Shown piece after piece: positions 1-37,597 of a stretch of DNA of 37,597 nucleotides. The position numbers were made by a program, and so were the translations under genes. The notes below the pieces were generated by a model. The model worked only from the letters and a program-made list of their open reading frames with translations. It searched no databases and was not told the DNA's origin. The stretch is from Gemmatimonadota bacterium (GTDB lineage: Bacteria > Gemmatimonadota > Gemmatimonadetes > JACCXV01 > JAHWKZ01): assembly GCA_025931135.1 (NCBI GenBank), contig JAICNR010000008.1, forward strand, positions 1 to 37,597, read 5' to 3'. The first letter of the stretch is position 1. The number at the start of each line of letters is the position of its first letter.

Positions 1-269
1 ACGAGCGTGACCAGCGATTCCGACAGCCCCACCGCCGTGATCGCGTCCGCGCCGAGGCGCGAGACCCAGAACACGTCGGTCAGCGCGAACACCGATTCGA
101 GCGCGGTTTCGAGGACCATCGGGATCGCGAGCAGGAGTAGAGCGCGCCCGACCGGTCCCTGGGTATAGTCCTGGGACGACCCTCTGAGGGCCTCGCGGAA
201 GGTGGCGAACGCTCCCCCTCGCGGCGCCTCGGCGGTAGGCTGGGGGTCGGCAGGAAAGGATTCTGACAT
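1..269 (-). CDS. MATE family multidrug/Na+ exporter, N-terminal part
   Basis: This is the first 89 codons of a minus-strand gene that leaves the window at base 1. The start ATG is at 269-267. After about 40 hydrophilic residues comes a membrane segment reading ALLLLAIPMVLETALESVF, then ALTDVFWVSRLGADAITAVG. This is the typical first helix and first loop of MATE (NorM/DinF-type) exporters, where P-M-V-L-E and the D-x-F-W-V-S-x-L-G motif precede helix 2. Family members exchange Na+ or H+ for cationic drugs or metabolites in the inner membrane. The substrate cannot be told from this fragment. The rather long soluble N-terminus is mildly unusual. The gene faces a 376-base intergenic region rich in hairpins that could form its leader. 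Confidence 0.85.
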   Translation of the reverse strand, partial: MSESFPADPQPTAEAPRGGAFATFREALRGSSQDYTQGPVGRALLLLAIPMVLETALESVFALTDVFWVSRLGADAITAVGLSESLVTL

Positions 270-359
270 GGAAGACCTCGTGAACGCTGAACTCGACGAC
301 GACGAATGCGCGGGCGTTCACGGGAACGAAGCGAGACGCTTCTTCCGCGTGCTACTGGA

Positions 360-375
360 AGGCTCTTCGGAGCCT
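360..375. other. UUCG tetraloop hairpin
   Basis: AGGCTC-TTCG-GAGCCT forms a perfect 6-bp stem closing a C(UUCG)G tetraloop on the plus strand, one of the most stable RNA hairpins. No T tract follows on either strand, so it is not an obvious terminator. It lies within the presumed leader of one of the two divergent genes. Confidence 0.5.
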
Positions 376-439
376 CGGCGGTGCTGTCAGACGGAAGGGG
401 TGCCGACCGTGAGCGCCCGCGCGCGGATTAGACGAAGAA

Positions 440-470
440 CCGATCCGGAACGGGATCGGCGATTCGCCGA
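440..470. promoter_or_regulatory. Two mutually exclusive hairpins
   Basis: CCGATCC (440-446) pairs with GGATCGG (453-459). TCGGCGA (456-462) pairs with TCGCCGA (464-470). The shared bases 456-459 mean that only one hairpin can form at a time, an arrangement typical of attenuators. No ligand-binding fold is recognised, so a regulatory role is inference. Confidence 0.3.
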
Positions 471-645
471 ATGAGGATGCGCAAGGCGTCAGTTCTCACG
501 AGACTCTCCGGTCGAAACGTCGGACGGACGAGGCCGAGCATAGACGATCCCGCGCAGTCCCGTCAACCCTGTACGACCCCTGACGGCGGTGGTCTCCGGC
601 CGACCGAATACTGCGCGAGGGCACACACCAACGAGAGGAGCGCAC

Positions 646-1521
646 ATGGGATCCTTGTCGGCGACCGCCTCCGGGACCCACGACCTGGGCGGCGGGCTCC
701 TGGTCCACCGCCTGGGTTTCGGAGCGATGCGCGTCACGGGCAAAGGCGTCTGGGGACCGCCGCGCGATCGCAAGGCCGCGATCCGCCTGCTGCGGCGCGT
801 GCCCGAGCTGGGTATCGACTTCCTCGATACGGCGGACTCGTACGGGCCGAACGTCTCCGAGGAGCTGATCGCGGAGGCGCTACACCCGTATCCACAGGGC
901 GTCGTCGTCGCGACCAAGGGCGGCCTGGTGCGTCCGGCGCGGGACGAATGGGTCGAGGACGGCAGGCCGGAGCACCTGCGGGCGGCGCTCGAAGGGAGCC
1001 TCGCGCGCCTCCGGGTGGAGCGGATCGATCTCTACCAGCTCCACGCCCCCGATCCGGACGTCCCGTACGCGGACTCGGTGGGCGCGCTCGCCGACATGCA
1101 GGCGGAAGGCAAGATCCGGCTGCTGGGAGTGTCGAACGTGGACCTCGAGGAGCTCGAGACGGCACGCAAAATCGTGGACGTCTGCAGCGTGCAGAACCGT
1201 TACAATCTCAACGACCGTTCCTCCGACGACGTTCTCGAGCGCTGTGAAGAGCTCGGGATCGCGTTCATCCCCTGGTTTCCGCTCGATACCGGGAGCCTGG
1301 CCGACGGCAAAGGGCGATCGCGCCGAACGCTGACCCGGATCGCGCGGCGTCACCACGCGACCAACGCCCAGGTCGCGCTGGCCTGGCTGCTCGCGCGATC
1401 GCCGGTCATGCTCCCGATCCCGGGCACATCGAGCCTCGAGCACCTCGAGGAGAACGTCGGGGCGGCGGCGGTCGAGCTGTCGGAGGACGAAGTCGAAGAA
1501 CTCACCGAGGAGGAAGCATGA
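646..1521 (+). CDS. Aldo/keto reductase family oxidoreductase
   Basis: The 291-residue protein is an NADPH-dependent aldo/keto reductase with a TIM barrel fold. The catalytic tetrad is visible: D61 and Y66 in DTADSYG, K91 in VATKGG, and H133 in LYQLHAPD. The C-terminal stretch LPIPGTSSLEHLEENV is the usual cofactor-phosphate binding end. Overall it resembles the bacterial general-stress/pyridoxal-reductase-like branch, but the substrate is unknown. The start at 646 was chosen because GAGAGGAG at 632-639 is a strong ribosome binding site. An upstream in-frame start at 589 lacks one and would add residues unlike the family. The stop overlaps the next ATG (ATGA), so the following beta-barrel gene is probably translationally coupled. 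Confidence 0.9.
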   Translation: MGSLSATASGTHDLGGGLLVHRLGFGAMRVTGKGVWGPPRDRKAAIRLLRRVPELGIDFLDTADSYGPNVSEELIAEALHPYPQGVVVATKGGLVRPARDEWVEDGRPEHLRAALEGSLARLRVERIDLYQLHAPDPDVPYADSVGALADMQAEGKIRLLGVSNVDLEELETARKIVDVCSVQNRYNLNDRSSDDVLERCEELGIAFIPWFPLDTGSLADGKGRSRRTLTRIARRHHATNAQVALAWLLARSPVMLPIPGTSSLEHLEENVGAAAVELSEDEVEELTEEEA

Positions 1522-2114
1522 GGATGGCGATCCTGACGCTGGCGTTGATGTCCGGCAGCGCGCTCGGAGCCTTCGCTCAGGAGTCGCGGGTGCGGCTCAA
1601 TCCCTACGCGGGCTGGTACCACTTCGACGAGGGCTCGTTCGAGGAGGGCTTCGACACGTCCGAAACCGAGTCCGATCCGATTTACGGCCTCAGGCTCGGG
1701 CTCGGGACAGGGAGGTGGACGCTCGACCTGGCATACGGCCGGACGACGATCGGCGTGGAAGTGCCCGGGCTGGAGGGGACGACGATCTCGGACGACGCCA
1801 CGATCCAGCTGTTCTACGCGGCGCTCAATTGGCACCTGCCGCTGACCGGGCCGCTGGATCTCTTCCTCTCGGGCGGGGGAGGCGGGATCGACACCGCGTT
1901 CGACGACGGGGGCAGCGAGACGGACGTGTTGCTGAACTACGGGCTCGGCGCCGCGATCCCGATGGGCTCGCTGCGTCTCCGCGCGGACCTCAAGGACCAG
2001 GTCGACCTGTGCAACGAGCCCGAGGAACTCGAAGCGGACTTCTTCGAGGCGTGCTTCGAAGACGATGCGCTCCACAACATCGAGCTGACTGCAGGGGTCG
2101 AGATCCCGCTGTAG
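1518..2114 (+). CDS. Outer-membrane beta-barrel protein, unknown function
   Basis: A 198-residue secreted protein with a short signal peptide (MRMAILTLALMSGSALGAFA, cleavage near AFA-Q). After it come alternating amphipathic strands such as RVRLNPYAGWYHF, YGLRLGLGTGRWTLDLAYG and IQLFYAALNWHLPL, joined by acidic loops. This is the pattern of small 8-stranded outer-membrane barrels of the OmpA/OmpX-like type. The final residue is Leu rather than the usual aromatic, which weakens the assignment a little. Two Cys residues (near LCNEPEELEADFFEACF) may form a disulfide in the last loop. It overlaps the aldo/keto reductase by four bases, and there is no obvious functional link between the two. The specific role is unknown. 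Confidence 0.7.
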   Translation: MRMAILTLALMSGSALGAFAQESRVRLNPYAGWYHFDEGSFEEGFDTSETESDPIYGLRLGLGTGRWTLDLAYGRTTIGVEVPGLEGTTISDDATIQLFYAALNWHLPLTGPLDLFLSGGGGGIDTAFDDGGSETDVLLNYGLGAAIPMGSLRLRADLKDQVDLCNEPEELEADFFEACFEDDALHNIELTAGVEIPL

Positions 2115-2131
2115 CGAGGCGTGCCGGCGGG

Positions 2132-3112
2132 TCAGTCGGGGAGGATCTGCTCCCAGGCCGTGCCGTCCCATTCCCACACGTCGGCATACGTCTCGCCGGC
2201 GTGGAACCCACCGAACAGCACGACCCGTTGGCGCACGGGATCGTAGGCCATCTCGTGGACGTTCAGGAGCCCCGGGCCCTCGACGTCGCGCCGGGTCCAG
2301 GCGGCGCCGTCCCAGATCCAAGTGTCGTCGAAGTCCCCCGCGTCGCCGCGGCCGCCGAAGAGGACGATCTCGCCGCGCCCCGCATCGAACGTCATCCGCG
2401 ACGCGAACCGGGGCGCGGGGCCGGGGGCGTCCGCGCCGATCTCCGTCCAGGCCGTACCGTCCCAGGTCCACGTGTCGGCGAGAAGCCCGTCCGCGCCCCA
2501 GCCGCCGAACAGGACGAGGACCCTCCGCCGGTCGTCCCAGACGAGGCGGTGGGTTGCGCGCGCGGGCGGGCCGTCGGACGCGACCTGGCGCCAGCTATCG
2601 CCGTCCCAGGACCAGGTGTCGGCCAGGAGAGTCTGGTCCGGCCTTCCGCCCCCGAACAAAACGACTACCTCCCGCTCGGGGTCGTACGCCATCGCAGTGT
2701 GATCGCGCACCCCGGGGCCTTCCGAGGCGATGGCGCGCCAGACCGATCCGTCCCACTCCCAGGTGTCTCCGTGGCGGAGCGGATCCCTGGTCCGGTCGGG
2801 ATACGCGGTCAGGCCGCCGTGCAGAACCAGCCGGTCACGGCCGGCGTCGTACGCAAATCCGAAGTGGCCGCGATCTCCCGGTCCGATCGTGTCGAGGACG
2901 GACCAGTTCACTCCATCCCACGCCCACATCCACTGCCCGCGGGATACGGCCTCCACGCCTCCCAGGAGGACGACCTGCTCGAGGCCGGCGTGCCATGCCA
3001 TCGCGTGCGAGGAGCGGGGCGCGGGCCACGGCGTCTCCTGCGCCGCTCCCCGCGAAGGCGCGAGGGAGAGGAGAAACGCGGGCAGGAGAATAGATCGGGT
3101 CGGGACGCGCAT
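2132..3112 (-). CDS. Secreted kelch-repeat beta-propeller protein
   Basis: A protein of 326 residues with a signal peptide ending near SRGAAQ-E. It contains six kelch-type repeats, each with a hydrophobic strand plus a Gly pair (VVLLGG, LVLHGG, VVLFGG, LVLFGG, IVLFGG, VVLFGG). These are followed about 15-20 residues later by a D-T-W-x-W-D-G motif, which predicts a closed six-bladed propeller. Secreted bacterial kelch proteins are mostly of unknown function, and no catalytic residues are evident. The start at 3112 places the signal peptide at the N-terminus. The longer frame starting at 3253 would bury it behind a basic, low-complexity extension. It is divergent from the WHy/LEA lipoprotein gene, and the 95 bases between them must hold both promoters. 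Confidence 0.8.
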   Translation of the reverse strand: MRVPTRSILLPAFLLSLAPSRGAAQETPWPAPRSSHAMAWHAGLEQVVLLGGVEAVSRGQWMWAWDGVNWSVLDTIGPGDRGHFGFAYDAGRDRLVLHGGLTAYPDRTRDPLRHGDTWEWDGSVWRAIASEGPGVRDHTAMAYDPEREVVVLFGGGRPDQTLLADTWSWDGDSWRQVASDGPPARATHRLVWDDRRRVLVLFGGWGADGLLADTWTWDGTAWTEIGADAPGPAPRFASRMTFDAGRGEIVLFGGRGDAGDFDDTWIWDGAAWTRRDVEGPGLLNVHEMAYDPVRQRVVLFGGFHAGETYADVWEWDGTAWEQILPD

Positions 3113-3207
3113 CGTCCCCAGTCGGACGGAGGCGATGCGCGGGTCGTTCAAGCTCCGCGGCCGCGCGCTTGGGCGGCGCGGTGCCCCGGCGCTATGATCG
3201 GGGGCCA

Positions 3208-3723
3208 ATGAACGGAGACCGATCCCGTATCGCGCGCCGAGGCGCACTCGCATTCGCTCTCGCTGTGTGCGGATGCGCGGCGCTCGAGTCGCTCGGGATC
3301 CTGGCGCCCCGGTTCGAATCCGCAGAGGGCCGGAGCGCGGAGCTCCGCGTGCTCGGGCCGGCGGCGGACCGGCCGCTCGGCGGCGCCGCCCTCCGCCTCT
3401 GGGCGCACGTCGAGAACCCGAACGGTTTCGGGCTGCGGCTGACCGAGGTGGTTGGCGACCTTCGAGTGGCCGACGCGGACGCGATCGACGTGGAGTTCCC
3501 GCTCGGCCTGCCGCTCGTCGCGTTTCAGGACACGGTAGTCCCGCTCGACGTATCGATCGGATTCGACGATCTCCCGAGCTTGGGGCGGATCGCGCGTGCC
3601 GCGATCTCCGGCGAGCGCCTCGACTACAGGCTGGACGGGACGTTCGCCGTGGACGCCGGCAGCTACGGCGAACCGCGTTTCGGACCGTGGACTCTGCTCG
3701 AGGGAGAGCTCACGGTCCGGTGA
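3208..3723 (+). CDS. LEA14/WHy-domain-like lipoprotein
   Basis: A 171-residue protein with a basic N-terminus, a hydrophobic stretch and a Cys-rich lipobox region (ALAFALAVCGCAALES), suggesting a lipidated cell-envelope protein. The body carries the hallmark of the LEA-2/WHy (water stress and hypersensitive response) domain. A beta strand leads into VENPNGFGLRLTEVVGDLRV with the conserved N-P-N, then VPLDVSIGFDDL and a C-terminal beta strand GTFAVDAG. WHy proteins are linked to desiccation and stress protection, and bacterial members are mostly uncharacterised. The start at 3208 was chosen over 3169 because it puts the signal sequence first. The stop overlaps the next gene's GTG, which points to coexpression with the M14 peptidase. 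A function in envelope stress is inference. Confidence 0.65.
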   Translation: MNGDRSRIARRGALAFALAVCGCAALESLGILAPRFESAEGRSAELRVLGPAADRPLGGAALRLWAHVENPNGFGLRLTEVVGDLRVADADAIDVEFPLGLPLVAFQDTVVPLDVSIGFDDLPSLGRIARAAISGERLDYRLDGTFAVDAGSYGEPRFGPWTLLEGELTVR

Positions 3724-5309
3724 CTCGACTGCCGTCCGTCCTGTTCCTCTTCCTCTCTCTCCCCTCGATCGCCGTCGCCCAGGCCCCGTCCGGGCCGTGG
3801 ACGCGGGCCGAGGCGAGCGATTTCGTCGAGACCTCGACATACGACGACGTCCTGACGTTCCTGGATGTGCTCGAACGCGCGGAGTCGCGCATCCGCGTCG
3901 GATCGTTCGGCTACTCGTACGAGGGGCGGCGGCTGCCGCTGGCCGTGTGGGGAGCGCCGGCGGCGACCCCCGAGGCGGTCCGGTCGACGGGCAAGACGCG
4001 CGTGCTCGTCCTGGCGAACATCCATGCCGGTGAAGTGGAGGGGAAGGAGGCTTCGCTAGAGCTGCTGCGTGAGCTGTCGGACGGTGGCCACGCCGCATGG
4101 GCCGACTCGCTCGTCCTGCTTTTCGCGCCGATCTACAACGTGGACGGGAACGAACGCGTCCGCCTCGACAACCGACCGCTCCAGCTCGGGCCCGTCGGCG
4201 GGATGGGACAGCGCCCGAACGCGCAGGGATTCGACCTGAACCGGGACTACATGAAACTCGACACTCCCGAAGCGCGATCCCTGGTCCGCCTGTTCACCGA
4301 CTACGATCCCCATGCGACGATCGACCTCCACACGACGAACGGGACCTACCACGGGTACCACCTCACGTATTCTCCGCCTCTGCACCCGGGCACCGACCCG
4401 GACATCGCGGCGTTCGCGCGCGATCGATGGCTGACGACCGCCGAAGAGCTCGAACCCGAATGGTCGACGTGGCACTACGGGAACCTGCCGCGGGACGAAG
4501 GAGTCGACGCCCCGCCGGGCTGGTACACGTTCAGCCACCAGCCACGCTTCGGGAACAACTACGCGGGCCTGCGGAATCGGTTCGGCCTCCTGTCCGAAGC
4601 CTATTCCTACCTTTCGTTCGAGGATCGGATCGCCGTCACCCGCGACTTCGTCGTGTCGCTCCTCGACTTCGCGGGCGCCCACGCCGGCGAGATCCGGCGG
4701 CTGTCGGAAGCGGCGGACGGCCGGGACCTGTCGGGCGCGGAGCTCCCTGTCCGTGCCGAGCACGCCTGCGGACCGGAGGTCGAGATCCTGATGGGGGAGG
4801 TCGTGACCGAGCGCCATCCGTACAGCGGCGAGCCGATGCTGCGCCGGCTCGACGTCCAGCGCCCTGAGCGGATGCCCGACTGCACGTCGTTCCGGGGGAC
4901 CGAGACGAGTGTGGTCCCGGTGGCGTGGCTCGTGCCCCCGGCGCTCGAGACGGCGATCGAGCGGCTCGCGGCGCACGGAGTCCGCTTCGAGTCGTTGCCG
5001 GAGGCCCTGGAGATGGACGTCGAGGCGTTCGCGATCGCAAGCTCGACCGCGTCGGAGCGCGAGTTCCAGGGCCATCGCGAGCGCACGCTCGAAGGCCACT
5101 GGGTGTCTGTGCGGGAGCCTATCCCCGCGGGGACCGTGATCGTGCCGAGCGCTCAACCGCTCGGACGACTGGCGTTCTACCTGCTGGACCCGCGAAGCGA
5201 CGACGGACTCGTCGCCTGGAACGTGCTCGACGATGCCCTGGAAGGCGCCGCCCGCTACCCCATCCTGCGCGCGTCGAGTCCGCCGCCGGCTAGCAGCGAC
5301 CGCGAGTAG
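3720..5309 (+). CDS. Secreted M14 family zinc carboxypeptidase
   Basis: A protein of 529 residues with a signal peptide (cleavage near VAQ-A, residue 21) and an M14 zinc carboxypeptidase domain. The zinc ligands are visible as H102 and E105 in NIHAGEVEGKE and H204 in TIDLHTTNG. N174-R175 in FDLNRDY fits the substrate carboxylate-binding pair, and E293 in LLSEAYSYL is a good candidate for the general base. The roughly 180-residue C-terminal extension is probably an accessory beta domain, as in other large secreted M14 peptidases. The start is a GTG overlapping the upstream TGA (GTGA). An open frame extends far upstream, but it only shadows the lipoprotein gene. Likely role: periplasmic or extracellular peptide trimming. 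Confidence 0.88.
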   Translation: MTRLPSVLFLFLSLPSIAVAQAPSGPWTRAEASDFVETSTYDDVLTFLDVLERAESRIRVGSFGYSYEGRRLPLAVWGAPAATPEAVRSTGKTRVLVLANIHAGEVEGKEASLELLRELSDGGHAAWADSLVLLFAPIYNVDGNERVRLDNRPLQLGPVGGMGQRPNAQGFDLNRDYMKLDTPEARSLVRLFTDYDPHATIDLHTTNGTYHGYHLTYSPPLHPGTDPDIAAFARDRWLTTAEELEPEWSTWHYGNLPRDEGVDAPPGWYTFSHQPRFGNNYAGLRNRFGLLSEAYSYLSFEDRIAVTRDFVVSLLDFAGAHAGEIRRLSEAADGRDLSGAELPVRAEHACGPEVEILMGEVVTERHPYSGEPMLRRLDVQRPERMPDCTSFRGTETSVVPVAWLVPPALETAIERLAAHGVRFESLPEALEMDVEAFAIASSTASEREFQGHRERTLEGHWVSVREPIPAGTVIVPSAQPLGRLAFYLLDPRSDDGLVAWNVLDDALEGAARYPILRASSPPPASSDRE

Positions 5310-5320
5310 TACCGATCGGG

Positions 5321-5359
5321 ACCGGGGCCCGAGCTCGGCTAGGAGTCGCCGAGTCCGGT
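5321..5359. terminator. Possible bidirectional terminator hairpin
   Basis: Between two convergent genes, ACCGG (5321-5325) pairs with CCGGT (5355-5359) around an inner stem CTCGGC (5334-5339) / GCCGAG (5348-5353). The stem is bulged and there is no T tract, so this is a weak call supported mainly by position. Confidence 0.3.
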
Positions 5360-5370
5360 TACTGCGCCCC

Positions 5371-6255
5371 TTACGGGTCCTCGGCCTCGTCGTTCGGCGT
5401 GTCGTCGAGGAGGTAGACGCCACCGTTCGCCTCCGCGAGGTCCCGCAGAGCGCTGGCTGTGCCTTCCTCCTCGGTGAAGCCCGCGGTGTGGATCACGACC
5501 CGGCCGTCCGCATTGAGAGCGGCCACGCCGTGGAGCAGCGCACCGGCGTCCGGCGGCGACTCCGCGACGATCACGACGATCGTCTGGGGACCGAGCGCGA
5601 ACGCGCGCCGGATCCCCGCGAGCAGCTGCTGGGCGCTCGGCGGTTCGTGCGATTCCGATTCGTCGTCCGAGACTTTGTCGGAAATGCCCATAGTGGCCGA
5701 GTACAAAAGCCCCTGGCCCTCGTAGAGGTCGTCGATCAGCTGCTCGGCCGCATCCCGGTTCTCGTCCTCGGCTTTGACGAGCGCGTCGTGCCAGGTCCGA
5801 CTTCCGACGCTGTCGAAGTACACGATGCCGAAATCCTGATCGTCCTTCAGCCCCTTGATCGCGTCCCGGAGATTGTTCTCCGCGCGGCCGGCGCGATCGC
5901 GGTGCTGGTTGAGGCCGGCGCCGATGAGCATCCCTCCGGGCACCACCGCGAGGGCCACCGACTCGCCGCTCTTCTGTGCCACGTCCTGCTGAGTCTCCTC
6001 CGTAGCGTCACCCGTGGCGACATCCCCGACCTGATCGATGAACCCGGGACCTTTGTGGATCGCGAAGTCGACGACGAAGACGAGGCTCGGCGTTTCGCGT
6101 ACGTCGAGGCCGTACACTTTGCCGTTGTCCCCACCCCGCAACCGCCTGCCGAACTGGGCATCCGCAGTCCCGGGGACTGCGAGAATCGCCGATAGTATGA
6201 GTGCTGCCGCCATCCATCGCCGGATGACCTGAGAATGCCGTTTCAGGGCGGGCAT
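5371..6255 (-). CDS. Secreted vWA-like protein with incomplete metal site
   Basis: A 294-residue protein with a signal peptide (cleavage near ADA-Q). The core alternates beta strands and helices like a von Willebrand A domain: the first strand is TPSLVFVVDFAIHKG, a middle strand is TIVVIVAESPPDAG, and the ending RVVIHTAGF then LRDLAEANGGVYLLDD is typical of vWA domains. The metal-ion (MIDAS) motif D-x-S-x-S is not intact, because the Asp is followed by F-A-I-H-K. Metal-dependent binding is therefore doubtful. The ATG at 6255 has AAGGGAG upstream at good spacing. Convergent with the M14 gene. The function is unknown, and the fold call rests on sequence pattern only. Confidence 0.6.
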   Translation of the reverse strand: MPALKRHSQVIRRWMAAALILSAILAVPGTADAQFGRRLRGGDNGKVYGLDVRETPSLVFVVDFAIHKGPGFIDQVGDVATGDATEETQQDVAQKSGESVALAVVPGGMLIGAGLNQHRDRAGRAENNLRDAIKGLKDDQDFGIVYFDSVGSRTWHDALVKAEDENRDAAEQLIDDLYEGQGLLYSATMGISDKVSDDESESHEPPSAQQLLAGIRRAFALGPQTIVVIVAESPPDAGALLHGVAALNADGRVVIHTAGFTEEEGTASALRDLAEANGGVYLLDDTPNDEAEDP

Positions 6256-6298
6256 CGTTCCACTCCCTTCGTGAGGAATCGACCGCGGACCTAGAGTA

Positions 6299-6322
6299 TG
6301 CCGCCCGGGAGGACGGGCGGCA
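6299..6322. terminator. Hairpin between two minus-strand genes
   Basis: TGCCGCCCG-GGAGGA-CGGGCGGCA is a perfect 9-bp stem with a 6-base loop. It lies about 30 bases downstream of the lipoprotein stop (6353, minus) and upstream of the vWA-like gene. No T tract follows, so it may be a weak terminator or a processing or stability element. Confidence 0.4.
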
Positions 6323-6352
6323 ACGACGGGGTCGAGATGAGGGCGTGACTTC

Positions 6353-6820
6353 CTACCAGATTCCGCGTGCGGCCGGCGTCGCGGGGCGGGAGTACGTCAT
6401 CGTGACGATGCAGCAACTCCGGCCCGGGCCGAACGACGCGGTGAGCTGGATCCGGGCGGTCGAGAGCGGCGCGGGGCCAGCCGGGACGTAGCGCGCCTCC
6501 CAGTACACGAGCGAGTCCGCCTCCCGCTGGCCGAAATCGTACGGCTCCACGAATCGCACGACCGCTCCGTCCCACGTCGCGTCCGCGAAGCGAACCACCC
6601 ACCACCTTCCCCAGAGCTCGAACTCGAAGTATCCGGAGAGGGTCCCCGAAGTGCGCTCGACGAGCGCATCGAATTCGCCCGGCGGAGTCGGAAGGGAGGC
6701 CTCCCAGGAGCCGAGGACCGGCCGCGGATCCGCCTCGACCCCGTCGCCAAGAGCACCCGTCACTGCGTCCTGGCCACAGGCGAAAGCGGTACACGCGAGG
6801 ACGAGAAGAGCTCCACGCAT
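6353..6820 (-). CDS. Putative lipoprotein, unknown function
   Basis: A 155-residue protein beginning MRGALLVLACTAFAC-GQDAV. The hydrophobic stretch and T-A-F-A-C lipobox predict a lipoprotein with lipidated Cys15. The rest is a compact beta-rich sequence (LGSWEASLPTPP, GTLSGYFEFELWGRWWVVRF, WEARYVPAG, ARIQLTASFG) with two adjacent Cys near the C-terminus. I do not recognise the family. The alternating WEA and FEF strands resemble lipocalin-like or heme-free beta-barrel lipoproteins, but this is only a guess. The start at 6820 (ATG) was preferred over a TTG at 6829. Neither has a strong ribosome binding site. Confidence 0.6.
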   Translation of the reverse strand: MRGALLVLACTAFACGQDAVTGALGDGVEADPRPVLGSWEASLPTPPGEFDALVERTSGTLSGYFEFELWGRWWVVRFADATWDGAVVRFVEPYDFGQREADSLVYWEARYVPAGPAPLSTARIQLTASFGPGRSCCIVTMTYSRPATPAARGIW

Positions 6821-6870
6821 CGCAACCAAGATCGATCGCGGACGGCCGGCGGGCCAGAACGAAGGGCCCG

Positions 6871-7989
6871 CTACGGAACTCCGCGAAGCCGCAGCGCGTA
6901 GATGGACTGCCAGGTCCCCCCGCCGTTGTCGGCGATGAGGAGTAGCGATCGGTCGCCATTCGCCAGCCGCGGTCCCAGCGCCATGCCTTCGAAGTTCGCG
7001 ACCGGAAGCCCGAAGCGGCGCTCGAAGAGCAGAGTTTTCACAGCCGGCTTCCAGTCCGTCCTTCCGGCCAGTCCCGTGCGAAAGGGAGGGGCGGAGAGGT
7101 CGGTGGCGTCATCCGTATCGGTCAGGTAGATGCGGATCCGGAAGCCGCCCATCCCGGACGAGTCCCCCGCTAGCGCGCGCTCGAGGACGAGGAGCTCGTC
7201 TTCGTCGTGGAGGGCGATCAGGGCGGAAACCCCGCTTCGGTCCTCGCCGACCGCAGCCGGAGGGCTGGTCATCAGATGGCCGATCGGATCGGTGAGGTAG
7301 GCGAATTGCCGCCCCGGCCGTCCCTCGTCGTCGAATTCCTGGAGGCGGACAATCGAGCCCTCAGATGCCGTGGCGAGCGAGCCGTCGATCGTCAGCGCTT
7401 CCTCGTTCGCCGTCCACATCGATTCCGAGTCTTCGGCGCGGGTGATCGCCTCGAAGCCGTAATTGGGTCGGATCGTCGTGTATACGGTCAACGGGCCCTG
7501 GCTGTTCACCCGCAGGCGCGCGATCTCGCGGCCGTCCGACGGATGCACCTCGACGAGCGAGGGACGCGATGGATCGCCGGCGTCCCTCTCGTCCGCGATC
7601 CACACCGTCCCGCGCTCGGCGTCGTAAACGACGTCCTCACGATCGGCGCTCTGGCCCCGCCCGGCGATCGGTTGCCCATCGAGGTCCTTGAGAGAGACCG
7701 GTCGTTCGAACGAAACCGAGCGGACTTGCCCGGTCCGGGAATCGACGGAGATCCTCAGGAAGTACAGGGTCGCGTGGTCGTCGCCGACCGCCACGTAGAG
7801 GTCGTCCCGCATCCGCGAGAACCCGCTCAGCTCCTCGGCGATCAGCTGGGGGTCGGCGGCCCCGCCACCGGTGAAGTTGAAGCGGCCTACGTCCAGGATC
7901 TCGATCTGGGTGGCCGCGATCGACCGATCGCAAGCGGCGATCGCGACGATCAGGATGAGGGTGGGGGCGCCGGACGGGATCCTCATCAT
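6871..7989 (-). CDS. Esterase-like activity of phytase family protein (secreted)
   Basis: A protein of 372 residues with a signal peptide, possibly lipidated (LIVAIAACDRS), and a beta-propeller body. Diagnostic features are GFSRMRDDLYVAVGDDH near the start, DREDVVYDAERGTVWIADER with the conserved E-D/W-I-A-D-E pattern, YGFEAITRAEDSESMWTANEE in the middle (quoted here in part), and VANFEGMALGP near the end. These match the phytase-like esterase family (PF13449), whose members bind Ca2+ through acidic loop residues and act on phosphoesters or are uncharacterised. The start is uncertain between GTG 7992 and ATGs at 7989 and 7986. The gene lies 22 bases downstream of the GNAT gene on the same strand, so the two are probably cotranscribed. 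Confidence 0.78.
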   Translation of the reverse strand: MMRIPSGAPTLILIVAIAACDRSIAATQIEILDVGRFNFTGGGAADPQLIAEELSGFSRMRDDLYVAVGDDHATLYFLRISVDSRTGQVRSVSFERPVSLKDLDGQPIAGRGQSADREDVVYDAERGTVWIADERDAGDPSRPSLVEVHPSDGREIARLRVNSQGPLTVYTTIRPNYGFEAITRAEDSESMWTANEEALTIDGSLATASEGSIVRLQEFDDEGRPGRQFAYLTDPIGHLMTSPPAAVGEDRSGVSALIALHDEDELLVLERALAGDSSGMGGFRIRIYLTDTDDATDLSAPPFRTGLAGRTDWKPAVKTLLFERRFGLPVANFEGMALGPRLANGDRSLLLIADNGGGTWQSIYALRLRGVP

Positions 7990-8011
7990 CACATGATAGA
8001 ATGTCCGTGGC

Positions 8012-8482
8012 TCAGGGGGCGAGCCACTTGGTCATCAGATGGCGCTCATGGTCGACGAAGCCGCGGCGAACGTAGAGGCGCCTGCCGTCAGGATTGTCAT
8101 GATCGACTTCTAGGTGGAGGGCCTCGATTCCCGATTCGCGGCACGTCGCTTCCATCGCATCGAGAATCTGACCGCCGATTCCGGCGTTGCGCTGATCGGG
8201 CCGCACGAACAGTTCGTCGACGAACGCATCACGGCCGCGATATTCGAGACTGAAGCCGCAGCACAGGACACCGTAGCCCACCGCCTGGCCCGAGATTCGC
8301 GCCAGCCAGACCGCGCCGTGGAGAGGTTCGCGCCAGAGCTCGGCGAGCGCGCGGCGGAGGATCGCTTCGTCGAACGGAAGCCGCTCGCCCGCGTAGAACT
8401 CCCGCATGAGCGACAGCAGATCGTCGAGGTCGTCCGCTGTCGCGGGTTCCACGTGAACTTCGTGCTCGGGGGGATTGAACAT
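8012..8482 (-). CDS. GNAT family N-acetyltransferase
   Basis: A 156-residue single-domain GNAT acyltransferase. The acetyl-CoA binding loop is RPDQRNAGIGGQIL (about residues 94-107), preceded by the beta strand DAFVDELFV and followed by IEALHLEVDHDNPDGRRLYVR. This last segment is the usual GNAT motif B, with the Asn-Pro-x-x-x-x-x-Y signature of small-molecule and aminoglycoside-type acetyltransferases. The substrate cannot be told. The ATG at 8482 fits the domain start, and an upstream in-frame start at 8584 would overlap the divergent promoter region and the CBS gene. It probably forms a two-gene unit with the phytase-like esterase downstream. Confidence 0.85.
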   Translation of the reverse strand: MFNPPEHEVHVEPATADDLDDLLSLMREFYAGERLPFDEAILRRALAELWREPLHGAVWLARISGQAVGYGVLCCGFSLEYRGRDAFVDELFVRPDQRNAGIGGQILDAMEATCRESGIEALHLEVDHDNPDGRRLYVRRGFVDHERHLMTKWLAP

Positions 8483-8543
8483 GGCTCGCGGTTGAACTCC
8501 ACGCTGTCGAAAGCGCGCCTTGCTCGGGTAGAAACCGGAATCT

Positions 8544-9968
8544 ATGTTCGGCCGGGCCATGCCGCTCGACCTCCACGACCCCACTCAACGCGTCTACAGC
8601 GATGTCCTCGAAGGACTTGGAAATACACCGCTGATTCGCCTCAACCGCGTCACGCGCGGGATTCGGACTCCGGTCTACGCGAAGGCCGAATATCTGAGCC
8701 CCGGTGGCAGCGTAAAGGACCGGATCGGACTGCCGATCATCGAGGCGGCTGAGAAGGCCGGTCACCTCGCCCCCGGCGGCACGATCGTCGAGGCTACGGC
8801 CGGAAACACGGGGCTCGCACTCGCGATCGCGGCGGCGATCAAGGGCTACCGCTGCGTGTTCGTGATGCCGGACAAGATGAGCCTCGAGAAGCAGCGACTG
8901 CTCAAGGCGTTCGGCGCGCGGATCGTCGTCACGCCGACAGCCGTACCGCCGGATCATCCGGACTACTATCTGAACACCGCTCGCAAGATCGCGGAGGACA
9001 CGCCGAACTCTATCTTCGCCGACCAGTTCTACAATCGGGCGAACACCGACGCGCATTACGCCACGACCGCACCCGAGATCTGGGAGCAGACGGAGGGCCG
9101 GATCTCGGCGTTCGTGGCCGGCATGGGAACCGGCGGCACGATCAGCGGTGTCGGCCGTTACCTGAAGGAGCAGAATCCAGCGGTGCGCGTCGTGGGCGCC
9201 GATCCCGTGGGCTCGATCCTCAAGCGCTATAAGGAAACGGGCGAGATCGGCGAAGGGAAGACGTACATGGTCGAGGGAATCGGCATGGACAAGGTCCCCG
9301 CGACTCTCGACATCGAGTACGTCGACGAGATCCGGAACGTCACCGACAAGGAGTCGTTCCAGATGGCTCGCCGGCTGACCCGCGAGGAAGGTCTGTTCGT
9401 CGGGGGATCGTCCGGGACGATCACGCACGTGGCGCTCCAGCTGGCGCGCGAGCTCGACGATCCGGAAGGCTGTGTGGTCACGATGCTCTGCGACGTGGGC
9501 GAGCGGTACCTGTCGAAATTCCATTCCGACGAGTGGATGCGGGAGAACCGGATGCTGGAGGACGAGCGGGTCGAAGTCGCCTACGTCCTCGAGCGGAAGG
9601 CGCGCGGCGAAGCTCCCCCCCTGATCGCGATCGAGGGCGGCGCGACAGTGCGCGAAGCGCTCGAGCTGATGGAGAAGTACAACGTCAGCCAGATCCCGGT
9701 GATCGAGCAGATGGAGCAGCTGGGCAGCCTGTCCGAGGGGACGCTCCTGAGTCGGGTCCTGGCCGAGCCGCAGGCGATCGACAAACCCCTGTCGGACTTT
9801 CTCGAGCCGCCGTTCCCGACGGTGGACGAGACGGCCAGCATGAAGACCGTCATCGGGCATCTCACGGGCGGGGGCCACGCGCTCCTGGTGTGCAGGGGCC
9901 GACAGTTCGTCGGCATTCTGACAAAGTTCGATGTCCTGCACTTCGTGACGAATGGCGGCGGAAGATGA
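8544..9968 (+). CDS. Pyridoxal-phosphate cystathionine beta-synthase
   Basis: A 474-residue fold-type II PLP enzyme with a C-terminal CBS-domain pair. LGNTPLIRLN opens the catalytic domain, K58 in GGSVKDR is the PLP Schiff-base lysine, TAGNTG (85-90) binds the substrate carboxylate, and GMGTGGTISGVGRYLK holds the PLP phosphate loop. Residues from about 355 to 474 form two CBS motifs (REALELMEKYNVSQIPVIE and LTKFDVLHFV). Length and domain order match cystathionine beta-synthase rather than CysK, which lacks CBS domains. It would condense serine (or O-acetylserine) with homocysteine in transsulfuration. The start at 8544 or 8559 is open. The stop overlaps the next ATG. Confidence 0.92.
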   Translation: MFGRAMPLDLHDPTQRVYSDVLEGLGNTPLIRLNRVTRGIRTPVYAKAEYLSPGGSVKDRIGLPIIEAAEKAGHLAPGGTIVEATAGNTGLALAIAAAIKGYRCVFVMPDKMSLEKQRLLKAFGARIVVTPTAVPPDHPDYYLNTARKIAEDTPNSIFADQFYNRANTDAHYATTAPEIWEQTEGRISAFVAGMGTGGTISGVGRYLKEQNPAVRVVGADPVGSILKRYKETGEIGEGKTYMVEGIGMDKVPATLDIEYVDEIRNVTDKESFQMARRLTREEGLFVGGSSGTITHVALQLARELDDPEGCVVTMLCDVGERYLSKFHSDEWMRENRMLEDERVEVAYVLERKARGEAPPLIAIEGGATVREALELMEKYNVSQIPVIEQMEQLGSLSEGTLLSRVLAEPQAIDKPLSDFLEPPFPTVDETASMKTVIGHLTGGGHALLVCRGRQFVGILTKFDVLHFVTNGGGR

Positions 9969-10369
9969 AGCGCGCGCGACGTCGAGCCCGCGTAGCGATC
10001 GCCCTGGCGAGCGCGGTTGCCTGCAACGGCGGAGGCGGCCCGACGGGGGCCACACAGAAGCAGCTCGCGTTCACGCTCGCGGCCCCGATTTCGGTGCCCT
10101 CGAAGCAGGTGGTCGAGATCGAGGTCCACGTGACGGAGGCCCGACTCGTCAACTACCCCCTCACGGTCACATTCGAGGAGGCCAACCTGAACGAGCCGTA
10201 CGCGGTCGTCGCCTCGGTGCTCCTCCGGAAACCCGAGGACAGGCTCGCGCGGATCAACGAGGAGGCGGCTCGCGATCCGCTGTACCGGGTCACGATCACC
10301 GAAGCCGGTGGTGCCGCTGTGCTGAGCGTTTCCAGGACCGTGCAGGTCGACGTCCTCGACTTCCCCTGA
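9965..10369 (+). CDS. Putative lipoprotein, unknown function
   Basis: A 134-residue protein. The very basic start (KRARRRARVA) is followed by a hydrophobic segment and the lipobox S-A-V-A-C20, then a Gly-rich linker typical of lipoproteins. The remainder is a single beta-sandwich-like domain with strands LAFTLAAPIS, VVEIEVHVTEAR, YPLTVTFEEAN and AVLSVSRTVQVDVLDF. It resembles a small Ig-like or bacterial surface domain, but I cannot assign a family. It overlaps the CBS gene by ATGA and precedes murQ by ten bases, so it links the sulfur gene and the cell-wall recycling genes in one likely transcript. Confidence 0.65.
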   Translation: MKRARRRARVAIALASAVACNGGGGPTGATQKQLAFTLAAPISVPSKQVVEIEVHVTEARLVNYPLTVTFEEANLNEPYAVVASVLLRKPEDRLARINEEAARDPLYRVTITEAGGAAVLSVSRTVQVDVLDFP

Positions 10370-10379
10370 GGACGCGCGG

Positions 10380-11285
10380 GTGAGCGTCGACCGTTCGCGG
10401 CTGCTCACAGAGAGCGTCAATCCCCGAACCGCGGACATCGACACGCTCGAGCCGCGCGCGATCCTCGATCGGATCCACACCGAAGACCTACAGGCCGTGA
10501 CCGCGGTGGGGGAGGTCCTGGACCAGGTGGCCGCCGCTGTCGAGCGGGTCGTGCGCGCGTTTCGCGAGGGCGGGCGGCTGATCTACGTCGGCGCTGGCAC
10601 GAGCGGACGGCTGGGTGTCCTCGACGCCGTCGAGTGCCCACCCACGTTCGGCACGGATCCGTCGCTGGTGCAGGGTGTCCTCGCGGGCGGACCGGAGGCG
10701 ATGTGGCGCGCGCGCGAAGGCGCCGAGGACTCCCCCGACGATGGGGGCGCTGCGATCGCCGAGCGCGATGTCGGCCCGCGAGACGTCGTCATGGGGATCG
10801 CGGCCGGGTCGACCACGCCGTTCGTCCTGGGAGCGCTGCGCGAGGCGATCCGCCGTAACGCGGGGACCGTCTTTCTGACTTGCGTCCCTCCCGCCGACGC
10901 ACCGATCGCGCGCGAGGTGGACGTCGTCATCGCGCCTCTCACCGGCCCCGAGGTCATCGCCGGCTCCACCCGCCTGAAGGCCGGTACGGCCACGAAGCTC
11001 GTCCTCAACATGGTGACGACGGCCGCGATGGTGCGTCTCGGAAAGACCTACGGGAATCTGATGGTGGATCTCCAGGTCACCGCCGCGAAACTCGAGGACC
11101 GCGGCCGTCGGATCCTGCGCCATCTGCTGGGGGTCGACTACGACGAGGCGGGGGCCTTGCTGGCGGAAGCCGGCGGCAGAGTGAAGACCGCGCTCGTCAT
11201 GCGACGGCGCGGCGTAGGGCGCGAGGAGGCGGAGCGGCTCCTGATCGAGGCGGACGGCTTCCTGCGGAAAGCGTGGGGTGAGTGA
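10380..11285 (+). CDS. murQ: N-acetylmuramic acid 6-phosphate etherase
   Basis: A 301-residue SIS-domain lyase that splits MurNAc-6-phosphate into GlcNAc-6-phosphate and D-lactate in the cytoplasm. The start of the sugar-phosphate isomerase fold carries the MurQ signature VGAGTSGRLGVLDAVECPP (residues 70-88). E85 and E116 are spaced exactly like the two catalytic glutamates of the Escherichia coli enzyme (31 apart). Other conserved pieces are GIAAGSTTPFV, GPEVIAGSTRLKAGTATK and TYGNLMVDLQ. Length is normal for the family. The GTG start at 10380 has GAGG eight bases upstream. It is the first recycling gene of the block with anmK and nagZ. Confidence 0.95.
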   Translation: MSVDRSRLLTESVNPRTADIDTLEPRAILDRIHTEDLQAVTAVGEVLDQVAAAVERVVRAFREGGRLIYVGAGTSGRLGVLDAVECPPTFGTDPSLVQGVLAGGPEAMWRAREGAEDSPDDGGAAIAERDVGPRDVVMGIAAGSTTPFVLGALREAIRRNAGTVFLTCVPPADAPIAREVDVVIAPLTGPEVIAGSTRLKAGTATKLVLNMVTTAAMVRLGKTYGNLMVDLQVTAAKLEDRGRRILRHLLGVDYDEAGALLAEAGGRVKTALVMRRRGVGREEAERLLIEADGFLRKAWGE

Positions 11286-11290
11286 GCGTG

Positions 11291-11315
11291 GGGGGCGCCC
11301 GACGGCGACGCCCCC
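11291..11315. terminator. Hairpin between murQ and dodecin stops
   Basis: GGGGGCG (11291-11297) pairs perfectly with CGCCCCC (11309-11315) across an 11-base loop, located in the 41 bases between two convergent stops. No T tract follows in either direction. Position suggests a weak bidirectional terminator. Confidence 0.4.
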
Positions 11316-11326
11316 GCACGGCCCGA

Positions 11327-11536
11327 TCAGCGATTCGTTTCGACCTCGAAGGTGATCTTCACGTTCACCCGATAGGCCGTGATCTCCCCGTTCTCGACCA
11401 CGCCCTGCATGTTCTCCACGTAAACCGCCTTGATGCCCTTCACGGTCTCGCTCGCCTCGCGCACCGCCTTGCGGGCCGCGTCCTCCCAGCCCTTGTCCGA
11501 CTGGGCCAGCACCTCGATGACCTTGTGCACGCTCAT
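11327..11536 (-). CDS. Dodecin family flavin-binding protein
   Basis: A 69-residue protein of the dodecin family, small proteins that assemble as hollow dodecamers storing FMN, riboflavin or coenzyme A. It opens MSVHKVIEVLAQSDKGWEDA, with the Trp of the flavin-stacking position in K-G-W-E-D-A, followed by the helix ARKAVREASETVKGIKAVYV and two beta strands that close the fold. Length is exactly that of the family. The start at 11536 has a near-perfect ribosome binding site (GGGAGG, 6 bases upstream). The longer frame to 11596 is rejected for lack of one. The gene lies opposite to and inside the cell-wall recycling block, so it is likely regulated separately. An inverted repeat sits just upstream of its ribosome binding site. 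Confidence 0.93.
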   Translation of the reverse strand: MSVHKVIEVLAQSDKGWEDAARKAVREASETVKGIKAVYVENMQGVVENGEITAYRVNVKITFEVETNR

Positions 11537-11550
11537 CCACACCTCCCGGT

Positions 11551-11567
11551 TCGGGTTCGAATCCCGA
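11551..11567 (+). repeat. tRNA T-arm-like dyad upstream of dodecin
   Basis: TCGGG-TTCGAAT-CCCGA folds as a 5-bp stem with a 7-base loop that matches the tRNA T arm (TTCGAAT). No acceptor, D or anticodon arm can be placed around it, so it is not a tRNA gene. It may be a remnant of a tRNA 3' end or an operator/leader hairpin just before the dodecin ribosome binding site. Confidence 0.45.
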
Positions 11568-11640
11568 GCATACATGGAACGAGGTCGTGAGGGCACCGCT
11601 CCCCGGCGAGGCCGATCCGCGTGGGCGGGGGAGAAAAGCG

Positions 11641-11668
11641 AAAGCCCCCCTCCGGAGAGGGGGGCTTT
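11641..11668. terminator. Strong intrinsic-terminator-like hairpin
   Basis: AAAGCCCCCCTC (11641-11652) pairs perfectly with GAGGGGGGCTTT (11657-11668) around the 4-base loop CGGA, giving a 12-bp stem. On the plus strand it ends CTTTCT. On the minus strand it is followed by CGCTTTTC, so either direction is possible. It is odd because it lies between two divergent genes, upstream of both starts, with no annotated gene to terminate. Confidence 0.7.
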
Positions 11669-11838
11669 CTGACGCTACCACCGCGGGGCCGCGGTTGCTA
11701 TTCGACGGCGGCAGCGTTTCCTGCAATCTGATACTCGCTCGTGCGCGCCGGGTTCCGGGCGTCGAGAAAAAAACCACGCGAACGCTTCCACCACGAAACG
11801 GGTTGGCCGGGTGGGACCGCCCGCCTACGTTGGGTCCG

Positions 11839-13128
11839 ATGCGGAAACCGACCGAGGACGGAAGCCGAAACGGACCGGGCACGGAGTGGCCCACGCCGAT
11901 CGAGCGGCTGGCGAAGTCGCTTCGCCGCGAGGACGGCGTTCTGGTCCTCGGCCTCATGTCGGGCACGAGCGCGGACGGGGTCGACGGTGTCTGCTGTCGA
12001 TTGTCGGGGAATGGAAAGTCGCTCCGCTGCAAGGTGCTGGGGTCGGCGACCCATCCCTACAGCGATGCGATTTCCGGCGCCCTTCAAAGGCCGGAGGAGT
12101 TGACCGCGCCAGAGGTCGCGCGTCTCTCGGTGGAGATCGGAGGTGTATTCGCCGACGTCGCCGGGGCAGCTGCGGCGACGGCTCGCGTCCGGCTGGACGA
12201 CGTGGCGTTGATCGGCAGCCACGGCCAGACCCTGTGGCACGATCCGCGCGGCGAGAGGGGCGGAGTCCGGTGCACGCTCCAGATCGGAGAGGCGGCGGAG
12301 ATCGCCGAGCGGACGGGAGTCCCCGTCTGGCACGATTTCCGGACCGCCGACGTGGCCGCTGGCGGCGAGGGCGCCCCGCTCGTTCCCTACGCCGACTGGA
12401 TCCTGTTCACGCTCCCTGACCGGTGGACCGTGTGCTTGAACCTGGGCGGCATCGCGAACGTGACCTTCCTGCCGCCCGGAGCGGACAGCGGGGACGTGAC
12501 GGCTTTCGATACCGGACCCGGGAACATGGTCCTGGACGCCCTCGCCGGCCGTCTTCTCGGGGCGCGATTCGACCGGGACGGGGCGGGGGCCGAGGTGGGC
12601 ACGATAGACGACGCGCGGCTCGCTGCCGCCCTCGCGGACCCTTACTTCTCTCTGCCGGCACCGAAGTCCACCGGCAGGGAGCGGTTCGGGCACGCCTGGA
12701 CGGAACGGCATTTCGGCCCGCTGGACGGGCTCGAACATGCCGAGGCCTGCGGCCGGTTCGCGACCGCCGCCGCTTTGACGGTCGAGTCGGTCGCCCGAGC
12801 GCTCGACGGCGCGGCCGGACCGATGGTTCCCGACGACGCGCGCGTCCTCGTGTCGGGCGGCGGCCGCCGGAACCGGGCGCTCATGGCCGGGTTGCGGCGA
12901 CGACTGGCCCCCCGCCACGTGCTTCCCGTGGATGAGGCCGGACTGGACGGAGACCTCAAGGAAGCCATCGCGTTCGCGGTCCTCGCCTACGAAAGCGCGC
13001 GGGGCCGCGCGGTGGCGCTGCCGGGCGCGACCGGAGCCCGGCACCCCGCGCTCCTCGGGAAGCTGGCGTTTCCGCCGACCCCCGTCGGCGGGGGCTCCGA
13101 GATCGACGGAGCCGGGAGCGCAGGGTGA
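11839..13128 (+). CDS. anmK: 1,6-anhydro-N-acetylmuramic acid kinase
   Basis: A 429-residue kinase of the ASKHA fold that opens and phosphorylates anhydroMurNAc to MurNAc-6-phosphate, the substrate of MurQ. The family signature GLMSGTSADGVD is at residues 38-49. Other conserved pieces are IGSHGQTLWHDP, TLQIGEAAEIAERTGVPV with DFRTADVAAGGEGAPLVP, LNLGGIANVTFL, AFDTGPGNMVLDA and RVLVSGGGRRNRALM. It is longer than the roughly 370-residue E. coli enzyme, mostly through a 35-residue N-terminal extension and a low-complexity tail. The ATG at 11839 has only a weak ribosome binding site, and the real start may be a little downstream. The stop overlaps the nagZ GTG. Confidence 0.94.
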   Translation: MRKPTEDGSRNGPGTEWPTPIERLAKSLRREDGVLVLGLMSGTSADGVDGVCCRLSGNGKSLRCKVLGSATHPYSDAISGALQRPEELTAPEVARLSVEIGGVFADVAGAAAATARVRLDDVALIGSHGQTLWHDPRGERGGVRCTLQIGEAAEIAERTGVPVWHDFRTADVAAGGEGAPLVPYADWILFTLPDRWTVCLNLGGIANVTFLPPGADSGDVTAFDTGPGNMVLDALAGRLLGARFDRDGAGAEVGTIDDARLAAALADPYFSLPAPKSTGRERFGHAWTERHFGPLDGLEHAEACGRFATAAALTVESVARALDGAAGPMVPDDARVLVSGGGRRNRALMAGLRRRLAPRHVLPVDEAGLDGDLKEAIAFAVLAYESARGRAVALPGATGARHPALLGKLAFPPTPVGGGSEIDGAGSAG

Positions 13129-14723
13129 GGTCCGATCGACGGGAGATCGGCGCGGCGTCCGCGGACGCCCTCTCGCCCGCGGAGCTCGCCGGCCAGCTCG
13201 TATGCGTCGCACTCCGCGACTATCGGGGCGCCGAGGCGGACCGCGACGCGTTCCTCGGCGGGGTCGACCGACACGGGTGGGGTGGGGTGATCGTCTTCGG
13301 GGGCGACCTCGCGGCGGTCGCCGATCTCCTCGCCGAGGCCCGCGATCGCTCGCCCATCCCGCTCCTCGTGACCGGGGATTTCGAGCGCGGCCTGGGCCAG
13401 CAGTTCCCCGATTCCGGAACCCGCTTCCCGTCCTTCATGGCGTTCGGAGCCGCCGGCGATCCGGCGCTCGCGCGAGCGGCCTGGACCGAGATCGGCCGCG
13501 AGCTCGCCGCGCACGGGTTCCACGTCGATTACGCTCCGGTCGCCGACCTCGCGCTCGAGCCCGCGAACCCGATCGTGGCCGATCGCGCGGCCGCCGACGA
13601 CCCGGAGCTCGCGGCGGCGATCGTCTCCGCGGCCGTGGAGGGACTCCAGGCCGCGGGTGTTGCGGCGACCGTCAAGCACTTCCCGGGGCACGGCAGGACG
13701 ACGGTCGACAGCCACGAAGCGCTTCCCGTCGTCGACGCGGCGCGCGAGGAGCTCGAGGCCTCGGATTGGGTCCCCTTCCGGGCCGGGATCGCGGCCGGCG
13801 CGCGACTCGCGATGAGCGCCCACGTCGCATTCCCGGCGCTCGAAGCGGATCGGGCTCGCGACCGCCCCGCCACATTCTCGCGGGCGATCTCGACCGGGAT
13901 CCTGCGCGGGGAGTGGGGGTTCGAGGGCCTCCTTTGCAGTGACGCTCTCATGATGGGGGCCGTCACCGGGGAGGGTCCGGGCAATGTCGCGCGCCGCGCG
14001 CTGGAGGCCGGTATCGACTGGCTTCTCTATCCCCCCGATCCCGCGCGCCTGCACGCGGAGCTGGCGGGGGCGCTTGGCTCGGACCCCGCGCTCAGGGAAA
14101 CGTGCGTGCGTGCCGCCGGCCGCCTTCTCGAGCTCAAGCGTTGGGCGATCCGCGAGCCGTCACCGACCGGAGTCGCGATGTCCGCCGCCGCGCTGGCCGA
14201 AGCAGTGGCCGGCGCGGCGATCGTCGCCGACCCGCCCGATCCGCCCCCCGGGGCCGCGTGGCCGGACCGCGCCCAATGGGTCGTGGTCCTGGACGGAGGC
14301 ATCGGAATCGACGAGATCGTCTTCCGGGACGAGCTCGCGCCCGCGGCAGCGAGCGAGCTGATCGTGATGGACACGGCGGCGGGGTCGGACGCCGTGGTCG
14401 AGGCCATCGCGACGGTGCGGGCGAAGTGCGCCCGCGCGTGGGTCGCGTGCGCGATCTTCAGCCCGGTCCGCGCGTGGAAGGGCCGCGCCGGGCTCTCCGC
14501 GGCCGCGCGCGAAGCCGCGCGCGCGGCGACGTCGCAGGCGCGGGAATCGGTCTTGATCCTGCTGTCGAACCCACGTATCGTGAGCGAGCTGCCGGCCAAG
14601 TCCCGCATCGTCTGGACGTTCGGCGAAGCGGCCGCTAGCCAACGGGCCGCGCTCGATTTCCTGCGCGGCTCCCTGCCCCCACGCGGACGACTGCCGGTGC
14701 GGCTCTTGAGGGAACCGTCTTGA
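13125..14723 (+). CDS. nagZ: Beta-N-acetylhexosaminidase, GH3 family (NagZ-like)
   Basis: A 532-residue GH3 glycosidase without a signal peptide, so probably cytoplasmic. It would remove GlcNAc from GlcNAc-anhydroMurNAc(-peptides) during recycling. The NagZ signature KHFPGHG is at 184-190. The His/Asp pair of the mobile catalytic loop is D195-S-H197 in RTTVDSHEALPVV, and the nucleophile is D273 in GLLCSDALMMGAV. Proteobacterial NagZ is about 340 residues. The extra 170 residues here form a C-terminal alpha/beta domain (ending LPPRGRLPVRL), as in two-domain NagZ proteins of Bacillus type. The GTG start overlaps the anmK stop and has GGGAG at 13114-13118. Confidence 0.92.
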   Translation: MRSDRREIGAASADALSPAELAGQLVCVALRDYRGAEADRDAFLGGVDRHGWGGVIVFGGDLAAVADLLAEARDRSPIPLLVTGDFERGLGQQFPDSGTRFPSFMAFGAAGDPALARAAWTEIGRELAAHGFHVDYAPVADLALEPANPIVADRAAADDPELAAAIVSAAVEGLQAAGVAATVKHFPGHGRTTVDSHEALPVVDAAREELEASDWVPFRAGIAAGARLAMSAHVAFPALEADRARDRPATFSRAISTGILRGEWGFEGLLCSDALMMGAVTGEGPGNVARRALEAGIDWLLYPPDPARLHAELAGALGSDPALRETCVRAAGRLLELKRWAIREPSPTGVAMSAAALAEAVAGAAIVADPPDPPPGAAWPDRAQWVVVLDGGIGIDEIVFRDELAPAAASELIVMDTAAGSDAVVEAIATVRAKCARAWVACAIFSPVRAWKGRAGLSAAAREAARAATSQARESVLILLSNPRIVSELPAKSRIVWTFGEAAASQRAALDFLRGSLPPRGRLPVRLLREPS

Positions 14724-14745
14724 ACCTTCTCCCCGCCTCGCGAGT

Positions 14746-16143
14746 ATGAACAAGCGCATGCCGATCCGGACCCGAGACATCGCGATGCTGCTCGCCAGCC
14801 TGCTGTGCGTGCTGGTCGTTTCCTCGACCGCGCACGCTCCACGCTCGATCCGCGCCCAATCCGTCCAGGACGACCTCTTCGCTGTGCCCGTCGGGCTCGA
14901 GCGCGCGGTCGACTTCTGGAAGCGGGTCTACGGCGAGTGGAGTGAGCACGAGGTCACGTTTCACGATCGCGACGATCTGGGGATCGTGTATCGCACGATG
15001 CACCAGCAGAAGTCGGAGACACCGTCCGGCTACGCGGCGAACGAAGCGGCGCAGGAAGCGATCATCGATCGCTACCGCCGCATTCTGCTGGATCTGGCGA
15101 CCCGGAATCCCGATCCGCGAACGTTGAGCGGCGAATACCTCGCGGTCCACCAGCTGTTCGGCGCCCAGGGGAACCCCGAGCGTTGGAGGCAGGCGGCGGA
15201 TCGCATCCGCGTTCAGCGCGGGCTCAAGGAGCGGTTCCACCGCGGTCTCCTCCACGCGGGTCAGTATCGCGAGCACATTCTCGAGATCTTCCGTGAGGAG
15301 GAGATCCCCGAGGAGATCGCCTGGCTTCCCATGGTCGAGTCGACGTTCAACGTTGAGGCGCGCTCCAAAGTCGGAGCCGCCGGAGTGTGGCAGTTCATGC
15401 CCGGGACCGGGCGGCAATACATGCGAGTGGACGCCACGATCGACGAGCGGCTGGATCCGATCATCGCTGCGCGCGGCGCGGCGCGTCTCCTCCGCCACAA
15501 CTACCAGGGACTGCGTTCGTGGCCGCTGGCACTAACAGCCTACAACCACGGGTACTACGGGATGCAGCGCGCGGTCCGCCAGCTGGGCACGAACGACTAC
15601 ATGACGATCCGCCGCCTGTACGACGGGCCGGCCTTCGGCTTCGCCAGCAAGAACTTCTACGCCGAGTTCCTGGCCGCGCTGCACGTCGCCGAGAACGCGG
15701 AGCAGTACTTCGGGATCCACGAGCCCTTCAAGACGCTCGAGTTCGACGTCGTGTCGATGCCGGTGTCGATGTCGCTGCGGGACGTGGCCAGCGCCGTCCA
15801 GGTCGACGCCACCCGTCTGTGGCAGATGAACCCCTCGCTGACCGACGATGTCTGGGCGGGCAGGCGTTCGGTCCCGTCCGGATTCCGGCTGCGCGTTCCT
15901 CCGGGCTACGGCCGCGAGGCGCCGCTCCAGCTCGCCGCTTCCGCCGCGAGCCGCGACCCGCGCTCCTCCCGGCCCCCGACTCCCGCGGCGGAGGGTCCCC
16001 GCACCTACACCGTGCAGCGCGGGGACACGCTGACGTCGATCGCGACGCGCCACGGGATCTCCGTCGGTGAGCTGATCGCGCTCAACGACCTGGGTGATCG
16101 CGACGTCATCCGGGTCGGGCAGAGGCTCGTGCTGTCGCGGTAG
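14746..16143 (+). CDS. mltD: MltD-type lytic transglycosylase with LysM
   Basis: A 465-residue exported protein (N-terminal hydrophobic segment at about 12-29). The SLT catalytic domain has E198 in LPMVESTFN as catalytic acid, followed by SKVGAAGVWQFMPGTGRQY and LALTAYNHGYYGM, all typical of MltD/Slt family 1. A degenerate LysM (SLRDVASAVQVDATRLWQMN) and one clear C-terminal LysM (TYTVQRGDTLTSIATRHGIS) bind glycan strands. It cleaves peptidoglycan to 1,6-anhydromuropeptides in the periplasm, feeding the AnmK, NagZ and MurQ genes just upstream. It lacks a lipobox, unlike the second paralogue at 28271. The start is 14746 or 14758, and neither has a strong ribosome binding site. Confidence 0.9.
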   Translation: MNKRMPIRTRDIAMLLASLLCVLVVSSTAHAPRSIRAQSVQDDLFAVPVGLERAVDFWKRVYGEWSEHEVTFHDRDDLGIVYRTMHQQKSETPSGYAANEAAQEAIIDRYRRILLDLATRNPDPRTLSGEYLAVHQLFGAQGNPERWRQAADRIRVQRGLKERFHRGLLHAGQYREHILEIFREEEIPEEIAWLPMVESTFNVEARSKVGAAGVWQFMPGTGRQYMRVDATIDERLDPIIAARGAARLLRHNYQGLRSWPLALTAYNHGYYGMQRAVRQLGTNDYMTIRRLYDGPAFGFASKNFYAEFLAALHVAENAEQYFGIHEPFKTLEFDVVSMPVSMSLRDVASAVQVDATRLWQMNPSLTDDVWAGRRSVPSGFRLRVPPGYGREAPLQLAASAASRDPRSSRPPTPAAEGPRTYTVQRGDTLTSIATRHGISVGELIALNDLGDRDVIRVGQRLVLSR

Positions 16144-16161
16144 ACGGTCCGTCCGTGGGGG

Positions 16162-16617
16162 TCAGCCCTCACCCTCGGTCTCCGAGAACTCGACGGCCAC
16201 GATCGCACGGCTCGTCAGCCAGGCGCGCTCCAGGTTGAGCGCGCGGCTCAGAGGGTCGGTCGGGAAGAGGAAGAAACCCGGCTGATCCGGCCGATAGTCG
16301 TAGGTGATCCCCACCAGCACCTCCCCCCACGCGCTCGTGACGTTCAGGGACCGGCCACCGACGGAGGGCGGCTTGGGCATCGGAGCGAGATCGTCTTCAG
16401 GCTCGTAGCGGCGGCTGCGGTCGAACGCGAAGTCACGCACGAAGAACACCGCCAAGGTGTCCGCAAACTGGATCTCACGCCGTTCGCCCGTCTCGCCGGC
16501 GGGGCCGGCCAGGCGCAGATGGAAGGTCGGCTCGAGCGGATTGAAGACGCGCGAGTGCCCCTTGATCCGCGTGCCGTCCCCGAGCAGGACCACGATCCGG
16601 TTGTCCATGGCGTTCAC
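16162..16617 (-). CDS. Small conserved protein, DUF6982-like
   Basis: About 150 residues, cytoplasmic, no signal peptide. The sequence follows a pattern I associate with small proteins of Acidobacteria and deltaproteobacteria annotated as DUF6982. It runs VVLLGDGTRIKGHSRVFNP, then FHL, then TLAVFFVRDFAFDRS, then GEVLVGITYDY, GFFLFPTDP and a final AIVAVEF. The family number is from memory and should be checked. The function is unknown, and such proteins often sit beside PilZ or type IV pilus genes, which is not the case here. A GTG at 16617 has GAGG eight bases upstream and is preferred. ATG at 16608 is an alternative. It is convergent with mltD and separates it from the symporter. Confidence 0.6.
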   Translation of the reverse strand: MNAMDNRIVVLLGDGTRIKGHSRVFNPLEPTFHLRLAGPAGETGERREIQFADTLAVFFVRDFAFDRSRRYEPEDDLAPMPKPPSVGGRSLNVTSAWGEVLVGITYDYRPDQPGFFLFPTDPLSRALNLERAWLTSRAIVAVEFSETEGEG

Positions 16618-16700
16618 ACTAGCCGCCTCGCGACTGCGCATCAACATCGCCCCGGGCCACCGGGCGATTTTGCGGACTCGACACTAGGTTTCGTCCGCCC

Positions 16701-18512
16701 ATGTCCGACCTTTCCTCCTTTTTCGCCCAGCTCCACTGGCTCGACTGGGCCGTTATCGCGGCGTACTTCGCGCTCTCGCTGGGCGTCGGCCTGTGGTTCA
16801 TGCGGCGCGCCGGTTCCTCGACAGCGGAGTTCTTCGTCTCGGGGCGCGATCTGCCGTGGTGGCTCGCCGGCACGTCGATGGTCGCGACGTCGTTCTCCGT
16901 AGATACCCCGCTCCTGATCACCGGCTTCGTCCGGACGCAGGGCATTCAGGGCAACTGGATCTGGTGGTGCTTCGCGATCGGCGGAGTGTTCTCCGCGTTC
17001 GTGTTCGCCCAGTTGTGGCGCCGAACCGAGGTCATGACCGACGTCGAGCTGACCCAGCTCCGCTACTCCGGCCGGCCCGCGGCCGCGCTGCGCGGATTTC
17101 GCGCCGTCTATATGACTCTGTACGCCAACTGCCTCACGATGGCCTGGGTGATGCTCGCGATGGTCAAGGTGTTCGGGACGGTTTTCGACGTGGGGACGCT
17201 GGAGGCGACGCTGTTCGCGGCCGTGATCACGCTCGCGTACTCGATGGTGTCGGGTCTGTGGGGCGTGGTGGTCACCGACCTGGTGCAGTTCGCGCTCGCC
17301 ATGCTGGGAGCGATCGTTCTCGCCTGGTTCGTCGTCGACGAAGTCGGAGGTCTGGCGGCCATGCTCGATGGCGTGCGCGCTACCGCGGGAGCGGACGTGC
17401 TGGGCTTCCTGCCGCGGCTCGAGGACAGCGGTCCGGCGGCGTCGAGCGGCACTTGGTGGGGAGACCTCCTGTCCTGGTCGGCCACGCCGGTCGCGGCGTT
17501 CCTAATCCTGATCACGCTCCAGTGGTGGGCGAACAAGAACGCCGACGGCGGCGCGGTCGTGATCCAGCGTATGGCGGCGTCGCGCGACGAGCGCGAGTCC
17601 GTCCTCGGGACGCTGTGGTTCCAGGTCGCCAACTACGCGCTGCGCCCGTGGCCGTGGATCCTGGTGGCGCTGGGATCGCTCATCCTGTACCCGACGATGG
17701 ACGACCCGGAGCTCGCCTACCCCCAGGCGATGGTGGACTACCTGCCCGTGGGGCTCCTGGGACTCATGCTGGCGGCGTTCCTGGCGGCCTTCATGTCGAC
17801 GTTGACGTCGTTCATAAACCTGTCCGCGGCCTACCTCGTGAACGACCTCTACCGGCCGTTCCTGGCCCGCGGCCGGGAAGATCGTCACTACGTCCAGGCC
17901 GGCCGGGTGGCCTCCTTCGTCGCGCTCGCGATCGGCGTCGTGATCAGCTTCTACGCGACCTCGATCTCGGGGCTGTTCCTGCTCCTCCTGACCCTGGGGG
18001 CGGGGATCGGGCTGGTCTACGTGGCGCGCTGGTTCTGGTGGCGGGTGAACGCGTGGAGCGAGATCTCGGCCATGGTCGCGAGCTCGCTGATCGGCGCCGC
18101 GCTCCAGCTCTCGCCCGAGTGGGGCGGCCCGACATTCCCCTTCGCGGCGAAGGTGTTCCTGAACCTGATCGGCTCGACGGCGGTGTGGATCGCGGTGACC
18201 TACGCGACCCCGCCCACGTCGATGGAGCGGCTGGTCGAGTTCTACCGCCGGGTGCGGCCGCCCGGCTGGTGGGGGCCGGTCCGGGAAGCGATCGGCCAGC
18301 CGCCTCGCGCGCGCACCGAAGGTCTGCGCCGGGGACTCGCGCTCTGGGCGCTCGGCACGACGTTCATCTACGCGGCCATGTTCGCGGTCGGGAAGCTGCT
18401 TCTCCTGGAGTGGGGCTGGGGGACGGGATTGGGCCTGGTGGCGGTCGTCACCGGGTGGGCGCTCTCCCGTCAGCTGACGCGCGAGCGGGTGGCGAAGCTG
18501 CTGGGGGGTTGA
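16701..18512 (+). CDS. Sodium:solute symporter (SSS family)
   Basis: A 603-residue polytopic inner-membrane protein with about 13-14 membrane helices. The N-terminus has the family pattern WAVIAAYFALSLGVGLWFM, then TAEFFVSGRDLPWWLAG, then TSMVATSFSVDTPL, which contains the Na+-site region of helix 1. Later FLAAFMSTLTSFINLSAAYLVNDLY is the conserved SSS segment of helix 8, with Ser/Thr residues that form the Na2 site. Substrates in this family range from sugars and sialic acid to amino acids, and the sequence alone does not decide. Its place just after murQ-anmK-nagZ-mltD suggests an amino sugar, muropeptide or anhydrosugar, but that is inference. The last 65 bases overlap the convergent amidohydrolase gene. 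Confidence 0.9.
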   Translation: MSDLSSFFAQLHWLDWAVIAAYFALSLGVGLWFMRRAGSSTAEFFVSGRDLPWWLAGTSMVATSFSVDTPLLITGFVRTQGIQGNWIWWCFAIGGVFSAFVFAQLWRRTEVMTDVELTQLRYSGRPAAALRGFRAVYMTLYANCLTMAWVMLAMVKVFGTVFDVGTLEATLFAAVITLAYSMVSGLWGVVVTDLVQFALAMLGAIVLAWFVVDEVGGLAAMLDGVRATAGADVLGFLPRLEDSGPAASSGTWWGDLLSWSATPVAAFLILITLQWWANKNADGGAVVIQRMAASRDERESVLGTLWFQVANYALRPWPWILVALGSLILYPTMDDPELAYPQAMVDYLPVGLLGLMLAAFLAAFMSTLTSFINLSAAYLVNDLYRPFLARGREDRHYVQAGRVASFVALAIGVVISFYATSISGLFLLLLTLGAGIGLVYVARWFWWRVNAWSEISAMVASSLIGAALQLSPEWGGPTFPFAAKVFLNLIGSTAVWIAVTYATPPTSMERLVEFYRRVRPPGWWGPVREAIGQPPRARTEGLRRGLALWALGTTFIYAAMFAVGKLLLLEWGWGTGLGLVAVVTGWALSRQLTRERVAKLLGG

Positions 18513-19770
18513 GGCCCTCGCGCGGGCGGACGCGGTTGGGGAGCGGGTCCGGCTCGCGGAACCAGCGACCTCGCACCATCACGCCGGCCGGCGCCTCGAG
18601 AGCCCCGAGGTCCTCGAGCGGATCGCGGTCCAGCAGGAGCAGGTCCGCTCTCGCGCCGGGCGCGATGACGCCGAACTCCCCGACCTGACCGAGGAACTCG
18701 GCGGCCCCCGCGGTCGCCATGCGAAGTGCCTCGAGAGGCGGGATGCCGGCCGCGACGAACTCCTCGAGCTCGTCGTGGAGCGAGGCGCCCGGATCCACCA
18801 CTTCGATCCCCGCGTCGGACCCGACCAGGAGCCCGGCACCCGCTCGGTGCAGCGCCCGGACCATCGCGCCGCGGTTCGCTCGCGACGCATCCCGCTCGTC
18901 CGCGGGGAGCGCGCGCCCCAGCCGGTGGGCGATCGTCAGCGTCGGGCATACCCAGGCGCCGGCCGCCTCGGTGGCCGCGGCGAGCGCGGGGATCCGCTCG
19001 GAGCGGGTCCGGACCCAGGCGCGTGGACCTCGCCCCCCCACCAGAGTCAGCTCCTCCAGGTAGCCGGACAGGTGCTCGAGCGAGCGCTGACCGGAGGCGA
19101 GCACCCGCTCGAGCCCGACGCGGTGGGGGACGTGGCCCACGAAGTCCATCCCGCGCCGCCGCGCCGCGGCGACGATCGAGTCGTACGGTTCCGCCCTCAG
19201 ATCCTGGTAGACCTTGAGGGTCGTATACCCGGCCCGCCGCTGGACCTCCACCACGCTGTCGGCGACGGTGGGGTCCATGACGAGCTGAGTGAGCGGCCAC
19301 TTGGGCGGCGTGCCGTCCAGCCCCGAGCTCACGAGATGAATCGCGGGGCCGAGGATCTCGCCGCGCTCGATCTCTCCGCGCATGACCCACGCGTCGGGGA
19401 AGCCCCACATGTTCCGAACCGTTGTGACCCCGAACGCGAGGTAGGTGTCGAGATCCTCGCGATTCAGGTGGACGTGCATGTCCGCGAGGCCGGGCATCAG
19501 GGTTCGCCCGCGGCCGTCGACGACGAGCGCGCCCTCCGGCGCCGCGAGGTCGCTCGCCGACCCCACCCAGCGGATCCTGTCTCCCTCGATCAGGACGGAC
19601 TGCGAGTCGCGCGGTCCCGACCCGTCCATCGGGAGGAGTCGGACGTCGACGATCGCGACGGGGGGCGCGGCGGGAGGCGCGAGAGGCGCGGTCACCAGGA
19701 GAGGCAGGACCACCGGCAGCAGCCGGCCCACACCTCGTCGCGCACCGCCGTACGTCGGGTGGAACCCCAC
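18448..19770 (-). CDS. Secreted metal-dependent amidohydrolase
   Basis: About 440 residues: a signal peptide followed by an amidohydrolase-superfamily TIM barrel of the imidazolonepropionase/prolidase-like type. Metal-binding motifs are visible as LADMHVHLN (H-x-H), the lysine in TTLKVYQDL, H in MDFVGHVPHRVG and RSLEHLSGY, and the Asp in LLVGSDAGIEVV. The composite domain at both ends (VAIVDVRLLPMDGS, ADLLLLDRDPLEDL) is typical. Such secreted enzymes hydrolyse dipeptides or cyclic amides. The start is uncertain: GTG 19770 was chosen, with TTG 19779 and GTG 19731 as alternatives. The last 25 residues are Pro/Ala/Arg-rich and are read from DNA that also codes the symporter end, probably a stop-loss extension. 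Confidence 0.8.
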   Translation of the reverse strand: MGFHPTYGGARRGVGRLLPVVLPLLVTAPLAPPAAPPVAIVDVRLLPMDGSGPRDSQSVLIEGDRIRWVGSASDLAAPEGALVVDGRGRTLMPGLADMHVHLNREDLDTYLAFGVTTVRNMWGFPDAWVMRGEIERGEILGPAIHLVSSGLDGTPPKWPLTQLVMDPTVADSVVEVQRRAGYTTLKVYQDLRAEPYDSIVAAARRRGMDFVGHVPHRVGLERVLASGQRSLEHLSGYLEELTLVGGRGPRAWVRTRSERIPALAAATEAAGAWVCPTLTIAHRLGRALPADERDASRANRGAMVRALHRAGAGLLVGSDAGIEVVDPGASLHDELEEFVAAGIPPLEALRMATAGAAEFLGQVGEFGVIAPGARADLLLLDRDPLEDLGALEAPAGVMVRGRWFREPDPLPNRVRPREGLNPPAASPPARASADGRAPTR

Positions 19771-19823
19771 GGGGTCCAAACGGCGTCGGGCAGGTGCCGG
19801 TTTGTTCCGCTACTTTCGCCGTC

Positions 19824-21719
19824 ATGCCCCATCGCAACGTCTTCCGGATTCTCGCACTGGCCGCGAGCCTTGGGCTCGCCACCGCCGACGCGACCGCTCA
19901 GGACGACCTCGCGGTCACGATCCAGTATCCGCCCGCGGGGGCTGCGGTCACGGCTACGGATTCCACGTTCGTATTCGGACGGGTCGACGGTGCGAGCGGC
20001 GAGACGGTCGAGCTCTCCGTCGGCGGGAGCCCGGCCCACGTCCACGCCGGCGGCGGTTGGATCGCGTACGTCCCGCTGGAGCCGGACTCGTTCACGTTCG
20101 ACGTCGTCGCCACGGCGAGCGACGGGCGCCGGGCCGAGGCGCGGCGCACGGTGTGGGTTCCGCGTTCGCCCCTCGCGGCGCCGACGGGCGACACCCTGGG
20201 TTACCGGCCCGAAACGATCGACCCGCGCGGGGCACTGGAGCTCTATGCCGGCGACACCGTCCAGGTCTCGGTGGTCGCGGCGCCGGGGATGGAGATCCGC
20301 GCACGGGTGGGAGGGAGCGGCGTGCGGCTCTCGCCGGGGTTCCCGGACGGCGCGAATCCAGGGCGACTGGTCTTCGACTTCGCCGATCCCCCGGAAACGC
20401 AATGGACCGCGGATCCCCCTCGCCCCGCGGACGGACCCTGGAAGCGCTACGCGGGTGACCTGTACCTGACGCTCTCGGGTGCGGCTTCCGATTCCCTGTG
20501 GCTCGATGTCACCGATCCGGCGGGTCGGATGCGGACGGTTCCGGTGGCGGAGATCTCGTTCCTCGACCCGACCGTGATCCCGACCGCCGTCCTCCACGAC
20601 GACACGGCGGGTGCCGGGGGAACCGACCACCGGGTAATCGCCCGCCACGGCGCGGGCGCCGGCTATTCCCTCTTTCTGCCGAACGGCACGCATGCCGCGC
20701 TCGGCCGGCGGGTCGGGGACTGGCGCGAGATCGCGCTCGCTCCCGGGACGCGCGCCTGGACTCCGCTGGCGGAGACCCACCCGGTCGACGCCGCGCGGCC
20801 GACGAGCCGGATCCGCGTGATCCGAACCCGCACGCGGGACGGATGGAGCGAAGTCGTGATTCCGACGACGGAGCGGCTCCCCTTCCGGCTCCGCCAGGAT
20901 CTGGAGCCCGCGCGGTATGCGATCTCGGTCTTCGGCGCACTCGCCGACGTCGACTACGTCCAGTACACGTTCTCGGATCCCCTCGTCGAGTCCATCGATT
21001 GGGGTCAACCCGAGACGGGAACGCTCGAAGTCGAGGTCACGCTGTCCGGCGAGCGCGCGTGGGGCCACCGCGCGTACTGGGAGGGATCCCACCTCGTGAT
21101 CGGGTTCCGTCATCCGCCCCCGGCGCTGTCGGACCGCCGCTTCCGCTCCCCGCTCCACGGGGTCCGGATTGTCGTCGATCCCGGTCACAACCCCGACACG
21201 GGAGCGGTCGGACCGACCGGACTCGAGGAGCGCGAAGCGAACCTCGCGATCTCGCTCGAGCTGGCCCGGATTCTCGAACGGCGGGGGGCGCTGGTGACCC
21301 TCACCCGCGCGACGCCGGACTCCGCGCTCGGGCTCTACCCCCGGACGGACGTGGCGATCGCTGCGGGGGGGGAGCTCTTTATCTCGATCCACAACAACGC
21401 CCTTCCGGACGGCGTGAACCCGTTTCTCAACAACGGCACCTCGGTGCTGTACTATCATCCGCAGTCGCGGGAGCTCGCGGAGTCGATCCAGGCGGAGCTC
21501 CTGCCCCGGACGGCGCTTACCGACCGGGGCGTGTGGCATCAGAACGTGGCCGTCCTGCGGATGAACGAGATGCCCGCGGTGCTGGTCGAGGCTGCGTTCA
21601 TGATGATCCCCGAACAGGAGGCGGCACTGCGCACGCCGGAGTTCCGCCGGCGGATCGCGGAAGGCGTCGCCGCGGGCATCGAGCGGTATCTCGAGGCACG
21701 GGAAGGAGCATTGCGTTGA
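19824..21719 (+). CDS. Exported N-acetylmuramoyl-L-alanine amidase (Amidase_3)
   Basis: A 631-residue protein with signal peptide (cleavage near ATA-Q). A long N-terminal part of Ig-like and AMIN-like beta domains (residues about 25-435, including RVDGASGETVELSVGG and TGTLEVEVTLSGERAWG) is followed by a C-terminal zinc amidase of the AmiA/B/C type. Zinc ligands are H455 in VVDPGHNPD, E469 in GLEEREANL and H in LFISIHNNALP. The catalytic Glu is in PAVLVEAAFMM. It cuts the MurNAc-L-Ala bond in peptidoglycan during cell separation. The large N-terminal region probably targets it to the septum or regulates it. ATG 19824 was chosen because it starts the signal peptide. The stop overlaps the TTG start of the ankyrin gene. 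Confidence 0.9.
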   Translation: MPHRNVFRILALAASLGLATADATAQDDLAVTIQYPPAGAAVTATDSTFVFGRVDGASGETVELSVGGSPAHVHAGGGWIAYVPLEPDSFTFDVVATASDGRRAEARRTVWVPRSPLAAPTGDTLGYRPETIDPRGALELYAGDTVQVSVVAAPGMEIRARVGGSGVRLSPGFPDGANPGRLVFDFADPPETQWTADPPRPADGPWKRYAGDLYLTLSGAASDSLWLDVTDPAGRMRTVPVAEISFLDPTVIPTAVLHDDTAGAGGTDHRVIARHGAGAGYSLFLPNGTHAALGRRVGDWREIALAPGTRAWTPLAETHPVDAARPTSRIRVIRTRTRDGWSEVVIPTTERLPFRLRQDLEPARYAISVFGALADVDYVQYTFSDPLVESIDWGQPETGTLEVEVTLSGERAWGHRAYWEGSHLVIGFRHPPPALSDRRFRSPLHGVRIVVDPGHNPDTGAVGPTGLEEREANLAISLELARILERRGALVTLTRATPDSALGLYPRTDVAIAAGGELFISIHNNALPDGVNPFLNNGTSVLYYHPQSRELAESIQAELLPRTALTDRGVWHQNVAVLRMNEMPAVLVEAAFMMIPEQEAALRTPEFRRRIAEGVAAGIERYLEAREGALR

Positions 21720-22294
21720 GCGACCGGGACGAGCTCTGGCTGGCCATCTGCGAAGGAGACCACGCCACCATCGAGGCGCTGGTGGAAACGCGGCCGGACC
21801 TCGCGAGCGGGAAGACCGACGAGGGGCTACCCTGGGCGCTGGCGGCGGTCTACCGAGGCCATCCGGGGATCGCGGACCTCCTTCTCCGGCACGGGGCCGA
21901 GCTGGATCCGTTCACCGCGGCGGCTCTCGGGCGGACCGATCAGCTCGAGGTCCTCATCGATCGCGGCGAGGTCGCGCCCGGCGCGCGCAGCCCCGACGGC
22001 TGGACCCCGCTCCACCTGGCCGCGTTCTTCGGTCATCGCGACACCGCCGCGATGCTGCTCGATCGCGGCGCGGACCTGGCCGCGCGCTCGACGAACGACC
22101 TCGAGAACACCCCGCTCCACGCCGCGCTGGCGGGGGGGCGCGGGCTGGTGGCCGAGCTCCTCGTGGAGCGCGGCGCGGACGTCAACGCCGCGGCGGCGGG
22201 CCTGCGCCCTCTCGACATCGCCGTAGGAAGGGAGGACCACGAGATGGTGGAGTATCTGACGCGACATGGCGCCTCGCGAGGGGAGGAGAGGTGA
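21716..22294 (+). CDS. Ankyrin-repeat protein with TTG start
   Basis: A 192-residue soluble protein built of about five ankyrin repeats. Typical units are DGWTPLHLAAFFGHRDTAAMLL followed by RGADLAARSTNDLENTPLHAALAGG (quoted across the repeat), then VAELLVERGADVNAAAAG. The start is a TTG at 21716 that overlaps the amidase stop (TTGAG). It is supported by GGAAGGAG at 21701-21708, seven bases upstream, while no in-frame ATG precedes the first repeat. No signal peptide, so it is cytosolic. Ankyrin repeats bind other proteins, and the partner is unknown. It sits in a fully overlapping chain with amidase, DUF1028 protein and glycyl-tRNA synthetase, which implies coupled translation. Confidence 0.85.
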   Translation: MSDRDELWLAICEGDHATIEALVETRPDLASGKTDEGLPWALAAVYRGHPGIADLLLRHGAELDPFTAAALGRTDQLEVLIDRGEVAPGARSPDGWTPLHLAAFFGHRDTAAMLLDRGADLAARSTNDLENTPLHAALAGGRGLVAELLVERGADVNAAAAGLRPLDIAVGREDHEMVEYLTRHGASRGEER

Positions 22295-23370
22295 AGCGCG
22301 CGGGAATCGTCGTCGTGACCGCGTTCCTGACCGCGATGACCGCGGCGGAAGCGGCCGCGCAGGCGGCGGCGGCTGTCCGGCGGCCACTGCGCCCCGTCGC
22401 GACATACTCGATCGTCGCTCGGGATTCGGCGACCGGCGAGCTCGGCGTCGCGGTCCAGTCGCACTGGTTCGGAGTCGGCGCGATCGTGGCGTTCGCCGAG
22501 GCGGGCGTGGGTGCGGTCGCTACGCAATCGTTCGTCGACCCGTCGTACGGGCCGCTGGGCCTGGAGCTCATGCGCGCGGGTCGGACGGCTCCCGAGGCGC
22601 TCGCCGGTCTGCTCGAGGCCGACCCCCATCCCGACGTGCGACAGGTGGGGATGATCGACGCCGCGGGCCGGGTCGCGGCGCACACCGGCGAGAACGCGAT
22701 CATCGCGGCGGGACACCACGTCGGCGAGAGCTACAGCGTTCAGGCGAATCTGATGGAGCGGGAGACCGTGTGGCCGGCGATGGCGCGGGCGTTCGAGGCC
22801 ACGGAGGGAGACCTGGCGGAGCGGATGATGGCCGCGCTCGAGGCGGCGCAGGCTGAGGGCGGCGACATCCGGGGACGACAGTCGGCTGCGCTCCTGGTCG
22901 TCAGCGGCACGTCGACCGGACGCCCCTGGGTCGACCGACTGTACGACCTGCGGATCGAAGACCATCCCGAGCCGCTGGTCGAGCTCCGGAGACTCCTGCA
23001 GCTGGCGCGCGCCTACCGCGAGATGAACGCCGGGGACGAGGCGATGACGATGAGTGAGGTGGATCGCGCTGTGACCCATTACGACGGCGCGGCGACGATG
23101 GTGCCCGAGAGCGCGGAGATGGTCTACTGGGCCGGCGTGACGCTGGCGTCGGTCGGCCGCGTGGACGAATCGCTCCCTCGGCTCGAACGGGCCTATGCCG
23201 CCGATCCGAGGTGGGCGGTTCTGACCGCGCGCTTGCCCGCGGCGGGGCTCCTGCCCGACGACCCCGCGCTCCTGTCGAGGCTCCTGTCCGTCCCCGGCGG
23301 CGAGCCCGGGATGGCGGAGTGGGGTCGGCTGGCGGCGATCGGCAAGGCCCCGCAACTTCCCGCCCCATGA
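22291..23370 (+). CDS. DUF1028 family exported protein
   Basis: A 359-residue protein with signal peptide (AAEAAAQ region). The DUF1028 domain is recognised by TYSIVARDSATGELGVAVQS, GVGAVATQSFVDPSYGPLG, DVRQVGMIDAAGRVAAHTG and GNxM-like SYSVQANLME, ending in LLVVSGTSTGRPWVDRLYDLRIEDH (quoted here in part). The family is of the Ntn-hydrolase fold and is sometimes fused to peptidoglycan-binding domains. Residues from about 230 to 359 form a helical tail resembling TPR motifs (YWAGVTLASVGRVDESLPRL). Its role is unknown, and a peptidoglycan or peptide hydrolase is a guess supported only by the adjacent amidase. The GTG start overlaps the ankyrin stop and has GGAGGAG at 22282-22288. Confidence 0.85.
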   Translation: MKRAGIVVVTAFLTAMTAAEAAAQAAAAVRRPLRPVATYSIVARDSATGELGVAVQSHWFGVGAIVAFAEAGVGAVATQSFVDPSYGPLGLELMRAGRTAPEALAGLLEADPHPDVRQVGMIDAAGRVAAHTGENAIIAAGHHVGESYSVQANLMERETVWPAMARAFEATEGDLAERMMAALEAAQAEGGDIRGRQSAALLVVSGTSTGRPWVDRLYDLRIEDHPEPLVELRRLLQLARAYREMNAGDEAMTMSEVDRAVTHYDGAATMVPESAEMVYWAGVTLASVGRVDESLPRLERAYAADPRWAVLTARLPAAGLLPDDPALLSRLLSVPGGEPGMAEWGRLAAIGKAPQLPAP

Positions 23371-24740
23371 ACGACGAGACGAACGCCGCCGCTTCCGAGG
23401 CCGCAACGCTGTCCGACTGGGGCAACGTCGCCGCCGGCGACGTGATGGACCGCCTCGTGTCGCTCTGCAAGCGGCGCGGGTTCGTGTTCCAGTCCTCGGA
23501 GATCTACGGCGGGGTGGGCTCCACCTGGGACTACGGTCCCCTCGGAGTCGAGATGAAGCGCGCGATCCGCGACTTCTGGTGGGAGTCGATGGTCCGGCGG
23601 GACGACATCGAAGGCCTCGACGCCGCGATCCTGATGCACCCCCGCGTCTGGGAGGCGTCCGGTCACGTCGCGGGGTTCACCGACCCGCTGGTCGATTGCC
23701 GCAACTGCAAGCACCGTTTCCGCGCCGATGCACTCGCCGGCGCCGACGATCCCTACTGCCCGCGGTGCGGCTCCCGCGACCTGTCGGAGGCGCGGCAGTT
23801 CAACCTGATGTTCAAGACGTTCATGGGTCCCGTGGAGGAGGACGCCTCCGTCGTCTACCTGCGCCCCGAGACGGCGCAGGGGATCTATGTGAACTTCCTC
23901 AACGTGCTGAACGCCTCGCGGCAGAAGATACCGTTCGGCATCGCGCAGATCGGAAAGGCGTTCCGCAATGAGATCACGCCCGGGAACTTCATCTTCCGCA
24001 CGCGCGAGTTCGAGCAGATGGAGATGCAGTACTTCGTCAAGCCGGGCGAGGATCGGGAGTGGCTGGGGAAGTGGCTCGACATCCGACGCGCGTGGTACGG
24101 AGAGCTGGGTATCCGTGCCGACAAGCTGCGCGTGCACGAGCACGATCGCGACGAGCTCGCGCACTACGCGGCCGCGGCGTTCGACATCCAGTACGAGTTC
24201 CCTTTCGGCTGGCAGGAGCTGGAGGGCGTCCACGACCGCACCGACTTCGACCTGGGCCGGCACGAGGAGCACTCGGGGAAGAAGCTCTCCTATTTCGACG
24301 AGGAGTCGAAGGAGCGCTACGTCCCGTTCATCGTGGAGACATCGGCTGGCGTCGACCGGACGCTCCTCATGTGCCTGGTCGATGGATTCCGCGAAGAGGG
24401 CGAGGGCAAGGATGCGCGCACGGTCCTGCGCCTCGCGCCGCGGATCGCGCCAATCAAGCTGGCCATCTTCCCGCTGGTCCGTCGTGATGGGATGCCCGAG
24501 CTGGCCGGTGAGATCTACCGCGGTCTCGGACGTCGCTGGAACGCGTTCTTCGACGACGGGGGCTCGATCGGCCGGCGCTACCGAAGGCAGGACGAGGCCG
24601 GCACTCCGTTCTGCGTCACCGTCGACGGAGAGTCGGTGACGGAGCGCACCGTGACGGTGCGCGACCGGGATTCGATGGAACAGGTGCGGGTCGGCGTCGA
24701 CCGGCTCGAGGATTGGCTGGCGGAGCGGATCGACCCATGA
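23367..24740 (+). CDS. glyS: Glycyl-tRNA synthetase, alpha2-type
   Basis: A 457-residue class II synthetase of the homodimeric type (as in Thermus and eukaryotes). It charges tRNA-Gly. An N-terminal segment with SLCKRRGFVFQSSEIYGGVG is followed by a zinc ribbon with C111, C114, C131 and C134. Motif 2 is FGIAQIGKAFRNEITPG, followed by FRTREFEQMEMQYFV. Motif 3 is VIVETSAGVDRTLL-like (FIVETSAGVDRTLLMCLVDG). The C-terminal anticodon-binding domain runs from IKLAIFPLVRRDGMPELA to the end and appears complete. ATG overlaps the DUF1028 stop, so this essential gene may be translated through an operon with envelope genes, an unusual arrangement. The stop overlaps the next ATG. Confidence 0.95.
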   Translation: MNDETNAAASEAATLSDWGNVAAGDVMDRLVSLCKRRGFVFQSSEIYGGVGSTWDYGPLGVEMKRAIRDFWWESMVRRDDIEGLDAAILMHPRVWEASGHVAGFTDPLVDCRNCKHRFRADALAGADDPYCPRCGSRDLSEARQFNLMFKTFMGPVEEDASVVYLRPETAQGIYVNFLNVLNASRQKIPFGIAQIGKAFRNEITPGNFIFRTREFEQMEMQYFVKPGEDREWLGKWLDIRRAWYGELGIRADKLRVHEHDRDELAHYAAAAFDIQYEFPFGWQELEGVHDRTDFDLGRHEEHSGKKLSYFDEESKERYVPFIVETSAGVDRTLLMCLVDGFREEGEGKDARTVLRLAPRIAPIKLAIFPLVRRDGMPELAGEIYRGLGRRWNAFFDDGGSIGRRYRRQDEAGTPFCVTVDGESVTERTVTVRDRDSMEQVRVGVDRLEDWLAERIDP

Positions 24741-25324
24741 GTTGTTTCCCCTTCTCCCTCGTAGCGGCAGTTGTGGGATTTGTTTGGGTCGGCACTGGCA
24801 TCGGCCAGGAGATCGATGCTCCGTATCCTGGGGCTGCCCCGCTCGTGGCAGATCAGGAATTCCAGCTGTTTCAAGCGCTGGAGGCGGCTGCATCCGCTGG
24901 GGTCCCGGCCGAGGTCGCACAGGCGAGTTTCTCGCTGAGTACGTTCCTCACCGACTCGGCTCCGGGGAACGTCGCGCATCACCTGGGGACCGGAGCCGCC
25001 GAAACCTTACAGACAAAGGTCGTGAACGCGGACTCGCTGGTCCCCGCCTTCCTTGCCTCCTTGGACGAGGAGCGCCTCGACAGGCTGGCCGAAGCGGTGG
25101 GAAGCGATCTGGCCGGCATCGTCTACCGCGACTCGCTCCTCGCGCGTCTGTCCGAGACGAGCTCCGAGGAGGTCGAGTACCACTTCGTAGCCCATGAGCA
25201 CCCGGACGGGAGCCTCACTTATTACGAGGTTCACCGCCCCTTCCTGGACATCGGGACCCTGCGGTGGCTCGATGGGACACGCATCCGGATGATCCGGCTA
25301 TTCCCGAGCGGACAGAAACCCTGA
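24737..25324 (+). CDS. Secreted protein of unknown function
   Basis: A 195-residue protein beginning MSCFPFSLVAAVVGFVWVGT, a signal peptide or membrane anchor, with cleavage perhaps near GIG-Q. The body is acidic with amphipathic helices (EFQLFQALEAAASAGVPAEV, LVPAFLASLDEERLDRLAEA) and ends in a short beta part (VEYHFVAHEHPDGSLTYYEV, TRIRMIRLFPSGQKP). I do not recognise a family. The ATG at 24737 overlaps the glyS stop (ATGA), which decides the start against 24713. Base and codon use look like the neighbours. It closes the five-gene overlapping chain beginning with the amidase. Confidence 0.55.
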   Translation: MSCFPFSLVAAVVGFVWVGTGIGQEIDAPYPGAAPLVADQEFQLFQALEAAASAGVPAEVAQASFSLSTFLTDSAPGNVAHHLGTGAAETLQTKVVNADSLVPAFLASLDEERLDRLAEAVGSDLAGIVYRDSLLARLSETSSEEVEYHFVAHEHPDGSLTYYEVHRPFLDIGTLRWLDGTRIRMIRLFPSGQKP

Positions 25325-25366
25325 GACCGAGCAACCATCGCGCTGGGTCGGACAGAGGAGGCAGAA

Positions 25367-25708
25367 GTGACCGAACTCACCAAGAAGCATTGTCAGGCTT
25401 GCTCGGGCGACACCCCGGCGCTCAAGGCCGAGGAGGTATTCCGGCTGCATCAGCAGATCCCCGACTGGGATGTCACGTCGGGGAGGAAGCTCGTGAAGCG
25501 GTTCGAGTTCGGAGAATTCATGGAGGCAGTGGATTTTGTGAATCGGGTGGCCGCTCTGGCCGAAGAAGAGGGACATCACCCGAACATCACGATCGACTAT
25601 CGCCGCGTGACGTTCACGATCTGGACCCACGCCATCGACGACCTGTCCGAGAGCGACTTCATCCTGGCCGCGAAGATCGACGAGCTGTACGGGTCAGGGA
25701 GCGCCTAA
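25367..25708 (+). CDS. phhB: 4a-hydroxytetrahydrobiopterin dehydratase
   Basis: A 113-residue pterin-4a-carbinolamine dehydratase family protein. The catalytic signature EEEGHHPNITIDYRRVTFTI, with the His-His-Pro motif, is followed by WTHAIDDLSESDFILAAKID, which matches the family ending T-H-x(4)-L-x(2)-D-x(2)-L-A. It dehydrates 4a-hydroxytetrahydrobiopterin and so regenerates the cofactor of phenylalanine hydroxylase. In many bacteria it is a standalone gene with a possible link to molybdopterin enzymes. The GTG start at 25367 has GAGGAGG closely upstream. It is 42 bases after the unknown gene and convergent with the MscS gene. No phenylalanine hydroxylase is in the window. Confidence 0.93.
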   Translation: MTELTKKHCQACSGDTPALKAEEVFRLHQQIPDWDVTSGRKLVKRFEFGEFMEAVDFVNRVAALAEEEGHHPNITIDYRRVTFTIWTHAIDDLSESDFILAAKIDELYGSGSA

Positions 25709-25729
25709 CCGCGCGATCGCCCGAGTCGA

Positions 25730-26683
25730 CTAGCTCTCGGGCTTCTCCCCATCCGGCCGCTCGTCTCCCGCCCGCGGCCTCTCGCCGAACCGATGCACGT
25801 CGATTTCGGTGCGGTACGTGCGGCTGGTCGGATAGGCGAGCTCGATCTCGGGCTCCGTCCGGAGGCGCAGCAGGACGCGCCGGCTGATCGCGTCGCGGTT
25901 ACCGCGCCGCTGCCGCACATGGGTGAGGTAGCGGAGCCGCAAATGAACTCCGCTGGCACCGACTGAGGTGTAGACGATCGGCGAGGTCACGCCGTAGCGG
26001 AAAGCATAATCGCTCTCGAGTCGCCGAAAGCCCGCCTCTACCTCGTGGCGGTGGGGCTCGAACAGCTCCAGGCCTACCTGCTGGATAATCTCCCGCGCTT
26101 TCTCCCAATCGCTCTCGAACGTGACGATGAATTCGATCTCATCCCAGACGAACGGGCTGGAGCTTGTGAAGTGGAAGACCGGGTCTGTCAGGATCTTGAA
26201 GTTCGGCACTGTCACCAGGCGACCGCTGGACTGGTCGCCCGACTCTTCACCCCGGACCTCGACGAGCGTGATCTTGAAGACCCCGATGTCGATAACGTCG
26301 CCACGAACGCCCGACACTTCGATCCGGCTGCCGAGCGTGATGTTGCGCTGGCCCACGATGTAGAACCATGCCAGGAAGGCGGCAAGGTACTCGCGCAGTG
26401 CGATCGCCAGACCCGCGCCGATGAACCCCAGCAGCGTTCCGATCCCGCGCAGCCGCTCGAAGAACACGATGGCCAACGCGAGGAGGACGATCCCGGCCAC
26501 GGTGTACGCGACACGCTTCCGGTATCGGAGTCGCTTCTCCGGATCCGCCACGTGTCCGCGGATCTGCCGGTCGACGATGCGATAAAGGAGGTACGCCGCT
26601 GTGATTGCGACGAGGACGACGATCAGGCGCCAGGGAAGGCCATGAGCCCAATCGGGCAGCTGGTCGAGGAATCGCGCTTGCAC
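25730..26683 (-). CDS. MscS family mechanosensitive channel
   Basis: A 317-residue inner-membrane protein with two N-terminal helices (WRLIVVLVAITAAYLLYRI and VAYTVAGIVLLALAIVFF). The pore helix LRGIGTLLGFIGAGLAIALREYLAAFLAWF is next (quoted in part: the Gly/Ala-rich face GFIGAGLAIALR fits the MscS TM3), followed by the beta domain ITLGSRIEVSGVRGDVIDIG and the soluble C-terminal vestibule with VTVPNFKILTDP. Such channels open under membrane tension and release osmolytes. Start GTG at 26683. Only 28 bases follow the GWxTD gene upstream on the same strand, so they are probably cotranscribed. Confidence 0.88.
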   Translation of the reverse strand: MQARFLDQLPDWAHGLPWRLIVVLVAITAAYLLYRIVDRQIRGHVADPEKRLRYRKRVAYTVAGIVLLALAIVFFERLRGIGTLLGFIGAGLAIALREYLAAFLAWFYIVGQRNITLGSRIEVSGVRGDVIDIGVFKITLVEVRGEESGDQSSGRLVTVPNFKILTDPVFHFTSSSPFVWDEIEFIVTFESDWEKAREIIQQVGLELFEPHRHEVEAGFRRLESDYAFRYGVTSPIVYTSVGASGVHLRLRYLTHVRQRRGNRDAISRRVLLRLRTEPEIELAYPTSRTYRTEIDVHRFGERPRAGDERPDGEKPES

Positions 26684-26711
26684 CCGCGGCCGTGCGGTCG
26701 ATCGCCGGAAG

Positions 26712-28133
26712 CTAGTCGAACGCCGGGGCGAGGAGCGGACACTCGTCCGCGCGATCCCGCAGGAACTGGAGCTTTCTGCGCTCGATCCGGCTCAGCTCGC
26801 TCTGGTACTCCCCGACGTTGTCGAGCTCGTAGTTGTTGAACCCGATCCGGTCGACGAACCGGATCTCTACGTTGTAGCTGTAATAGCGCCAGATTTCGAA
26901 CGGGACCGGGCCGGCAGGCATCGGCCGCTCGATGATGTCGTCGGGGGGGCCGAGCGTGATGAATACCCGACCGCGATCGCTCAGGTATCCGGGCCGCATG
27001 GCGCTGTGCCAGGTCCGGTTCGCGGTTTCGACGCGCTGGAAATAGCTGACCAGTGCCTCGTTCGTGGCGGTGGTTCCGACTGGATCGCGGATCTTCCAGA
27101 AGCAGCCCCATGCATCGAGCCGAGCCACCGGGTCTACGATCTCCTCTAGGATCTCCATCTCGTCCTCGGTGGCCTCGTAGCGGATCAGACGCAGCGCGTC
27201 CTTCCAGTTTTCCGCGATCCAGGCGCTCGACCCCGCGATCATGACCGGTGTCGATTCGCTGGCCAGCACATTTCCGCCGCTGTCGGTGAGCTCGAGCACG
27301 AGCTCGAACTCGCCGAATTGTGCGGCGGGGTTCTCGAGCGAGCCAAACGCTTCGAGAGTGCCAGCGGAATCGGGCGTCAGGTCGCCGGTCCAGGCGGGAC
27401 CGACCGGTGTCTCACTCTCGCCTGCTGGGAAGAGGCTCACGCGCATCGTGTAAGGCGCATCCGCGAGCGGAACCCCCGAGGCCTCGGCCAGAAAATCGAT
27501 GCGTTCGGGCGTAGTCGGGTAGTAATGGGAAGGATGGACGACGTACTCGGTGCCCTGATTGGCCGGACGATAGAGGCGCAAGAGGACGGGCTCCGAGAGG
27601 GCCAGCTGCGCACGTGGAAGTGAAGGCACGTCGAGAGCCCCGGACACACGGCTGCCGTGATCGGCGTTGCGATCGCGGACCGTGAGGGACAGCTCATACT
27701 CCCCGGGGGCGAGCGTGAGATCGGTCTGGAAGACGATCGTCTCTCCGGTGAGAAGGGTCTCGTCGAAGCTCTCCACGCTCACGCTCTGCTGCCAGGACTT
27801 CTCTACCGGTTCCGCGCCGCCGTCCGGCTCGACCGAGGCGGTGACCCCGTACGCGGCCTCCCATCGCCCGTCGTTCGTACGCCTGAACTGGAGAGAGCTG
27901 TTCGAAAGCGAGATCCCCACGAGCGCACGAGTCGAATCCGCCGGTCCAGGGAGGTACCAGACGTCCGCGACGAAGTGCACGTCGCCCGTGGCCTGCATGA
28001 GGTCGTGCGCTTCGTAGAAGCTGCGATTCGAGAAGATATCGGCGATGTCGACGTCTTGGGCCGCGATCGGAGAGACTGCGGCGCATAGCGAAACGCCCGC
28101 GAATGCGCAGGCGAGGACGAGGCGTGCGGACAT
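26712..28133 (-). CDS. GWxTD domain-containing secreted protein
   Basis: A 473-residue protein with signal peptide (cleavage near IAA-Q). The N-terminal beta-sandwich half (VWYLPGPADSTRALVGISLS, DLTLAPGEYELSLTVRDRNA) is followed by a C-terminal GWxTD-type domain: EILEEIVDPVARLDAWGCFW, KIRDPVGTTATNEA, then the core GYLSDRGRVFITLGPPDDII. The name motif G-W-x-T-D is here G-Y-L-S-D, a conservative variant. The family occurs in Acidobacteriota, Gemmatimonadota and related phyla and has unknown function. The ATG at 28133 has AAGGAG six bases further upstream. Divergent from the second MltD gene across 137 bases that contain a long inverted repeat. Confidence 0.8.
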   Translation of the reverse strand: MSARLVLACAFAGVSLCAAVSPIAAQDVDIADIFSNRSFYEAHDLMQATGDVHFVADVWYLPGPADSTRALVGISLSNSSLQFRRTNDGRWEAAYGVTASVEPDGGAEPVEKSWQQSVSVESFDETLLTGETIVFQTDLTLAPGEYELSLTVRDRNADHGSRVSGALDVPSLPRAQLALSEPVLLRLYRPANQGTEYVVHPSHYYPTTPERIDFLAEASGVPLADAPYTMRVSLFPAGESETPVGPAWTGDLTPDSAGTLEAFGSLENPAAQFGEFELVLELTDSGGNVLASESTPVMIAGSSAWIAENWKDALRLIRYEATEDEMEILEEIVDPVARLDAWGCFWKIRDPVGTTATNEALVSYFQRVETANRTWHSAMRPGYLSDRGRVFITLGPPDDIIERPMPAGPVPFEIWRYYSYNVEIRFVDRIGFNNYELDNVGEYQSELSRIERRKLQFLRDRADECPLLAPAFD

Positions 28134-28153
28134 GGATGCTCCTTCTGGAACCT

Positions 28154-28209
28154 GGGGACCGGCGCGGCGTATGAAAACGCCTCGACCGCCGCGGACCCCC
28201 ATGGTCCCC
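28154..28209. promoter_or_regulatory. Nested inverted repeat in divergent promoter region
   Basis: GGGGACC (28154-28160) pairs with GGTCCCC (28203-28209) and encloses CGCGGCG (28163-28169) / CGCCGCG (28187-28193). A -10-like TAGAAT lies at 28222-28227, 43 bases before the mltD2 start, without a clear -35. The dyad could be an operator or a leader hairpin for the GWxTD gene. Confidence 0.35.
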
Positions 28210-28270
28210 GGCGACACTTCCTAGAATACACGCGATTCGGGGCGTTGGTTGCATCGAGGATGAGGAAACT

Positions 28271-29755
28271 GTGACATTGGTGCGGATGATCCGTCCGTTC
28301 ACGATGGCGACCGCCACGGTCCTGCTGGCGGCCTGCGCAGCGCAGAAGCCCCCCGTCTCATCCTATGGCCCGCCGCCGCGCGTCACGGAGCCGACTCCCA
28401 CTGCTTCGGAGGAGTTCGCGCTGATCGTCGGGGACGAGCTGACCGAGCAGGAGCAGCAGGATCTTGCCACCATCCGCGCAACGACGTACACGCCGCCCCC
28501 CGACGCGAGCCCGCCACAGCTGGACGCGGGCCTAACGGAGCTGCTGGCGCAGGAAGGCGCGGTCCTGATCCACGAGAAGGTCGGGTACGACATTCCGATC
28601 GTCCTGAACGACCGGGTGGAATGGTGGATCGATTACTTCACGACGCGCATCCCCGATTCCTTCCGGCGCTATCTGATCCGCTCGGGTGCCTGGATGCCCT
28701 ACCTCAAGGCGCAGCTCCGCGAGGCGGGGCTGCCCGAGGACATGGCCTACCTGGCGCTCATCGAAAGCGGGTTCTCCACTCAGGCCGTGAGTCACGCGGG
28801 CGCGGTGGGGCCGTGGCAGTTCATGCCCTACACTGGAAGGGAGTACGGGCTGCGGATCGACCGCTGGGTGGACGAGCGGCGGGACTATGTGAAGGCGACC
28901 CAGGCGGCGATCGCCTACCTCAGCGATCTGCACGCGATGCTCGGCTCGTGGTACCTGGCTGCGGCCGGCTACAACGGCGGACAGGGCCGCGTCGGGCGCG
29001 CGATGATGCGCGACAACACGATCAACTTCTGGGAGCTGACCGGGATTCACGACGAAACGAAGAACTACGTGCCGAAGCTGATCGCGGCCACGCTGATCGC
29101 GAAGGAGCCCGAGCTCTACGGCTTCTACGCGGTTCCGTACCTCGAGCCGGTGGAGTGGGAGACCATCACGGTTCCGACGAGCACGGACCTGGGTGTCATC
29201 GCCCGCGCGGCGGAGGTCCCCGTCGAGACGGTCCGCGCCATGAATCCGCATCTCCTTCGGGGACGGACGCCCCCGGGTGAGTCGAATTTTCCCGTCCATA
29301 TCCCGAGCGAGAGCGTGCAGACCTTCACAGAGAACTACTACCGCGTGCCGCCGGCGGAGCGGATCCAGCTGCCCGCCGAGCACCCGGTGCGGAGCGGCGA
29401 GACGATCACCGGGATCGCCCTCGCGTACGGCATCGACGCGCGCGAGTTGCTCGCGGAGAACGATCTCCGGAGCCCGGATGAGCTCGAGGTCGGGATGGTC
29501 CTTCGGCTCCCGGGAGTGGAGCCGGGCGAGCCGGTCGCCACCTCGCCGGGCGGGACCACCGGGACGACTGCGCCCGCCACGCTGGCGCCCGAGCGAGAGG
29601 TGGAGACCGGGGCCCCGAGGACCCACCGCGTCCGGCGCGGCGAGACCCTGGCGGGGATCTCCCGCGCGTACGGGGTGTCGATCGCCGATCTGCGGCAGAT
29701 GAACGGGATTCGGGGGGACAGGATCCTGGTCGGCCAGACCCTCCGCATCCCGTAG
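28271..29755 (+). CDS. MltD-type lytic transglycosylase lipoprotein, two LysM
   Basis: A 494-residue lipoprotein: lipobox V-L-L-A-A-C22 after a basic start, then a Pro-rich linker. The SLT domain has E165 in YLALIESGFST as catalytic acid, followed by AGAVGPWQFMPYTGREYGL and YLAAAGYNGGQGRVGRAM. One partial and two clear LysM motifs follow (HPVRSGETITGIALAYGIDA and HRVRRGETLAGISRAYGVSI). It is a periplasm-facing, membrane-anchored peptidoglycan lyase producing anhydromuropeptides, a paralogue of the LysM protein at 14746. GTG at 28271 has GAGG five bases upstream. The stop TAG at 29753-29755 abuts a long palindromic element. Confidence 0.9.
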   Translation: MTLVRMIRPFTMATATVLLAACAAQKPPVSSYGPPPRVTEPTPTASEEFALIVGDELTEQEQQDLATIRATTYTPPPDASPPQLDAGLTELLAQEGAVLIHEKVGYDIPIVLNDRVEWWIDYFTTRIPDSFRRYLIRSGAWMPYLKAQLREAGLPEDMAYLALIESGFSTQAVSHAGAVGPWQFMPYTGREYGLRIDRWVDERRDYVKATQAAIAYLSDLHAMLGSWYLAAAGYNGGQGRVGRAMMRDNTINFWELTGIHDETKNYVPKLIAATLIAKEPELYGFYAVPYLEPVEWETITVPTSTDLGVIARAAEVPVETVRAMNPHLLRGRTPPGESNFPVHIPSESVQTFTENYYRVPPAERIQLPAEHPVRSGETITGIALAYGIDARELLAENDLRSPDELEVGMVLRLPGVEPGEPVATSPGGTTGTTAPATLAPEREVETGAPRTHRVRRGETLAGISRAYGVSIADLRQMNGIRGDRILVGQTLRIP

Positions 29756-29873
29756 GAGCGTTGAGAATGGCCAATCTCTTCGTTGCGCTTCCTCGGGCTT
29801 CCTGCGGCGGGCGATCAGCCCGCCTCGGAAGCCCTGCGTCGCGCGCCTCGACCTTGGCCATTCTGAACGCTCC
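29755..29873. repeat. Palindromic element A (about 119 nt)
   Basis: An almost symmetrical element starting at the mltD2 stop. Outer arms GAGCGTTGAGAATGGCCAA (29756-29774) and its complement (29854-29872) pair at 18 of 19 positions. The one mismatch is G29763 with G29865. The inner hairpin is GGGCTTCC (29795-29802) / GGAAGCCC (29827-29834), an asymmetrical TGC/TC internal loop, then GGCGGGC (29806-29812) / GCCCGCC (29818-29824) with loop GATCA. It shares layout, spacing, orientation and the same G-G mismatch with element B (33717-33837). It may also end mltD2 transcription. Confidence 0.85.
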
Positions 29874-29908
29874 TCCCTCGAGTGACCTCTTGTTTCATCC
29901 CGACCCGC

Positions 29909-29924
29909 GCCGTCGCTAGACGGC
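29909..29924. other. Small hairpin upstream of moeA
   Basis: GCCGTC-GCTA-GACGGC is a perfect 6-bp stem with a 4-base loop, 29 bases before the moeA start and just upstream of its G-rich ribosome binding site. No molybdenum-cofactor riboswitch fold is recognised. Confidence 0.35.
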
Positions 29925-29952
29925 TCACGGGGGTAGGGGTAGGTTGGCGGTG

Positions 29953-31221
29953 ATGCCGCTCACCACCGCACCTCCCCTGCCGGTCCACGAAGCCCAGCGG
30001 AAGATCCTCGATCGCGTCCGGCCCCTCGGCTCCGAACGCGTCCCGCTGACGGCCGCGCTGGGGCGGGTCACGGCGGAGGACGTCCACGCCGCGCTCGAGC
30101 TGCCCCCCTGGGACAACTCCGCCATGGACGGATACGCCGTCCGGGCCGCCGACGTGGCGCCCGGTGTGGAGGTCGAGGTCATCCTGGACCTCCCGGCCGG
30201 ATCCGCCTCGGGTCAGCACCTGCCGCCGGGAGCAGCGGCCCGGATCATGACGGGCGCGCCATTGCCCGTCGGGGCCGATGCGGTCGTGCCGGTCGAGGAG
30301 ACCGCGGGTCCTCAAGGGGAGGGGCGGTTCGCCGAGCCAGGCGAGCGTGTTCGCTTCGAGGTGCGGCCCGAGGTCGGCGATCACATCCGGCGGCGGGGCG
30401 AGGACGTGCGCAAGGGGGAGGTCGTGCTGCGCGTGGGCGACGTCCTCGGCCCGGCGCGGATCGCGCTCGCCGCCACCGCGGGGTGTCCTGTCCTACCCGT
30501 GGTCCGACGACCGCGGGTCGCGATCGTATCGACCGGCGACGAGCTCGTGGACCTCGACCGAGCGGGCGCTCCGGACCGGATCGTGAACGGGAACGCATAC
30601 GGGCTCGCTGCTCAGGTGGCCGAGGCGGGCGGCGTGCCGCGCGTCCTCCCGATCGCACGCGACGAGCCGCGAGCCATCCGCGCGGCCGTCCGCTTCGCGC
30701 TCGAGGACGACGCGGTCGTCACGATCGGCGGAGTCTCCGTGGGCGCGAAGGACCTCGTGCGCGAGGCGCTCGAGGAGGCGGGCGTCGAGCTCGTCTTCTG
30801 GCGGGCCGCGGTCCGGCCGGGCGGGCCGGTCGCGTTCGGCATCTCCGGTGACGGCAGACCCGTATTCGGTCTCCCCGGGAATCCCGTCAGCGCCCACGTG
30901 ACGTTCGAGCTCTTCGCGCGGCCCGCCCTCCTCGTGATGGGCGGACGGCGCCGACCCTTCCGGCGGCCGCTCCGGGCGACGCTCGCCGCGCCCGTTTCCA
31001 CCCGGCCGGAGAAGGCGACGTACCTGCGAGTCCGGCTGGAGCCGGACGAGAACGGATGGCGCGCGATACCGACGGGAGCGCAAGGCTCCGCGATCCTCTC
31101 GGGGCTCGCCTCCGCGGACGGCCTCGCGGTCGTCCCGATCGGGGTTTCGGACCTCCCGGCCGGCGCGGAGCTCGACGTCCTGCCGCTGGACGGGCGAACG
31201 CTCGAGGGAGGAGACCCGTGA
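29953..31221 (+). CDS. moeA: Molybdopterin molybdenumtransferase
   Basis: A 422-residue MoeA protein, which inserts molybdate into adenylylated molybdopterin in the last step of molybdenum cofactor synthesis. All landmarks are seen: PPWDNSAMDGYAVRAADV, ARIMTGAPLPVGADAVVPVE, VGDHIRRRGEDVRKG, RVAIVSTGDELVDLD, TIGGVSVGAKDLV and the C-terminal VFGLPGNPVSAHVTFELF. Length is normal. Start ATG 29953 was preferred over TTG 29944 and GTG 29950. A G-rich stretch at 29934-29942 serves as ribosome binding site. The stop overlaps the GTG of the DHH gene. No other Mo-cofactor gene is in the window. Confidence 0.95.
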   Translation: MPLTTAPPLPVHEAQRKILDRVRPLGSERVPLTAALGRVTAEDVHAALELPPWDNSAMDGYAVRAADVAPGVEVEVILDLPAGSASGQHLPPGAAARIMTGAPLPVGADAVVPVEETAGPQGEGRFAEPGERVRFEVRPEVGDHIRRRGEDVRKGEVVLRVGDVLGPARIALAATAGCPVLPVVRRPRVAIVSTGDELVDLDRAGAPDRIVNGNAYGLAAQVAEAGGVPRVLPIARDEPRAIRAAVRFALEDDAVVTIGGVSVGAKDLVREALEEAGVELVFWRAAVRPGGPVAFGISGDGRPVFGLPGNPVSAHVTFELFARPALLVMGGRRRPFRRPLRATLAAPVSTRPEKATYLRVRLEPDENGWRAIPTGAQGSAILSGLASADGLAVVPIGVSDLPAGAELDVLPLDGRTLEGGDP

Positions 31222-32228
31222 GCGGCGACCTGCGAAAGGCGAGCAAGGCGGCTCTCGACCTATTCCGCTGGGCAGAGCGGATCGTGATCACGACCCACGT
31301 GCAACCCGACGGAGACGGGATCGGCTCCGAAGTGGCCCTCGCGCATTGGCTGCGCGATCAGGGGAAGATCGTCGACATCTTGAACCCGCACTCGGCTCCG
31401 CGCCGGTTCCGGTTCCTCGAGATCGACATCCCGGCGCCGGGGTTCGAGCCGGCATCGGCCGAGCGGCTGCTGGGGGCCGCCGACCTGCTCGCGGTCCTCG
31501 ACATCTCGGTGCCCGCACGGCTCGGACCCCTCGAGACGCACGCGCGAGCGTACGGAGGCGAGATCGTCGTCATCGATCACCATCTTGGCCCGACCGGTTT
31601 CCGCGGAGTCGACGTGCGGGACACGAGCGCGGCCGCGACGGGCGAGCTGCTTCACACGCTCCTGGTCGAGTGGGGCGCCGAGGTGACGCCTCCCATGGCG
31701 GCCGCACTCTACGCCGCCATCGCCTACGACACCGGCGGTTTCCGCTACTCGAACACGACGGCGCGGACGCATCGCGCGGCTGCGGCGTTGATCGACGCCG
31801 GCGCGGAGGTCCACGAAATCAACCAGCGGGTTTTCGAGTCGGTCTCTCCCACGCGCGCCCGGCTCCTGTCGCGCGTTTTCGGGGAGTTTCATCTCGAGGA
31901 GGACGGCCGGCTGGCGTGGATTGCGCTCTCCAGCGATCTCATGGAGGAGGCCGGCGCGGAGGCCGAAGATGTCGAGGGCGTGGTGGAGGCGCTTCGGTCG
32001 CTCGAGCACGTCGAGATGGCCATCCTGTTCAAGGAGATCGACAAGGGGGCTACCAAGGTGTCGTTCCGCTCCGCGGGTGAAGTCGACGTGAGCCGGCTCG
32101 CGGGCCGGTTCGGCGGCGGGGGTCACAAAAACGCCGCGGGAGCCTTCCTCAAGCGGCCGCTCGCGATCGTCGTCGAGGACGTGCTCGCCGCGGCGCGGGA
32201 ATCGTTCGCGGTCGAGCGGGTCGGCTGA
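31218..32228 (+). CDS. DHH/DHHA1 phosphoesterase (NrnA-like nanoRNase)
   Basis: A 336-residue bifunctional oligoribonuclease/pAp-phosphatase family protein. The first DHH motif is [20 protein letters not shown], with the D-x-D-x-x-G-S metal ligands. The DHH motif itself is [12 protein letters not shown], the [14 protein letters not shown] segment holds part of the active site, and the DHHA1 signature [15 protein letters not shown] is near the end. It degrades 2-5 nt RNAs (or pApA) to mononucleotides, and may handle c-di-AMP/c-di-GMP breakdown products. GTG at 31218 overlaps the moeA stop and has GAGGGAGGAG just upstream. It is the second gene of a four-gene block bracketed by palindromic elements. 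Confidence 0.9.
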
Positions 32229-32257
32229 GGCCGTCCGGTTCCGCAGGGAGGAGCACG

Positions 32258-33382
32258 ATGAGCAAGAAGCGCTGGCTCTCCGGACCGTCTATCCGGCCAG
32301 ATCCCATCACCGCGGGCATGACGGCTGCGGACCTCGTGGACACCGCGTATCTCGCGTACAACGGAGGCCGCCTTCGCGAGGCCTGCGAGCTGTATACGCA
32401 GAAGATGCTGGCCGACGACGCGCTGGTGGGAATGTCGCTGACCGGCGCTTTGACGCCGGCCGGGATCGGGATGACGTGCCTGATCCCGCTGGTCGAGGCG
32501 GGGTTCGTGGATTGGATCGTGTCGACGGGAGCGAACCTCTATCACGACACACACTTCGGGATCGGCCTCGAGATGCACCGCGGCCGGCCTCACCTCGACG
32601 ATACGGTGTTGCGCGAGGCGGGCGTGGTGCGGATCTACGACATCCTGTTCGACTACGAGGTCCTGCTCAAGACGGACGCGTTCTTCCGCCGGATCATGAC
32701 CGCTTCGGAGTTTCAGAAGGAGATGGGAACGGCGGAGTTCCACTGGCTCTGCGGCAAATACGTCGCCGAGCGGGAGGTTGCACTCGGCCGACGAGGCACG
32801 TCGGTCCTGGCCGCCGCGTACCGTATGGGCGTCCCCGTGTACACGTCATCGCCGGGGGACTCCTCGATCGGGATGAACGTGGCGGAGCTCGAGCTCCGCG
32901 GGAACAAGCTGCGGATCGACCCTGCGCGCGACGTGAACGAGACCGCCGCCATCGTCTGGGACGCGAAGAGCGGAGGGGGCAAGAGCGGAGTCCTGATCCT
33001 GGGTGGGGGGTCGCCGAAGAACTTCGTGCTCCAGACGGAGCCCCAGATCCAGGAAGTGCTGGGCCTCGAGGAAGCCGGGCACGACTACTACCTGCAGATC
33101 ACCGACGCTCGTCCGGACACCGGCGGGCTCTCGGGCGCCACGCCTGGGGAGGCGGTGTCGTGGGGCAAGGTCGATCCGGAGAAGCTGCCCGACGCGGTCG
33201 TCTGCTACGCCGACACGACGATCGCGCTGCCGCTCCTGACAGCCTACGCGCTCGACCGGCACCCGCCGCGCGAGCCGCGCAGGCTGTTCGACCGCCGGGC
33301 GGACATGTACGACCGACTCGTCGCGGCGTACCGCGAGACGGCCGGGTCGCGCGAGCCCGGCGAGATCGTGGACGCCGGATGA
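32258..33382 (+). CDS. Deoxyhypusine synthase-like protein
   Basis: A 374-residue member of the deoxyhypusine synthase family. The catalytic lysine that forms the enzyme-aminobutyl intermediate is kept as K304 in [12 protein letters not shown]. The NAD-binding parts [36 protein letters not shown] and the final [16 protein letters not shown] match the family well. True deoxyhypusine synthases modify eIF5A, which bacteria lack. Bacterial homologues make homospermidine (SpeY-type) or are uncharacterised. AGGGAGGAG upstream supports ATG 32258, 29 bases after the DHH gene. The stop overlaps the HIRAN ATG. A polyamine-modifying role is the best inference. Confidence 0.88.
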
Positions 33383-33726
33383 TCCGGCTGGCCGACCCCC
33401 TGGATCGGCCCGGGAGCGCCCGGGAATTTCGCTGCACGGTGCACGGCCTGTGCTTCGAAAACCGGTACCGGATGCTGGAGGCGATCCACGCCGGCGACCC
33501 GCTGGTCCTGCGCCGCGAACCCGACAACGCGATCGGCGCCGACGCGATCCAGGTTCAGACCGCGGCCACCGAGACGATCGGCTACGTACCGCGCACGATC
33601 TCGCGCTGGCTGGCCCCGCTGATGGACTCGGGGCACCGGGCGGTGGCGTCGGTGGTGAAGGTGCGGAGCGGCTGCCCGTACTATGAACGGCTGATCATCG
33701 AAGTCCTGATCGATCCGGGGCGCTGA
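33379..33726 (+). CDS. Standalone HIRAN-domain protein
   Basis: A 115-residue protein made almost only of a HIRAN domain: an N-terminal strand [20 protein letters not shown], then [24 protein letters not shown] with the conserved R-E-P-x-N and A-I-x-V, then [26 protein letters not shown] binds 3' DNA ends in the eukaryotic HLTF helicase. Bacterial standalone members are small putative DNA-binding proteins of unknown role. ATG at 33379 overlaps the DHS stop (ATGA). The last residues D-P-G-R and the TGA stop are encoded by the left arm of palindromic element B, so the C-terminus may have been reshaped by that element. Confidence 0.85.
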
Positions 33727-33837
33727 AAACGGCCGATCTGCGGCGTTCCGCTCCTCGTGTCTTCCTGCGGCGTACAGTCGTACGCCTCGGAATCCTCTCG
33801 TCGCGCGCCGCCGAATCTGGACCGTTTTGAGCGCCCC
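33717..33837. repeat. Palindromic element B (about 121 nt)
   Basis: The left arm GGGGCGCTGAAAACGG (from 33717) and the right arm ending at 33837 pair with one G-G mismatch (33725/33829), the same position as in element A. The inner hairpin is TTCC (33762-33765) / GGAA (33789-33792), the same TGC/TC internal loop, then GGCGTAC / GTACGCC with loop AGTC. Blocks CTTCCTGCGGCG (33761), CGCCTCGGAA (33783) and CGTCGCGCGCC (33799) match element A in order and spacing. Five or so base pairs differ from A with both partners changed. The left arm overlaps the end of the HIRAN gene. Confidence 0.85.
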
Positions 33838-33869
33838 GGAGCTTTGAGCTCGTTCTGTGTTTCGAAACG

Positions 33870-33897
33870 ACGAAGCCCCCGCGTGCGGGGGCTTCGT
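33870..33897. terminator. Bidirectional terminator hairpin
   Basis: ACGAAGCCCCCG (33870-33881) pairs perfectly with CGGGGGCTTCGT (33886-33897) around the loop CGTG, a 12-bp stem with 4-base loop, the same geometry as the hairpin at 11641. It lies between the convergent HIRAN and Hsp20 genes and can serve both. No long T tract follows. Confidence 0.75.
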
Positions 33898-33940
33898 GCT
33901 TGGGGCGCTGTCCGCCGCTCCAGCGGCGCAGTCGCGGGGG

Positions 33941-34411
33941 CTACTTGGACTCGATCTTTTTCTTGCTTCCTCCGTCGATCGAGATCTCCCGCGCCTTCGC
34001 TTCCGCGCGGCGAGGAAGCGTGATCGCCAGCACGCCGTCCTGGAGCGCCGCCTTGACGTCTTCGGTGTCGACGTAGGGCGGAAGCGAGAACGACCGCTCG
34101 AAGCCACCGAACGAGCGCTCGGTGCGGTGGAACGTCTCGTCTTCGCTGGACGTCTCCTGGGTCTTCTCGCCGCGAACGGTCAGCGTGTTGTTCTCCACCG
34201 AGATCTTCAACTGGTCCCGGGACAGACCCGGCACCTCGAGGCGCAGCGTCAACGCCTCCGGCGTCTCCGAGACGTCGGTCACAGGGAACCACTGCCGGAG
34301 GTTCTCGCCGCCCCGGCCCCACGAGCCCAGGGCCTCGTCCATCATGCGGTCGAGCTCGCGCGGAAGCGCGAAGACGTTGTTGAACGGGCGATATCGGGTC
34401 ACGTACGTCAT
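33941..34411 (-). CDS. Hsp20/alpha-crystallin small heat shock protein
   Basis: A 156-residue small heat shock protein. The N-terminal arm is TYVTRYRPFNNVFALPRELD, and the alpha-crystallin domain runs from about residue 48 to 142: FPVTDVSETPEALTLRLEVP, GLSRDQLKISVENNTLTVRG, then RSFGGFERSFSLPPYVDTED and KAALQDGVLAITLPR. An I-x-I (REISIDG) closes the tail and docks in neighbouring subunits. It binds unfolding proteins under heat or other stress without ATP. ATG 34411 has GAGGAGG at good distance. The long upstream frame to 34582 is not coding. No convincing CIRCE or sigma-32 element was seen upstream. The strong hairpin after the stop is shared with the convergent gene. Confidence 0.93.
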   Translation of the reverse strand: MTYVTRYRPFNNVFALPRELDRMMDEALGSWGRGGENLRQWFPVTDVSETPEALTLRLEVPGLSRDQLKISVENNTLTVRGEKTQETSSEDETFHRTERSFGGFERSFSLPPYVDTEDVKAALQDGVLAITLPRRAEAKAREISIDGGSKKKIESK

Positions 34412-34554
34412 GGTGTTCCTCCTCGCGTTCGGATTCGTCGCGTGGTTCGTTCCATTCCGGTCGGCGATCCGCGGACCGGCATCCCGTCGAGACCAATGCA
34501 ACCGACGTACCACGCGAAATCCTGTCAGATCCGAGGGGTCGCGGCTGTCAGTGC

Positions 34555-34580
34555 GGCAGTTCGCCCGCTTGCGGACTGCC
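34555..34580. terminator. Inverted repeat between two minus-strand genes
   Basis: GGCAGTTCGC (34555-34564) pairs with GCGGACTGCC (34571-34580), ten pairs with one G-U on the plus strand and loop CCGCTT. It begins 27 bases after the stop of the upstream minus-strand gene and 144 bases before the Hsp20 start, so it fits a terminator for the former or an operator for the latter. No T tract. Compared with CIRCE, the half-sites do not match. Confidence 0.4.
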
Positions 34581-34606
34581 AATTGAAGGCGTCACCGGGA
34601 CGTGGT

Positions 34607-35122
34607 CTACTGCAGGGGGAGCTCGAGGGTATCACCGCCGGGGCGCTCTGCCCGAGTGGCAGTCGAGTCGGGCTCAGGCCGCTCGGAGAGCCAGCGCGGC
34701 TCCGCGCCCTCGACCAGGAACCCGATGAGCTGCCGAACCAGCCGCGCGACGTCGGGAGGCGTGTCCCCGAAAGGATGGGAAGCGTGGTGCTCCGCCCGGT
34801 GGAGGGTGCCCAGGGTGGCGTGGCCGAACACGAAATGGACGAATCCCTGCTCCTCCAGGGCCGTGATTCGGACCTCGCGCTCGGTCGGCTCGTAGCGGAG
34901 CTTGAGGCCGGCCGTGCCGATCGCCTCGGTTTCGATCTCCGGGATCCGACCGAGCACATCGACGAGCTCGGCCAGCAGATGGTCGTAGCGCTCCTGGAAG
35001 GAGGCATCGACGGAGGGGTGTGCGACGTCCCGGCGCTCCTCCTTTGCGGATACCCGATCGCGCAGCTCGCGGACGAGAGCCGCCCGGTCGGACGGGACGG
35101 GGGGATCCGTCGCGGGCGTCAT
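34607..35122 (-). CDS. Conserved hypothetical soluble protein
   Basis: A 171-residue soluble protein, no signal peptide. The N-terminal half is helical and charged (DRAALVRELRDRVSAKEERR, FQERYDHLLAELVDVLGRIP). The middle has beta strands LKLRYEPTEREVRITALEEQ, followed by FVHFVFGHATLGTLHRAEHH with clustered His residues, then a helix DVARLVRQLIGFLVEGAEP. The tail is low-complexity. I cannot name the family. The His cluster could bind metal, but this is speculation. The ATG at 35122 has only a weak ribosome binding site. It lies divergent to the SDR gene with about 35 bases between starts. Confidence 0.55.
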   Translation of the reverse strand: MTPATDPPVPSDRAALVRELRDRVSAKEERRDVAHPSVDASFQERYDHLLAELVDVLGRIPEIETEAIGTAGLKLRYEPTEREVRITALEEQGFVHFVFGHATLGTLHRAEHHASHPFGDTPPDVARLVRQLIGFLVEGAEPRWLSERPEPDSTATRAERPGGDTLELPLQ

Positions 35123-35157
35123 GCGGGCAGTCTAGGTGGCGCTTCCGCGGGGCGTCA

Positions 35158-35946
35158 ATGCCGCGTAGCTTCGGTCGTCCTGCCCGAGGGGAGGATGATC
35201 GACTGATCGACTTCGACGAAAAAATCGTGCTCGTGACCGGCGGGTCCCGCGGGATCGGCGCCGCTTGTGTGCGCCTGTTCACCGAGCTCGGTGCCCGGGT
35301 GGGGTTCACCTGGCGGTCGAGCGAAGCCGATGCCCGCGCGCTCGAGGAGGGCAGCCGAGGCCGAGCGCGGGGCTGGCGCGCGGACGTGACCGACGACGAA
35401 GCGATCGCCCGTTTCGTGCGCGAGGTGGAAGCGGAATGGGGGGGAGTTGATGTGGCGGTCGCCAACGCCGGGATCTGGGAGGGCGCCGCCGTCGAGCGCA
35501 TGACGCCCACGGAGTGGCACGAGACTCTCGACGTCAACCTGGGCGGGACGTGGCGGCTCTGCCGTGAGTCGATCCCCGCCCTCCGGCGCCGCGGCGGCGG
35601 CGCGATCGTCGTGGTGAGCTCGACCGCGGGCCAGCGCGGGGAGGCGTACCACTCCCATTACGCCGCGACGAAGGGCGGCCAGATCTCCCTGGTGAAGTCG
35701 CTCGCGGTCGAGTGCGCGCCCGGCATCCGCGTGAACGCCGTCGCGCCGGGATGGGTCGACACCGATATGAGCGCGGAACCGCTCCGCGGCGACGAGCGCG
35801 CGGCGATCCTGGCATCGATCCCCCTCAGGCGCGCGGCGACCGCCGAGGACATCGCTGACGCGATCGCCTTCCTGGCGAGCGATCGCGCGCGACACGTGAC
35901 CGGCGAAGTCCTCAACGTCAACGGAGGCTCCGTGCTGTGCGGGTGA
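35158..35946 (+). CDS. SDR family oxidoreductase, FabG-like
   Basis: About 250-262 residues, a short-chain dehydrogenase/reductase. The Rossmann NAD(P) motif is VTGGSRGIGAA (27-37 in this numbering). The N-A-G motif is VANAGIWEG. The catalytic residues are S155 in VVSSTAGQRG with Y168 and K172 in YHSHYAATKGG, and the C-terminus is VTGEVLNVNGGSVL, as in 3-oxoacyl-ACP reductases. The next gene is a lipid A acyltransferase, so an acyl-chain link is possible, though this SDR may act on other substrates. Start ATG 35158 gives about 15 extra basic residues. A CTG at 35203, preceded by a strong GAGGGGAGG, would give the usual family N-terminus (I-D-F-D-E-K) and may be the true start. Confidence 0.88.
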   Translation: MPRSFGRPARGEDDRLIDFDEKIVLVTGGSRGIGAACVRLFTELGARVGFTWRSSEADARALEEGSRGRARGWRADVTDDEAIARFVREVEAEWGGVDVAVANAGIWEGAAVERMTPTEWHETLDVNLGGTWRLCRESIPALRRRGGGAIVVVSSTAGQRGEAYHSHYAATKGGQISLVKSLAVECAPGIRVNAVAPGWVDTDMSAEPLRGDERAAILASIPLRRAATAEDIADAIAFLASDRARHVTGEVLNVNGGSVLCG

Positions 35947-36827
35947 AGACCGCCGTGGCGCGGGGCGTCACAGCGGCCGTTCAGCGGATGCCGCGGGCCC
36001 TGACCTCCCCGCTCGCCGCGTCCGTCGGAGCGCTCCTCTGGGCCGGCTTCGATCGCCGCGTCGCCAACGAGAACCTGGAACGCGTCTATCCGGACTGGCC
36101 TTCGCGTCGCCGGCGCCGCGTCGCCTTCCGCTCCTACGGCCGCATGGCACGCTCGCTGGTCGAGTTCCTCCACACCCCGAAGTACTCCGAGGCGGAAATC
36201 CTCGAGCGCGTCCGGCTCGAGAACGAAGGCGCGCTCGAAACCGCGCTCGCCGGCGGGCGGGGAGCGATTCTCCTGTCGGGCCATTTCGGCAACTGGGAGT
36301 GGCTCGCGCGACGCGTCGCTGCGGCAGGACATCCATTCGCGGTCCTGTTCAAGGAGCCGGGCGACCCGGTTCTCGCGGAGCGGCTGCGGCAGACGCGCGC
36401 GGCGGCCGGGATCGAGCAGATCGATCACGACGACATGCGCGCCGCTGCCCGCTGGCTGCGCGCGGGGCGCGTCCTGGGAATCGTCATGGACCAGGAACCG
36501 CGGAGGGTGGCGGAAGGCGTGATCGCGCCGCTGTTCGGCCAGCCGACGATGACGCATACAGGGCCGTTCCGGCTCGCCCGCATGGCCGATGCTCCGCTCC
36601 TCACATTCTTCTGCCGGGCCACGGGACAGGGGCGCTACCACGCGCGGCTGGAGCTGCTCGAGGCGAGCGAGTCGACGGACATGGAGTCGGCGGTTGCCGA
36701 GGACGCCGCCCGGTTCAACGCGCGGCTCGAGGCCGCGGTCCGACGCGATCCCGAGCACTGGATGTGGATGTACAAGCGATGGGCGCGGCTGGACCGCCGC
36801 TCCCGTGCCCGGCCGACCTCGCGCTAA
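35937..36827 (+). CDS. Lipid A biosynthesis acyltransferase (LpxL/HtrB family)
   Basis: A 296-residue inner-membrane-associated acyltransferase. The catalytic H-x(4)-E motif is H116 to E121 in ILLSGHFGNWEWL. Further conserved parts are VANENLERVYPDW near the start, FAVLFKEPGDPVLAERLRQT, VLGIVMDQEPRR and the C-terminal HWMWMYKRW. It transfers a secondary acyl chain to the lipid A or related precursor, supporting a diderm envelope. Start GTG 35937 was chosen because GGAGG lies nine bases upstream. GTG 35943 is possible. It overlaps the end of the SDR gene by about ten bases. Confidence 0.88.
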   Translation: MRVKTAVARGVTAAVQRMPRALTSPLAASVGALLWAGFDRRVANENLERVYPDWPSRRRRRVAFRSYGRMARSLVEFLHTPKYSEAEILERVRLENEGALETALAGGRGAILLSGHFGNWEWLARRVAAAGHPFAVLFKEPGDPVLAERLRQTRAAAGIEQIDHDDMRAAARWLRAGRVLGIVMDQEPRRVAEGVIAPLFGQPTMTHTGPFRLARMADAPLLTFFCRATGQGRYHARLELLEASESTDMESAVAEDAARFNARLEAAVRRDPEHWMWMYKRWARLDRRSRARPTSR

Positions 36828-36829
36828 GT

Positions 36830-37597
36830 CTAGAGCATCGGCTCCGCGGCCAGCGCACGGCCCACTCGCTCCTCGTAGGCGATCGCGAGCCGCTGTGTCC
36901 GCGGACCGGGGACGGGGCGGGGGAAGGCTGTGTCGTCGAGCGCGGCCACCGGCATGACGCCGGCGCTCGTGAACGAGAGGAAGCACTCGTCCGCGCCGGC
37001 GACGATCTCGGGAGGGTAGCGTCCCTCGACGGTCTTGAATCCGCAGCCGGGCGCCAGGTCGAGCACGGCGTCCCGCGTGATCCCCGGGAGGATGCCGCAC
37101 CCGAGGGCCGGCGTGTGAAGCGTGTCGGACTCGAAGAAGAACAGGTTCGAAGCGCTCCCCTCGAGGGCCCAGCCGTCCCGGTGCACGAGCACCGCGTCGT
37201 CGTAGCCGCCGGCCTGGGCCTCCCGGCGCGCGCGCGCGTGCGCCAGCCGGTTCGTGTGCTTGACCCCGGGCAGGTAGGGCACGATCCGCTCGGCGTGGCA
37301 CGCGAGTCTCCACGGCGGGGTATGGGGGGCCGTCCAGGGTGGGGGCGGCTCGACCCAGGCGATCGAGACCGGGCCGCCTGGCCCGGCGCCGCCGGTGAGG
37401 TACAGCCGCGCCAGCCCGTGGATGCGATCGCCGAGGAGCCGGCCGAGCATCGGGCGCGCATCCTCCTCGCGCCAGACGGGCCCCAACCCCAGCGCGCGCG
37501 CCGATGCCTCGAGGCGCTCGAGATGACGGGCGAGGAACAGCGGCCGGCGGCCGACGATCTTGACGCCCTCGTAGACCGCCTCGCCGAACAGGAACCC
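36830..37597 (-). CDS. Class IV PLP aminotransferase, 3' part
   Basis: 256 codons of a fold-type IV aminotransferase whose start lies beyond the window end. The visible N-terminal part GFLFGEAVYEGVKIVG, then FLARHLERLEASARALGLG, is followed by the PLP-binding lysine in LPGVKHTNRLAHARA. The E-G-S-A-S-N-L-F-F motif and ALGCGILPGITRDAVLDLAP come next, with SFTSAGVMPVAALDD near the end. These fit the branched-chain/D-amino acid aminotransferase and aminodeoxychorismate lyase group, which cannot be told apart here. Convergent with the acyltransferase gene, only two bases between stops. Confidence 0.88.
   Translation of the reverse strand, partial: GFLFGEAVYEGVKIVGRRPLFLARHLERLEASARALGLGPVWREEDARPMLGRLLGDRIHGLARLYLTGGAGPGGPVSIAWVEPPPPWTAPHTPPWRLACHAERIVPYLPGVKHTNRLAHARARREAQAGGYDDAVLVHRDGWALEGSASNLFFFESDTLHTPALGCGILPGITRDAVLDLAPGCGFKTVEGRYPPEIVAGADECFLSFTSAGVMPVAALDDTAFPRPVPGPRTQRLAIAYEERVGRALAAEPML

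Follow-up and report, generated by a model that had tools for sequence, protein, structure and literature searches.

Bacteria that possess NagZ-like, AnmK and MurQ genes and lack AmpG pose the question of how fragments of the cell wall enter the cell, and the SSF family can now be named as a candidate for this step. The question was raised by a stretch of 37,597 nucleotides from a Gemmatimonadota bacterium (hereafter the window), for which a sequence-only reading had suggested that an SSS symporter may import anhydromuropeptides or free anhydrosugars. Since AmpG holds the same position in some relatives, the symporter of this bacterium and of many of its relatives is probably the missing importer of wall fragments. 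We consider it rather likely that the locus is a sugar-recycling unit for the cell's own peptidoglycan, in which the symporter would import peptide-free GlcNAc-anhydroMurNAc or anhydroMurNAc together with Na+ and so stand in for AmpG.

Genes of the locus and the symporter model

Profile and domain matches bore out the gene identities proposed earlier. The murQ gene (10380..11285, plus strand) encodes an N-acetylmuramic acid 6-phosphate etherase that scored 347.7 bits against TIGR00274 (cut-off 302), and its ECPPTFG motif retains the Glu that we take to be a functional residue. The product of anmK (11839..13128, plus strand), an anhydro-N-acetylmuramic acid kinase, scored 403.7 bits against NF007148 (cut-off 387); the ATG at 11839 is the more likely start than the GTG at 11587, judging from the sequence, and the PF03702 match begins only at 11941. 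The next gene (13125..14723, plus strand) encodes a GH3 beta-N-acetylglucosaminidase with 218.5 bits to PF00933 and KHFPGHG..DSH at residues 184-197, presumably the NagZ motif (K-H-F-P-G-H-G...D-S-H). We call it NagZ-like because its score against NF003740 (147.8 bits) was below the cut-off of 207, and no signal peptide was seen in its N-terminal hydropathy. It is followed by a lytic transglycosylase gene (14746..16143, plus strand) whose product has a signal-like N-terminus and SLT and LysM domains (PF01464, PF01476); these domains, and a score against NF008050 far below the cut-off (94.7 bits versus 508), led to the label MltD-like. The symporter gene lies at 16701..18512 on the plus strand, 558 bp past the mltD stop, in agreement with the 0.56 kb given before. 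Downstream, at 19794..21719 on the plus strand (start uncertain), is an N-acetylmuramoyl-L-alanine amidase gene of the Amidase_3 type (PF01520, 5.7e-41), again with a signal-like N-terminus.

All of these genes are on the plus strand, but the earlier description of adjacent genes on one strand needs correction: a dodecin gene (11333..11539; PF07311, 1.2e-24) lies between murQ and anmK and a DUF6982 gene (16162..16647; PF22478, 3.6e-11) between mltD and the symporter, both on the minus strand. Because of these two genes we rejected the idea that everything between murQ and the symporter forms a single operon in the window.

The symporter scored 104 bits against PF00474 (cut-off 22.8) and 123 bits against the NCBIfam superfamily model TIGR00813, below its cut-off of 184. 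By its PF00474 match it belongs to SSF and not to MFS, and stands outside the AmpG family. Its predicted model (pLDDT 73.4, pTM 0.77) has the SLC5 (LeuT-like) fold, matching SGLT1 in Foldseek (1.1e-15), SGLT2 with Z 29.2 over 500 residues and vSGLT with Z 28.6; in the structure alignments it shares roughly 20% of its residues with vSGLT and SGLT. These proteins share the fold of the model and carry other substrates. Fold matching does not fix the substrate. NIS (Z 27.6) and SMCT1 (Z 26.9) fitted nearly as well as SGLT2; the top matches were small-solute transporters. The structure alignment also placed S366/T367 on the Ser-Ser pair of vSGLT, which we take to bind Na+, and this is a hint only with regard to sodium.

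A conserved position downstream of anmK

We searched 61 genomes, 51 of which had anmK, and counted a slot wherever a long SSF gene followed anmK on its own strand and contig at a distance of no more than 10 kb. Among the SSF matches listed, counting long matches only, the slot was observed in 24 of the 51 anmK genomes, across five families, and the distance between anmK and SSF was 1,451-1,565 bp in 18 of these 24. The sequence-only reading would have been weakened by orthologues lying consistently beside unrelated genes, and this is not the pattern that we found. The nagZ gene was located between anmK and SSF in all 16 loci read (the window and 15 of 15 loci of relatives), with a 4-bp overlap between the nagZ stop and the SSF start in L043, L045, L046 and L047; in the sister genus g2 (L037, L038) the symporter was directly behind mltD. 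Among the 15 relatives' loci, an amidase match was found near SSF in 12 (none in L037, L041 and L038, the last of which runs into a contig end); murQ was found in 13 (not in L042, nor in L036, where anmK is at the contig start). In families f5, f6 and f7, the anmK clusters mostly had neither SSF nor AmpG adjoining. G025, G051 and G055 were scored as non-slot: their SSF adjoins a nagZ match and has no anmK on its contig inside the 10-kb limit.

In G017, G013 and G032 the position after anmK was occupied by AmpG, near murQ, anmK and nagZ (nagZ was not detected in G032). AmpG imports wall fragments across the inner membrane, which is the role that we propose for the symporter; it differs in being an MFS protein (TIGR00901), and slot genomes lack LdcA and Mpl. 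The reported lack of an AmpG-like permease was confirmed to the extent that a TIGR00901 search came up empty both for the genome to which the window belongs (2.43 Mb, 81% complete) and for the five nearest relatives G001-G005 (of which G003 is only 55% complete). Many genomes in this set have genes for NagZ-like, AnmK and MurQ proteins but nothing recognisable as AmpG. As for other importers, the window's genome has three SBP_bac_5 genes, so an ABC importer is possible there. Nine of the slot genomes, each belonging to genus g5, had no match to AmpG, PTS EIIC or SBP_bac_5.

The enzymes of the locus are expected to catalyse the reactions established for their families, and the proposed route would run as follows. 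The amidase would remove peptides outside the inner membrane, where the MltD-like enzyme would also release GlcNAc-1,6-anhydroMurNAc from the glycan. This peptide-free disaccharide (or anhydroMurNAc) would then be carried inward with sodium by the symporter; we infer the substrate, the sodium coupling, the direction of transport and the outside steps. In the cytoplasm, NagZ would free GlcNAc, AnmK would phosphorylate and open anhydroMurNAc to MurNAc-6-P, and MurQ would convert this to GlcNAc-6-P.

It is unlikely that the symporter instead imports a single free sugar made outside the cell (GlcNAc, or MurNAc/anhydroMurNAc) and not a disaccharide. This would resemble MurT of Tannerella forsythia. 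According to PMC5790795, PMC5388701 and PMC7670621, that protein imports MurNAc, belongs to the sodium symporter superfamily and is encoded next to murQ in a murT-murK-murQ operon. By description, MurT resembles the window's symporter in superfamily and in having murQ nearby, whereas its partner kinase is MurK and that of the window is AnmK; according to PMC7670621, Tannerella has AmpG and no predicted AnmK orthologue. Similarly, OngIT, an SSS importer of the oxidised amino sugar GlcNAc1A (PMC9537276), is like the symporter by description and has another substrate. Gene context also lends this idea some weight, with a BadF kinase-SSF-murQ order in L113 and, among clade C relatives, SSF paired with a GH3 gene that in L076 and L078 encodes an exported-looking protein with a lipobox-like start. 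Against it, NagZ looks cytoplasmic in the window and in clades A and B, with no signal peptide in the slot loci where the start can be judged, and in most of the loci read its gene either immediately precedes SSF or is separated from it by a single gene. A cytoplasmic-looking NagZ beside SSF would fit an import of GlcNAc-anhMurNAc with its bond intact. An SSS-type importer of MurNAc is already known in MurT, and one for the anhydro-disaccharide would be the first in the literature searched.

Peptide salvage and the cargo of the symporter

Profile searches of the window's genome gave neither Amidase_2 nor LdcA, nor any Mpl above its cut-off, and from its gene content the block is one that recycles sugars only. 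We compared the 24 slot genomes (slot among the SSF matches listed) with the 27 other anmK genomes: LdcA was present in 0/24 versus 18/27, Mpl in 0/24 versus 7/27, and AmpG in 0/24 versus 6/27. Hence, by the counting definitions used, neither AmpG nor these peptide-salvage families had a match in slot genomes. Mpl was counted above the TIGR01081 cut-off, leaving out G056 (351 bits versus 388.7). The AmpG count comprised four genomes above the TIGR00901 cut-off (G013, G016, G017 and G032) plus G014 and G035, which were below it (292.8 and 278.3 bits); G055, which scored 122.8 bits and had no LdcA match, was excluded, as were six genomes whose matches were short and weak (30.6 bits or less), namely the slot genomes G027, G030, G039 and G054 as well as G051 and G059. 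All six genomes counted as AmpG-bearing had LdcA.

Fisher tests that treat genomes as independent gave p 1.7e-7 for LdcA, 0.011 for Mpl and 0.024 for AmpG, values that do not amount to significance. In the anmK-murQ tree, which held 41 of the 51 anmK genomes (murQ was missing in five), the slot changed only three times. Because this leaves two to three independent pairs (two on starred branches, three on all branches), the tree-based LdcA contrast was not significant. Amidase_2/AmpD was tried as a further marker of peptide salvage and was uninformative, being found in 5 of 61 genomes (2/24 slot genomes versus 3/27 other anmK genomes).

Since slot genomes lack LdcA and Mpl, the cargo is probably peptide-free. 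Uptake of whole anhydromuropeptides, sugar and peptide together, as by AmpG, is accordingly quite improbable, even though AmpG holds the same slot in relatives, Amidase_2 is found in slot genomes G007 and G039, and G025, with SSF beside nagZ, has kept LdcA. In addition, an Acinetobacter L,D-carboxypeptidase of a different class is reported (PMC8649774), so a missing LdcA would leave peptide trimming possible. This has to be set against the 24 slot genomes without LdcA or Mpl, the invariable company of LdcA in AmpG-counted genomes, and nearest fold matches that are small-solute transporters. Replacement of AmpG by another importer has a parallel in YejBEF-YepA of Agrobacterium, which imports muropeptides where AmpG is missing (PMC9790009) and, unlike the symporter, is an ABC transporter with muropeptide cargo. 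Import of sugars or muropeptides, as suggested before, thus finds support in gene context, with free sugars favoured over muropeptides because the linked NagZ has no signal peptide where its start can be judged and LdcA and Mpl are missing in the 24 slot genomes. The disaccharide reading makes a sharp prediction, namely a cargo without peptide, and suggests that recycling divides into sugar-only and sugar-plus-peptide types.

Members of the symporter subfamily in other phyla

Of 80 named loci of the subfamily, 62 had none of murQ, anmK and a NagZ-like gene in view, which speaks against the proposed role; members that do adjoin one of these genes were also seen in Dadabacteria, Nitrospirota, Planctomycetota and Acidobacteriota. 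The gene order was murQ-anmK-nagZ-SSF in Dadabacteria (L140). In Nitrospirota (L097) it was nagZ-SSF-nagA-like, the genes overlapping by 4 bp, and no murQ was present in the stretch covered. The AmpG search covered the genomes of 48 of the 80 named subfamily loci; any match (E 0.001) was found in 19 of the 48, and one was above the cut-off. None of the 12 genomes with murQ, anmK or nagZ beside SSF had AmpG above the cut-off, with two matches below it in G070 (L157; 153 and 134 bits) and one weak match in G069.

The cargo might also be an unconnected solute or a by-product (lactate released by MurQ, for instance), with an incidental gene order. This could draw on the scores of NIS and SMCT1 and on the same 62 of 80 named loci, but is very improbable given a slot maintained in five families, with AmpG there in others, and an arrangement that recurs in other phyla, in L097 without murQ in the stretch covered.

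More tentatively, and at somewhat under even chances, wall recycling may exist in a distinct and widespread form: peptide-free GlcNAc-anhydroMurNAc would enter through a sodium symporter, peptides would not be re-used via LdcA/Mpl, and SSS genes would have replaced AmpG, possibly on more than one occasion (in clades A and B of Gemmatimonadota, in Dadabacteria and in Nitrospirota). The 110-row SSF tree was a quick tree that left out L127 and L136 (no usable ORF) and L112 (same contig as G029). A single origin of clades A and B had an AU p of 0.116, and the two clades were apart in three trees.

The window locus and AmpG

Profile searches placed murQ (10380-11285), anmK (11839-13128), a NagZ-like GH3 gene (13125-14723), an MltD-like gene (14746-16143) and the SSS symporter gene (16701-18512) on the plus strand of the window. 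The sequence-only reading had described the recycling genes as adjacent on one strand; the shared strand held, but three minus-strand genes interrupt the row. These are a dodecin gene, a DUF6982 gene (16162-16647) between mltD and the symporter gene, and an amidohydrolase-family gene (PF01979; about 18448-19779), which is convergent to the symporter gene and separates it from a downstream Amidase_3 gene with a signal-like start (19794-21719, plus strand). The amidohydrolase gene is conserved in G001, a relative from the same genus, and its call is also backed by the substitution pattern against that genome. At the mltD-symporter site, G001 has two tandem DUF6982 copies (locus L036, 4268-5256); in genomes of genus g2 no DUF6982 was seen there and mltD directly precedes the symporter gene. 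Also on the plus strand of the window, ankyrin repeats (about 21900-22294) close the ORF at 20498-22294, behind the amidase gene, a second MltD-like gene (28271-29755; NF008050, 175.2 bits, not reaching the cut-off of 508) lies near a GWxTD-domain gene, and 32258-33382 holds a gene of the deoxyhypusine synthase family (PF01916, 3.5e-72), best known from eukaryotes and archaea.

The proposal that the symporter takes the place of AmpG had called for a search of the whole genome, and TIGR00901 gave no match across the source genome, a 2.43-Mb draft of 249 contigs that is 81% complete. Among 61 genomes (this one and 60 relatives), four scored over the TIGR00901 cut-off and 13 had some match at E 0.001. 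As to other importers, a PTS EIIC was present in 1 of the 61 and SBP_bac_5 in 47, including the window's genome.

Symporter genes linked to anmK and nagZ

Matches to the symporter query occurred in 60 of the 61 genomes, often in several copies, as did NagZ matches (60/61), and AnmK was found in 51. We considered position, defining a slot as a long SSF (PF00474) gene on the same strand as anmK and at most 10 kb downstream. Of the 51 genomes with anmK, 24 have such a slot; these 24 come from five families (f1 4, f2 1, f3 14, f4 1, f9 4), and in 18 of them the anmK-SSF gap measures 1,451-1,565 bp. In all 15 relatives' slot loci read, nagZ lies in between; co-occurrence of the symporter with anmK and nagZ was a check raised by the sequence-only reading. 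Thirteen of these loci have murQ, 12 an amidase match and four (families f1 and f2) an MltD match; in L043, L045, L046 and L047 the nagZ stop overlaps the SSF start by 4 bp, with starts as set by the ORF finder.

AmpG stands in the position of the SSF gene in an otherwise identical gene order in G017 and G013, and also in G032, where nagZ was not detected. A weaker AmpG match adjoins nagZ on the opposite strand in G014 and G035, and G028 has a different SSF (26% identity, 516 aa; L071, 2757-4304, minus strand) between anmK and the amidase gene, next to a HEAT-repeat gene. Of the 20 anmK loci read in the remaining genomes, the 19 other than that of G028 had no SSF or AmpG match nearby, some stretches being cut by contig ends. 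In clade C (L076, L077, L078, L079, L081, L082 and L083; family f5) a related SSF adjoins a GH3 gene, and in many cases a shorter SSF accompanies the pair. In L076 and L078 the GH3 protein has a lipobox-like start and looks exported. Several of the clade C genomes additionally carry murQ, anmK and nagZ as a cluster that lacks a transporter gene.

The SSF alignment was also used to search named genomes, from which the best 80 loci of 578 relatives were taken. In these 80, many of them truncated by contig ends, murQ was in view in 8, anmK in 5 and a NagZ-like GH3 gene in 11; at least one of the three was seen in 18 and none in 62. As a rough control, glyS was in view in 2 of the 80 and a cystathionine beta-synthase gene in 1. 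Two of the 80, L096 and L112, belong to genomes of the relatives set, and L096 is counted under anmK, nagZ and glyS. Clear cases included the gene orders murQ-anmK-nagZ-SSF (L140, Dadabacteria), murQ-anmK-SSF (L169), murQ-SSF-anmK (L157, Gemmatimonadota), nagZ-SSF-nagA-like with 4-bp overlaps (L097, Nitrospirota), nagZ-SSF (L106, Planctomycetota), and, in Acidobacteriota, BadF kinase-SSF-murQ (L113) and SSF-murQ-murA (L141). The row GH3-(unnamed gene)-SpoIID-SSF in L152 (TMED46; 6765-12931) is another wall-linked arrangement of the window's SSF subfamily.

On a tree of 110 rows that was built quickly, five changes account for the PG label, which 22 rows carry; starred branches force at least four of them. 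A careful 46-row tree groups the window's clade A with L157 and L129 (98/96) and keeps clade B separate (100/100); a single clade for A and B was not rejected (p 0.116).

Possible cargo of the symporter

Wherever the start can be judged, the NagZ-like proteins of slot loci show no signal peptide, which makes it likely that the GlcNAc-anhMurNAc bond is carried into the cytoplasm. LdcA (PF02016) was present in 0 of the 24 slot genomes versus 18 of the 27 other anmK genomes, Mpl over its cut-off in 0 versus 7, and Amidase_2 in 2 versus 3; all six genomes counted as having AmpG carry LdcA. This pattern agrees with a split in which SSF genomes salvage sugars only and AmpG genomes salvage both sugars and peptides. 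It falls short of proof, because the slot changes only three times (AmpG four, LdcA six) in an anmK-murQ phylogeny covering 41 genomes, leaving 2-3 independent pairs, because G025 combines LdcA with an SSF-linked nagZ, and because an L,D-carboxypeptidase of another class has been reported (PMC8649774).

MurT of Tannerella, like the proposed importer, is described as belonging to the sodium symporter superfamily, its cargo being MurNAc (PMC5790795; PMC5388701), and AmpG is a separate protein there (PMC7670621). In Agrobacterium an ABC importer takes AmpG's place (PMC9790009). Rhodothermus, reported to be without AmpG and to have a NagZ orthologue with a signal peptide (PMC6987092), resembles clade C. 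Our searches of openly licensed PMC papers turned up none that connects AnmK or NagZ with a symporter of the SSS family, and none that names such a symporter as a substitute for AmpG.

An AlphaFold2 model of the symporter (12 sequences, pLDDT 73.4, pTM 0.77) matched SGLT1/2 and vSGLT best. Since NIS and SMCT1 were close behind, the predicted fold supports a symporter and does not fix the substrate. A profile alignment sets two residues of the window's symporter, S366 and T367, against a Ser-Ser pair of vSGLT that is part of a sodium site.
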